Assembly: GCA_963920635.1 (NCBI GenBank)
Contig: OY987302.1
Span: forward strand, 27,255,278 to 27,319,277
Length of the DNA: 64,000 nt
From: Pseudeuparius sepicola
Taxonomy: Eukaryota > Arthropoda > Insecta > Coleoptera > Anthribidae
Direction of reading: 5' to 3'
A program made the translations under genes and the position numbers. The notes beneath the pieces are model-generated. The model was not told the origin of the DNA, searched no databases, and saw only the letters and a list, made by a program, of their open reading frames with translations. This document shows positions 1-64,000 of this stretch, piece after piece. The stretch's first letter is position 1. Each line of letters opens with the position of its first letter.

Positions 1-1417
1 ATTGCCGCTACTGAACATTTAGAAATAGCTCTTTAGACGCGTATGTGCAAAAATAAATAAGTATAATGCAGTTAAAATTGAATCGAATCAGGAACGGAAT
101 GATTAAAAATTATATGCTTCAAATTGTTTCCGTGAGGCACGATTATCTAATTAGGCATATTATAGACAGTGATTTGATGTAGAAACTCTACCATAAATAT
201 GGGTAATGCTATACATGGGCATCCAACTCTCCATAAAATTAAACGTATATTTTATTGATTTCTTCTCTGCAGTTTAATAAAATGTGTTGAGGTAATCATA
301 CCCATCTCATTCTGCCCTCAGCGTGGCTTGTATCAGTGAGATAAATAAGAAATAAGAAATTTTGCAGCGTATGTGCTGAAAATCCGCCGGTTCTAATAAA
401 GGCTGGGTTATAGTTTCGTTACGAATGGCAATGATGTCTGGGTGGTGCTCTGGGAAGAAACCGAGAGCGGTTCATGAGTGAATTGGCTAATTTCACTGAT
501 GAGACAATATCTATTATAAGAAAATTAATTGATTTGTGCTTATATTTTACAACAGTAGTCGCACTGTACGGTAATTAATTGTTCTCCATACCTGTGGCCT
601 TATATGTCAGGTGTTACAGGATATTGTATATTATATAAATGAATATTTAATCATTAATAAATACTTACATATTAATAAATATTCTGTACTTTAATATTAT
701 TATATATTTATATATTAATAAATATTTGATAAACTGATAAATATTAGATATGTGTGTAAATTGGTGACATATTACAACTAACATTTCCGTACTAAAATAA
801 TTTACCATCCTTGGAGCTCGAGAAAAATGTTGGTTTTCGTTAGTCCAATTAGTATACTAAAACTGTGCGTGAAGACAAAAATGTAGGTAACATAAAGAAA
901 TAATCAGGTACAACAGTTCCGTTAGTGTCGGAAGAAAAACGTGTTTTTTAGGAGACAGTTTTAGTAGGTGGTACCTATTAACCGAACTAGGGAAAACCAA
1001 AATTTTTCCAGCCCTGAGGATGGTACAAAAATTAGTGCCGACGCGTTGGCGAGCTGAGAACAAGTCGATTCCAACTTTTTCGAAGCAAGAGAGTCTGAAA
1101 ATATATGGGAAAGTACTATCCTATGTTGGAAGATTAATTCTTGCATGATCTGCTTATCGGCCTACCTAATTATTTTGTCTTGTGTTTTCCTATGCCCCAA
1201 AAGTCTACCTAATGTAAATACTACGTTTTCACGTTGTTATTACAATCATCAGCACTACAGCTGAAAACAAAACGTCGAAATCACAATGTTTAATAAACAA
1301 ATGATTTAGAGAGCATAACTCAGAGAGACATATTTATAATTATTAATGAATATTGAAATCATCATTAAGAGTATATAGGTATATATAGGTTTACGTGCCG
1401 ACTAATTTTTGCAAGAA
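1..1417. other. AT-rich non-coding flank
   Basis: I see no gene, RNA or transposon terminus here. Short ATG-to-stop frames of 60-70 codons on both strands match nothing I recognise, and their composition is that of the surrounding AT-rich DNA. The stretch from about 600 to 760 is a run of TATTAATAAATATT-like near-repeats, which is low-complexity sequence. Confidence 0.6.
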
Positions 1418-2537
1418 TTTGACGATTTATAGAGAAAAGCATTTTAATATAATATAAACTGTGTTTATATTAATATTTATTAAAAATATTTTCGAAATAA
1501 AAAGTAAAATAAAAATATTTTTCTACTCGAATAAATATCCATTCGATTAATTATTGTCTATACAAATAATTGTCTCTTCGAATAACTGATGTCCTTCCAA
1601 GAGCTGTCGTTAGGAGAACTATAATATCTAGAAGTGTTCTCAATCGCTTTATTTCCTAGACTAAGGGTTTTCAAAGTTGTTCAAGTTTTTTATTTCATAA
1701 AGTTTCATATTCCATATAACACTGTCCTTCAAAATGTTTGCGTCATAGAAGGATTTCTTTATTACCTATTTTCTTTAAATTTAACCTTGTTTGCGTTAAA
1801 TTTTACTAGAAAAGTTGTATCTTTTTCAATTTTACATAAGTGAATCAAATTTGAACACTTTAGGGCAAGATTGTGGGAAATTTGTTTGTGGCCACAGAAA
1901 CATTAACCAAACTTTTTAACACAAACTTTTTCAAGTTGCCAGGAAAATTCATATGTGCTTAACAGTAAATTAAGGAAACATTGAACATTTAACTCAAAAA
2001 TAACCTCAATAACTTTGTTTTCTGAGCTTTCGGAGAACAAATCTTCCTCCATTTATGAATTTTGCTGGCAACTTGAAAAACTCCTCATTAATTCAGTTTG
2101 GTTCAGGTTCCTGTGGCCAAAAACCCAATGAAAAATTAAACGACTTTAGTAAAACAGTTTGTTTTTTGTAATTTTTTAATAGGTATCTACGAAATATACA
2201 TAGTGTCCGAATAAAGAATCCCGTCGCTGATATCTCGAGAACGAAAAGAGATATTTTAATTCTGTAAACGCCGTTCGCTAGAACGGGAATAGAGATTTAT
2301 TCGCAACTGCTAAGCGTTCATTTTGATACTGGCGCATAGATAGCGCTGGGGTACAAAGAAACTTTCGATCATAGGAACGTTGGAAACTAGCGCATCTGAA
2401 ATTCTGGTTAATTTGGAGCAACTTTTGTCCTATGGACGATTTTCTTATTATCTATTAATTACCAGTTTCTGAGATAGTCTCTCTAACATGCCTTTTGACG
2501 ATTTATAGAGAAAAGCATTTTAATATAATATAAACTG
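1418..2537. repeat. 1-kb repeat copy bounded by a 44-bp direct repeat
   Basis: Positions 1472-2495 match 13633-14656 base for base at a constant offset of 12161. I noticed only about three substitutions and no indels. The copy is bracketed by a 44-bp direct repeat (1418-1461 and 2494-2537, beginning tttgacgatttatagag). The inserted piece is itself composite. It holds an imperfect hairpin (about 1880-2130; the arms contain ctttttcaagttgcc and its complement), then the left half of the foldback that is complete at 14366-15486 (its terminus, gtgtccgaataaag, is at about 2205). The 60-70-codon ORFs inside both copies are identical repeat translations, not genes. Confidence 0.8.
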
Positions 2538-2797
2538 CCTCAGGCCTCAGTATTTTTTATTTTTAATTTTTTTTTATTTACCTAAGTAGGTACCTTTCAC
2601 AAAATCCAAGATAGCGGACCTACTCAAAAATCCAGGATTTGAAACATCTTCATTCTGTCATTCTGTCAATTCTGTTGTCGACTTCCATTGTCTTGATTTA
2701 TTTTTATTTAATCGCAACGTTTCGATCAGCCCAATTTCTGATCGTTTTTGAGTGAAAAAAATTAGCGATATTCCAGCTTCCAAATGACGGACATACA
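2538..2797. other. Flank of provirus, no feature
   Basis: AT-rich DNA leading into the provirus. The last four bases (taca, 2794-2797) are the left copy of its target-site duplication. Confidence 0.6.
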
Positions 2798-3209
2798 TGT
2801 TACGGGCGACGTGAAGACGAAGACTTTTTAAAAAACTTTTATTTGAGTAACGCGAGTTACAGAGTTTCGGCTTAGACTACAGACAAGACTAGAATTAACA
2901 CTCTTACTTTACTAGGTCCTATTTATACAGATCTGTTATGCTGAGGTGTTGTGGTTCTCATGGGAAAAGAATATAAAGACAAAGGGAAGATCAAATTCTG
3001 CAATTCTTGCAGTAAGCAAGTTTTAACAATACTCAAAAGGAATATGATATGTTCTAGTAATCATTCTAGAACAATATACAATGGAAAATGATATCTTTGT
3101 AGTAAGCATCTTGAACAATAGAGAATGAGAACATAATATCCAACAGTAAACAGAATCAAGGGTAAAAACAAGGTTATGATCAAGGTGATGCTTGAGGTCG
3201 GATATAACA
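2798..3209 (-). repeat. 3' LTR of the provirus
   Basis: 412-bp direct repeat reading as identical to 11063-11474, bounded by TGTTA and TAACA. In the sense (minus) direction it carries a TATAAATA box (complement of about 2920-2927) and an AATAAA polyadenylation hexamer (complement of 2838-2843). It is preceded by a polypurine tract at 3210-3220. Confidence 0.95.
2838..2843 (-). terminator. Polyadenylation signal in the 3' LTR
   Basis: AATAAA on the minus strand in the downstream part of the 3' LTR, about 80 nt after the LTR TATA box. Position and sequence fit the signal that would end the genomic and env transcripts. The same hexamer is present in the 5' LTR. Confidence 0.6.
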
Positions 3210-3220
3210 CCTTCCCCCTT
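3210..3220 (-). other. Polypurine tract (plus-strand primer)
   Basis: Minus-strand AAGGGGGAAGG lies directly against the 3' LTR start (TGTTATATCC). This is the expected place and composition of the RNase-H-resistant primer for second-strand DNA synthesis. Confidence 0.85.
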
Positions 3221-3257
3221 ATATTAAAAATTTGTGTTAACAAATTTTGACATTAAA

Positions 3258-4148
3258 TTAGGCATATGTTTTAGTATTAGAATTTAGTTCAATTTCTTCT
3301 TCTTCGCGAGGTTCGTCCAATCTATACGAAGGTCTTCTTTTGACAGTAACAAATTTTCTTAAATTTTGAAAAACGCGATTTCGTGTTCTAGGAGGTTGTG
3401 GAGGATCGTCTCCGTTATTAGTAGTAATAATGCCTATTTTAATGTTCCTAGACTTTTTACATTTAAAATAAAAGTACACAATAATTAAAAGTATGATTAA
3501 AGCAATGGATAGATATGTCAATATTGGCGTATACTTATTTACAGTTGGTTCGTTAATAATATTATCAAGATCCTTTGCATATTCGTCTAATTTATGCTTT
3601 GCGACATTTAAATCGTCATAATTAAATTTATTTAGTTGTAAAGGTTTTAAGTCAGGATATTTTAGTTTATTTGGAGTTTCTTTGCAACATTCAAATGGTA
3701 TATTAATTGGGTGAAATTTATAGGTTTGATTAGATTTATTTAAATTTTTCGTTTGAATTTTAGTACTTCCAATATAAGCAATGCATTCAGATTTTAACGT
3801 TAAAATTGAAGTTTTGTCTAGCATTATAGTCAAAGGATTTTGATTTTTGCACTTAATAGTTATAGGAAATATTTCACTTAAAATTATTAACCATTGATTC
3901 TCTTGAATCAATTGTACATTATAACTTTCAATTGAAATTGTGACTATGTCACAAGTATTAGGTAAATGGGTTTTTACCTCTAATAATTGAGCTTCACATC
4001 TTGAATGTGAGTCAATAGGAGTAGGATATAAATCTTTGCACATTATTAAATCAAATGCTAGTTCTTTACAATTTTTTATATCATAGAGAATTACATAGAG
4101 AGTTGGGTCATCGCTTTTTGCTACAAATTTAGTATCAGTGGATACCAT
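3258..4148 (-). CDS. env: Env, C-terminal part (after in-frame stop), with transmembrane anchor
   Basis: The open frame downstream of the stop at 4212-4214 is in the same reading frame as the upstream env segment and stays open through the 63 nt between them, so both are parts of one env gene. In this 296-codon piece a strongly hydrophobic segment (about residues 206-229, ending before KCKKSR) is the membrane anchor. A charged cytoplasmic tail of about 65 residues with an EEEEIE cluster follows. The ectodomain shows paired cysteines and N-glycosylation sequons such as NKSN. This matches the membrane-proximal half of errantivirus/baculovirus-F-like class I fusion proteins. The ATG at 4148 is probably only an internal methionine; separate expression of this piece is unproven. 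Confidence 0.85.
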   Translation of the reverse strand: MVSTDTKFVAKSDDPTLYVILYDIKNCKELAFDLIMCKDLYPTPIDSHSRCEAQLLEVKTHLPNTCDIVTISIESYNVQLIQENQWLIILSEIFPITIKCKNQNPLTIMLDKTSILTLKSECIAYIGSTKIQTKNLNKSNQTYKFHPINIPFECCKETPNKLKYPDLKPLQLNKFNYDDLNVAKHKLDEYAKDLDNIINEPTVNKYTPILTYLSIALIILLIIVYFYFKCKKSRNIKIGIITTNNGDDPPQPPRTRNRVFQNLRKFVTVKRRPSYRLDEPREEEEIELNSNTKTYA

Positions 4149-4211
4149 GTGATAAAATCCAGTTTTATTGTCGAAAATTGGAATAGGATAAATTCTATAA
4201 AGAGTATACCA

Positions 4212-5174
4212 TTAAGGTTCTACTAAAGGAATGTCTAATATAAAAACAAGTCTATTTTCTGTTTGAAAAACCTTTAGTTCTATAAAATCAAGATAAGTTG
4301 CAACATTTAGAAGTTGAGGAGTTAAGGGCAAATTATTTTTGTTTAAAGTTTGAGCGATTATTTGCAAATGATGAACCAGGTCTTCAGGAGTTATAACTGA
4401 CGTGTGAATAATATGTAACTTTGCAAAAGTAATAGAGTTTAGAATGTCATTTAAATTGCTTTCGATAAAGGTATAGGATTCTAGGAGTCTTTCGGCCATC
4501 TCTAAAACTTGTAATTTTGCAGTGTAATAATTAAAATTATCAGAAATGTTATAAATGTAATTTTCGATTTGTTTTATGTCATTATTAAAAGTAATTTCAT
4601 CAATTTGTAATTTGTTGATAGAGTCGTTAAAGTTTTTGATAACTGAAGTAGTTACTAAAATTTGTTTTTTCATTAATTTTTCTAATTCGTGTTCGTCTCT
4701 GTTAATTTTGTCGATACAATCGTTATAATACTGTCCGTCTGAAGCGTCTAAATTTCCGGTAATAAATTTCCAAACTGACCCTAAACCATTAATTAAACCT
4801 CTTTTATATCTTCTTACATCAATAGCTAATTCTTCAAATTTGAGCGCAATGTTTTCGGAAAGTTGATTTAGTAAAGTGAGATGTGACTTAACTTCGCTTA
4901 GAAAGGCGGCCATTCGTACGTCTTTTGGTTGAATTATAAATTGCATATTTTCTAAAATTTTATTATTATTTTCGAATGTTGTTTTTAGAGATGAAATGTC
5001 TTTATATACCAATAAACTCCACTTGTCATTAGAAATTTTGAGTCCGGATTGCTCTTGATAGAACACGCCTATGGTGTTATTAATTGGTCGCAGTGTATAT
5101 TGTGCCATAGCGGTAGCGAACAAAGAAAATCTGTAACGAAGTTTCAGAATTAGGAACTTGGTTCGATATAACAA
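4212..5174 (-). CDS. env: Env, N-terminal part: F-like envelope fusion protein, ends at an in-frame stop
   Basis: 320 codons. The start has a short hydrophobic stretch (about residues 14-23) that can act as a signal peptide. A furin-type site RRYKR (121-125) is followed by the glycine-rich fusion-peptide motif GLINGLGSVWKFITG (126-140) and LDASDG. A long heptad-like helical region follows. This is the hallmark order of the F-like Env of errantiviruses and group II baculovirus F proteins. The frame overlaps the 3' end of pol by 25 nt (5150-5174), so env would be made from a spliced RNA, as in gypsy-type elements. The TAA at 4212-4214 interrupts the frame before the transmembrane segment. This copy would therefore make only an unanchored product unless the stop is read through. 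Confidence 0.88.
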   Translation of the reverse strand: MLYRTKFLILKLRYRFSLFATAMAQYTLRPINNTIGVFYQEQSGLKISNDKWSLLVYKDISSLKTTFENNNKILENMQFIIQPKDVRMAAFLSEVKSHLTLLNQLSENIALKFEELAIDVRRYKRGLINGLGSVWKFITGNLDASDGQYYNDCIDKINRDEHELEKLMKKQILVTTSVIKNFNDSINKLQIDEITFNNDIKQIENYIYNISDNFNYYTAKLQVLEMAERLLESYTFIESNLNDILNSITFAKLHIIHTSVITPEDLVHHLQIIAQTLNKNNLPLTPQLLNVATYLDFIELKVFQTENRLVFILDIPLVEP

Positions 5175-5600
5175 ATTATTTTAATATCAGTATTTTTGAA
5201 AATATATTTGATCATAGGGAGAACTGTGTCCCAATCTAATTTGTCTAATCCACAAGCTAACTTGGGTATAGCTATAATTTTATCTTTTTCATCAGTGCTC
5301 TCGAGACAATTTGTTCGTAATTCCTTCAAGCAATTAAATAAATTAGCATAAGTTGGTTTATAATAGAAAAATTCTTTAGTTATTAAATAATAAATATTTC
5401 TTGTCGGAAGTTGAAGTACTGCTATTTCACCAATTGACTTATTTTGATTTTTTAGTTCATCTACGTGTCCAAATTTATTCTTAAATTCTTTTGCAATTCC
5501 TGCATTCATTTCTAAATCTTTAGATACACAGTGAGCTAATGAAATATTTTCAGGGGCATCAAATAAGTTGCCCAGTTCAATGGAAACGTTATTATTTTCA
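5150..5600 (-). other. Macro domain of TARG1/OARD1 type at the pol C-terminus
   Basis: Pol residues about 1103-1251. Motifs in order: LGNLFDAPENISLAHCVS (nucleotide-binding start), MNAGIAKEFKNKFG (ADP-ribose loop), GEIAVL, IYYLITKEFFYYKPTY, PKLACGLDKLDW, and a final IKIICY strand. This is the motif chain of the TARG1/OARD1 macro-domain class, which removes ADP-ribose from acidic residues and from nucleic acid. The Lys and Asp used for catalysis in that class (K84 and D125 of the human enzyme, by my recollection) correspond here to K1177 (LITK) and D1221 (GLDKL). The domain is in the pol frame, about 55 residues after the integrase GPY module, and ends at the pol stop. Fold and class are clear from sequence; activity and any release by protease are inference. 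Confidence 0.88.
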
Positions 5601-8600
5601 ATAGGGATTTTTCGATCTAGAGTATAAAAGAATTCTTTAACCGTTAGTTCTTCTTCCTCCAATTCGTGACATTTCTTTAGCATATCAAAATTCATTTTTG
5701 TGGTTTGGTTAGTAATTGGGTTATGTAGCAAAGCTGAATTCGTATAAATTTCTTTAATTTTATAGGGTCCATTAAATTTGTTAGCTAGTTTATTTTTTAT
5801 TTGGGACTCCTTGACATAAACCTTTTCTCCTACGCGAAATTGTCGCTGCTCCGAAACGTGTGTATCAAATCGCTGTTTCGCCTTTTGTTTGCGCATATCC
5901 GTACGCTTTCTTGCCACTTCATAATAATGCTTTATTTTATTGTTTAAATCGCGAACGTACTTAGAGATTAATTCTTGCTGATTATACAAAACTTCTGGAG
6001 GTCGAGACGAGGTGTGACCGAATAGCAATTCGTAAGGAGTAAAGCCGTGTGTTTTATTTATAGAATTGTTATATGCTATACAAGCGTAAGGAAGCATTTG
6101 AAATGGGTGTTCGTTAGGATTTTCTGTACTACATGCGCGTATCATTTCAGTTAAGGTGGCATGAAATCTTTCAAAGGAGCCATTTGATTGCGGATGACTA
6201 ACACTAGAGAAAGTTAATTTTATATTGTATAATTTACAAAGATCTTTCATTAATTGATTATTAAATTCTTTACCTACATCGCAATGGATTCTTAAGGGAG
6301 TTCCAAAATGTTGAAAATAGAGTAACAGAGCGTCTACTACAGATCTCGCTGTTTTATTAGGAAGTGCATAAGCTTGGGTAAATTTTGTTAGTTCGTCTCT
6401 TATGGTAAGGATATTATTTTTTACTGGGATTTCTAGGATATCGATATTTATTCTTTCGAAAGGAGTTTTAGGAGTTTCGGTAATAACTAAGGGACTGTCC
6501 AAGTTTTGTCTACAAATTTTTGTCTTTTGGCAGATTTCGCACTGCCGAATAAATGTTTCGACGTCTTTAGTTAGTCCTGTCCAATTATATTTTTGTTTGA
6601 TGCGTCTAATTGTTTCGTTTATTCCTCGATGTAAGTTTGTCTTGCCTGAATGAAATTGATCTATTATTATAGGTATTTGGTCTTCGTCTGGTATAGTCAC
6701 AATGTTCTGACAAATTGTTAGTTGGAAATTTTTATCTGAGAACAAAAAATTAAACATTTCTAAAATTGGAAAATCTGGATTGTTTTCAAGGTAATAAGTT
6801 TTATTTTCTTCGAATATATCTTTACTGTAATAAAGAGACATGAAGAGTACTTGTATTGCGGTTTCAAAATTAAAAGGAACAGGAATTATATAATATTTTC
6901 TTTTAGCTACGGTTTGACTGGAAAGAACATTTGCTTTATTATAGTTAAAATCAGGATTTAGCTCAAGTAAATCATCAATAACTTTTTCGTGAAGGTCTGT
7001 TAATTTGTCTTGTTGAAAAATTAGTACAATGTCTTTGTGTGTTTTGTCTAAAAGTTGATTATTTGTGTATTGGATTTTAGAATAGTCGATCATTGAAGTC
7101 GTCTTGTATAGATCAAAAAATCTGTCAAATTCATTACAGATTCTAGCAATTTCGTCAGTCTCATTATTGTCAATAGGCGGGTCAATGTCTTGAGGATTAT
7201 CATGGGAAGTAGATGGTTCGTCTAGGGAAGTATGAAAGGAAACAGCTTCTTTTATATGATTGATTTTGATTCGAGATAAAGCGTCGGCATTTCGATTAAT
7301 TTTTCCAGGTTTATAAATTATTTGATAATTATATTCTTCTAATTTAAGTCGCCAACGTGCTAAACGACTACCGGGATCTTTTATTGAGAAAAGCCAGGTT
7401 AAAGGTCTATGATCTGTAACCAATAAGAATTTTCGTCCGAAAAGATAAGGTCTATAGTTTTTTACGGCAGCAATTATTGCCAAAAGTTCTTTCTCTATAA
7501 CGCTATATTTCATTTCTGCTGGACTTAAGGTTCTTGAAAAGTATGCTATGGGAAGATCATTTCCAACAGGTCCTTGCGAAAGTACCGCGCCTACAGCAAA
7601 AGCGCTTGCATCTGTAGTTAAAACAAATTCTTTTTCAAAATCAGGATATATTAGAATTGGTGAAGTTATTAATGCATTTTTAAGTTGTTCGAAAGATTCA
7701 CGACAATCTTTATCAAAAATAAATGGTACGTCTTTTCTTAAAAGTCGAGTTAAAGGCTTTGTCATTTTTGCGAAGTTTGGAATAAACTTCCTGTAGTAAC
7801 CAGTAAGACCCAAAAATTGTTTAATTTGTTTAGTATTGGCAGGTTGAGGAAAATCGATAACAGCTTGTACTTTTTGTGGATTTGGTTTGACCCCTTCAGG
7901 TGTAATAACATGTCCTAAATAAATTACTTCTTTTCGTAAGAATTCACACTTATCTGGCTGTATTTTTAGATTTGAATTTCTTAATCTTTGAAAAACTTCA
8001 GTAATACGAGAGATATGTTCATTAATTGTGGAAGAATAAATAATAATGTCGTCCATGTAAACTAAGCACTTTTCGTTTTGTATCCCCATTAGTATATTAT
8101 CCATAACCCTCTGAAAGGTTGAGGGCGCATTACGAAGGCCAAAGGGCATACGTAAATATTCGAAATGTCCATTTTCAACGGAAAAAGCAGTTTTCGAAAT
8201 GTCTTCTGGATTCATTTCAATTTGTTGAAAACCAGAAGCCAAATCTAAAGTAGTAAAATAATGGCAATTACCCAACTGATCTAATATATCTGAAATATTA
8301 GGCAGTGGATACCTGTCATTAACTGTTAATTCATTTAATTTCCGATAATCAATTACGATTCTCCATTTTTGTTTGCCTGAAGCGTCTAATTTTTTTGGAA
8401 CGACCCATACTGGGGACGACCATGGTGAAACAGAAGGTCTAATTATTCCTTGAGAAAGCATTTTATTAATTTGTGTTTTTACTTCTTCCTTGTGAACTTG
8501 TGGATATCGATAAGATTTAGTAAAAATTGGCTTAGCGTCGCCTGTATCGATAGTATGTTTTATTTCATTAGTGAAACTTAGGAAATCTCCGTCAAAGTAA

Positions 8601-9610
8601 AATATATCTTCAAAATTCAAGCATAAATTAGTAATTAATTCTTTTTCTTCTTGGTTTAAATGTTCTAGCCTTAATGATTCTTTTATTTCTTCTACTCTGC
8701 TTTTCGTTTTATTAAAATTACAAATAATATTAGCACTAGCGTTCGTTTCTTTAATGTAAGGCTCAAATTCAAATTCTTCGAAACAAATATCCTTTGTTAT
8801 GGCATTAGCGTTTAATATTGTCGTATAAAAATTACCGTCTTCGTTTATTTTTACTATAGCATTTGGCACGTATACCTTTTCTACTCGTTGTGCGCATAAA
8901 ATCATTTCTTTATTCGTATATCTATTCGTATGAAACTTGCATATTTTTTCGCAACGCGGTTCTATCGTAACCTGATTTATATTATAACTCGTATTTTCGC
9001 TTTGAAAATTATTTATATTTTCCGTGTAATCATTATTATTATTATTATTTCGTTCATAAGCGTTTATATGAAGGCTATCGTATCTTTCGCCAACATTAAC
9101 TTGTCTTTTATAAACAACTCGATTATTATTATCATTATTATTCGTTAACTCGTTTAATTCATCTCCGTCTTTGAGTAATTCGTGTACCTTATAGTACGTA
9201 ATTAATTGTTTATTCCTAAAATCTACTACTGCACCGTACCTTTCTAAAAAGTCAGCGCCTAAAATTCCGTCGAATCCTATATCTAGATCGCAAATATAAA
9301 CTTTATGGGGAGAAAGAGGACCCGTAAAAGAAACAAATACCGCTTCAGTAATAGGAATTGATTGGCCAGAAATACCTTTAATTTGAAAATTTTCTGGACA
9401 TCGATTTAAAAATTGCTGAACCGTCTCTGGTTTGAAAATTGAAATACCAGCTCCTGTGTCAATTAAAATTTTGTACTTATCGGTATTATCTTTAATATAA
9501 TATAAGTTACTATTGTCAACGGTATTTATGCAAACGTTTGGTCCGTATTGGTCATACCAAGATTCTTGAAGTTGGGAATAGGATTCTGGCCCGAGGCTGT
9601 TAATTGAAAA
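5150..9610 (-). CDS. pol: Pol polyprotein: protease, RT, RNase H, integrase, C-terminal TARG1-like macro domain
   Basis: The pol frame is open from at least 9610 to the stop at 5150-5152. The first ATG in frame is at 8905, but 208 or more codons upstream encode protease, so entry by -1 frameshift from gag is expected. Protease: LIDTGAG (DTG at 9452-9460) and ILGADF. Numbered from the ATG: RT about 150-340 with D221 (TLDLASGF) and YMDD (283-286); RNase H about 425-545 with TDAS and VTDHRPL; integrase zinc finger H752, H759, C789, C792; integrase catalytic D822, D876, E912 (35 residues between the last two); GPY module near 1046-1048. Residues about 1103-1251 are a macro domain, described separately. 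No stop or frameshift is seen, so it looks functional. The gene encodes replication, integration and an added ADP-ribose hydrolase module. Confidence 0.93.
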   Translation of the reverse strand, partial: FSINSLGPESYSQLQESWYDQYGPNVCINTVDNSNLYYIKDNTDKYKILIDTGAGISIFKPETVQQFLNRCPENFQIKGISGQSIPITEAVFVSFTGPLSPHKVYICDLDIGFDGILGADFLERYGAVVDFRNKQLITYYKVHELLKDGDELNELTNNNDNNNRVVYKRQVNVGERYDSLHINAYERNNNNNNDYTENINNFQSENTSYNINQVTIEPRCEKICKFHTNRYTNKEMILCAQRVEKVYVPNAIVKINEDGNFYTTILNANAITKDICFEEFEFEPYIKETNASANIICNFNKTKSRVEEIKESLRLEHLNQEEKELITNLCLNFEDIFYFDGDFLSFTNEIKHTIDTGDAKPIFTKSYRYPQVHKEEVKTQINKMLSQGIIRPSVSPWSSPVWVVPKKLDASGKQKWRIVIDYRKLNELTVNDRYPLPNISDILDQLGNCHYFTTLDLASGFQQIEMNPEDISKTAFSVENGHFEYLRMPFGLRNAPSTFQRVMDNILMGIQNEKCLVYMDDIIIYSSTINEHISRITEVFQRLRNSNLKIQPDKCEFLRKEVIYLGHVITPEGVKPNPQKVQAVIDFPQPANTKQIKQFLGLTGYYRKFIPNFAKMTKPLTRLLRKDVPFIFDKDCRESFEQLKNALITSPILIYPDFEKEFVLTTDASAFAVGAVLSQGPVGNDLPIAYFSRTLSPAEMKYSVIEKELLAIIAAVKNYRPYLFGRKFLLVTDHRPLTWLFSIKDPGSRLARWRLKLEEYNYQIIYKPGKINRNADALSRIKINHIKEAVSFHTSLDEPSTSHDNPQDIDPPIDNNETDEIARICNEFDRFFDLYKTTSMIDYSKIQYTNNQLLDKTHKDIVLIFQQDKLTDLHEKVIDDLLELNPDFNYNKANVLSSQTVAKRKYYIIPVPFNFETAIQVLFMSLYYSKDIFEENKTYYLENNPDFPILEMFNFLFSDKNFQLTICQNIVTIPDEDQIPIIIDQFHSGKTNLHRGINETIRRIKQKYNWTGLTKDVETFIRQCEICQKTKICRQNLDSPLVITETPKTPFERINIDILEIPVKNNILTIRDELTKFTQAYALPNKTARSVVDALLLYFQHFGTPLRIHCDVGKEFNNQLMKDLCKLYNIKLTFSSVSHPQSNGSFERFHATLTEMIRACSTENPNEHPFQMLPYACIAYNNSINKTHGFTPYELLFGHTSSRPPEVLYNQQELISKYVRDLNNKIKHYYEVARKRTDMRKQKAKQRFDTHVSEQRQFRVGEKVYVKESQIKNKLANKFNGPYKIKEIYTNSALLHNPITNQTTKMNFDMLKKCHELEEEELTVKEFFYTLDRKIPIENNNVSIELGNLFDAPENISLAHCVSKDLEMNAGIAKEFKNKFGHVDELKNQNKSIGEIAVLQLPTRNIYYLITKEFFYYKPTYANLFNCLKELRTNCLESTDEKDKIIAIPKLACGLDKLDWDTVLPMIKYIFKNTDIKIICYIEPSS

Positions 9611-10722
9611 TTTTCGCTTTGGCCCAGATAATGTTGTTGGGGAGTTCTATTTTGGTTATTTGGATTTGAATTTGGGAATCTAGGAGTAAAATTTTGATTA
9701 GAAGGCTGGAAACCTGAATTATTATTAAAAGTTCTTGGGAAATTGTTTCTAGGAATATTATTAGAAAAATTTCTAGGAGGTTGATTTCTTGGTTGGAAGT
9801 TTTGAGGGTGATTCCTAGGTTGGAAAGAAGGAGTTTGAAAATTATTTTGCTGAGGAAAAGATGGTCTTTGATGGAACCTATTTTGGGAGAAATTATTTCT
9901 TTGGGAGTTATTTTGGAAATTGTTAGAGTAGCTAGAAGGATTTGGACCATTTCTGTAATAATTATTTTGATTTTTAGTTCGACATTCATTGATAGTATGT
10001 CCATTTCTTTTGCAATAATTACAAAATTTTGGAAAATTATTACTGGTTCTTTTGATATTATTATTGAAGACTGGTACACGATTTTGCCTCTGAAATTTTT
10101 GATTTTCAAAATAAGAAAGTTGCAATTCTCTCTTAATTAAAGCTATAGCATCCATCATGTTGGGTGGATTGCTAGCACGAATTAGTTGCCCTATTCTTGG
10201 TTCTAAACCTGTCAAAACTGTATTTAGGCACATGCTATCGATTAATGTAGCTTGCGATTCTTTTTGTTCCCTAGTGAGAAGGCTTTGTTTTCCTATTGCG
10301 GCATACATTTTCGAGCAGTGAGTTTGAACTCTGCCTACAAAAGTCAAAGCATTTTCATTTTGGGATTGACACATTCTTTGTAAATCTTGAATTAATGAAG
10401 TTAGATCGCGAGGATCTCCGAAATGAACGTTAAGTAATTGTTTGATTTCGCGCCAGGTACTCAAATCTCTTGAATTAATGAGTTGGGCTGCACGTCCCTT
10501 TAATTGATTTTTAATTTTTATAACAAGTAAAATGGCTTGGTCCCCAACAGTAATTTGCATGGCCCTATCACATGCAATGATAAAAGTATTTAAATTGATT
10601 TGATCCCCATCGTATTCAGGGATGATAGAAAATATTTCGCTTAATTTAAATGGTACTTCGTCGTTATTTGAAGCGTTTGCTTCATTGTTTACATTAGAGT
10701 TTATAGCTTCGTTATTCGGCAT
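9526..10722 (-). CDS. gag: Gag structural polyprotein with one CCHC zinc knuckle
   Basis: 398 residues, the first ORF of the provirus. The N-terminal two thirds (about residues 25-205) are helical and gag-like (YDGDQINLNTFIIACD near 37-52, LLNVHFGDPRDLTSLIQDLQ near 96-115). A single zinc knuckle C-x2-C-x4-H-x4-C sits at C234, C237, H242, C247. Residues about 250-390 are an Asn/Gln/Pro/Phe-rich low-complexity tail. The product would form the particle core and bind genomic RNA through the knuckle. The ATG at 10722 is the first good start after a ~320-nt leader. The last ~80 nt overlap the pol frame, so a -1 shift can continue into protease. The frame is intact. The prion-like tail is long for a gypsy Gag. 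Confidence 0.92.
   Translation of the reverse strand: MPNNEAINSNVNNEANASNNDEVPFKLSEIFSIIPEYDGDQINLNTFIIACDRAMQITVGDQAILLVIKIKNQLKGRAAQLINSRDLSTWREIKQLLNVHFGDPRDLTSLIQDLQRMCQSQNENALTFVGRVQTHCSKMYAAIGKQSLLTREQKESQATLIDSMCLNTVLTGLEPRIGQLIRASNPPNMMDAIALIKRELQLSYFENQKFQRQNRVPVFNNNIKRTSNNFPKFCNYCKRNGHTINECRTKNQNNYYRNGPNPSSYSNNFQNNSQRNNFSQNRFHQRPSFPQQNNFQTPSFQPRNHPQNFQPRNQPPRNFSNNIPRNNFPRTFNNNSGFQPSNQNFTPRFPNSNPNNQNRTPQQHYLGQSENFQLTASGQNPIPNFKNLGMTNTDQTFA
9607..9613 (-). promoter_or_regulatory. Candidate -1 ribosomal frameshift heptamer (A AAT TTT)
   Basis: In gag phase the minus strand reads GAA AAT TTT C. This fits the X XXY YYZ slippery pattern and lies inside the gag/pol overlap, about 80 nt before the gag stop. 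Pol is in the -1 frame relative to gag and stays open from here. I have not identified a downstream pseudoknot, so the exact site is inferred. Confidence 0.45.
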
Positions 10723-10895
10723 GTTGAAATGAAAAGGTAATATCGTTATAACGTAGAAAGTTCAATAATAGCAACGTAGAAAGTTCAAAAAAAAATCACA
10801 AATAAAATTCACTTCAAGTTTTTCACTTACAATAGAAGTAACTTCATGCTCGCTGGATGTCGTTGATGCTGCTGTTGTTGCTGGATGCTGGCCTC

Positions 10896-11036
10896 AGGAG
10901 ACTGTCCTTCTTAGTGCCTCCGGATCTTCCTGTCGAAGACCCTTTTCAGCTGGCTCCAATCGTAGTGGTGTGGTGACCCCCGAGGAGACTGTCCTTCTAA
11001 GTGCGTCCGGATCTCCCTCGTTGAAGACCCTTTTAT
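10896..11036 (-). repeat. Duplicated ~52-bp motif in the provirus leader
   Basis: Two direct copies at about 10896-10947 and 10983-11036. They share aggagactgtccttct, gtgc, tccggatct and gaagacccttt with a few differences. They lie between the primer-binding site and gag, the region that in gypsy holds tandem insulator-protein sites and in retroviruses holds packaging signals. No Su(Hw)-type core is evident, so the function is open. Confidence 0.7.
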
Positions 11037-11041
11037 CGAGG

Positions 11042-11059
11042 ATCCCACTTCTGACACCA
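11042..11059 (-). other. Primer-binding site, complementary to tRNA-Leu 3' end
   Basis: Three nucleotides after the 5' LTR the minus strand reads TGGTGTCAGAAGTGGGAT. This is the complement of a tRNA 3' end ATCCCACTTCTGACACCA, which as I recall is that of an insect tRNA-Leu. It would prime minus-strand DNA synthesis. Confidence 0.85.
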
Positions 11060-11062
11060 AAT

Positions 11063-11474
11063 TGTTACGGGCGACGTGAAGACGAAGACTTTTTAAAAAA
11101 CTTTTATTTGAGTAACGCGAGTTACAGAGTTTCGGCTTAGACTACAGACAAGACTAGAATTAACACTCTTACTTTACTAGGTCCTATTTATACAGATCTG
11201 TTATGCTGAGGTGTTGTGGTTCTCATGGGAAAAGAATATAAAGACAAAGGGAAGATCAAATTCTGCAATTCTTGCAGTAAGCAAGTTTTAACAATACTCA
11301 AAAGGAATATGATATGTTCTAGTAATCATTCTAGAACAATATACAATGGAAAATGATATCTTTGTAGTAAGCATCTTGAACAATAGAGAATGAGAACATA
11401 ATATCCAACAGTAAACAGAATCAAGGGTAAAAACAAGGTTATGATCAAGGTGATGCTTGAGGTCGGATATAACA
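11063..11474 (-). repeat. 5' LTR of the provirus
   Basis: 412 bp, reading as identical to the 3' LTR. In the sense (minus) direction it starts at 11474 with TGTTATATCC and ends at 11063. It supplies the promoter. Target duplication TACA follows at 11475-11478. Confidence 0.95.
11185..11192 (-). promoter_or_regulatory. TATA box of the 5' LTR promoter
   Basis: Minus-strand TATAAATA followed by GGAC, about 285 nt into the LTR in the sense direction and about 125 nt before its end. This is a plausible position for the U3 promoter of the provirus. Confidence 0.6.
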
Positions 11475-12846
11475 TACATACTCAACATTGTGCGTCATTA
11501 ATTGCGCAAAGATGGTATAAAAACCCATTGGACCCTTTTCAGAGTTGCAAACTAAAGCCTTGGCTAAAAAAGACGGTCCGCCCAAAATCTTGTTTGATAA
11601 GCTCTTTCAAATCATTACAAAGTCAAAAGTTGTATCAAACCAAATCAACTTGTTTGTAAAAGGGGACAAAAAACAGCACATTTGTTATGCCACGTAATGT
11701 AATGACTGGCTTCGTTGCGTCACCTAACTTTGCTTACTGGTGGGTGAAGATGCATTGTAATCTCACTTGCTTATACTAGTTATCGATTAATTGCGCCAGT
11801 AGACCTTACCGTTTACGAATGAAATCATCTAGCGCCATTCAAACCGTAATTATGACCACTTACCCCAGAAGCAATCACATGATTGTGCGAGGAAGGGTTG
11901 GCAATTACTATTGTTTTGTCTTCATTGTCATTTGAGGCCAGTGCCGACTTTTCCTATAATAGAACTAATATAGCATAATTCGCTGAAGTTCTACGGAAAA
12001 CGCTATAGAAAACTGTAATAACAATGAGGCGGATCATCTGTCCACAACTGTGGATCATCAACTGTTGTTTTATTAATCTCTAACTAGGAGTGTAGCAATG
12101 TACCGCTACTGTTCCGAAACAAAAAGAAATGCAAAGTCGAACAGGGAAAATGCATGAGAAATTATTCCCGAAACGGTGGCGCGGTGGCGGCGTGCAGGGC
12201 CGACGAGGGTGGGGCCTAGGACGGGGGTCGCCTTCACCTCGGCACACAAATCACCAGAGAAAATATATTATAATGAAACGAAATGTTGTATAGTCCACAC
12301 TCAGCGCTTTCGCCGTACCTGCTCTCCTTCCTGAAAAATAAGCGGCATTATAATTTAAAATTTAATACTTTCTGATTCGCTAGCAATTTCATAAAACTTT
12401 TCCAGTCATACGAAGCGTACAGGGCCGGGACATTCAGGAACACCGTGGAGCGAGATTAAATTTTCACCATTTGGGGTCTACTCGAAACCTCGGCCCACGC
12501 GGAACGTCGCAATTCTGATTTGATTCGTAGAGGAAAGTTACTTTTTTGATGTGAATGCAATCAACAAACGACTTAACAAGTTTGGATATTGAATTTTTGT
12601 TTTTCCACAAGTTTATCTTCTACCTCTCGAATTACGCCCGAATATAGATAAAAAATATGTGCATTATAATGGAAGATATTTCTTTGTAATTTTCTCCAAA
12701 TAATTATCAGAACGAGGTGGAGTTATCTATCCTAGATGGTTTTAGAATGCCACAAAAATTAAATTTAATTCCGAACAACTTTTTCTAATATAATTACTTT
12801 ACCTTTACTTTACAAAGCAGGGCCGGTCAAGTTTCAGTATTTTTTT
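11475..12846. other. Unique non-coding DNA with a GC-rich patch
   Basis: No protein or RNA gene recognised. About 11850-11960 is less AT-rich and contains cacatgattgtgcgaggaag, which resembles cgcatgattgttcgaggaag at the end of the GC-rich block near 24900. Positions 12165-12240 are a short GC-rich patch (gcggtggcggcgtgcag). Both could be regulatory, but nothing proves it. Confidence 0.5.
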
Positions 12847-13632
12847 GTCTTTTGCACCTGTGTTTCTCACTTATCTTGGGACAAGCTATTATGAAAGTTC
12901 CAAAATATCCAAATAAGTAAAAAAATGTGTAAAACTAAAAAATATTTATTAAAAATATTTTCGAAATAAAAAGTAAAATAAAAATATTTTTCTATTCGAA
13001 TAAATATCCATTCGATTAATAATTGTCTATACAACTAATTGTCTTTTCGAATAACTGATGTCCTTCCAAGAGCTGTCGTTCGGAGAACTATAATATATAG
13101 AAGTGTCCTCAATCGCTTTATTTCCTAGATCAAGGGTTTTCAAAGTTGTTCAAGTTTTTTATTTCATAAAGTTTCATATTCCATATAACACTTGTCTATT
13201 GCACCTGTGTTTCTCACTTATCTTGGGACAAGCTATTATGAAAGTTCCAAAATATCCAAGTAAGTAAAAAAATGTGTAAGACAAAAAAATATTTATTAAA
13301 AATATTTTCGAAATAAAAAGTAAAATAAAAATATTTTTCTACTCGAATAAATATCCATTCGATTAATTATTGTCTATACAAATAATTGTCTCTTCGAATA
13401 ACTGATCTTCCAAGAGCTGTCGTTTGGAGAACTATAATATATAGAAGTGTTCTCAATCGCTTTATTTCCTAGACCAAGGGTTTTCAAAGTTGTTCAAGTT
13501 TTTTTATTTCATAAAGTTTCATATCCCATATAACACTTGTCTTTTGCACCTGTGTTTCTCACTTATCTTGGGACAAGCTATTATGAAAGTTCCAAAATAT
13601 CCAGGTAAGTAAAAAAATGTGTAAAACTAAAA
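12847..13632. repeat. Tandem repeats of ~346 bp
   Basis: Units begin gtctNttgcacctgtgtttc at 12847, 13194 and 13539, giving periods of 347 and 345 bp. Each runs through a ttcgaaataaaaagtaaaat segment and ends near ccatataacact. The third unit grades into the 1-kb repeat at 13633, so the array and that repeat are one composite structure. Confidence 0.85.
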
Positions 13633-14656
13633 AATATTTATTAAAAATATTTTCGAAATAAAAAGTAAAATAAAAATATTTTTCTACTCGAATAAATATC
13701 CATTCGATTAATTATTGTCTATACAAATAATTGTCTCTTCGAATAACTGATGTCCTTCCAAGAGCTGTCGTTAGGAGAACTATAATATATAGAAGTGTTC
13801 TCAATCGCTTTATTTCCTAGACTAAGGGTTTTCAAATTTGTTCAAGTTTTTTATTTCATAAAGTTTCATATTCCATATAACACTGTCCTTCAAAATGTTT
13901 GCGTCATAGAAGGATTTCTTTATTACCTATTTTCTTTAAATTTAACCTTGTTTGCGTTAAATTTTACTAGAAAAGTTGTATCTTTTTCAATTTTACATAA
14001 GTGAATCAAATTTGAACACTTTAGGGCAAGATTGTGGGAAATTTGTTTGTGGCCACAGAAACATTAACCAAACTTTTTAACACAAACTTTTTCAAGTTGC
14101 CAGGAAAATTCATATGTGCTTAACAGTAAATTAAGGAAACATTGAACATTTAACTCAAAAATAACCTCAATAACTTTGTTTTCTGAGCTTTCGGAGAACA
14201 AATCTTCCTCCATTTATGAATTTTGCTGGCAACTTGAAAAACTCCTCATTAATTCAGTTTGGTTCAGGTTCCTGTGGCCAAAAACCCAATGAAAAATTAA
14301 ACGACTTTAGTAAAACAGTTTGTTTTTTGTAATTTTTTAATAGGTGTCTACGAAATATACATAGTGTCCGAATAAAGAATCCCGTCGCTGATATCTCGAG
14401 AACGAAAAGAGATATTTTAATTCTGTAAACGCCGTTCGCTAGAACGGGAATAGAGATTTATTCGCAACTGCTAAGCGTTCATTTTGATACTGGCGCATAG
14501 ATAGCGCTGGGGTACAAAGAAACTTTCGATCATAGGAACGTTGGAAACTAGCGCATCTGAAATTCTGGTTAATTTGGAGCAACTTTTGTCCTATGGACGA
14601 TTTTCTTATTATCTATTAATTACCAGTTTCTGAGATAGTCTCTCTAACATGCCTTT
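13633..14656. repeat. Second copy of the 1-kb repeat
   Basis: Collinear with 1472-2495 at a constant offset, about three differences seen over 1,024 bp. Here the sequence continues on both sides: tandem units to the left and the full foldback to the right. This locus therefore looks like the older or complete context and 1472-2495 the truncated copy. Confidence 0.85.
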
Positions 14657-15486
14657 AAAAAAAATTAGCGAACTCGCTTAAAATTAACTATAGAGGAAAA
14701 GTTATGGTTTAAAATGAATATACTCTATAATTTATTCCTCAAAAGTGGAAAAAAGATAATTTCCAGTTTCCAGTATAGGTAATAACAATAACACAATGTA
14801 GGTACATGTAAACAATGACAGTGTGGCTGAATTTATTTATATTAACCGAAAGTGACACATAAATTAAAAATGTACGTTTACAATAATAAATAATGTTCAA
14901 AATTGAATCCATCGTTTTCACAACAAACATTATAAAAAGTTCAATTTCGCAAGAATTTATAAAGTTTTTTTTTGGAAATTACCTACCTTTTTTTTCAATT
15001 TTGAGGGAGAAATTATAGGTACGGCATGTTCATTTTAAACTGAAAAATGGGTCAAAGTGTAATAATTTGGCACGTGCCGATACTTTCTTCATCCTAGTGA
15101 ACTACAAATATAATAAGTACTTTAATTACTTTTTCCTCTAAACTTAATTTTAAGCGAATTAACTCATTTTTTGTAAATGGCATTCTATAGCGATTATCTA
15201 AGAATCTAGTACAATAGGAATTTCTCCAAACTGACCAGCGGTTTTGGAGATATTGGGGAAAACTGATTTTTTTTGTTAAATTTCAACACCTTTTATCTCA
15301 TAAATACAGCGGTTGTGGATCTAAAGATTATCGATATTTCGGATCAGCATTCAATTACGCCAATTTCAATATAAACGCTTAGTAATTGCGTAAAAGCCCT
15401 CTTCACACTCTAGAGAAGGGCGTTTAGAGAATTAAAATATCTCTTCGTTCCCAAGGTATCTGCGCGTCCTTATTCGGACACCCGTA
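14366..15486. mobile_element. Foldback (MITE-like) element, ~1.1 kb
   Basis: The left end gtgtccgaataaag with ~70 bp of following sequence (including agatattttaattct) is repeated inverted at the right end (agaattaaaatatct ... ttattcggacac). Inner parts also pair: cgcttaaaattaac near 14680 with its complement near 15150. The whole unit is a long imperfect palindrome centred near 14925. No transposase frame inside. Confidence 0.75.
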
Positions 15487-16339
15487 CCTATATAAATCTA
15501 AGGAACTATTGGAAAACTTGTAACTTCGTGAAAACTATTTTATATCACTCGCTTTATTATTCTACTGATATACCAGATATCGATAAAAATATTTATTTTC
15601 CAAAAGAAATTATGTTAACGCTTTAAAATGTGTTACGCAAATTTTATGTCAAGTTTATTCAAACTTTCCAGTCCTAAATTGACGCCAAAAGAATAACCAA
15701 TAATCTATCTAAGTAAAATTTTGGGACTTTTTATGTAACAAAAAGCTGCCTACCTATTTTTAAAGCGGTAAAAAGTGATAAATTTTGGTTAGATTCGTGA
15801 AATAGTTTGATTATATTTTAAGATACCTACGTTTAAGTGGATTATGTTTCATCTTGTTTAAAGCTAAAGGTGACCGCAAAGTTAAATTTCAATACAAATT
15901 ATTTATAAATTTATAAAATTCCCTCCTATGATGCCACTGTATATAAAACTACTGGAGATATTTTAACAAAATTTGGAACACATCACCCATCACCCCCTTA
16001 AAGCTTGTTATTTGACGACAATGTCATTGTCTTCACGCAACCAATGATGGAGCTACTAGGGGTTCAAAATCAGTTAATTAAATAAATAAAACTATAGTAA
16101 ACGCCTCCTTTGAAGACACTTGTGAATACGGCATTAGATGCCCCAAAGCAATGTTTTTGGTTTTTTGATATTTTTTCAGATGTAACACCGGTTGGTTGTT
16201 ATTCTGCGTAATATATATTATGATGTACCAAAAGCGGGAAATATCATTCTAGTGCATGAACGTGACCGCTTTCAGAAAATTTTAAAACGGCGTTTACGTG
16301 GGGGCACTTAAAAAACTTTACTGTGCATTTTTGAAAGGA
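15487..16339. other. AT-rich, no feature
   Basis: Nothing recognisable on either strand. Confidence 0.6.
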
Positions 16340-16640
16340 AAGGCCCTTTCATGCATACTCGAATGCATACGCTATTTAGCGTCTTTTATGCTGAACTCCG
16401 CATAAAACTGCCGCCACATCCTGTCTGGGGAAAATGCCTCTCCCGAGCGAACATAATGGTAGAGCTAAGCCGGCTCCGGCTCTGGCCCGGGGCCCGGCCA
16501 CATGTGACGCCAGTTCCCCCCCACGGCGCCGTACGCGCCCCCTCCCTCGCCCACCCCTCTGCCGCCGTTCGAAGCGAGGGCGGGCCGCACGGGCGTGCCC
16601 GAGGGAGGGGGCGAAGGGGTGACCGTAGAACTCCGTCTCA
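16340..16640. other. GC-rich island
   Basis: Abrupt rise in GC and CpG (gccggctccggctctggcc, ggcgggccgcacgggc) in AT-rich surroundings. Overlapping frames of 60-104 codons occur on both strands, as expected of any GC-rich DNA lacking stops, and they have no recognisable domain. It may be a CpG-rich promoter or regulatory block; no TATA box or exon is evident. Confidence 0.45.
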
Positions 16641-16731
16641 CTGGAGTCAATATAGTGATCAATGACCTTCCCCGGAGATACTGCGAGTGGAAGAGAAAAA
16701 AGAGGTAGAATTAAAAAGTCGTAAGTTAGAA

Positions 16732-16772
16732 TGTGCTGCAGGCTTCAGTGGATGTGCTGCAGGCTTCAGTGA
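16732..16772 (+). repeat. Perfect 20-bp tandem duplication
   Basis: atgtgctgcaggcttcagtg occurs twice in a row, separated by one base. Minor local duplication. Confidence 0.8.
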
Positions 16773-16952
16773 AAAAGCATGTAGTTATAGCTTGCTTGTG
16801 TAGTAACTTCGACATCTATCAAAATCTTAAAGTGCACATTAAACCGGGTATAGGAAGAAAGAGGAAGGAGGAGCAACGAGGAACGGGGAGGGGTAGGGAT
16901 GTAATAAAAAGAGGTGTTTTGTGGCATAGCAAGTAAAAGATACCTAATCTTC

Positions 16953-17018
16953 ACTCCAGCCTGGATTAGAACCTGAGACTAGGTCTCAGGCACTTTTATC
17001 CAACTAAGCTATCGGAGC
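16953..17018 (-). ncRNA. tRNA-like sequence, probably a degenerate tRNA or SINE head
   Basis: On the minus strand an intact A box (TAGCTTAGTTGG) lies 9 nt after a GCTCCGA start and a near-consensus B box (GGTTCTAATCC) follows. The ends GCTCCGA and CTGGAGT can pair at about six of seven positions. The length (66 nt) is too short, the T stem has a mismatch, and the anticodon arm is replaced by a tight CCTGAGAC/GTCTCAGG hairpin. A working tRNA is unlikely; a tRNA-derived SINE head or pseudogene fits better. Confidence 0.4.
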
Positions 17019-18959
17019 ATGGAAGTTCCAATGAATGACAATAAAATCAATCGAGTACTATTCTTTTAAAGCTAAAGATACAAAACTTGTCGACACTGCT
17101 AAATAAAGCGACCAGATACTAACTAATATGGCTGTGTGATAAACCAACAAACAACCAATGTCAAACTTAGTCGGTACAACAACAATCTCATTATTTTTGT
17201 AGCAGCTCCTGTCTCCTGTGGTAGCTATTAGAGAGACAGTGTGCTCCTGTCAGCCACAACTGTTACCCCAAATCCAAAGCCGAAGACACGCCTATGGGGT
17301 GGGGGCGGGGCGCAGGAGGGGGGGCGGCGGAGATGGATGTGCGGGGCCCGCCGAGCTCACACGACGTAAAATGGCAAAGAAAGCCATCAGGGGAGCGAAC
17401 CAGATAGAAAAGAAAAAAATAAGATGGATTGATGGAAATGTCTTCGTGATTAAATTTGTTTTTCGCTATATACGTGCTTTCAATCTCTCGGGATTTGAAC
17501 GGGGAGCGTTCGCCGGGGCGCTGCTCAGTATTCCCACCAGTAACGTATTTTCAATATGTAAGCCTTTCAGGATTTTTCCTGGCCTCGGTTCTAGTGTATT
17601 TTGTATTGTGCTCGACTGATTAAACTGGAAGTAGGAAAGTTTGCAAAACGACGGTTTCGAGTGATTTATCTCCGCTGCTGCTTCCAATGTGCAACGTTCG
17701 TCTCTTTAATTTGAATATTTAGGAGTTTTATTCCAATGCATAAATCCATCTGAATTCTTTGCGTCTTTAATACAAAGGATTTAGCAAAAAGTATCTCCAT
17801 ATAAAACTTTCTCTCTATACCAGCAAAAATTAGATAAATAATACGGAGTGGGGGGGGGGCGGAGTTCCCGATCTCCCGTGAAGACTATGTGCATAGGTCA
17901 AAACAGACAAGATTGTCAGCGGGCAAGTTCCTTCCCGTTCGCCTGCCGCCAATTAGGTACCATTCGTCTAAATGACGCTCAAAATATGATGTCTACTATT
18001 AATTGGATATTATATATACTACCAAGCTTGATTCTTGATGCTTAAAATTTACCATAACCAGAAAATGGCGCATTATAAGAAAAACTATTAAGGAGGTTCT
18101 CTGGTAGAGGAGATCGGGGCAAGATGACGAACGAGATAAGAAGACTAATGCGAATATTGTCAACAAGAAGCGATTGAGGATATCTTGACCAACAGAGCCA
18201 TTTACCTCACGGTAGCTGGCAACAGCACATGTTCATCCCAAAGGTATGCGTTGCAATTTTTTATGATTTTTTTGTAAGGTTTTCCGTAGTAAGTTCTTTT
18301 CCACCATTACCCGGAAACTATCCGTACTATAAGTAATTTCTTGACACTCATACGTTTTAAATTTTTGGCCTCGGTTTAGACATAACCTCAAGCATTATTT
18401 CTGGAGTAAGATGATTGGGATAAGTTGACGATTCGTCATCTTGAACAGAAAAGATAAATTAAAAAGGAAAGTAAAAAAAGAAAAGCAAGCGGTACTGGAT
18501 AAACAGCAGGCAGGCCCTAGCAAGCCACAAGCAAGGAAAACTACTGATGGAAATAAAATTACGAAAAACAAGAAATTGGGAATCAAGGGACTGAATACTC
18601 ATGTTCAGGAGATAACGGAGATGTTCAAGACCTTCCAATAGAAAATTGGATACAAAATGTGCGGTCTGCTTTTCTTGGTGACAGGAGGCCTGCACGAGTT
18701 ATGAAGAACGTGGTGACTTCGCTTGTGACTTTTGTACTTAGTCATCTTACTCTATTATGTGTGTCATTTGTGCGTGTGTCAGATGTTACTCTGCCTAATC
18801 CTAGATTCTTGATATCAAAATATGGTGATTTAGCCAAACCTACCTATATTCAAAAATGCTTTCCCTAAAAGATACAGGAGGTTACAGTTGACTCTCAAAA
18901 ACCAGTTTTTGGTTACATGTTTGTCAATTTTAGAAATATCGAGGTGAATACAACTGATT
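17019..18959. other. Mostly featureless; small GC-rich patch and a Lys/Gln-rich frame
   Basis: Positions 17280-17350 are GC-rich (ggggcggcggagatg) like the 16.4-kb island. Around 18441-18641 a 66-codon plus-strand frame is very rich in Lys and Gln (KKEKQAVLDKQQAGPSKPQ) and could be the end of a degraded transposase, but I cannot name it. The rest shows nothing. Confidence 0.35.
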
Positions 18960-19680
18960 ACTATATATGTATAATTCGACCACTTGGTTCTAATTGTTGT
19001 AACTCAAAAACAAATGAAGCTGGCGGGGAGACATGACCTTTTTCCCCCAACTTTTTCTGAGGTAGGTACGTCTATGGAGCCTGTGAAACATTTTTAACAG
19101 GGTTTAGAATTTAATTTCTCTATTTTTTTGGATCTTGAAAAAGTTTTCCTAAACACCATTGTTTTCGATATAAACAAGTTTTTTTAGAATAAGATACCTG
19201 ACTTTCAGATGCGTGAAGTCATTGGGGCAATCCTAAATGAAACGAAAATAATATGAAAAGCGACTATGGAAGTTAATAAGAACAATCAAAGACAAAAAAG
19301 AGTTTTTATAAGTGTGGCTTCTAGCATTCGTGTTAGGAAAGATACAGGATCTAAAATATATAATAATAAGTTTAAAAATTACTTCGTATATCTCTTAAGA
19401 ACGATTTTGGGACTCATGTTTATAACAACTTTTTTCTACACTTGGATTGTGTTATTAACTTCGATAGTCGTTTTCCCTATTTTCATTTCCTTTTGAAGTA
19501 CTCTCGAAAACAATGGTTTTCATGATGATTACAAGATACACAAATTAAATTCTATTCTAGAAAAGTTGGAAGGTGGGAAAAAAATCATGTCTCCTCGCGA
19601 TTTTTTATTTGTTTTTGAGCTAGGTACAACAATGAGAACCAAGTCGTTAAATTGGATATAAATATACCTAGTAATATAAC
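18960..19680. mobile_element. Foldback element, ~0.7 kb
   Basis: The left arm (about 18963-19065, cgaccacttggttctaattg ... gaggagacatga-type sequence) reappears inverted at about 19576-19672. Inner segments around 19150 (accattgttttcgatat) and 19500 (tcgaaaacaatggt) also pair. The frame at 19266-19496 lies in the loop and has no recognisable domain. Confidence 0.65.
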
Positions 19681-19699
19681 AATTTAATTTTTAATTGAG

Positions 19700-19870
19700 T
19701 TTTTCGCCACCAAACTGATCGAAAGACAACTTTTTCAAGTTGCCTGGAAAATTCATAAATTCTTAACAGTGAATGAACGAAACTTTAAACGTGTAACTCA
19801 AAAAATAACTTCAACAAACTTGTTTTCTGAGCTTTCGGAGAATAAATCTTCCTCCTTTCTCAAAGATCAT
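19700..19870. repeat. Partial, diverged copy of the 1-kb repeat
   Basis: ctttttcaagttgcctggaaaattcat and the following ttttctgagctttcggagaa with aaatcttcctcc match the central hairpin region at about 1925-2055 and 14085-14215 with scattered differences. Confidence 0.75.
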
Positions 19871-20099
19871 GCCACGTCAAAGTGAAGTGACAGATTAATA
19901 AATTTCAGGTTAAAATGTCATGACAACAGAAACAATAGCCTAGCCACCTGCCTGATATTGTACCCTGTGTTCTATCTAATTATCTATACTAACTTCTCTT
20001 TGAATAAGTGGCAATAATATTTTACTGAATTCCACTGAACATTCAGCAACACCGTTGTCCGTATTTCCTAAAATAAATGCAGATTCTTTAATTTTTCGT

Positions 20100-20690
20100 C
20101 TATTTCAGGCCTACTTCTTCTTTGAGAATTGGTTTGGACCCATCCCACAATATCATATGATTGTTATTAAAAGAATGTTCACATATTTTTGACTTAGAAA
20201 TTTGATTTTGCCTGATATAATTTTTATGTTCTTTTAAACGAACGTTAAATGGCCTACAAGTCTCTCCACATTCACAAGGAATTTTATAAATGCAATTTTT
20301 GGAACTTTGTACCTCATTAAATGGTTTCGTTTTAACTAGCATCAATCTTAGTGTATTTTTGGTTTTAAATACTGTTCTGACATCAAAACGATTGCCTATG
20401 CGTTTTAGCTTATCTGATAGTCCAGGAATATAAGGAATAATTAAATTTACTGGTCGGTCCACCAGATTTATTTCTCTAATTCTATTAGCATTGTTATTTT
20501 GTTGGCAATCCTGAAAAACTTGCTCTACAATTTCAGTAGGATAACTATTCTTCTCAAGAACATATTTTATATGTTTAATTTCGCCCTGTATCGTTTTAGG
20601 AAAGCATTTTGAATATTCTAGGACTCTTTTTGTAATAATAATTTGTGGATTTTGAAGCAGAACTAACAATATGATTTTATTTACAGTGTA
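20100..20690 (-). pseudogene. Penelope-like element fragment, GIY-YIG endonuclease end
   Basis: A 189-codon open frame corresponds to the C-terminal part of a Penelope-like retroelement protein. It runs from a thumb/linker-like region (KIPxx not yet present; RFDVRTVFKTKNTLRLML near the middle) into a cysteine-containing GIY-YIG-type nuclease segment: NCIYKIPCECGETCRPFNVR, then LKEHK and CEHSFNNNHMILWD. In the family the YIG tripeptide sits between the CEC and GET parts. Here CECG joins ETCR directly, so those residues are missing and the nuclease should be inactive. No reverse transcriptase lies upstream; homology stops near 20690, which fits a 5'-truncated relic. Confidence 0.7.
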
Positions 20691-20964
20691 AAGACGCGGC
20701 GTGAAATTAGATCAAACACACGACATTTTGCGTGCAAAACATCTCGAAAAGTGGACAATTTTTACTGTTCGAAATTTATGCAAATAGGTAGATCATGACC
20801 TGGAGAAATACCTATTGGGTATATATATATTAAAAAAAATCTGCTGAAAATTTACTTAAATCTGGAAAACAAGTATCTAAATGACTAATTCCTAATCCAT
20901 ATACTCTCCAAGCAAGAACCCGAACCCGCTAATAATCCGTGCAATATACAGACACACTATATGA

Positions 20965-21245
20965 AGGAGGTGTTGTCGACCTCGGGATGATCAAGTTGTA
21001 AACCGGCCTTGACCTATTTCGCGTTCCGGCGCGAAGCCCGCTGCCGCCGGCGAGCTCGAAGTGCAAACAATCCGCCCGCCATGCTTCTCATTATTAACAG
21101 GAAATTTTAATTCGGCGCAGTGCGCTTCTCTCCTTGGCATTCGCCTCTTGATTTCGGAATTCGCCCCACTCCTTGAGGCGATAATTAATTCGGTCACGAC
21201 AAAGTCAGTTGCCCCAACTGTTTCATTGTTCGTGGGCAACTAATT
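20965..21245 (+). other. GC-rich conserved-looking block, copy A
   Basis: Aligned with 24555-24920 in the same orientation over the segments gtcgacc, caagttgtaaa, ggccttgacctat, cgcgaagc, tgcaaacaatccgcccgcc, gcttctcatta, ttttaattcggcgc and gataattaattcggtcac. About 60 bp present in copy B between caagttgtaaa and ggccttgacc are absent here. The short frames on both strands are not conserved as protein. It looks like duplicated non-coding DNA, perhaps regulatory, with several ATTA/TAATTA homeodomain-type cores. Confidence 0.6.
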
Positions 21246-22637
21246 TCACTATTTTGGATTTAGAATTCCAAACTAAAAATATTTTTTGTAGAAGCGGTTT
21301 TTAGCATTATAATATTATAGAGGATTTATAGAAATTTGAAGAAGAGAGGCTATATAATATTTTTAAGTATAACGATGTAAGATTAGCGAGTGTAAAAGTG
21401 TTTACAAGGAAAGCAATAGTGGGGAAGCACTCCAAATTAAGTAACTATCTATATACACGTGTTTCGTAGCAACGTGTGTATAACTGTAGAAAAAGAAATA
21501 TTCCTATTACTCGATTTACATCCACTCCACAGCACTGTGCTCTCTGTCGGAGGCTGGGGTCGTGGGTAAAAATCACCCATATATTAATTATTAGTAGGTG
21601 CAAGTACAGAAATACAGGTAACGGTATGGTATAATGCCAAAATACATTAAAAGGTAGCGTCTCTCTCCTGTATGACATATTATATGTGTTTCACAAAAGA
21701 ATATTTGTCATGCTGTACCTAATATTTTGTAGTTATTTATTAAATCACATAGGTACCAACATCAATATTGGTTTATAACCACTTAAGGTATAGTTTACAC
21801 TTGTTTGACAGTTGAACTTATTTTAAATAACTTGAAGACGATCAACTACATTTATTTAATAAGAATAATAACAATAAATATTGCCTAGTACTACTATGCG
21901 GTATTCCACAAGCTATAGGTTTATATCCGGAGTTCTAGGATCCCTTAGAGATTTAAAGAAATTGGAACGGACTTACTACTTGGGAGAACACATTCCGTGT
22001 TTAAATACTACTACTTAATACATTGGTACTCTAACTAGTTTTCAGCATCCAGGAATCAGAGCTCATCTCACAGAGATCAACCAAGGTGAGAAAGGTTTAT
22101 GCATGATGGACGTGGTCCACTTCTCCAAGTAGGTATAACGGAGGCATAACTAACTCGTCTTTAGATCGCTTTTAACGTGCGTTCGTTACCAAAGAGCCTA
22201 TAAAAAATAGTATTAGACCACTATCACAAACTCGACGGTTTTAGTTTACAAAAATCAATTACTTTTCACAAACACAATATGCTTCTTGCATGGAGCCTCA
22301 CGAAGAAGATGTTATTTGCTCTTCTGCCCCTGAAATTCTAATTAATGGTTATTCACCATAGTTTAGAAACGATGTCCACTCCACAGGGTATAGAAAATGA
22401 AGTTTATGAAAAAAGAACACACATTATTTGTTTTAAGAGTATTGGTTAGGTGCTTGGAAAAACAAATCATTTAATTTTAGAAGTAAAATCAGGAAATGAA
22501 TTAATGAATAATAATTATTTTAAGTGCTGGCATTATACTGAACATGGTACACTATTACACTAGTACCAACACTTTTAAAAATCTACATTCTAACTTACTA
22601 TAGGCAAGCATATATACACTGTATTATTATATTTAAA
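21246..22637. other. AT-rich, no gene
   Basis: No gene recognised. Near 21375 the string tgtaagattagcgagtgtaaa is related to the hairpin arms at 22650 and 22850, so part of this stretch belongs to the same repeat family. Confidence 0.5.
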
Positions 22638-23045
22638 ACTTATACAATAACAATGTAAGATTAGTGAGTATGAAATTATTTACAAGAAAAAGCATTTGTT
22701 GGTTCTCAAATCATGCCAATCTTTTTGTGATTTGGATAACGTTACCCCGTACTGGTGATTAACAAATAGCATGGAACACGTGTATAGGCGGTTACTACTT
22801 TTTTGTTCGTTTTGAGTTCTTGCCATTATCGCGTTTTCTTGTAAATACCTTAACACTCGCTAATATTATATTGTTATCGTTATTATATGTGCTAATTGAA
22901 GCTGAAAATGTGCTTTTGGCTCCTGCCTGGATTTTTATTTGTTGCTTCGCACATCATGCCTATCTTTTTGATTTGTCAAATAGCATGAAACACGAGTCTG
23001 GTTACTACTTTTTTGCTCATTCTATGATCGCTTCTTGTAAATTTT
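22638..23045. repeat. Inverted and tandem repeat cluster
   Basis: The arm near 22640-22690 (caatgtaagattagtgag, atttacaagaaaa) is repeated inverted near 22840-22885 (ttttcttgtaaatacc, cactcgctaatattatattg). The segment catgccaatctttttgtgat ... gcatggaacacg (22712-22810) recurs in direct orientation at about 22958-23025. The 78-codon frame here translates these repeats and is not a gene. Confidence 0.65.
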
Positions 23046-24554
23046 TAAGTTTTTAGATTGAAATTTAAGTAATACTCTCTTGTTGGAATTTCGTTGCCTT
23101 TGTTCATTCACGACGTTTAGATCAGTTGTGATCTACGGCCGTTTTGAAAAGAAATTATATTTCACTTGAAAACGACCAGAGCTTACACCTACCTACCTAT
23201 AATTCTATATTTTTTTCTTACAACCCTTACTAAATTTTTTGACTGACATTCAACACTAGATTACTGTTTATATATTTTTGTATGTTGTGAAATATAGTTT
23301 AGGAAATACTTATGTATTTGTCGCTTCCATAAACCGTGTTCATCGGTCTTTCTCGTATTAGAATTCTGGAAGATATTGCCAATTTTGCGAACAAAAGACG
23401 CTATTTCTAAATAAACCTGCTTAAACAATACCTTCAATTGCTCTTTAACAACAGGCTAGTACGATTAAAGTTTTAAAATGGATATGATGATTGCAATTGG
23501 GAACTAGATTCACCCCAGGTACCTACGAACCCATTGTTCAAGATACCCAAAATCTTAGAAATTTGAAAATATCATAAACTAGTTAAAGTTGTATCTAAAA
23601 TGGTGTGTCAGCTGATTCCATAGAACCCTTAGCTTTTTGTGATTCTATATCATAACCTTAACTATTCGAATTTGTACTGCAGTTCATACAGTTTATTAAG
23701 AAAGGTTGATTTCTATCCGCTATGTATGAAATAAATGTTGGTAAATTTTAAAAATAATAGTAAAATATACCCTTTTTAACAGCAATACAGTACTATTGCA
23801 GTCGCAAGAAAGGAAAATCTCATAGCATCAGCAACGGAAAAAATTGAACTACCATAATTTATTGCTAGATATTAGCTTATTAACTACAGTTTACTTACAT
23901 TATTTATTCCATTCCCGTAGAACAAGAACATAACAGAGAACGCCGATCGGGCGTATTTCCAATACACAACACCTCGCACAAAACTAGCAAATCACAATAA
24001 CATAAAAGTGAATTCCGAACAATCCGAAGAGACGACCCGACGGCATGATTTGTTAACGCGTTTATTTCGTTTTATTTTCTTAAAGTTGAAATAATAAATC
24101 GCAGACATGGCCAACAAAACAGGATAATGATAAACACAGAACGACAGATACGACAACTACTCGGGCAACCGGGACAAACGGGGCACTTCTTCTTCCAATC
24201 GAAATGAAAACGATTGTCCATTTGGCGTCAGTGCCGTGTCTTCATAGAGAGGGCATTTTAGGTGGGTAAATTAGAGAAAAATTTCGGCGAAATTATTAAG
24301 AAAAGTTGTTCAGAATGACCATCTCTCTTACCCAAAAAAAAAAGATGCCAGTTATTTCAGACTCACCCTGTATAAATAGGGAAGATTTTCGCGTAACAAC
24401 AGGCACTTCTCAAACTCGAATGTGTAGAAAAATTGGTTCGACAGCTTTCAAGAATCTTAGAAAACAATATTATTTCGAATGTTCTATCTATTTACCCTAC
24501 ATCGTGGACCACGACAAACATGTTTGTGAATTCCGGCTCGCAGAAACTACGTAG
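23046..24554. other. Non-coding, no feature
   Basis: No domain-bearing frame and no repeat terminus, apart from an isolated caccctgtata at about 24365 that resembles a mariner-type end. Confidence 0.55.
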
Positions 24555-24920
24555 CCAAAGCCGTCGACCCCGGCACGCTCAAGTTGTAAATTGGAAACTC
24601 GGTCGGAAATTAATGAATGAACAAGATAAAGCCCATTGCGCCATTAATGGCCTTGACCTATCTCGTCCGAGGTCGTCCCTGCGCGAAGCTCGACGCCGCA
24701 GGCGGGCCCGAACTGCAAACAATCCGCCCGCCTTGCTTCTCATTAGCCGGGAATTTTAATTCGGCGCGGCGCCGCCCGCCGCCTCTCACCTTGACATTCG
24801 CCCCTTAATTTCGGCGCTCGCTTCCTTCTGATTCTGGCGTCAGGCGGTGATAATTAATTCGGTCACTGGAGCACCGGCGGCGCCACTTTCCCCCATCGCA
24901 TGATTGTTCGAGGAAGGTTG
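24555..24920 (+). other. GC-rich conserved-looking block, copy B
   Basis: The longer of the two related blocks. Besides the segments shared with 20965-21245 it has aattaatgaatgaacaagat and cattgcgccattaatggcc, dense in ATTA cores, and a GC-rich core (ggcgcggcgccgcccgccgc). It ends with cgcatgattgttcgaggaag, also found in diverged form near 11880. Overlapping 60-108-codon frames are stop-poor because of GC content. Interpretation as a cis-regulatory duplicate is inference. Confidence 0.6.
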
Positions 24921-25288
24921 ACTAGGAACATACAAGTTGAAAGTTAAGACTCTGGTATTTTTACACAGTAGGTACTCTGTCAAATATTTTCAGACTCCCA
25001 CGTTTCCACTAACTTCGACTTAGCTTGAAGTATAACAGCTATATTGACATAATCTGCGACTGGGTTTCAAAGGACATTATTTTTATTAGTCCAATGTTCA
25101 AATGTCAATATTGAAGGATTGCCATTTATCTCAACTTAATTATTATTCCCTAGGCGTCTACCAATCTTCCTTGGCACTTGGCATGATTAGGACTGCCGCG
25201 TATAGCCAAATATGTGTTTTTTATAAATATAGCACGCGCGGCTCGTGAGTTATTGTAGAGGTGGGTCAAAATGTGGTGGATACCTAAA

Positions 25289-25675
25289 GCCTATCCAAGT
25301 TACAGCGGCAGTAGATATAAACAAAGTCACATGACTGATCATGACATGATTGCGATCGATTACCAGGGTCTGACTAATATGAGATTCCCAGTGGCTTGTA
25401 ATTCTGAACTAATTCTTTTAGAAGTTCTGAAAATTGTGTTTTTACCTTTCGTGGATCTTTATAAATTTAATTAAATTAAGTAGCAAATTAAATTTACAGA
25501 ATATACTGCTTGCGATCCGTTCTAAAATATGCAGGAAACTCGACTGAGGGAAGAGCCGGCCCTGTATTCTGCTCGCCGCGTAAACACTTGACATTTTATG
25601 ACGGCCAGACCAATAAGAGAATAGGTCACGTGGTGGCCAATCTTTTGATCCACTGCCTCTGTAACTTGGATAGAC
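25289..25675 (+). mobile_element. TIR element (MITE-like), copy 1
   Basis: Ends are inverted copies of ctatccaagttacag plus about 12 further bases (right end ctgcctctgtaacttggatag). The whole ~387-bp unit recurs in opposite orientation at 47581-47957, including cgatcgattaccagggtctg and gccggccctgtattctgctc with differences. No coding capacity; mobilised, if at all, by an unknown transposase. Confidence 0.8.
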
Positions 25676-28304
25676 TTTGTGCCGCAGGCGCTGGACTGCA
25701 CTCGAAAATTTTTTCGGAGTGATATCTACACACAAGCTAACTTTTACTTATTTTTTTATGTTTTTGACTTTAAATGGAGCAATTAAAAGATATATCCCTT
25801 GAGATATCCATTAGACAATTATTCTGAAAGATGATACCTTATATTGAGATAATGGGCACATTTCACGTTTTTTTTTCTGATAAGCTCAGACTAAAATATA
25901 CTTATGGCTTTTTTTTTTCAAATTTTTTTGAAGGCCCGTTTGGCCGAAAAAAAATAAAAATATCCACGGAGTGAGTATATAGGTACTTTTTGTGGGTCTG
26001 GCAACGCCGCAAAACGGTCAGGTTTAAATTTGAACAGCCCGCCCACCTTTCTGTCAAATCACAGCTGTGACCATTTATTGCGTTGGTTTGTTTTTGTTGG
26101 TTATTCCTTATTCGTTTGGCTAGCCATCGTTTACGTTTTGTTGTGAGTTACTGCTTAATATAAAAATGTTCAGCATGGAAGACGGCTTTGTTAACGCATT
26201 GTTTAGTTTTCATAATGAAAAATGAAAAAACTCTCAACACAAAGAACAAATTACCAACTATCGATGAGGTTAACTCCGACGACGTAAGACGTAAACAATC
26301 GAAATGACAGTGGTGCGATGTTGCCGGCTATTTTGTCGTCTACCTGGGAGGGTTTATTACTTTAAAATGTCCTATTTAAATTACATCATAAAACTATAAT
26401 TAAACTACAATCTGGTTATAATGGTGTGCCATATAATTAATACACCCCATCAGTTGTATACCTTTAGTAAAGTAAAGTAAATCTATTAATTTTTTTGGCC
26501 CGAACTTATGAAACTGATTGGTACAGGGTCCAGCTGACGTCAGCAGGACCCCGATTTTCAAATTTCAATTCTAATTTTTGGCCTAGTTAAAGATAATAAA
26601 AACACTCACCTTTTATGTACTTAGTTACTAGAAATCCTTGGTGTTTGGAGTTGCAAACAAATGCACCGCAGAATTTTACATAGTCAATAATTTTGCTAAA
26701 AATATAGCTATTTTGCTTTACTTTAGCATTACAGCACAGAATAAATAACTCGTTAGTCAGTGATTGTATAGTCTTTTATAGATTTACAGTAAGCATTATT
26801 TAATTGAGTTCTTATATCAATGCGTCCAAGGCTACCGAAATTCATAGCATTATTGCGAGCATTATTCATATAAGTAGTATGTATGGTAGAAAAAAAGTAC
26901 AAAACAAAGTACCTACAGGGAAAACAATAAAAAACGCGTTTTTACATTGCATTCACAAATCCAGTCAGAAATGTTGTACATAACTGGCTTAAAATACCTG
27001 TTAATTTCTTTCCTTCTGTCTGTTGTGGTTTGTTTTCGAACTAGAAGAGGTTCCTTTTATTTCTAAACATTTTTCATTAGTTAATGTGTCGCTTATTTTA
27101 GTAGGTTTTTCTTGCACGCAGTCCCTAAAGACCACAACTACAAACACTACACGATTGCACCGTCCACAAACGAAGTAATATCTGAATAGATCGCCAAGAA
27201 AAGAAAATTTCGAAAATTCGTGCACAGAAACACAAGACGAAACAATTAAAAAACGTAAATAACTTGAACCGAACTGTCAAAGCACGTGCCGAACCGCCCG
27301 AACCCTTTAGGTACATTTTCACGATGGTCTACTAAACTAAATGCATGCGACTCTACTTGTCTCTTTTCAGCTTCAGTACGGCCGCGTATGCTCTTTCTCA
27401 CTTACAATGCATTTATCCTTGTGGATTGCCGCATAATAACCCGTGAGGGCAATTTAAATTACGGCCAGGCGGGCAGCGGATAGGAATGAATTAGACATTA
27501 GACGTTAGTAATCTTGGCTCCATTAGTAATAATTGGGGGTTTTTGCATGAAAAAGTAATTGCATTTTTTAAAGATAGTTTATTATTAAACATGTAAAATT
27601 TGTTGAAATAAATTAGGTGGGTCAATGGCCAAATGACCTTATGGAGAAGCCGCGCCTGTGGGCCGTGTATACTCGCCCAGCGAGTCCATAGACAGGAAAA
27701 TTTCATGCAGTGCATGCGTGAATGTTTTTATTGCAATAAGTAATTGAATTCATTAGTTATAGTGTCAACTTGAACCTGATAGATTTGTTTAAAGAAATTC
27801 ATCGATCTCTAGTTTTGAGAAAGTGTAATATACTAAAACGGAAAAATCGATTCTTTCAGAATTCGGTCGCGTCTAACGAAACAATTTCAATTTAAGACTA
27901 ACTTGGAATCTCCACTTAAATGCAAATAAATATTAATTTAAATATCTTGATCTTTAAACTACAATAGTTTCTTTAATTTTAGGGCGCTACCCAACAAATT
28001 AAGTGTATTCGATTAACAAACTTTTTGAAATTAATTCAAAATATTGTTTTTATTTCAAAATACAGAAGGTATGTCAAATGAAAACAAAATTTTAAAGAAA
28101 TATTATGTGTACTGAATTTAAGATATAGTTTTCTCTAAACAGACAATAAATGAACAATAAACAATATACCGGGTGTCCAACATTAAAACTGTTTAAAACT
28201 ATTTTTTGTTTGAAAGGCCTTCAAATACCGGTTCTTTTGACCATCCTGTCATTTTCAAAATGCAAATCCAGGGCCGGCTGCGATTTTTTTATACCCCCGA
28301 TTTT
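25676..28304. other. Non-coding; one possible promoter-like stretch
   Basis: No gene recognised. About 25980-26345 is distinct from its surroundings. It has ggtctggcaacgccgc near the start and an inverted-like gttgccggc near 26320, and a short plus-strand frame beginning MFSMEDGFVNALFSFHNEK at 26166 after a TAATATAAAA stretch. It may be a small non-autonomous element. From 27000 to 27480 there is only mixed unique sequence. Confidence 0.4.
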
Positions 28305-29115
28305 CACTAAAACCATTTAGAGTTTTTTTATTTAAAATCTGAACACCCCAAAACCCCCATATACCAAATTTGAACAAAAAAATATACAGGGAGTTCCATT
28401 CTGTAGGGTGCCAAAGTTGGGCAAAATATTTTAAAGACATCTGGCGAGTCAAGTGTGCCATGGAATCCCTTCAAAACAGTTGAATGGTCAACAGGACCAC
28501 TCAAAATGTTTATGATGATTTACTACAAAAATATACTTACAGGATATTTTTCTCTGATCCATCTCAAAATTCTGAAATTTTATGAAACTTATACGGATCA
28601 AGAGTGCTCTGGAATCATTGAAAAAAATATTGGTACACACAAAAGTAATGTATTTCTTTACAAAATGCCAACTAACAAATAAAATCAATTAAATTTATTG
28701 GACCTTTCTCAACAAAGTCACTGTCTAAGATGATATATTTTCTATGCGTTTCCTGTTGTGGCACACCAGCCACCTTAACTGATATGGGCTTACTGACTGG
28801 CAGGCTTCTTTATTTTTTAGATTTAGTTCGTTTCTAGTGTATGGAGCGGTTTTGATATACTCGATTTTTGACCCGTATAAAAATCAGTAATTTGAGATGG
28901 CACAAATAAAAACACTCTATATATTTTGTATTGGACCCTTGCATACCTACACCTTGAGTGGTCCTATTGACCATTAAACTGTTTTGAGGCGATTCCGCGG
29001 CACACTTGCTCAACTTTGACACCCTGCAGAATGGATCTCCCTGTATATTTTTTATTCAAATTTGGTATATAGAAGTTTTGGGGTGTTCTGATTTTCTAGG
29101 TTTTAATAGAAGAAA
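28305..29115. mobile_element. Foldback element, ~0.8 kb
   Basis: Left arm about 28305-28503 and right arm about 28952-29115 are inverted copies. They share ctgaacaccccaaaac, tataccaaatttgaa, tatacagggag, ccattctg, agggtg and aggaccactcaa. The 75-codon and shorter frames inside are translations of the arms. It resembles a mariner-type foldback remnant. Confidence 0.7.
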
Positions 29116-29396
29116 ATTAGTAGGCAGTGACTGGGTAAAATATATGTTTCAGGTGATCTTTCAGTTTCAAGTTATTCATCTGGTTACATACAATGAGGCA
29201 CCTGTAATCTGTATACCACACACAATTCAATCGCAGTAGCGTATTTCCTTAAAGTGAGACTTCCATTAATTGAATGGCACTGCGATTACTTGTATTTAGT
29301 AAGAAATATTTTCGAAACAAAAACTTAATTTTTGATCTAAACATTCTACATTTCATATTTCATAAATAACTGATACTTGCAAATTGAGAGTTCATT

Positions 29397-29580
29397 TCTT
29401 TAATTTAAGAGTATCTCTAAATTTAAAACAAAAGATTATTTAGTACCATTTAAGGAACCTTTGATCTAAGAGTATACAATTGCAAACTCTTTAATTTAGG
29501 AGTATATCTCTAAATTTAAAACAAAAGATTATTTAGTACAAATTAAGGAATCTTTGATCTACGAGTATTATTTCACTAAA
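29397..29580. repeat. Tandem repeat, two units of ~93 bp
   Basis: ctctaaatttaaaacaaaag starts at 29415 and again at 29508. Each copy is followed by attatttagta and a variant of aaggaacctttgatctaaga. Confidence 0.85.
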
Positions 29581-30199
29581 TTATATATTACCTATTTAAA
29601 AGTACACACCTGGGAATAGTACCTAGTAATTAAAAAAATAGTACCTTGTAATTAAAACTAAAGCAATAAGATGTGTTTACCGAGAAGTAAATACTTTAAA
29701 ACAACAGTACCATATCTTCTTCTCTCATCTTAAAGAAACATAGTCATCGTTGCAATGCGCGTTTTAGTTTCATTTAAATACACCGTTGATTGAATTAAAT
29801 AAAGCGTATGTTTTCAAAGAATCTATAATTTAATTTCAAGGAAACAGGACATCGAGACATATGAAAGCCAATATTTCTTTAAATAAATGTAATTATATTT
29901 TCTTGAAATCGGCATTAAAATGTCCCAAAATCGTCATTAAAAGCACAGAAATCGTGCAATAATGTAGCCCATTATTGTACGATTTTTTCAATAAGTAGGC
30001 CTTGGCGAGATGTAAACATCAAACGTCAGACGCGGAGAAATCGCCCGTCAAAAGTGACCAAATATTCAAAACCCGGCCGATAAAGCGCAATCCTTCAGTA
30101 TACATATTTTAGTAAATTTTAAAATCAATATAGATTTGTTGTGTAGGCTGCACAAGAAGCAGCAGTTTGGTTTTTCTGTCAGAAGGTGCCGTACGTCAT

Positions 30200-30275
30200 T
30201 ATACTTGTCCTAGGTAGAGCGATCGGTAAAGTCAAGCAAAGCCGCGCGTAGTCGGTTCGTGGACGGGTGATCCCT
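30200..30275 (+). ncRNA. 5S rRNA-like segment (pseudogene or 5S-derived SINE head)
   Basis: gatcggtaaagtcaagcaaa, gccgcgcg, gtagtcggttcgtggacggg and tgatcc follow the order of the 5S rRNA internal promoter (GAAGTTAAGCA..GTCGGGC, then GGTTAGTACTTGGATGGGTGACC) with many substitutions. The 5' part of 5S is hardly recognisable and no T-run terminator follows at the right distance. A 5S-derived SINE (SINE3 type) or old 5S pseudogene is likely. Confidence 0.45.
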
Positions 30276-30332
30276 TATTATTATTTTCTTGCCTAATAAA
30301 ACTTTTTTTTTCCGATTTCAAGAAAAATATAA

Positions 30333-30454
30333 TATGTACCTCGGCACTGAAGTTCTTTTTATGACTCATGTGGTTTATTTGCCTCGGCCAGAGGCCTCAG
30401 CAACTAAACTCCACATGAGTCATAAAAAGTTGAACTTCAGTGCCTTGGTACATA
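30333..30454. repeat. Compact hairpin, 46-bp arms
   Basis: tatgtacctcggcactgaag and gttctttttatgactcatgtgg pair with their complement at 30409-30454 with few mismatches; the loop is ~30 nt. It could be a mini foldback element or a transcribed hairpin. Confidence 0.8.
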
Positions 30455-30532
30455 AATAACTATTAATTCAAGAGTATTCTTTTTGCGTGCAGTCATGTTT
30501 AACTGTCGAGATCGCCCCCTAATAGCTAAAAC

Positions 30533-30590
30533 GTTGGACCCACAAAAAATATACGCTAGGCGTAGCGTATATTTTCTGTGGTTGGACCCA
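30533..30590. repeat. 38-bp palindrome between 10-bp direct repeats
   Basis: gttggaccca at 30533-30542 and 30581-30590 flanks a near-perfect palindrome centred on gctaggcgtagc (arms acaaaaaatatacgct / agcgtatattttctgt). The layout is that of a tiny insertion with a target duplication. Confidence 0.75.
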
Positions 30591-30947
30591 CTAGGAACAT
30601 GTAATAATTTAAGGTATACCGAATTGTACCAACTTTGAGAAAAATCGGTCAAACTGTCAAAAATATGTATGGCTTAAAACTTGATTCGATGACTTCCTTC
30701 AAACCATAGACGCCTTAAATTTGAGTTGTGTGCCAAAAGTAAAAAAGTATTATCCTTTTTTTAAGTTGATCGTCGCCTACTACTGGTAATACTTTTGATA
30801 TGTTGTATAATGTATTCCTACTTGTTACTGTTACAAACAAAAATGCCGGTAGCCATCAAAACATCAAACATAAAAAACATAAAAATTGCGAGAAGACGCG
30901 GTCTCATTTATTCAATTTATTTACTTTTAAAAATATGGATATACCTA

Positions 30948-32888
30948 CAGTGTGACCCATTTGTTTTGGGGTCAGTCTGTAAAAAGTGTATCAATCGTGC
31001 GATTTGGCTGATTTTTTTTTTTAATTGTAGAGCTCGATGAACTGCACATTTTGAACAAAAATTGCCTGGTTCGCATAAAATCCAAAGCCTACTATGACCG
31101 TTTTTATGAGCAAAATTTTAAGAAACCATATTAGCGTTTTTTTTTTTGAAAAAATCTGTGTGCGCCAATGGATTAAGCACCCCTCGAAATGGATATGTAC
31201 AAAATTTCATCAAAATATTTCAAGTAATAACGATTTTGTAGAAAAATTAAAAATGCAGCCAAGGTACGTCTTTATTTTCAAAAATTCAAAGTTGGCGATG
31301 GAAAATAATTGAATTGTAATAATACAACCTTATGCTTATAAACACAAAACATAAAAACAATTAAAATTATAAAATTTTTGTAACTTCTACCAAGCCTCCA
31401 TTTTCTACAATGCATTTGTCGTTCCTCTTGCGTACATTCAAAATTACATTTCGTATTTGCTGTGGAGTAATTTCCTCACAACTACGGTTTATCCTAGCTT
31501 GCAGTTCTTGTAAATTATGGGGTCTTGACTTATAAACATTTTGCTTAAGTGTACCCCAAAGAAAAAAATCTAAAATAGTTAAGTCCGGAGATCTCGGTGG
31601 CCACTCACAGAAAGGACTATTTCGCCCTATCCAACAGTTTTCAAAATTATTATCTAGCCAGTTTCTGATTAAACGAGCATTATGAATAGGACTGCCATCT
31701 AACTGTAACTTTAAATTTAAACGGTATCTTAATGGTAACTCATCTAAAGCATTTCTAAATTCAATTTCTAGAAAATTCAAGAAGCCAGCCGCATTCAAAT
31801 TCCCTTCAAAGAAAAATGGGCCAATTATTCTGTCGCGTAGTATTCCACACCAAACGTTAATTTTTTGTGAATATTGTCTCCTTGCATTTATTATAAACTC
31901 TGGATTTTCAGCTGACCAGTGACGGCAGTTTTGACTTGATACTACACCATTTGTAGTAAACGTGGCTTCGTCGGTGAATAAAATTTCATTTAAAAAGTTG
32001 CCATTATGGAGATATTCACCTTGCAGCCAATAGCAAAATTCTAATCTTCTCTCCTCATCTCCTGGTTCCAGGGTGTGCAAAAATTTTGGCTTAAACGGTT
32101 TTATTTTGTTTTGTCTCAAACATCTCCTTATACTCTCTCTGGGTATATGAAGGTCTAAACTAGCCGTTCGAACACTATTTCGAGGATTGTCACTAAAGTA
32201 TTGCAGAATTTGATTGTTATTTTCAACAAGTCCACGGCGTCCATTTTGCCTAGTTTTTAATAAATTTTTAGAAATCGATCCAGTTTCATCAAAAATATTG
32301 TTTATACGTTGTACAGTACTTCGACTCACTGATCTACCTGGGTGTCTATTGTTAAATTCGGCCGCAGCTTCTGCTGCCGAGCGCTCGTTGTCGCCCACGA
32401 GTCGAACAATTTCTATTTTGTCTCTTATGCTTAAATATTACATAATTATGATAATTAATTGTATTGAGCACAAACAATTTCTGAACTCAATTTAGACAGT
32501 TTGACACTTAATAAAAGTAAACAATTCAATTATTTTCCATGGCCAACTTTGAATTTTTGAAAATAAAGACGTACCTTGGCTGCATTTTTAATTTTTCTAC
32601 AAAATCGTTATTACTTGAAATATTTTGATGAAATTTTGTACATACCCATTTCGAGGAATGCTCAATCCATTGGCGCACACAGATTTTTTCAAAAAAAAAC
32701 GCTAATATGGTTTCTTAAAATTTTGCTCATAAAAACGGTCATAGTAGGCTTTGGATTTTATGCGAACCAGGCAATTTTTGTTCAAAATGTGCAGTTCATC
32801 GAGCTCTACAATTTAAAAAAAAAATCAGCCAAATCGCACGATTGATACACTTTTTACAGACTGACCCCAAAACAAATGGGTCACACTG
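30948..32888 (-). mobile_element. Mariner-superfamily transposon with ~370-bp TIRs
   Basis: Flanked by TA (30946-30947 and 32889-32890) and ending in CAGTGTGACCCATTTG on both sides. The inverted arms are 30948-31316 and 32522-32888, with few mismatches. The 1.2-kb centre carries one transposase frame on the minus strand. TIRs this long are unusual for the superfamily, where tens of bp are common. Confidence 0.88.
31367..32443 (-). pseudogene. Mariner-type transposase, nearly intact; stop at second codon
   Basis: Cut-and-paste DNA transposase of the IS630/Tc1/mariner superfamily. From 32398 (a GTG codon in frame) 343 residues are open. An HTH-like N-terminus (DNERSAAEAAAEFNNRHPGR) is followed by RESIRRCLRQNKIKPFKPKF and the catalytic block: FTDEATF (D143), QLDGSPIHN (D234), WPPRSPDLTILDFFLWG (D272 or D277; 37 or 42 residues after D234). 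The frame is open further upstream, but the only ATG (32441-32443) is followed at once by TAA (32438-32440). The natural start therefore appears destroyed by one change, unless a non-ATG start is used. It is similar to the transposase at 54064-55154. Confidence 0.85.
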
Positions 32889-33599
32889 TATATGGAAGTT
32901 GTGTACCAACTATTGCTACGTAAACACGAATCTAATAATAAAGGTTTATACCTACCTCGTTTGTGGCTTATGAAAATTTCAAGGGATTCCGCCGCTTTCG
33001 TGCAACGTGCTGTTCTATTTGCAAAATTAATATCTCCCGCACTGAGTAAAAGGAAACGAAACAGAAGTCCTGTATAAGCTAGAAGCTTGTAATTTGTATA
33101 TTTTTCAGGCTTTATTAGCTCGGGAACATTAGCGCTTTTTCGAGTCATTTATTTTGCTAATTATATATTTTAATTCTCCCGTCAGCATTGTTTGTCCAAT
33201 TTTATGAACCGTAGTTATAAACGATTTACCTTCAATGCATACATTTATATTCGCCATAAATGTGTAGTGTTGTGGTATTACAGAAGGTGTGTAATTGTGT
33301 AAAATATTAGTACAGATAAATTAAACAAAAAACTACCAACTTGGGAAAAATTCCCGGAAAGCTGGATTTTGTATAAGCTTTGTTCTTGTGGTTCTAAACA
33401 AAATATCAATTAACGGCCACTTTGACAGAAACAATTATGAATAGATACCAAATTTGTAGTCCGCAAGGACTTTCTACAAAAAAGTGTTAATTTTTCGTAA
33501 GAGTAATCGTTTTGGAGATAATTCGATTTACAGAGTTGTAACATTTATGTTTCTCATAATTAGGGCTCTTCGATCTCCGAATTTCAGTATCGGAAATCG
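32889..33599. other. Non-coding, no feature
   Basis: Nothing recognised between the mariner element and the ATCGAT satellite; short frames only. Confidence 0.5.
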
Positions 33600-34175
33600 A
33601 TACTGAAAAAATATCGATAAAATCGATAAAATCGATCTTATCGATATAATCAATCTTATCGATATAATCGATCTTATCGATACATTCGATCTTATCGATC
33701 TTATCGATCATGTTGATAAAATCGATCTTATCGATAAAATCGATCTTATCCATAAAATCGATCTTATCGATAAAATCGATCTTATCGATAAAATCGATCT
33801 TATCGATATAATGGATCTTATTGATAAAATCGATATAATCAATTTTATTTAAGAAGCTAGACAAAAAAAGGCCGACCGGCTTGCTGCGGACGCGGTCTGG
33901 ACGCAATGGGTGCAGCCATTTTATTTTATTTTTGCAAACAATTTCAAAAGATAGATATAATTGGAAAGATCGATAAAATCAAAAATATCGATAAAATCGA
34001 AAAGATCGTTAAAATCGAAAATATTGATAAAATCGAAAAGATCGATAAAATCGAAAAGATCGATAAAATCGAAAAGATCGATAAAATCGATAAGATCGAT
34101 ATTTCGATTTATCGAAATTGAATATCGAGTATCGATAAAATCGATAGTATCGATACTTTCGATTTTATCGATATT
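33600..34175. repeat. ATCGAT-rich satellite in two oppositely biased blocks
   Basis: Block 1 (about 33600-33845) repeats cgataaaatcgatcttat-like 18-mers. Block 2 (about 33955-34170) repeats gataaaatcgaaaagatc. About 100 bp of ordinary sequence lies between. TATCGATA occurs roughly eight times in block 1. The DKID/DKIE frames across both blocks are translations of the satellite, not genes. Confidence 0.9.
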
Positions 34176-34816
34176 TTGTCTCAGGCCTACTCATAACACA
34201 TGCACTCATTTCCGCGTTTACTTTTGCTTGAAAAATGTTTATTTAAAAAAATATATAAGGTAACCATTTGGTCGTTAAGTAAGTATTGTTTCAAAACAGA
34301 GTTACTAATTTCAATAATTAATATTAATCCATTTAAATCTATGATTTCTTTACATTTTCCATTTATTTTTTTCTTTCTTCTGCTGTCTCCTGTATTTCCG
34401 TAGAGCCTAAGAAATAGTAGAACAGAAGAACATATAAACTGAATGTCTTTGAGGCTTCCTAACGAAGTTACAGGGTGTTAAAATTCCTAAAAAGAGAAGA
34501 TATTTTTTTCACACCAAATATGGTACACTTATTCTTATTACTGGTAAGTAAGTACTCGTATAGTGTCTACCTGATCGAAACAACGCAGTGGTGAAGATAT
34601 GGGTAATTAGTTATGCTAATTTGAGGAAAAAAGTAGTCCAGCAGTAGTGCAAACTTGAACGTCATTTCCCACAAAAAAAGTATTCTTCATATTTTTCGTA
34701 TTTGCTACATTTTCATTTTTAAAAATTTATGTTCCTAAAACCTTATAGTCTAGTGAAACTGTTAAAGTAAAAAAATTGCTTGCTACTTTTTACTCTACTA
34801 AAGACATTATCTTAAA

Positions 34817-35430
34817 GGCCGGTCCACACGTAACGATGTATCGTATGATTTGCATGCGCAAGTAAATCGTTACAGATAAATCGTTGCGTGTGGACAGCAG
34901 ATTTGCACAAAATTTAGAACTGTGCAAAGTTGGACGTCGGAGTTGAAAGTCTGAGCCGAAAAGCATAGATTTGGGAGATTTGCGCATGCAAATCATAACG
35001 CGTGTACGCTTGTCCGAGATTTGTACAGTTTTTAGGTGCGACGGTAGCTGACTCCTACCTATTTTTAGTCCGGAAATTATTGAATTAATTAAAACTAAAA
35101 CAATAACTGATTTATTTTAATTGTTAAAAAATATGTCGACCATTTCGCATAATTTTATAATAGAATTCAATGGTAAAATATAGACTTCGTTTCAATAACC
35201 ATGCTCTAGACCATCTAGTTATATTTAAACTTTTCCTGATTTCTCTTTTCTTTTTTACATTTAAACAAAACGTCAAAATACTCCAAAAGCACTTCCTCCA
35301 TGATTATTGTATCAAGCGAAAATCCCAGCTTTACTACAATAAGTAGTTATAATGTGGACGCACAGAATTTGTAACGATTTACTTGCGCATGCAAATCGTA
35401 CGATACATCGTTGCGTGTTGGCCGGCCTTT
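34817..35430. mobile_element. MITE-like TIR element, ~0.6 kb
   Basis: The left end ggccggtccacacg with taacgatgtatcgta and gcatgcgcaagtaaatcgtt pairs with the right end (aacgatttacttgcgcatgc, cgatacatcgttgcgtg, ttggccggcc). Inverted termini are about 60 bp. The interior is non-coding. Confidence 0.8.
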
Positions 35431-36227
35431 TGACTTGGCTCCTAATTTCCTAAAACCTGTTTCTTTTCATATAATTTTATGCTCATTAAACAATATTAAT
35501 TAATTATTAATATTTCTGCTACTGGCTTTTCGATCAAATCGATACATTACAAATTTTTGTGAATCTAGACAAGTAATAAGTGTACCAAATTTGGTTTGAA
35601 TAGCTTCATTAGTTTCAAAGATATTAAGAAATATCTTTTATTTCTGACCGGGATATTATAAGCTTATATCCTCATAGTTACGCTATCAATAAAGAGGGTC
35701 ATAACTCCCTTGGGAGATTCTATAATTCCCTCTACCTTTCACAAGTAAAAATAAAATAACAATATTTTATTGAAATCGGTCAGAAATAAAATTATCTATG
35801 TACCACGGGAATTAAGGGGCTTAATAACCTCAGGCAATTGCTGTCCCTTCTTCAACACTCTATAACTAAGTTAGGTAGTCCCAAAGACATTAAGTTTGTA
35901 TGAGAATATGGCATTATTTTCAAAGTTTGTCAATCATTTAAGACTGAAACACCATGGATAAAGCTCCAGTAGCAGAATTATTATCTATTGAAGTCCACAG
36001 ATAATCATTTTTTTGTGAAATCTACTCAGATCAGAAAACTTGTGTAATTAACTACCTACTCTTCCGCCAACATCTAGTCCTGCTCGGTAACATTTTATAT
36101 CGGGTCTATTTTATTGCCAAGTTGAAATATGGCTAGGCAACGAGCTTACTTCTGAAGACTGAAGGCAGAAGATGGACGTTAAGGGGTAACATTTTGTAAC
36201 CAAGGAAAATTCAAACCTCGGCTTCCA

Positions 36228-36865
36228 CCAGTGGCGGAGACGTGGGTACAATTGTTTTTAGAAAAAAAAAAAAAATTAATCACATTGTATAGCCATAAAT
36301 GTATTCGATTTCTTATGTAATTTTTTATTGTAAACAAAAACGTTCTCTTAGCATTTTTTCATATGTGTCATTGTTTCATAGCAAATTTGTATTATTTGTA
36401 GTATTTTTTGTATTATTTCGAGGTATTTCTAAAAAAATTTCTAAAAAATTGGCTCCATAAATAAGACTTAAAGTAGAAATAATGTGTTGACTACTTTAAA
36501 TAAAGCAACTTTTTCCAATAAATTGACCTATTTAAGGCTATACTTTTGAAGATACAGGGTCTACAACATTTAAGGAAGATACAATTAATGTTACCTACGC
36601 TCTGTATCTTGAAAAGTAAAAGCTTGAAAGGGTAAGTTAATTGGGAAAAGTTACTGTATATTTAAAGTAAGAATAACATTTTTTCTACTTTAAGTCTTAC
36701 TTATGGAGCGAATTTTTAAGTTAATTTTTTTATAGAAATATCTCGAAATAATACGAGAAAATCAAGTTTGATATGAAACCGTGACACATAGGAAAAAATG
36801 CTAAGAGAACGTTTTTGTCTACAATTAAAATTTACATAAGAAATTGAATACTTCTCCGCCACTGG
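36228..36865. mobile_element. Foldback element with ccagtggcgg ends
   Basis: Begins ccagtggcggag and ends ctccgccactgg. The arms continue (acaaaaacgttctcttagca near 36340 against tgctaagagaacgtttttgt near 36800) for over 100 bp each. No coding capacity. A related terminus, cagtggcgtac, occurs alone at about 39489. Confidence 0.75.
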
Positions 36866-37439
36866 TTGTTCAAGGTGTTTGATATTAAAAGGTTTTATTC
36901 TAACCCATGCCTTTATAACATGTCCCATATGACTTAAATATCCCAACTAGTTTGGTAAATATTCAATAAAGTCCATATATTTTTTACAACTTTAACACCC
37001 TGTAACTTTTTTATAAGTCCTTAAAAAGATATTAGTTTATACAATAAAGTGCGTTTTTTTTTGTTTTCTATCATCTGTTGAAGTTTCCCGAATAAAAACT
37101 GAGTCACCCTGTATACTGCTGAATACTATTTTTTGTAATTGCACCAAGGGCCGAAACTACGGCTGCAGAAAAATTGGTTTATTAGGTATTTGTTCGCCAG
37201 TGTGTGGTAATTTCCAAGATCGGTCCTGCGTTCCGCTTAAAAATAAAACCCGCGGTATACCTAAATGACTAAAATACCTAAATGCGACACTGAAAATGTA
37301 AATACATCGTGTTTACGGACTGAAATCTATGGAAATACAGGAAATACATATCGTCTGCAATGAAGGTTTTCGAGCGTTAGGTTTGTAGTCCGTAACTCAA
37401 AAATGTTCAGTGATAAGGACGCACACTAATGATCTTAAT

Positions 37440-37566
37440 ATAATGCATATGTTAGGTCTAAAATTGAATATGCCTCTCCTGTCTGGTTGCCAAATTATAA
37501 AAATCACATATTATATGTGAGCTAGAATCAGTACAACGTCGTTTTTTGATTGACTGGTATACGCTA
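37440..37566 (+). pseudogene. Non-LTR retrotransposon (LINE) fragment, RT C-terminal motif
   Basis: The plus strand encodes VRSKIEYASPVWLPNYKNHI and, after a one-base frameshift, ELESVQRRFLIDW. This is the conserved segment just after the RT domain of Jockey/CR1-type LINEs. Only ~40 codons survive. Confidence 0.65.
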
Positions 37567-38139
37567 GAAAATTTTTTATTTCAAAATTAGTCGAGGGATA
37601 GAATATTATAGTAAAATATTGCAAGTTTGAACACCCTGTATATGACATACCGAAATAAGAGCTCTACACACCAAATTTAATTTTTTTTAGTGTGAACCGT
37701 TTTTTAATAAGTCGATGATATTGTGATTTTGCTTCACCCTATATAAGCAAATAACTTTGCAGGGAAACGCCAAATGGAAAAATTTTATACGAAAGACCCC
37801 TTATTTGTAAAAAACACCTCCGGATTTTTTTCGCACTTATTCATTTACACCCCGCATAATAGGAAGACAGTACGTTATAATCCTGTATATTACTTAGGTA
37901 TACCAATGCTTAGGTATACCAAAGAATAAATAATAATAGTTTAGTGAAAATGCATATATCATGTAATTAGCCACATGTTTTTGATCGTTGAATATGGAGT
38001 AAGTACCAAATTCTAATAGATATTTATATTGGTGAAAAATGTCATAATTCACTTGCCTGATTCGTCATCACCATGCACTGTGCACTGTCACAACCAACCA
38101 CGTCACCAAGTACCAAACAACTGAGTAAAAAAATCGCGC

Positions 38140-38510
38140 CCGGCTCTTACCATTACAGCGACCCGCACTACCAACTGCCGCCTAATAAATAATATAAAAA
38201 ATAATGCAAGACTCCTTTCGAACCATTCTCTTGGCAAATCTTGTCAGTCACACCTATACCCTTCTGTTTATATTATGCGTATCCGTTAAAAACTGTCCCG
38301 GACCCATCCGACCGACGTTTTTGCATACAATTACGTTATGGGAAAATAGAAACTACCACGCTAGTATGCAAATCGGCGCAGAGAAAGAGTTTCCGAGGGC
38401 GACCCCACGGGCCCGCCAGCACCGGGCAGGTGAGAGACACCCCGCTGCCCCTAGAACAAAGCCTCGTCGGGTACCCACTAGAAGGCGGTAATTATTTTTT
38501 TTATTGAAAA
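38140..38510 (+). other. Unassigned frame with signal-like start, possible host exon
   Basis: A less AT-rich patch. The frame from 38204 (95 codons) begins MQDSFRTILLANLVSHTYTL with a hydrophobic stretch. An alternative frame from 38241 is also open. A CAG/GTGAGA sequence that fits a 5' splice site occurs at about 38428. No domain is recognised in either frame, so this is a weak exon candidate only. Confidence 0.2.
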
Positions 38511-39639
38511 ATATAATAATAATAATATAATTTATTTGTAATATGCTTATCAATTAATTCACAATTATTAGAATATGAATATACCTACCAGCATTTACAA
38601 AAAGGAGTAAAACCAAAGTCTATTAGTATATCTCTGGACGCTGGTAAAACTGTTATAATTATGAACCCTAGAACAACAAAAAAAGAAACAATTGGTAAGT
38701 TCCGACACCTACAATAATTTACAAATTAAAAAAAACTGTTCGTTACGTAAATTGTTTAATATACCTAAGTGATTTTTATATCGAAATTAAAAGCTCTTCA
38801 GAGTGCAAGTTCTCAGGTGTGGTGGAATTTAATAGTTGTATAAAGAATATATTATGCTGAATGAAAACGATATCAAAAATATGGCTCTTTGAACATTCAC
38901 AAACTGATAAACAAATGCAACCTTTACCCGTTAGGAGCCAAAAGTGTGATTTATGAACTCATAACCACACATCTTTTGGCCAATCACGAACCTGCGTTTT
39001 CATGAGTCAATATAGTTCAAGCAAAATTTTCGTTATGAAAAGTGGACTATGGGCTGCGGTTGCTTAGACGACGTGGCTCAATGCTCAATACATACAAATA
39101 AAATAATGGCACATTGTGATTTAATTAAAAAAAATAAGTTTAAAAAATATTCAAAATTATTTCAGGTGACAGCAAAAATAAAGACGCCTCCTAAATATTG
39201 CAGGTTGGTGGCAAAAGCAAATACTTACAGTTTTGTTGTCAGAGAGGTCTAAGACCTATAACAGGTAATAGATCTTCAAAACAATAATCGCACTTTTTCT
39301 TATAAACTATATATTTTTAAGCCTTTATAAAAAAAGTTACAGGATATTTATAGTTGTACAAAAAAAAATCGATTTATCCATGTATATCTCCTAAAATAGT
39401 AGAATTATATACCTAAACCAAATTTATCAGAATTTATGAAGGGGTGAAGTGCAGTATTACTGCACAATACGAGCTTAATCGAGCACACAGTGGCGTACAT
39501 AGGGGAATTTATGTTTACTTGTTTGGCTCGAAAAATATCAACGCCCTTTATAATCGAAACAAATAAATGGGCCTTGGCAATTTTTTGGAACTGCCACTGT
39601 TTTTCATAAAATTATGATTTTTATGATTAGTGCTTTCAT
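38511..39639. other. Non-coding, no feature
   Basis: AT-rich DNA. It contains an isolated cagtggcgtac near 39489, which resembles the end of the foldback at 36228. Confidence 0.5.
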
Positions 39640-39776
39640 ACTTCTTTTTCTTAACTCTACACACCAAAACTTTGTTTTTTTGCACTCGACGCATCATCAG
39701 GAGATGATTAAACATCTCGCGCGTCGAGTGCAAAAAAAAAACAAAGTTTTGGTGTATAGAGTTAAGAAAAAGAAGT
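39640..39776. repeat. Long near-perfect hairpin, ~53-bp arms
   Basis: acttctttttcttaactcta, caccaaaactttgttttttt and gcactcgacgc on the left pair almost fully with 39721-39776; the loop is about 28 nt. It could be a MITE or a small-RNA precursor. Confidence 0.85.
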
Positions 39777-40349
39777 ATTTGTCAAGTGCCAAAGGTTCCT
39801 GATTCCCAACTTATATATAACTATAATAATAACTATAATAAATAATCGTTTTTTTTAAATTAAAAAAAAACTGTTCGAAATGTAATCCTTCTGCGTCAAT
39901 GCAAGCTTGACATCTTCTTAGAAAACTATTAACTGAAGTTTAAAATTTCTTTTGATTTTTACAAGCTTTTATTTAACTTGCTCGTTAGTGTACGGGTGTA
40001 CTGAAATCTTGCAACTGAATTTTAAACCACTTCCACCCAACAGATTGAGCTGAAATTTTGCACACAACTTTGGTTCTGGTGACAATGCAATCTAGTATAG
40101 CTATATAGCTAATACCTACTCAGTATTGTGATTTTTTCAAAATGGCCGCCACTCCAAGCTGGCGGATTACCTATTTCTTCACAACCTCCTCGACATGTAG
40201 ATATATCAAAATGATAAGGGAAGTGACGTCATACTAAATCTAATTTGACGGATGCCCCAAGATGGCGAACTAACTTTCTTTACCACCCTCCTGACATGGG
40301 AATCAAATAGGTAGGTACTAAAAAGCAAAAAAAAAATAAAAGCAAAAAA

Positions 40350-40680
40350 CCTTTTAAAAACAAGCTTTTATTTATTTAAGCCATGTATACTAGAACGAAT
40401 AAAATAAGTTTTATAATTCAGTGCCAAATTACGGAAAATTTTTGTAAATCAAAAAGCTTGTCGCGCGAATTGTTCACAAAAAAGTAGGTATTTACCAATT
40501 AATTTTATTGGACAGTAATTATAGATATGTATTTTCTTTTCAATTCGGACGACAAGCTTCTTGATTTAAAAAGACTTGTCGCAATTTGGCACTGAATTAT
40601 CTTAACGAAAACCCAAAGTTATTTTATTCGTTTTATACAGGGCTTATAAGTACCTAAATAAAAGCTTGGTTTTAAAAATG
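40350..40680. repeat. Foldback, ~0.33 kb
   Basis: aaacaagcttttatttattt ... ataattcagtgccaaatt on the left is repeated inverted (aatttggcactgaattat ... aaataaaagcttggtttt) on the right. Centre near 40515. Confidence 0.75.
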
Positions 40681-41927
40681 TTTTTTATTTTTCACATAAA
40701 TATGACTATGCGGTAGACCCTAGAAGTAGCAGGAGTCGTTTTATATCTTACTGAAGTATTGTTAAATAATGGAGAGAATTTCAGCTTTTAGAATTTTCAA
40801 GATTCACTTTTTTTAACATACCTAATTATTGGCAGGCCGCTATCAATCGCTGTCCCGCTGGTACCCCTGCAGGAATCGATATCAGGTTTTTGTAGCTTAG
40901 ATATAGATAAAATATAACAAATCGCTAATCTTACTTTAGTGTCGCCAGCACCCGGACTATACGGACGCACTAGTAGGTACAATTATTATTAATGTTAATT
41001 GGTAGGTTATAGTTACTTTTCTATGAAAAAATAGTGCTAAATTATTTTTTAGTGCTCGGGGTTGCATCTTGAGTATTTTTATCTGATAATTTTCAGAATC
41101 TGCAGATATAGGCGTTAGCCCTCAGCTTTGTTAAAAATTGTTAATACCTGAAATCTTTATATGGATTTGTTTTTAGAATTATGAAGCAAAATACAAATTG
41201 ATAAGTTTGTTTATTAAAACAAAAGCTCCACTTTATATATAATAAAAATAATACAAACACTACCAAATAGTTTTAATTTAGCAACCTCACTCTTGAAGTT
41301 CAGCACTACGAGCGCGGCTGAAACCTAGTCCCAACGTGGCGAAATTCATCTCCAAATGGGCCACGCTTACGTTCATTGCCCCCTGCATTAGAAAACGATT
41401 CAAAAAAATATGGCGTTTTTGGTTACAGGGTCATGTTCTCTGATCTAGACTATCAACTAATTTTTATGTTGGTATTTGAAATGTTCATATAATTTAAGCG
41501 AAACAAGACTACCGGTTCTTAGATGCAGAGTAGCAATAACTTAAAATGCCTTATTTGCTGCTGACACCATATTACGAAGAGTTGAAGCCAAATATGTAGA
41601 ACGGTGTTCACGTGAAGATTAAATTTTGCTTAATTTTACACCAATCGGTATTTGCTCGATTGTGTTATTGGTTTCTAAATACATGGAAAAATTAAATTAC
41701 CACTTTCATTTTGGAATAAAATAATAATTTTGAACTTTAAGATAAGGAAGTAAAATATTTGCCTCATGAAGTCGTTAGCATTTGGTTGAAGAATAAATAT
41801 ATTTTCACCTAAACAATAAATAACTTTCTTGACATAAATAAATAATTTTGAATCAACCATATAGTTTCAGCTCTTAAGATTAGCTTTTTGAGAGTGCACC
41901 TACTTAATATGTTTTTATTTAGACATG

Positions 41928-42171
41928 TAGGTGTCTAATAGTCGAGTTGCGGTCATTACTCGTTCGGGAGAATTGCGACCAGTCCCCGCCGGGCTACCAT
42001 CATAACCCGCTCCTTGAGTAATACATTATCTAACAGCACAGAATAGCAGTAACTGTGAAGAGTACCCGTTTGAGTTCAGTTTATATTATACGAAGGAGAT
42101 GAATAGACATATATATATCTATTATTCATTTCTTTTCCTTCGTAATATATTATCTAATATTATAGACACCC
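41928..42171. repeat. Small inverted-repeat unit
   Basis: The outer ends ggtgtctaata and the complement of tatagacacc pair. An inner hairpin (atacgaaggagatgaataga with tctattattcatttcttttccttcgtaat) lies at about 42086-42147. Non-coding. Confidence 0.55.
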
Positions 42172-45035
42172 TTATAAAATATTTCAAAGCCGAGATCAGT
42201 TCTGGCGACACAAGGTGTTAAAATAGAATATGTATTTTTCTCTGTGGTAAATACTACTAAAGACATTAATAATGTGTAGGAAAAGATTTGTTTGAAGGTA
42301 TTTGAAATGATTTATATTTTATTGACACGTCAGGATATTAACCACATATTAATATTAATTGATTAAATAATAATAAACTAATTAAATCAACAGATAACCA
42401 CCTAAAAAAAACAACTGAGCGATTGGCAAACTCTCGTTTCCAGGTTAATCAGTGGCAAACCTGGAAATAAATAAAACAAACCTGAGCATACTTATTTCAC
42501 TAAAATGGATTTCATTGAAGTTAAATAAATAAAATTATTTCCCGATTGTTGGACTGTCCTAGTAACGACAACGTACTGACAATGCATGAGTAATGGACAT
42601 TGTACCCATCCAAAGTGCCCGAATAAACGTATCGAGTCGTGCAACGAGCATTACAGTACTCACTCAATACCGTAGCAAACACGCTACCTGAGTCAATTAC
42701 TCATAACCAATGTTGATACAGCAATCTCCGATCTAGACCACTTGACAATAATATCACTCTGTACTGAGGAGTGCAATGGGCACCAAAACGGGAGGGTCCC
42801 CTCCAGACACAGAGCCCTGTTACATACCTTAACGAGTCGTGCAATGGTCCCAGACCTACTCCAGGTATCAACAAGAAACACCATAACTATTGCCAAAACG
42901 CCACAGGCAAGACAGTCAACAAGCAGTAATTAAAAATATCCATTACTCAGATTATTTGCACAATAATATTAAAACATCGGTACAAACACAAACAAATATG
43001 CAGAAACAAATATGCCCTGTGAGAAAACTCACCTCTTTCGTGTAGCTCAACACTGACACAAAATTAGCACAATTTAAATATTAGGCTTCTTATACTCGGG
43101 AACCAAAACTCAAGTGAAGGCAAATCTGTTAAATCTTTCGATGGAATACGTCGTGTGCCATAGAGATTAAATCAATATCCTCAGTATCGCTAACTTTGCG
43201 CTACGTTTTATAAACGACTTAGCCAGAACAGATTGTTTGTGTGATTGAATGATTTTTAACAAGGGAGAAAAAAACATATTATACATACTAGAAAATAGTG
43301 AGTCTTACAAATGTAAACTAAAAGCATGTGTGTACAACGCCAAAGGTAAAACCATGCGGGAAATATTTCACCGAACTGTTTTTTTATACATCCTACCCCA
43401 CCGAACCGGTAGGCGACGCAGCCACGCAATGAGGCCTTTGTTTCCCTGAGGCAGTCTGTGTTCGTTGCCACCTATGATCCCCGGAACTAATCTGCATATG
43501 TCGTGGAGGTAAAGAGCAACCAACGGTTTTCGGAGTATAATTATGCGTATGCAAATTGGGTTATGCTGCTTATGAAGTTGAAAACGACTGCCAGCAATTA
43601 TTCAGTAATTACCGCTAAAAGCATGGGCAAGTTGTGGTTAGATATACTAGCCTTCACAAATCAATAACGAAAAATTAGAAAATATGCAAAACGTGAAAAA
43701 GACGTTTCAAAATAAGTATAGGACGAACGTTATAACGTATTCGCACTGCAAGGAACTTTTCCAGCTTGGCAGAAAAAAAAACACTTCAAAAATTTTGTTT
43801 TCTAGGCACCACAGTGGGGTTCATTTTGAACATCTATTGTAATGTTTGATAAGCCTTTTTTAAATTAAAGTTATTTCTTACACAACCATATAGATACTGA
43901 GTTAAAACTATGAATAGGAAGCTAAGTTCCCTTTTAACCAGTCTTTCCTTTTCCACTGGGTAGTGTGTTTATATAACGTTATCTGAGTTTTTAATTTTTT
44001 CTAGATTTCTTAGCTTACTAAAATGTTTTACTGCTGAAGGTGCCCCCCTGGGTAGGCTGAAACATATTATGAACCTACAGTTTTCCTTGAACATACTGTG
44101 TTTGTGGAGCTGAGAATGGAAGTTTTACTCTCCTCGTCATACAGATGTGTTTGTCAAAGCTTCAAAACTGTCAAACATAGCAACAATTTTTGAACGAATT
44201 CTATGTAAAAAAAAATAGCAAAATAATGTTGTGAATAAAATCGAAAATTTTCAAAACAATAAAACGCGAAAAAACTAAAATCATTCTGTATTTTTATTTA
44301 GTTGAAAAAAAAAGCCTGCATGGTAAGTTCTCATTATCACCCCTTTAATAATACCTAATTACATCAACATATAGGTGAACTTCCTGTGTAAAGTTATCTA
44401 CTATTTTATGAGATCGACTTAACACATGGTTAGTCAATCAGGGCAAGGACATCAATATTGTTGACTAAAATATCGCACCGCACCTTTCAAAGTATCGGAT
44501 TTCGCTGGTTTTCATGAAAAAATCTCACTAAAACCGGCTTTTATGGAAACTAGAGATATTATAGGCTTCTATAAAAAAGATACCTGAGATGGTCATCTGA
44601 TGTTTATCAGCCTGTCCAGAAATTAAACTTGTTTCCCCTGAATGTTTTCATATTAAATTAGGCCTTTTTTAAATTACAATTTTCAATGGGAGTTGGATAG
44701 TAGGTATCGTGTCATGTACACATTAATTGACTTTAACTGCCGAGACTTGGCACTACAAAGAGCATAATGGTAGTAATTAATTATACTAATTTTATTTTGT
44801 AGGCAAGGTCTATAATTTTCTACGTATAGTTTACCATATTTTTAAATATAGAATTCATCCTACACTCTATCCATTTTAGTTTTAATGAAATGTACTAAAC
44901 GGTTAGAATATAAATAAAATTAAACATGAGATAAGATCAAGCTTTTGAAATTTGAATATTTTTAAGGACATTGATTGTTTGTATTAGCGAGAAAATCGCG
45001 GTGATAAACCTTAAAATTTTCATCCTGTATAAATA
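42172..45035. other. Non-coding, no gene found
   Basis: About 2.9 kb without a domain-bearing frame. Positions 42540-43200 are somewhat less AT-rich and have no foldback; this is the most host-like stretch here, but nothing in it is identifiable. Confidence 0.5.
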
Positions 45036-45780
45036 CAGTGTGTCCCAATTTGATACTGGACACCTAAGAACTATATGAATGACAAGGAAAACAAATGGTC
45101 TCTATTTTTTTTATTGGTAGTCCCAAGGGAGAATATCTCATAGGCGGTGGTATTTGGATGGGGTAATTATTTCGTAGCCTGCTATGATTTTTTAAAACAG
45201 CTAATTTTCAAGAAACCCTATTAGGGATTTTTTTACGACAAAATGATATTAAGAAAACTTGTTGAGAATGAAAAACTGAGTAGAATTGCAAAATTTCAAA
45301 AGTCTAGGCCTACTTTCATTTTTAGCTTTTTCGCCTTTTTCTCCCACCTTTTTCTTAGAAATGTGTCCTTTCTGGAGCTTTCACGTCAAAATATTATTAA
45401 GGAAACTTGATCATCGTGAAAAAATAAAATTTTGACTTGAAAGCTCCAGAATGGACACTTTTCGAAGAAAAAAGGTGGGAGATAAATCTAAAAATTAAAG
45501 TAGTCCTAGCCTTTTGAAATTTTGCGAATCTACTTAGTTTTTCATTCTAAACAAGTTTTCATAATAACATTTTGTCGTAAAAAAATCCCTAATGGGGTTT
45601 CTTGAATATTTGCTATTTTAAAAAATCATAGCAGGCCATGAAATAACTACCCTATCCAAATACCACCGCCTATGAGATACTCTCCCTTGGTAGGTACTAA
45701 CAATAAAAAAATAGAGACCATTTGTTTTCCTTGCGCTTCATATATTTCTGAGGGGTTCAGTATCAAATTGGGACACACTG
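45036..45780. mobile_element. Palindromic mariner-type foldback, 745 bp
   Basis: Flanked by TA (45034-45035 and 45781-45782). The ends are CAGTGTGTCCCAATTTGATA on both sides. The two ~365-bp arms pair along almost their whole length, meeting near 45408. No transposase remains. This is the expected product of internal deletion of a long-TIR element. Confidence 0.88.
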
Positions 45781-46299
45781 TATATAATAAATAAGGAAGA
45801 TTCACAGAAAATTATTGTAATGGTGAGATAGTACTTATGAAATGCTTATGAATCGGTAACAAAATTAGTTTTGTTATCTAATGATTTTGTGGCATTCCGC
45901 TACATTAAAAAATTATTAGGAAAAGTGATTCCGCTTCCAGATATATTCGGGTTACAATCGAACAACTCTGAAGAAATGCAGTTTCCACATGATTTTATAC
46001 TTACATAGTCCAGTCCGTAGAGATATAGAAAGTTAATATTCATAACAGTTGAATTGATGGAATCTGTCCAGAGTAATGTGTATAACAAATAACAATAACA
46101 ACAGCTAAATTCATTACGAATCAAAAATATTTTAAAATTGACTTTTTTTAACTTAAATAGTAATAAATAAATCGTAGTAAATAAATGAGATAGATGTATA
46201 CATTATATACTTATTATATACTTATATACTTATACTGAAAAACCTCTCAATAGGTACCTACATATAGAAGTGATATTATTCTAATATGTATTTTTAATT

Positions 46300-46830
46300 T
46301 GCCTTGGAAATTGTGGTTTTAATATAAAGTAGCGCTCGGCCTCGGTGGCTGAGATTTTCAATTTGGGCGTCGCGTCGCAATACACGCCTCCTCCTCCTGT
46401 ACGGCATTTTTCGAGCAAGCCAGCGGCGGCGACACACATATTGTATTCAATGATATTTATGACTACGTTTATCTCGACGCGTTCGATCCGATTGAAAGAT
46501 GTTTGAATTCACTGGAGCGGACTCAAATAGACGGCGTAAACCCTACAGATTGAAATTCAATCATATTTAAAATTTTAAGTCAAGCCGCTATTTCCAAACA
46601 GAAGTTGGCCAGAATGTGCACCGCAGCCTACTGTGGAATAAGTATAATAAGTTAATGTCTCTAGAGAGGATTGAAAACAGTAGGATTCAATACTGATGAT
46701 GTAAACGTAGAATTATAAAAGATTTGACATAACTCAATCGGATCCATTTCAATCCGATCGAGTTGTCACGAGATAAACGTATAGTCAATCTTAAACACCC
46801 CGGAACAATAGCCGAATTCTCTCTCCAGGT
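46300..46830. other. GC-richer block with 44-bp inverted repeat
   Basis: gactacgtttatctcgacgc with gttcgatccgattgaaag at 46458-46501 returns inverted at 46745-46788 (catttcaatccgatcg ... cgagataaacgtatagtc). The block also has a GC-rich start (ctcggcctcggtggctgag, agccagcggcggcgacac). Non-coding; a regulatory palindrome or an old TIR element. Confidence 0.5.
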
Positions 46831-47580
46831 ACGTGCTCTCTTAAGCCACATACCTAATAGTCGTAGTTCTGCGAATCCAGTATTGACGATTGTTCGGCCT
46901 TAGAGTCATACTTTACATAACTTACATTAGTTTTTGAAGGATTTTGATAGATTAGCTTTTCATTTATCTTGGCAATCTTTCTGACAGATTCTTAATGTTA
47001 GTTTGTTCACGTATGGGTCAGGATGATTTATCCAAGAGTAACATCCCCCACTTAATTCCTTTGTACTTCATAGTTTCTACCAAAAAATGTATTCCTATGT
47101 AATGTTTACTACGTTTGCCAGAAACAATTGAACATATAATAAAAATAAAGAGGAAAAAAAGTTACAGGGGTTAGGTGTGTTTCTGGTAAATTAACGGCTA
47201 CTATTTATTCCTATAGTAAAGGAGATAAAACTTTAAGAAAAACAAAAGGAATACTAATTATATAGCTTTTTTTACCAAGCTCAACTTTAATAAATTAATA
47301 ATACTCGGAGACTTATGCTAAAGCTTGCTCTAGAGACAACAAAGTTATAAAACTTTTTGCACAGTACGTTTCACAACATATAGTTAACCACGCTCCTATT
47401 TTCTTCGCTTTGAATGTGGTGAAAATATTTTTTACTCACAAATTTTGTTCCATTTATCTTCTACAAAAACTATAAAGGTTCAAGAAGGAACCGATTTTTT
47501 TATTGTCTGTAAAGAATCACATACAAAATCGAATGAAAGTGACTCATTTACGAAAGAAGAGGCATAATAATGTTTCTAAA

Positions 47581-47957
47581 GTCTATCCAAGTTACAGAGG
47601 TAGTGGATCAAAATATTAGCCACTACGTGACCTATTCTCTTATTGGTCTGGCCGTCATAAAATGTCAAATGTTTACACGGCGAGCAGAATGCAGGGCCGG
47701 CTCTTCCCTTAGTGGAGTTTCCTGCATATTTTATATCGGATCGCGAGCAGTATATTCTGTAAATTTATTTTGCTACTTAATTTAAGGAAATTTATAAAGA
47801 TCCACGAAAGGTAAAAACACAATTTTTAGAACTCCTAAAAGAATTAGTTCAGAATTACAAGCCACTGGGAATCTCATATTAGTCAGACCCTGGTAATCGA
47901 TCGCAATGCGGTCATGTGACTTTGTTTATATCTACTGCCGCTGTAACTTGGATAGAC
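47581..47957 (-). mobile_element. TIR element (MITE-like), copy 2
   Basis: Opposite-orientation relative of 25289-25675 with the same ctatccaagttacag termini. The 71-codon frame in it is the antisense of the element and not a gene. Confidence 0.8.
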
Positions 47958-49174
47958 TATAGTCCCTTAACAAAAATCAGCTTTCATTATAGATATTAGA
48001 TAATTCTGCCTCCTCTGTCTCCTAAAATATTCCCAATATCACAGAATAGCAGGTGGCTATTCTGTGCCAATATAAAAGAAACCGTACGAATACTTATCCC
48101 ACAGTTTTGTTATGTTACTGTTGGCGATAATGATTTGATAACCACAACTTAAGCATTGTGTAAAACAAAGTCGGTAGCGTTCAAAATTACAATTTGTAAC
48201 CGGTTGACAGGTGCTGTGTATTGAATAAATTATCTTGGTAATTAGATAAATTGGTGGTTCAAAAACTCAACTATTAAATGTTACTGCAAAATAATAGATT
48301 TTTTTGAAAAATCCAGATGCATTTTTCATTAAAAATCTTTACCGTCCGTCTGAATATCAGCCAAGACGTTGCGAGCAATTATCTCGGTAATTTTTAAGAT
48401 AAATTAATGATTGAAACACCAAACTTGTGTAGTTTGGGAATAAGAAAAAAAGAAGAATTGAATTTCAAACAAAACAGTTATCGCCAAATATCCATTTTGT
48501 CCCAGCTAAGACTAAGTATATAAAAAATTAATATTATTTTAAAGAAAAATACAGAACTTCCGACTAAACCGGAATTTTTGTTATGAAGTATACATGGTGG
48601 CCCTGGATTTGAATTGGAATAATTAGTGTCAGTGAAAAACACAAAGTATTTTTGGGGTTAGCCTAAGAAAATCGTTAAACCTAAACCTAAACCTAAAACC
48701 CCTAAAAAAATATAAAGAAAAGTCGTTTATGAATGATCAGTTGGGTAGTCGATTTATCGTAAACTTTTTTGTAAATACAAATTTTACCTACTCTCCAAAA
48801 TAAGGGTCATATCTGAACAAAATAATACGAAAACTCAAAGTAGACCGATAGGTCCTAAAATAAAGATTCTTAGTGTTGCTTTTAATTGTAAACTATATAA
48901 CCATCGCCGAAGTTTTAATCGGTTAATAACATTATAACTAGTGCTAGTGGTTCTACAAAGGAAGCGCATTTACATAAATTTTAACCCTCTCACCCTCTAA
49001 AATGTAGGACGCCTAAATGCTGCATGCCACGACATCTCCACGCAATTTGGCACAAACGCAAAGCATAGGGTGCAAAAGGTCATAATCGATTTTTTAAATT
49101 TAGGATGCTGAGGACTGAAACTGTTGGTTTGGGAAAGAAGCGCATAGATGGCGCCTTCACTAGCAGCATATAAA
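47958..49174. other. Non-coding, no feature
   Basis: Nothing recognised. A short run of cctaaacctaaacctaaa at about 48680 is a three-unit simple repeat only. Confidence 0.5.
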
Positions 49175-50171
49175 GGGTGTCCCATTAAGAACTTTAATTT
49201 TGAATAACGTGCCATGGCTAACTGTCAAATAATGTTTAGAGGGCCATATTTTTGGTAGGCGTGTACCTACAGATACTTTGACATTTAAGAAAATGCGGCG
49301 TTATACTCTTGAGGAACGTTTATTAATTGTTGTACCAGGTGTTTACGTAGATGTAAACTATAATTTTCTTATTTTGTGTGATATAAAAAAAGTGTTATAG
49401 GAAATTTTATTCACTTTTTATAGGCTAGTAAGAAATGTTAAACAGGGTGTTCCGCAAAGGCGTGGCAAACCAAAATAATATATGTTTTGAAATGGAACAC
49501 GCTATATATTGCTACATTTTTGAAACTTGCTCGTCAATGCAATGAAATCGATATAAAACTTTGTATCCATATCTTTTCCCGTTTTTTAAAGATTCCGTTT
49601 TCAATTTGTTTATTAAACTTATTTAACTTGAATTTGTGGATCTCACGACAAAGATAGACGATCAATGCAATAAAAATTAGTTGTAGAGTCGAATTTTTTT
49701 AAGGTGTCCTTACTAGGGCTATCAATAATTGGTAATTTCGAAACCCTAAGTTGACATCAATGCAGCAAAAAATGCAACTAGGTCAGTGGTCAGTAATAAG
49801 AACAATAACAAAAGATAACGGCAAAACTGACGAAACGTACAAAACCCGAGAATATTTTCACTGCCGAATGTTTGAACCAGTTTGAACGATCCGGAAAACC
49901 TTCATTGTCTCTTTGACACACCAAAGCTAAATTTGCCCGATGACTCCGGACATAGACGCTGACGAAAGCAGCTGATTATACCAAAATAACAAAATGGAAA
50001 GTGTTTACATGACGCTTTAAATTATTATTAAAATGAGTTGTAGTCATAACAATTATTATCGTTATTTGTAGCGGTATAATCCTGATTGCAATAGGGTTTT
50101 TATTTTATTATGTTCTTCTAGTATCACTTGGGAAACTCTTACTACTATAAATCAATCAATCAACGCATATA

Positions 50172-52239
50172 CAGGGTGGCCCACCAAGAACTGCATCGAT
50201 CTAGATATGGAAAACTAAAAGTAGGAAAATTCTGAAAATTTGGCACCTCACCAATGCCGATGGGCGCTGCTGAACTGAAATATTTTGGTGAATCTGGCAC
50301 TTCCAGTTATACCGGAAGTCGATATCAACTTTCTTATTTCAAATGGAACACCCTGTATATTATTGCATTTTTGGATTCTAGGTATCATTTTGGAACAAAA
50401 ACATGCAACATGACCTATGTCTAAATCCAACCGTTTTTGAGATATTTGCATTTTTCCGAAAAAAATGACAGGTGCAGACCTAAAGTCAATTAGCAATTTA
50501 TACGAGGAAACCGCGAAATTTCAAAACGAATTTTTGGCATCGTGTAACAGAAGCCCTGACATAGTGACCTCTGCTGAGAAATAAATCCGTTCTTGTATAC
50601 AGGGTGTTCACAAAATATGAATAAAAATTACATTCAAAATGTGCTCAAATCTCGAAATTTTCAAATGGAAACCCCCATTTTTTTAATGACAACTTTGTGT
50701 AAGGTTTCCTATACCTAAATGCCGTAATTTTCGATTAATATACGAAAAACCCACTTTTCGTCCATAAAATGCAGGGTTTGTTTAACGCTTGGAAAATCAT
50801 ATTAGCCGTGGACGTTGAAAAGACAATCACGGCTGAGAATATGTCACTTGGTTTATAAATTATTATCAACAATAATGCCGGCGCGCTTAAATTACACAAA
50901 CGAAGATTATTTAAATTTGTTTATTATCTATGGAGAATGCAACATAAAGTAATATCAAGAACGTGCGATACAAGTACAAAATTTTAAACTATATGGACGT
51001 GTCAGAGAAAAATCACTTAAAAATAAGCCTATTGTTACTGGCTTAAATTACACTACATTAAAACACTAAGAGACTAATAGTTAAAGAAATAACAAAGTTT
51101 TAAACAGTAAGGATGTATCAAAGCAAAAATACAGTGTTAAAGGCAAGCAGAGACTAGAGAAGAAACCTTCCTCTTGTTCGTGTTAATTTAATAAATGTTC
51201 AAATTGTCTTCCTTGAACGTCTAAACACTTTTCACATCTCCGAAGTAGTTCTTCATGCGTAGCCCTTCTAATAGAGAGTGGATTTAAATTGGCAAACGCA
51301 TGTCGCACTCTGTCCATGCAATCTTCCATTGTTATTAATGGAGTACTGTAAACTTGATTCTTTATTGTGCCTCAAATAAAGTAGTCAAGAACTGTGGATA
51401 GCGAGCCCCAAATGTATCGCACTTTCTTGATATTATTACTTTGTTGCATTCTCCGTAGATAATAAACAAATTTAAATAATCTTCGTTTGTGTAATTTAAG
51501 CGCGCCGGCATTATTGTTGACAATAATTTATAAACCAAGTGACATTTCCTCAGCCGTGATTGTCTTTTCAACGTCGACGGCTAATATGATTTTCCAAGCG
51601 TTAAACAAACCCCGCATTTTATGGACGAAAAGTGGGTTTTTCGTAAATTAATCGAAAATTACGGCATTTAGGTATAGGAAACCTTACACAAAGTTGTCAT
51701 TATTATTAGTGGTGAATAAGATCGCATTAAAAAAAAGGGGGTTTCCATTTGAAAATTTCGAGATTTAAGCACATTTTGAATGTAATTTTTATTCATATTT
51801 TGTGAACACCCTATATAAGAACGGATTTATTTCTCTGCAGAGGTCACTAGGTCAGGGCTTCTGTTACACGATGCCAAAAATTCGTTTTGAAATTTCGCGG
51901 TTTCCTCGTATAAATTACTAATTGACTTTAGGTCTGCACCTGCCATTTTTTTCGTAAAAATGCAAATATCTCAAAAACGGTTTTATTTAGACATAGGACA
52001 TGTTGCATGTTTTTGTTCCAAAATGATGCCTAGAATCCAAAAATGCAATAACATGCAGGGTGTTCCATTTGAAATAAGAAAGTTGATATCAACTTCCGGT
52101 ATAACCGGAAGTGCCAGATTCACCAAAATATTTTAGTTGAGCAGCGCCCATCGGCATTGGTGAGGTGCCAAATTTTCAGAATTTTCCTACTTTTAGTTTT
52201 CCATACATAGATCGATGCAGTTCGTGGTGGGCCACCCTG
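50172..52239 (-). mobile_element. Internally deleted mariner-type element with ~840-bp TIRs
   Basis: TA-flanked (50170-50171 and 52240-52241), ends CAGGGTGGCCCACCA. The left arm 50172 to about 51000 and the right arm about 51400-52239 are inverted copies. They are long enough that both contain the start codon and the first ~35 codons of the transposase. Centre near 51205. Confidence 0.85.
51183..51511 (-). pseudogene. Mariner-type transposase remnant: N-terminus joined to C-terminus
   Basis: From ATG at 51509-51511 the minus strand encodes MPARLNYTNEDYLNLFIIYG and ECNKV..., the DUF4817-like N-terminal helix-turn-helix seen in many arthropod mariner-type elements. At about 51395 it jumps out of frame to LDYFI, GTIKNQVYS and MEDCMDRVRHAFANLNPLS, ending in FEHLLN and a stop at 51183-51185. 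This is the transposase C-terminus just after the third catalytic residue. The whole DDE core is deleted, so the element is non-autonomous. Confidence 0.75.
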
Positions 52240-52582
52240 TATAATTATGCCAATGTTATACCCATGGATAACAGAAAATTCCTAAGGATTTTGTGAAGAA
52301 TCCGGACTTCCTACAGCAAGACGCGTACCATATATGCCCGACTAAACATTTTTTGACAGTTAGCCATGGCACGTTATTTAAAATTATTAAATTTCTTAAT
52401 GGAATTTCGTTCGTCTTGCTAAAAAAGGCGGGGATTTATTTGTGCAGAAACTCTTGCTAACTATGCCATAATATCACAAGTATTTTGATACGTACCTAAT
52501 AATTAGTTTTTTTGATGAATATTTCGAAAATATTGTTCTCTTCTATATTTTTGAAGGATTTAATTTTCAATCTTGTGTGCAG

Positions 52583-52837
52583 AAGTACGGCTGCGACCAA
52601 TTTGAACTTGCAATGTCTTAGGGTTTCTGAGAAGCTATCCGACAACATCGGTAGCTGCCAGACGCTTTTCGTCTTCCTTCCCTTCACCCGTTGAGTGAGG
52701 GAATATAACCCGTCGGCTCTTTTGAAACGCGATGTGCGGGCCGGGAAAGGGCGGTGTTGCCCGATCTCTCCGGATCTCCCTCATTTCGGCATATAGAGTT
52801 GTCTTGCAAGTTCAAATTGACTGCAGCTGTAGCTACT
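52583..52837. repeat. Inverted-repeat unit with GC-rich centre
   Basis: agtacggctgcgaccaattt and gaacttgcaa on the left pair with ttgcaagttc and aaattgactgcagctgtagc on the right. The centre is GC-rich (gcgggccgggaaagggcggt). Non-coding. Confidence 0.6.
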
Positions 52838-52959
52838 TATTATACATATATAAATTGGCAGAAAGCAATAAATCAGTTGGACCTGGTTACCATTTACTAT
52901 ATAACGAGTAGGTCAATACTATTAGGACCATTCAAAAAATAGTAAATATCGACCGTACT

Positions 52960-53366
52960 TTTCCCCTGACTCGACTCCATCAGATGTATGAAGGAAAAGA
53001 ATAAATGCCAATACCATAAAGAAATGAAAAATCTAACACGGCAACAAACACGATTATAATATTGTTCAGTACTCTGAGAAGACGAAGTAAAATCAAAATG
53101 CAAAACGACTATTCAGCCTACGTAAATGGAGCCAAAACGGAGATCCTCACTAATTAAAAAAAAATGGCGATTTATTTCTCGGACTAGACGCGATGCAGAT
53201 ATTCCCAGATTAATAAATTTCAAAAGTCATTCGGCTTTAGATAGCGACTCAATCTATGAATTATTTCGTTCGTTCTTCCAAAGAGTCTACGAGCCATATT
53301 CACAAGTACACACTCCCTGTAACGACGTTAACAGCTTTGATATTTTACCTATATTATATATTTATA
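52960..53366 (+). pseudogene. LINE ORF2 relic, part 1 (linker before RT)
   Basis: Plus-strand frame MEPKRRSSLIKKKWRFISRT ... DADIPRLINF ... YELFRSFFQRVYEP (from 53126; weaker homology from about 52960) corresponds to the region between endonuclease and RT of Jockey/CR1-type non-LTR elements. It is cut at 53366 by the mariner-type insertion and continues at 55753 in the same direction. Confidence 0.65.
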
Positions 53367-55750
53367 CAGTGACCGGCAGAAAGTTGGACACAAATGGAAA
53401 ACTTTTTTATTATTAATTTCTCAGAAAATTTTATTCTTGATAAAAGTTGGTGCATCATTTCAAACTCAAGACGCACATACCAAAATTTAAATATCTCTTT
53501 TTGGATACGAGGTAGATTCAAAAATGTCAAAATAGCTCGAGAGTAAAGTACCCTTATTTTTTAAACTACGGTAAAAAGTTACTTACACAAGTTATTTGGA
53601 ATCAAAAGGGGATGTCAGATTTAAAGTCACAGCCACCTAGTAAAAAAAAAGAAATTTAACTTTTTTTGTATTTTTTTCGACCACCCTGTGTACCTGTGTA
53701 ATACAAAAAAAAAAAACAAAATACCGAAAGCGCAACTTGTCATCGGATAACACATGAATTTGCTACTTAACTTTAATTTTGTTCGATTAGCAGCTAGAAA
53801 TTTAAATTAATCTAAATCAGAGTTTAAAAATATTAAATTCTTGTGTCCATTGAATAAAATAAGTCTTAGTTTTTTTGACAAATTTTAATAAGTACTTAAT
53901 TTAAATGAAAACAGTAACTAAAATAAATAAACTTGTCTGCACCACACTATCAAGTACCTAGGTACCTGCTATATTTAAAAGGAAAGTTAAGTTTTACTCT
54001 ATAATATGTTCCCCACCGTTTTCTATGCACCTTATTGTTCTTCTGTGCATTTCATTATGCACATTACTTAGCATTTACAGTACGGATGCAGTTAGTGATA
54101 GTCTCTTCGAGATGCGCTATGTCCCTGAATGGTCGCTCTTTATACACTTTTTCCTTCAGATATCCCCATAGAAAAAAGTCCATTGGGGTGAGATCAGGAG
54201 ACCTCGCAGGCCAAGGATTGACTGAGTATCTCCCGATCCAAGCATTTGGAAAGACTCCGTCTAACCACCTCCTTACTGGTAAAGTGGACTGGACAGATGC
54301 ACCATCCTGCTGAAAAAACATATTCGCCCTAACTTGTAAGGATAAATTGTCCAAATAATCCATTAACGTTGTTTGTAGCATATTTAAATATCTCTCAGAA
54401 TTTAACGTTTGTCTAAAAAACACGGGTCCCACAATTTCTTGATTTAGAATTCCGCACCACACATTCGTTTTGAAGTAATACTGATCACGACATTCAATTT
54501 TAAAATGAGGGTTTTCATCCGCCCACCACCTACAGTTCGGAGAACTCACAGTTCCATTAGATGTAAATATGGATTCATCAGAGTATAGAATATTTTTCGA
54601 AAAATTTCCGTCGTCTTCAATTTTTCCTTGGAACCAAGAAGAAAAATCTAAACGAGCATCGAAATCTCTCTCTTCGAGCGTGTGGATCAGCTGAGGTTTG
54701 TACGGTTTGAATTTATGTTGTATAAGTACTCTTCTGATCGAGCGATCTGAAACGTTCAACTCTGTTTGCCTTTGGGCATTTTAGGATTCTCAACAAAGGA
54801 GAGGACAATATCCATTTCATTATCTTCGTTACCTGTTACATTTCTTCTATGTGGTACTTGACATTTATTTTGCACTGAACCGAACTGCTTAAAACTCCTA
54901 AGAATTTTTGCCACAGTTGAGTAGTTGACGTTTTTGTCTGGATGTCGTTCGTTGAAAATATCTGATGTTTCTCGACAAGTATGATAATTATCACCGTGTA
55001 TTAAAACAATTTCAACTTTATACTTTATCTTGAACACTAAGTGCAGGCATAGTTGCGGAATGACAATAACGGAGTTTGACATGTAAAATAATTCTTCGCC
55101 GACAATTATTGTTTTCAAAGCCAACTTTGCAAGAGTTATTATTGGCCAGAGCATGGACTATCCTATTAATATCGTATTTTGTTCGATAGGTACCTCTAAG
55201 CCAATTTATTCTTAGTTACTGTTTTCATTTAAATTACTTATTATTAAAATTTGTCAAAAACTACTTATTTTATTCAATGGACACAAAAATTTAATATTTT
55301 TAAACTCTGATTTGGATTAATTTAAATTTCTAGCTGCTAATCGAACAAAATTAAAGTTTAGTAGCAAATTCATGTGTTATCCGATGATAAGTTGGGCTTG
55401 CGGTATTTTGTTTTTTTTTGTATTACACAGGGTGGTCGAAAAAAATACAAAAAAAGTTAAATTTCTTTTTTTTTTTGACTAGGTGGCTGAGACTTTAAAT
55501 CTGACATCCACTTTTGATTCCAAATAACTTTTGTAAGTAACTTTTTACCGTATTTTAAAAAATAAGGGCACTTTACTCTTGAGCTATTTTGACATTTTTG
55601 AATCTACCTCGTATCCAAAAAGAGATATTTAAATTTTGGTATGTGCATCTTGAGTACGAAATGATGCACCAACTTTTATCAAGAATAAAATTTTCTGAGA
55701 AATTAATAATAAAAAAGTTTTCCATTTGTGTCCAACTTTCTGCCGGTCAC
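53367..55750 (-). mobile_element. Mariner-superfamily transposon with ~540-bp TIRs, inserted in the LINE
   Basis: The left end is CAGTGACCGGCAGAAAGTTG after TA (53365-53366). The right end mirrors it (CAACTTTCTGCCGGTCAC) before TA (55752-55753). The inverted arms run 53367-53921 and 55213-55750 with scattered differences. The centre holds a frameshifted transposase. A short relative is at 56831-57313. Confidence 0.88.
54064..55154 (-). pseudogene. Mariner-type transposase, frameshifted
   Basis: The N-terminal frame (from about 55154 down to 54756) has KVEIVLIHGDNYHTCRETSD and NERHPDKN, an HTH-like start. The C-terminal frame (54784-54064) has VSDRSIRRVLIQHKFKPYKP, the catalytic YSDESIF, FQQDGAS and WPARSPDLTPMDFFLWGYLK, and ends RTVNAK. 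The two frames differ by one base near 54781-54785 (after ENPK). A second one-base shift may separate the likely ATG near 55051 (minus strand) from the rest. Domain order and motifs match the element at 31367-32443, so they are relatives. All three catalytic acidic residues are present, but the protein cannot be made intact. Confidence 0.85.
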
Positions 55751-55752
55751 AT

Positions 55753-56480
55753 AAGTGAAGAAGACGGGCGTATAAACCGGCTGGTTGAAAACAAAGGTCC
55801 TGGGGTCGACGGAATACCTTATATATGTTCCTTAAGAGATTTGTAGACTGCTTTAAGACTCCCGTGTCTCTAATTTTCAACAGATTCCTCTCCTCCGGCC
55901 AATTTTCACCGGTTTGGAAGTCCTGGTTCCTATTTATAAGCATTTTGGAGAAAAAACTTCTGCGTTGAACTATAGACCTAAGTAAGCTCTGCATTAATTC
56001 TGGATGACGTCAGCAAAGCTTTTGACATAATCAATGACAACATCCTCTTGAACAAGCTTGCTGGACTCTGTGCACCCGGTGGGCTCCTCCGATGGATTGC
56101 TTCCTTCATCTTCAAACGTACCCAAATAATATGTGTTAATGATTTCAGATCAAAACCAATATTGGGTGTGCCCCGCAAAGATCCCTTGAATCGTGTATTA
56201 GACTACTGCAATAAAAATAAATTACTCCTAAATTTAAATAAATGCGCTTGTATTTCATATACAAAAAATACTAATAAACAATATATAACTAATCTATAAA
56301 CAATTCATCCATCAACCGCGTCTCAGACATAAAAGACCTCGGTTTCACTTATTTGACTGCAAACTATCGTATGCCTTACATGTCGATTGTTAAAATAAGT
56401 GCAGTAAACGCTGGCCTTTATTATCAGAACATGTCACGCATTTCACAACGAAGGATCTATTAAAGTTGTGTATTGTGCTT
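55753..56480 (+). pseudogene. LINE ORF2 relic, part 2 (RT domain, deleted core)
   Basis: Continues the relic at 52960-53366. Segments in different frames give GPGVDGIPY, PVSLIFNRFLSSGQFSPVWK, then ILDDVSKAFDIINDNILLNK (from about 55996) and GVPRKD, followed at once by LDYCNKNKLLLNLNKCACIS and VSDIKDLGF. These are RT motifs in the right order for a Jockey/CR1-like element. The part between GVP and LDYCNKN, where YxDD should lie, is deleted, and there are several frameshifts and stops. No function remains. Confidence 0.75.
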
Positions 56481-56830
56481 TTATGTCAAGTTGTTTAAAC
56501 TTCACAATTGTTTTGTAGAGACCCTACTATAACATAATATATCTATAAGTCGAGGTTAGAAAGACTGCATGGCATAGGTTCGTTGAATTTCCAAATTTGA
56601 AAATTAACGGCATCTACATCTACAATGTTCATAGCATCACAGAAACCAGAAACAGCTTTAAACTTATAACGTTAAAAATAGTCGCATACAAACGATCTCA
56701 TAATGGAATAGATTGGATTTGTTGCTTGCGCTGTTTTCCATCCACATTTCATCTAGAAGCACCAGGCACTATCTATTATTCTTTCACATATATCAACACA
56801 CTACAAACCTTGGTTTAAACCAACAATATA

Positions 56831-57313
56831 CAGGGACCGGCAGAAAGTTGGACAGAAAAATTTAATATTTTTAAACTCTGATTTCGGTTAATTTAAATTT
56901 CTACCTGCTAATCGAACAAAATTAAAGTTTAGTAGCAAATTCATATGTTATCCGATGATAAGTTGCGCTTGCAGTATTTTGTTTTTTGTAATACACAGGG
57001 TGGTCGAAAAAAAAAACAAAAAAGTTAAATTTATTTTTTTTACTAGGTTGCTGTGACTTTATATCTGACATCCACCTTTGATTCCAAACAACTTTTGCAA
57101 GTAACTTTTGACCGTATTTTAAAAAATAAGGGTACTTTACTCTTGAGTTATTTTGACATTTTTGAATCTACCTCCTATCCAAAAAGAGATATTTAAATTT
57201 TGATATGTGCGTTTTGAGTCTCAAATGATGCGCCAACTTTTATAAAGAATAAAATTTTCTGAGAAATTAATAATAAAAAAGTTTTCCATTTGTGTCCAAC
57301 TTTCTGCCGGTCA
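56831..57313. mobile_element. Deletion derivative of the 53.4-kb mariner element
   Basis: Ends cagggaccggcagaaagttg and its complement. The interior is essentially one TIR arm of the 53367-55750 element (for example agtttagtagcaaattcat, acacagggtggtcgaaaaa) joined to a ~30-bp stub of the other. It has no coding capacity. Confidence 0.8.
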
Positions 57314-57436
57314 ATATATAAGAATAGATAACTCACGGTACCTAATAAAAAACCCACTGTTTCGACGAGGCAATTTTTTCTCTCCTATTTTGTAATATAT
57401 AAAAAATAGTTTTTTGATAGACTAGGTTTATACATG

Positions 57437-57470
57437 CAGTGCCCGCCAAAAAGTTGGAACCATATGGGAT
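57437..57470. repeat. Orphan mariner-type terminus
   Basis: cagtgcccgccaaaaagttg resembles the CAGTGACCGGCAGAAAGTTG ends nearby, but no inverted partner was found downstream. Confidence 0.4.
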
Positions 57471-57934
57471 TTTTTTTTTGGGCTAAATTGAAACTGCTCT
57501 GGGGCGATCATCTCTGCTTCCAAAAAGATTCGGAATGAGATCATTAAATGTCGTGACGTCATTTGACATACCTGTCAAAAATGACATTTAATTAAATAAA
57601 TAGCCAAAATACGCTTTATTTGTGATTTTATCGAAAAAAAGTTATTTGAAAAAGTTGCTTGGAATTTTCAGACAAAAATTGTGACACGGATAAATTTCTG
57701 ATTTTTTGAAAAAAAAAAATTGCACCTTGTTAGTTGAGTTTTTCTTGAAACTAGCCGATTACGTCCCAAAAAGGGTCCATGACTAAAAATATCACGTTTG
57801 GATGATAGGCCAACAATTCGAAAATCAAATATGGCACATCAAAAAAAAAATGAAATTTATTAGTTGGTCCACATAATGGCTGATAGTACCTATAGGTATA
57901 CATGACAAATCAAAGGTGTAATCTGAAACTTTTT

Positions 57935-58157
57935 TTACTAACCTCAAAAATATAGAAAATAAGGGGGTTTAAAAGTTTAAAAATATATGTTACCACATGG
58001 TCTATAACATAATATAAAAGAGTGATAAGTAGGAATATGCAACTCGATGGGCAATTTGTCAATGAAAGTGTTTCATTCTCTCTTATTTTATGGTATAGGT
58101 ACCATATGATGACATATATTTGTACACCCCTCACTTTCTATATTTTTGAGGTTATAG
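57935..58157. repeat. Inverted repeat ~0.22 kb
   Basis: actaacctcaaaaatataga and the complement of tctatatttttgaggttata form the outer arms; the middle is AT-rich. The two 60-74-codon frames here are antisense translations of the repeat. Confidence 0.55.
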
Positions 58158-58279
58158 CAGAGGTTAGTAAGTATTGAATTAAATAAGACGAATATTATGG
58201 TTGATAAACCTATGTACGTCGGAATGGGCATACTGTATACATATTCAAAACTTGTGTTTCCTAATTTCATTAGGATTTT

Positions 58280-58650
58280 ATGCTGAAAACTTTTTCACCA
58301 ATTAACTGCTTATTATTATATACTGATACTGACAGTCTAGTTTACAAAATACGTTGTGAAGATATTTTTGAAGATGTAATTGAAAATCATATCCATCGGT
58401 TCAAGGAAAAAACATATACGTTAAAAAGTCAAAAGGTGTTATAGGGGGAAGGTTGTAGCCAAGCAAATAACAAATCAAGATTATTTCAATTGCTTATTTA
58501 ATAAGAGTGAGACAATTGTGAATCAACGTTCTATACGTTCATTTGCTCATGATGCTGTTAGCGTAAGACAACCTAGGATTGCTTTAATCCATTTGATGAT
58601 AAGCGTTATTTAGTTGATAATATTTCAACCCTTCCCGGCAAACATAAAGA
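58280..58650 (+). pseudogene. Family-B DNA polymerase relic (Polinton/Maverick type)
   Basis: From ATG at 58280 the frame reads MLKTFSPINCLLLYTDTDSL and VYKIRCEDIFEDV. YTDTDS (58319-58336) is the metal-binding motif C of protein-primed family-B polymerases. After a deletion and frame changes it continues with YVKKSKGVI (about 58416), KQITNQDYFNCLFN (about 58461), RSIRSFAH and, in another frame, PFDDKRYLVDNISTLP (about 58589-58636). That is the expected C-terminal order of insect Polinton-like PolB. Several frameshifts and the deletion make it non-functional. I see no other Polinton genes beside it. Confidence 0.7.
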
Positions 58651-58879
58651 TGTGTGAAGTGGATGAATAATAAATGTATTTTTTAAATAGTGTTTTATTC
58701 CCATTCCCCAACCGCTTGAAAATGTAGCCACACCCCCATTCGACTAACGTCTTTTAGCCACACTCTAACCCTCACCATCCGACTAATTTTTCCAACGTAT
58801 CCCCGTTACCCTATAGTTTGTATATAACTAAGAAATCGACACCATTCTAGCTCCATTCTACAGTCTGAAAGTCCACAGC

Positions 58880-59149
58880 GTCAACAAAAAATGTACAACC
58901 ACCCGTTCCAGTTGCAGTCAAACTTGATCCCCTGACCCTTTTTGTTGGTAGCCACATGGTGAAGACAAGTCTACTGCAGAACCACTTAGTGAAATGTCGG
59001 CGTCAATTGCACCATGCACCCGCAATCAACTGGGATGAGTACTTCGGGGCCATCAACAGAAGTCTGGTAACAGAAATTGGTTCTAATAACATTAGAGATC
59101 AAAAATACAATTTGCATTACATTCATGGCATGTTTAGCAACACCCGTTG
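58880..59149 (+). pseudogene. Possible CHHC (U11-48K/GTSF1-type) zinc-finger remnant
   Basis: The frame around 58953-59149 encodes SHMVKTSLLQNHLVKCRRQL. Its H-x9-H-x3-C spacing and HLVKC end are those of CHHC zinc fingers found in U11-48K and GTSF1 proteins. The first cysteine is not present in frame. The remaining ~60 residues to the stop match nothing I know. It is weak and probably a relic; a chance match is possible. Confidence 0.3.
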
Positions 59150-59150
59150 A

Positions 59151-60817
59151 TTTCCACTTTCTTAACATTATATCGTTGAATCTGATAAACATCAGCGCAC
59201 CAAGGATGTTGGTAAAGTGGTTTAAATGATTCATTAATTCTTTCCATTCCAAATAATTCGGTTAAAGAACATTTCGCGGCAATACTAATAAAACTCAATC
59301 TATTACTAACAGTATATATAGACATTAATCTGAAGCATGATGCTAAAAGTAGATAATCTTCACTAATATTGTTAACTTCATCATCATAATTGCTAACCCA
59401 GTCGGATTCATAACCACTGTCAATCACGTTACAGTTTGCAGCACTACACAAAATTTAACTCGTCTGTCCACAAATCAAACCCCAGCCAGCGTACTAGCAC
59501 TCTTTCTACGAAGCAGCTTTTCAACGTGATAGATGTCAGGGTTGACAGGGTTTACAGTTTTCTGCAATTCTTCACGGTAAAACCCTACCTCTATGGACCG
59601 ATCAAATCCTCTAAGAAATACATATATTTATTAAAAAATAAATTAATAATTAATTAATAACTATCCGCCTTGGTCAGTCGTTGTGCAATATTTGAAAGCA
59701 GTAGGTTAATATTTTATTTTTCGAATCTTGAAATCAACAGGTGTTTTGGGACACGTTTTGGCAATTTCAACGCAAACGGTTGATTTTATCGCAATGAAAA
59801 TATACACTAAAATGACGGACCTGCAAGGCCAAAAAGATAACCTTAAAAAAGTTAGGAGTAAAGAAACGATCCAAAAACAGCGCAAGTGGCTCTCTCTGTG
59901 GGATAAGGCGAAATTGACATTTTCAGCTTATTCTCCATCCCCAAAAACATAGCAGAGCCAAATTTCAGTTCAGCAGCTTGATTAGTTTGGCAGATGTAGC
60001 CATAATTCTATTTCAAAAAATGAACTTCAAACTTAAGGACGGAAATAAAACGTCATCACCTCGCGACGACCTTCATTTGACCGTGTTCCTAACTAGGATA
60101 AATGTTGCTACAACAGAAATTGGGCACTGGAGTGCAAAAATTGCGCAAGTGTCTGTAAGATGGCGCTGGAGTTGGAGAGCGGCCATTGATACAGAGCGAG
60201 AATAAAAAGTAATGTTTCGCCTTGCTAAAATAAGTTTCCGTTCCTTATAAGTTGTTTTGTTGCCCGGCAAGGTCGTTGGTCGGAACCAGGGGTCTAGGGG
60301 GAGGCAGGCGGACCGACCCCCTTTTTTATACAAATAACAGCACATCGCTTCCATCCTGGCGTATTTTGGGATTGAAACTGTGAATTGTTAAACACAAAAT
60401 AATAATATGAATATTTACGCTCCTTTATTTTTCTATATTTTTTCATAGTTATTAAGAATATTGTTGAGTAAAATATTAAGTAAGAGGACTACCTACCGGC
60501 TGTCAAATCTACTGTCATGACATAATAATTCTCCCTCAAAACCGCATGAATGATCACAATACTTAGGTACCCTAACTGACATTTAGAATTTATGTCACTA
60601 TAGTTTTATCTTTTATCATTCTATTAACTTTTCATTAAGTACTTAATATTGATAAACCAAAAGAAATTAAAATTCTGTTGTATTTGATCCAAAGTTGACG
60701 TAAAGTTGTGAATTTTGTTAGATACGTGAAATACCTACTATTTGCTGTTATCTTAATATATGTATTATTTTGGCATACATTTAGAGTAATGGAAAATGTA
60801 ATGTAAATAAATTTATA
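59151..60817. other. No confident gene
   Basis: Frames of 73-105 codons occur on both strands (the longest, 59134-59451 minus, is acidic and Cys-containing), but none has a domain I recognise and none is supported by context. Confidence 0.4.
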
Positions 60818-60866
60818 GGTACTACCATAGAAGAATTTACGTAGTAGATTCTTCTATGGTACTACC
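60818..60866. repeat. Perfect 19-bp-arm hairpin
   Basis: ggtactaccatagaagaat and attcttctatggtactacc are exact complements with an 11-nt loop. Confidence 0.85.
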
Positions 60867-63800
60867 TAAATGCTTGCCGGTTCATCAACTTTGTGTCAAA
60901 CAGAATTTTAAAGCTTTCTTTTGAAAAAGACATATTCTTATCGATATTTTTTAGTAATAATAAAAAGTTAATAAAATTATAGAATGATACTCGTATATTA
61001 TGTTGTATAGCTAGTGATATAAAATAGTTTTTACGAAGTAATGACTCTTTAAAATTTTAAGAAATTTTATAAATAGGAAATAGGCGCTTATGAAACATTA
61101 AAATAGAAACGACTTTTTCAAGTTAAATGTTTAGAAATTGTAAGAAATAAGCAAATTTTTAGGGATTTTATTTTTTAAATATAATTTTTGACAGATAGCG
61201 AAAGTCACGTGACCACGTTTGAGTCGGTTATTTTTCCTTGTTTTTAATCGAAAGGTAACCCCAAAGTTAACTGCATATGTGTTCTATTATTATCCGTTAA
61301 TAAAAATATGTTTAAATTAATAAAAAGATACATTTTGCACCATCTTCATTTTTTCCAAAAAGGTTTTTTGGTTATAACTTCTGTTTGACGTTCGATTGTT
61401 TTTTTCCAAACGACATTACATTGTTTGTAAAAAACTGCAACAAACTGGTTTTTAAATCATTAATTTGTCTCAAAAAATACGGAATGGTTAAAGTAAATGT
61501 TCCTATCACCTTCAGGCGGACACCCTGTACCTAATAAAAATATTATTAAACAAATAATAGTACTTTTTGAAATTGAGCCCATGTGGCCGTGATTACAGCC
61601 CAAAAGTAAAGTTACACACATTGTTTAATGTGCTTTTTGAACCTAACAAAAAAAAGTTTATCAAAATCGGTAAACAAATAAAGATATTTTACCAGGGTGG
61701 TAACTCCTTAACGGAGGTCACACTGTAGATGTTTAACATATAGGTACAGAAGATGTTCTTTCGCATCAATATATCGTTTTCTTTTTTCATTTTTTATTTT
61801 CTAGATATGTATTTATCTTAATTATTGCGTTACTTAAAATGTGTGTTTGAATGTAGTGTTAATGCAAACGAAGAAACACCTTATGTACACATAAAAGACC
61901 ATGTTTCATTTCATTGAAAAAACTAAACATAATTTTGTAGAACTTTTAAGCCAGCAATACTATACCTACAGAAAACGTGCCGAATAACATTCTTTAACTA
62001 AAGATATGCCTTTAACAGTAAAAAAACACAGTTGACATTCAAGTGACCTTGAAAACGTCGTCTGCCTACAAGTGAAAACGTACGTCTTACATTGCACCTC
62101 AAATGCTTCAACTTTTATGTGATTTTTTGCGATTTTCGTTTTTGAGATATTTATAATAGCTGCATTTATTAAAATGGAACACCCGGTATAGATAATTTTC
62201 GACATACCTATACATATAGAGACATAGACATATGAATCCTCCCCTAATGTCAGTTTTGTGCTAACGATTGTATTTTCCTCACGAAAAATACATAACGGCG
62301 ACATACGTATAAATAATGCAAAGTCAACTAAAGCAGTTTTTAGTGCCGCCGTGTACCTTTCAAGCTAAAAATCAATGAACCATTGCTAAAAAGAGAGGGG
62401 TTAAAATCACAAATCGGAGTCTTTGAGCTACGGGGGTCTCCCGAATATACCTTTTGAAGTTTTATATTATTTTAATATTAAAAATTCGCAATTCATAGTA
62501 TATAATAATATGGAAGTAATACAAAAACATAAAAAAGTAATCAGACAGCTTAGTTGATTAAATATTATATCGCCAAAACGTAAAATTGATCATATGAACA
62601 TAATATATGTAATTATTAAACTGGACCTGTAACAACAGCGTCAACCGTTCATCGATCGTCTGTTTTTCGCGCCATCTGATAAACAATAGCTACACTTTTG
62701 GTATTCCCGCTGCATAATTTAAGGGTATTTTGCCTATGTTTTTTATTTACAACAAGACTGGATAATTACAATGTTTATTACCGGGTTTTCGTTCCGAGCA
62801 TATTCCGAAACCTCTGCCCATCTTAACGAAGGTAAAATTCCGGCTCAAGAGACAAAATAGACGAATTTATGCCGGTATAAAGTTTGAAATTCAAAAAAAA
62901 TTCTCGCCCATAGCTTTTAAACTAGTGTCATTTGTATCTATGGATATTTTAAAAATACCCGTGTTTTTTGTAATTCTTTGAAATTCGCTACTTTTTCCAG
63001 CTAGTTGGAAATAAAAATACATTGATACAGGCAACCAAACATACAATGGCGAGGCCCCCCTTAAACAAACAACATTTCTATAAAACATATTAGCCTCAAT
63101 CGTAATATTTTGGTCCAAAATATATGCGGTTGCACTATGTCCCATTACTAATGACTCACCCTGTATACATAAAAGCATAAATCTTTTGAGTAGTAAAATT
63201 TCTTATACTTTGCACAGATATTTATTTTAAAAATCCTGACAGAGCGTTATAGTGGAGGAATAAATCACACAAGATAATTAAACTGATAAACTTGTCGAAT
63301 ACAAACTCTAATAAATGAGAAAAACCACATGTTGGTAACCTTAAAGGTATTTTTAAGTAATATGAGAAAAACCTGCTAAACCCACCATCCGGTTCAAACT
63401 GAAAACGACCGTTTTACAAAGTTTAAATCTAAACAATAACTGAATCAAAATTTTTATAAAAATGATGGGGAACTTGCACAAAAATTAAATTTGAAAAATA
63501 TTACTTTCAAACGTAATTTATTGCCATTAAATGAACCACAGTTCACAAAAAAACTCATTTTTTATTTTTATGTAATAAATATAAGCAATTAAAAACTGCA
63601 TAATTCAAATCATTCTTGCAACGCGCCCTCCTTGGTTGTGACGTCAAGTAGCTCGAGACGCCACCACCATGTATGAACTAATATGGGCGGCACATGTAAA
63701 CAAACTACAGCACCACGCAAGCTTTGTTTAAAAAGAGCAAACGAGAACGTCCTATCCTTGTCTGTCCGTCTTGATATTGTTGATAACGTTTGAAAAGTGT

Positions 63801-64000
63801 GTGCTGAATTAAATAGTTATTTACATTGCGAGAAGCGTAAGCGTACTAATTTTTTGTCCTGAGCAGCAAGTCTCACGTTTCTGACAGCAAATGGAATCCC
63901 ACGTACCGAGACCTACATCAGAGCCCTCTGTAAATGGATCGCCGAACTGTTTATTTTAACGTTCGATTTCCATTCTCATCTTCTCTAATTCTGTGTAGCT
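60867..64000. other. AT-rich DNA with orphan mariner-type ends
   Basis: Orphan termini: acaccctgta at about 61520, gtcacactgta at about 61720, acacccggta at about 62180 and caccctgtata at about 63165. No transposase and no host gene are visible. The last ~350 bp (63640-64000) are less AT-rich and could approach a gene, but no exon is recognisable before the window ends. Confidence 0.5.

What the first reader, a model, noticed from the sequence alone, without database searches (positions are those of the whole stretch)
5150..5600. A retroelement pol polyprotein ends in a TARG1/OARD1-type ADP-ribose hydrolase
Seen: the pol frame runs without a break from integrase (DD35E, GPY module) into ~150 residues carrying the full motif chain of a TARG1-like macro domain, including the Lys (LITK) and Asp (GLDKL) equivalent to the catalytic pair. 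Known: this class removes ADP-ribose from Asp/Glu and nucleic acid. RNA viruses use other macro domains against host PARP defence; Ty3/Gypsy pol C-termini more usually carry a chromodomain or nothing. Inference: the element captured a host or viral eraser to reverse ADP-ribosylation of its proteins, of integration intermediates, or of host factors during the DNA-damage response to integration. I know of no characterised example of this fusion.
Basis: partly seen in the sequence, partly recalled or inferred. Interest (0 to 1): 0.93.

Follow-up and report, generated by a model that had tools for sequence, protein, structure and literature searches.

The report
Insect retroelement carrying an ADP-ribose eraser
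A virus-like mobile element in what is probably a beetle genome has fused to its replication enzymes a captured cellular enzyme domain that should strip ADP-ribose tags from proteins or nucleic acids, and related elements carry the same kind of domain at other places in the same polyprotein.

The parts
5168..5599 (-). TARG1/OARD1-type macro domain at the C-terminus of Pol (whole C-terminal segment 5150-5632)
   Evidence: Pfam Macro 1.1e-5; human TARG1 3.4e-37; AF2 pLDDT 94.1, TM 0.96 of target to 4j5s
5375..5377 (-). predicted catalytic Lys (LITK)
   Evidence: invariant in 50 of 50 rows
5243..5245 (-). predicted catalytic Asp (CGLDKL)
   Evidence: invariant in 50 of 50 rows
5150..8905 (-). pol ORF from ATG, 1251 codons; open frame reaches 9646 and includes a DTGA protease motif at 9460
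7904..8398 (-). reverse transcriptase (RVT_1)
   Evidence: Pfam 4.4e-41
7403..7714 (-). RNase H domain (Pfam RT_RNaseH / RT_RNaseH_2; the stretch given to the search ended at 7403)
6695..7087 (-). RNase H-integrase spacer with a predicted, sequence-degenerate macro fold
6518..6685 (-). integrase H2C2 zinc finger
   Evidence: Pfam 2.2e-16
6191..6466 (-). integrase core (rve)
   Evidence: Pfam 3.8e-11
5756..5776 (-). GPY/F motif at the integrase C-terminus (FNGPYKI)
9526..10761 (-). gag open frame (411 codons, stop to stop), overlapping pol in another frame; called gag by position and a zinc-knuckle-like motif (by eye)
   Evidence: no Pfam match
4212..5174 (-). env, first part (Baculo_F); the open frame overlaps the end of pol
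   Evidence: Pfam PF12259 1.9e-17
3258..4148 (-). env, second part (Baculo_F) in another frame; env is split in this copy
   Evidence: Pfam PF12259 1.3e-12
11063..11474 (-). 5' LTR (412 bp)
   Evidence: identical to the other LTR
2798..3209 (-). 3' LTR (412 bp)
2794..2797 (.). target-site duplication TACA, one copy (the other is 11475-11478)
11048..11059 (-). putative tRNA primer-binding site, 3 nt inside the 5' LTR
   Evidence: sequence; not matched to a tRNA
3210..3220 (-). polypurine tract beside the 3' LTR

Best explanation
A young, abundant, env-bearing Ty3/Gypsy (errantivirus-like) element has captured a cellular TARG1/OARD1 domain and encodes it as the C-terminal domain of Pol, behind integrase. 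Shown: the fusion, its copy number, the sequence and predicted fold, the active-site residues, and its absence from 30 related pols. Inferred: the domain is an active (ADP-ribosyl)hydrolase, delivered in the particle and pre-integration complex at Pol stoichiometry. There it removes mono-ADP-ribose from acidic residues of element proteins or host factors, or from phosphorylated ends of the element's RNA and cDNA, placed by host PARPs in the repair and silencing response to reverse transcription and integration. It would work as retroviral dUTPases are thought to (recalled): a small captured enzyme in pol that cleans up a host-imposed state and tolerates different positions in the polyprotein.
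For: Sequence, fold and residues. Fixed in the family: 150 of 150 scored hits at 99-100% identity without stops (capped list); IN-macro-env in 40 of 40 loci, macro in 15 of 15 further integrase copies. Gain: 0 of 30 sister pols have a macro. Repeated use: between protease motif and RT in L044 (in that copy macro and RT lie in different frames); behind a protease motif in L041 and L070, with no RT seen in the stretch fetched; between RNase H and IN in one frame in L005 and in two Harmonia axyridis pols; and, by eye, behind an RNase H end motif in a Rhamnusium bicolor fragment. Selection: dN/dS 0.28 in the macro against 0.24 in IN within the RNaseH-IN family (12 and 11 of 17 rows), Lys and Asp kept in 12 of 12. 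[quoted passage not shown] in Drosophila lacking PARP-1 mobile elements tended to go up (PMC7712786, passages; limits in the full report).
Against: No activity or expression data. Most copies read were picked for resemblance to a macro domain. Thirty relatives do without the domain, so such elements do not need it in general. The host's own OARD1 gene was not identified, so the donor is unknown. Nothing shows which substrate matters.
Confidence: 0.6

Rival explanations
1. One reading: at the integrase C-terminus, where other Ty3/Gypsy elements carry a chromodomain (recalled), the macro domain binds ADP-ribosylated chromatin and tethers integration to PARP-active sites; hydrolysis is incidental.
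For: Position directly behind integrase in all 40 loci examined; many macro domains bind ADP-ribose without cleaving it (PMC11088682, passages); the spacer with a macro-like fold has no recognisable macro sequence and could be a binder or scaffold.
Against: Other families carry the domain away from the integrase tail; the active-site Lys and Asp are kept, which a reader would not need.
Confidence: 0.2
2. Passenger: a recent capture spread by hitchhiking in a successful element, without a function of its own.
For: Thirty of 30 sister pols lack it; the window copy is young (LTRs identical), so copies may not yet have decayed.
Against: The domain recurs at three positions in several families; dN/dS 0.28 in the RNaseH-IN family, near that of integrase (rows found by a macro profile); by eye the Lys and Asp are kept in the diverged element macros of L005, L041, L044, L070, P0004 and P0005.
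Confidence: 0.12
3. Chimeric junction or assembly artefact, a single odd copy.
For: None beyond the oddity of the fusion.
Against: 150 of 150 hits; macro behind integrase in 40 of 40 loci, 38 of them with the same 75-nt interval and 2 with a shortened integrase match, and in 15 of 15 further copies; independent fusions in database records of Harmonia.
Confidence: 0.01
4. Structural or regulatory use only: the domain caps integrase or serves the pol-env junction.
For: The env open frame overlaps the last codons of pol (5150-5174).
Against: Sister pols end soon after GPY without it; such a role would not need a kept active site.
Confidence: 0.07

Closest known systems
TARG1 / OARD1 / C6orf130 (human; PDB 4j5q, 4j5r, 4j5s)
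   Same: Fold (TM 0.96 of target, rmsd 0.9), 46-47% identity in the structural alignments, active-site Lys and Asp
   Different: A free-standing cellular enzyme; here the C-terminal domain of a retroelement polyprotein
Errantivirus-like insect endogenous retroviruses (Metaviridae, Ty3/Gypsy with Baculo_F env)
   Same: LTR-gag-pol-env plan, 4-bp TACA duplication, PR-RT-RH-IN-GPY order, Baculo_F env
   Different: 30 of 30 sister pols lack the macro; a 2025 EMBO J paper on Drosophila insect ERVs does not hold the words macro or ADP-ribose in its main text (PMC12992720, term search)
Fish (epsilon-like) endogenous retroviruses with extra macro-domain ORFs (Basta et al. 2009)
   Same: A retrovirus-related element that acquired a macro-domain gene
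   Different: Described as an additional open reading frame in vertebrate retroviruses, not a Pol domain of a Ty3/Gypsy element. Known here only through passages of PMC4977317; the 2009 paper is not held
Retroviral dUTPase captured into pro/pol (recalled)
   Same: Small captured enzyme in the polyprotein, at different positions in different lineages, one being between RNase H and IN
   Different: Different enzyme and target
Chromodomain-bearing Ty3/Gypsy integrases (recalled)
   Same: A chromatin-related domain appended to the integrase C-terminus
   Different: Reader of histone methylation, no hydrolase fold
Macro domains of coronaviruses and alphaviruses
   Same: Macro fold in a viral polyprotein; more distant Foldseek rows
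   Different: 12-16% identity in those rows against 46-47% for TARG1; RNA viruses

Membership tests
TARG1/OARD1-type macro domain | Significant sequence match to TARG1 | tested here: met
   E 3.4e-37
TARG1/OARD1-type macro domain | TARG1 fold | tested here: met
   predicted model; TM 0.96 of target, rmsd 0.9; the eight best rows are all TARG1/C6orf130
TARG1/OARD1-type macro domain | Active-site Lys and Asp (assignment recalled) | tested here: met
TARG1/OARD1-type macro domain | (ADP-ribosyl)hydrolase activity | not testable with these tools
   needs an in-vitro assay
Errantivirus-like Metaviridae | LTRs with 4-bp target duplication at TACATA-like sites (site preference recalled) | tested here: met
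   412-bp identical LTRs, TACA/TACA
Errantivirus-like Metaviridae | gag, PR, RT, RNase H, IN with GPY, in Ty3/Gypsy order | tested here: met
   RT, RNase H, IN by Pfam; GPY and protease by motif; gag by position, no Pfam match
Errantivirus-like Metaviridae | env of the baculovirus F type | tested here: met
   PF12259 in two frames; split in this copy
Errantivirus-like Metaviridae | Placement inside the Errantivirus clade of a reference tree | not tested
   no Drosophila reference pols were in the RT tree
Macro fold in the RNase H-integrase spacer | Fold match | tested here: met
Macro fold in the RNase H-integrase spacer | Sequence homology to TARG1 macros | tested here: inconclusive
   window spacer: no significant match; at least 5 of 150 column shuffles reach the observed hhalign score of 17.2. 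Harmonia P0004 spacer: significant (hmmsearch 1.2e-6; hhalign 94.7%), with a profile that includes P0004's own intact macro

The most novel reading that the evidence does not exclude
This lineage of insect env-bearing elements has a long history with ADP-ribosylation. Its Pol already carries an ancient, decayed macro domain as the RNase H-integrase spacer, shared with its macro-less relatives, and different families have since captured or exchanged live TARG1 domains at three separate places in pol, so that the window's Pol holds two macro folds, one dead and one live.
Probability: 0.5. Interest if true: 0.88.

Novelty: new variant of a known kind. Interest (0 to 1): 0.84.

Why it matters
Macro-domain erasers are known counter-defences of RNA viruses (recalled). 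A Ty3/Gypsy lineage that repeatedly builds one into Pol would say that ADP-ribosylation restricts retroelement replication or integration in insects, and offers a compact enzyme with which to test it. The variable position parallels retroviral dUTPase and lets families with and without the domain be compared. A macro-like fold in the RNase H-integrase spacer would explain a stretch of this polyprotein to which Pfam assigned no domain.

Tried and rejected
Single chimeric junction: rejected by 55 of 55 copies examined. One capture that then stayed in place: the macro tree does not follow position, but the tests of monophyly are mixed: 13 element macros held together p-AU 0.074; window and L065 with the L041-L045 macros 0.101; RNaseH-IN macros with Rhamnusium 0.063, without it 0.0045. 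The number of captures is left open. The bootstrap of the first tree had not settled (0.988), and six rows (near-duplicates or partial domains) were named for leaving out beforehand, so that 64 of the 69 sequences went in. The macro fold of the window spacer has no sequence support; it rests on one structure model. In BFVD that model had 5 matches at E <= 0.001, the best to a protein of Aedes aegypti To virus 1, the other four unnamed; not pursued.

A viral donor: no RT, RNase H, integrase, spacer or env hit beside any of the 80 TARG1-like loci kept from IMG/VR (of 124). Scans of that collection with the window's macro and integrase found no relative; records near the window's genome may be left out there. 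Host OARD1 gene: not found; the candidate at C3:39815440 proved to be an element copy. The copy number of the three-macro frame L040 could not be measured (service busy). Gag-pol frameshift: two slippery-like heptamers were printed near the overlap; neither was tested.

Papers: ten searches, seen as listings; passages were seen in PMC4977317, PMC12992720, PMC7712786, PMC4695847, PMC11088682 and PMC7824862. Preprints and most subscription journals are not held, so absence in print is not shown.

Full report
What is there. The finding lies on the minus strand inside an 8,677-bp provirus-like element, 2798-11474, with two identical 412-bp LTRs and a TACA target duplication. Reading along the minus strand: a gag open frame, 9526-10761 (by position, no Pfam match); then pol, open from 9646 to 5150, with a DTGA protease motif, RT and RNase H, a spacer, integrase zinc finger and core, a GPY motif and the segment in question. 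env of the baculovirus F type follows and its open frame overlaps the end of pol. In this copy env is split into two frames, while some other copies have a longer unbroken env frame. The nearest named relatives of the pol are from beetles, so the host is probably a beetle; the genome itself is unnamed.

Is it a TARG1-type domain? Yes. Pfam Macro 1.1e-5; five PDB sequences match at E <= 0.001, all TARG1/C6orf130, the best at 3.4e-37. AlphaFold on a 50-row alignment gave pLDDT 94.1, and the first eight Foldseek rows are TARG1, the best with TM 0.96 of target and rmsd 0.9. The Lys of LITK and the Asp of CGLD are invariant in 50 of 50 rows (two of the 51 proteins were left out).

Is it a property of the family? 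In 40 of 40 loci fetched by macro similarity the integrase C-terminus, macro and env lie in that order, 38 with the same 75-nt interval between the integrase and macro matches and 2 with a shortened integrase match. As a fairer test I took 15 of the 150 integrase hits, chosen by eye among those absent from the macro lists and not in a 1,498-codon frame: 15 of 15 have the macro (several broken or partial) and 13 of 15 show env within the short stretch fetched. No copy without the segment was seen; the lists are capped, so rare ones are not excluded.

Is it a gain? Thirty pols found through the spacer and zinc finger (27 without organism name, plus Diabrotica, Anthonomus and Aromia) have no macro domain: 0 of 30 below E 0.1; three have chance-level scores at 0.27-0.98. 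In the 29 with a GPY motif the protein ends 25-62 residues after it, against about 205 in the window. Some of these are fragments, but the ends agree.

Other positions. In L005 a TARG1-type macro sits between RNase H and integrase in one open frame, as in two Harmonia axyridis pols of 1,116 and 1,241 residues; a Rhamnusium bicolor fragment starts with an RNase H end motif directly followed by a macro (by eye). In L044 the macro lies between a protease motif and RT, in a backbone whose RT is 75-78% identical to the window's; in that copy macro and RT are in different frames. L070 is another lineage with two zinc knuckles, a protease motif and a macro, RT not seen in the 3.4 kb fetched (by eye). 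In L041-L043 the macro is followed by env with no RT, RNase H or integrase hit in the stretch. In the RT tree the 7 RNaseH-IN rows group together (SH-aLRT 95), and the window groups with 28 macro-less relatives and L044/L046 (95). In the macro trees the window groups weakly with the Harmonia macros (87/62; with Rhamnusium too 84/85), while L044 groups with L004/L005 (99/64; 98/79). Backbone and macro thus disagree, which suggests recurrent capture or exchange, but the AU tests are mixed (0.074, 0.101, 0.063, 0.0045) and I give no number of events. In the tree, 20 of the 80 viral macros kept were used; they and two unnamed proteins lie across a branch of 80/84.

Selection. In the RNaseH-IN family dN/dS is 0.28 in the macro, 0.21 in the spacer and 0.24 in integrase, on 12, 12 and 11 of 17 rows after dropping every gapped, cut or broken row; Lys and Asp are kept in 12 of 12. 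The rows had been found by a macro profile, which favours the macro. This was not measured for the window's family, whose fetched copies were picked for identity.

Mechanism. The domain keeps its active site, travels in Pol and is not tied to one position; this fits an enzyme better than a tether. [quoted passage not shown] In Drosophila lacking PARP-1 the gypsy-clade element springer was among the strongly raised ones; of ten further raised elements nine were of the gypsy superfamily, but none of these ten was significant (FDR above 15% or p above 0.05), and the authors allow that the effect may be indirect (PMC7712786, passages). In mammals SIRT6 silences L1 by ADP-ribosylating KAP1 (PMC4695847, passages). 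I infer an eraser against host ADP-ribosylation; substrate and step are unknown.

Novelty. Ten paper searches (listed under Tried and rejected) turned up no Ty3/Gypsy pol with a macro domain. The nearest precedent is fish retroviruses with extra macro-domain ORFs (Basta et al. 2009, seen only as cited in PMC4977317). As a captured enzyme in pol it is a new variant of a known kind, with retroviral dUTPase (recalled) as the best parallel.

Noticed in passing
L040:2499-4631 (-) (G000:C1:131514415-131519917): A 711-codon open frame with three tandem TARG1-type macro domains; by eye only the third keeps both active-site residues. No RT, RNase H, integrase or env hit in the 5.5 kb fetched. Its macros group with element macros: possibly a host or domesticated gene. 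Copy number not measured (service busy).
   Followed up: partly
L041, L042, L043: Elements in which a macro domain is followed by env with no RT, RNase H or integrase hit in the stretch fetched: possible internally deleted copies that kept the macro.
   Followed up: partly
P0006 (unnamed protein, 535 aa): A TARG1-type macro followed by a GDSL-type hydrolase domain, with a zinc-finger-like N-terminus by eye: another unusual architecture with the same domain.
   Followed up: no
IMG/VR loci L088-L167: 124 stretches of viral contigs encode a TARG1-like protein; 80 kept, many on contigs of 60-230 kb, none beside a retroelement hit.
   Followed up: partly
window 1339-1771 and 12808-13932: Repeat units with spacings of about 345 bp on one side of the element and a related stretch on the other: it lies in or beside a satellite-like repeat.
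   Followed up: no
window 31367-32437 and 54064-54780: Two frames with Tc1/mariner-like transposase matches (Pfam DDE_3, HTH_Tnp_Tc3_2).
   Followed up: no
window 5660-6250: In this integrase stretch the window copy is the only one of the 150 listed at 100%; the others are at 98-99%.
   Followed up: no
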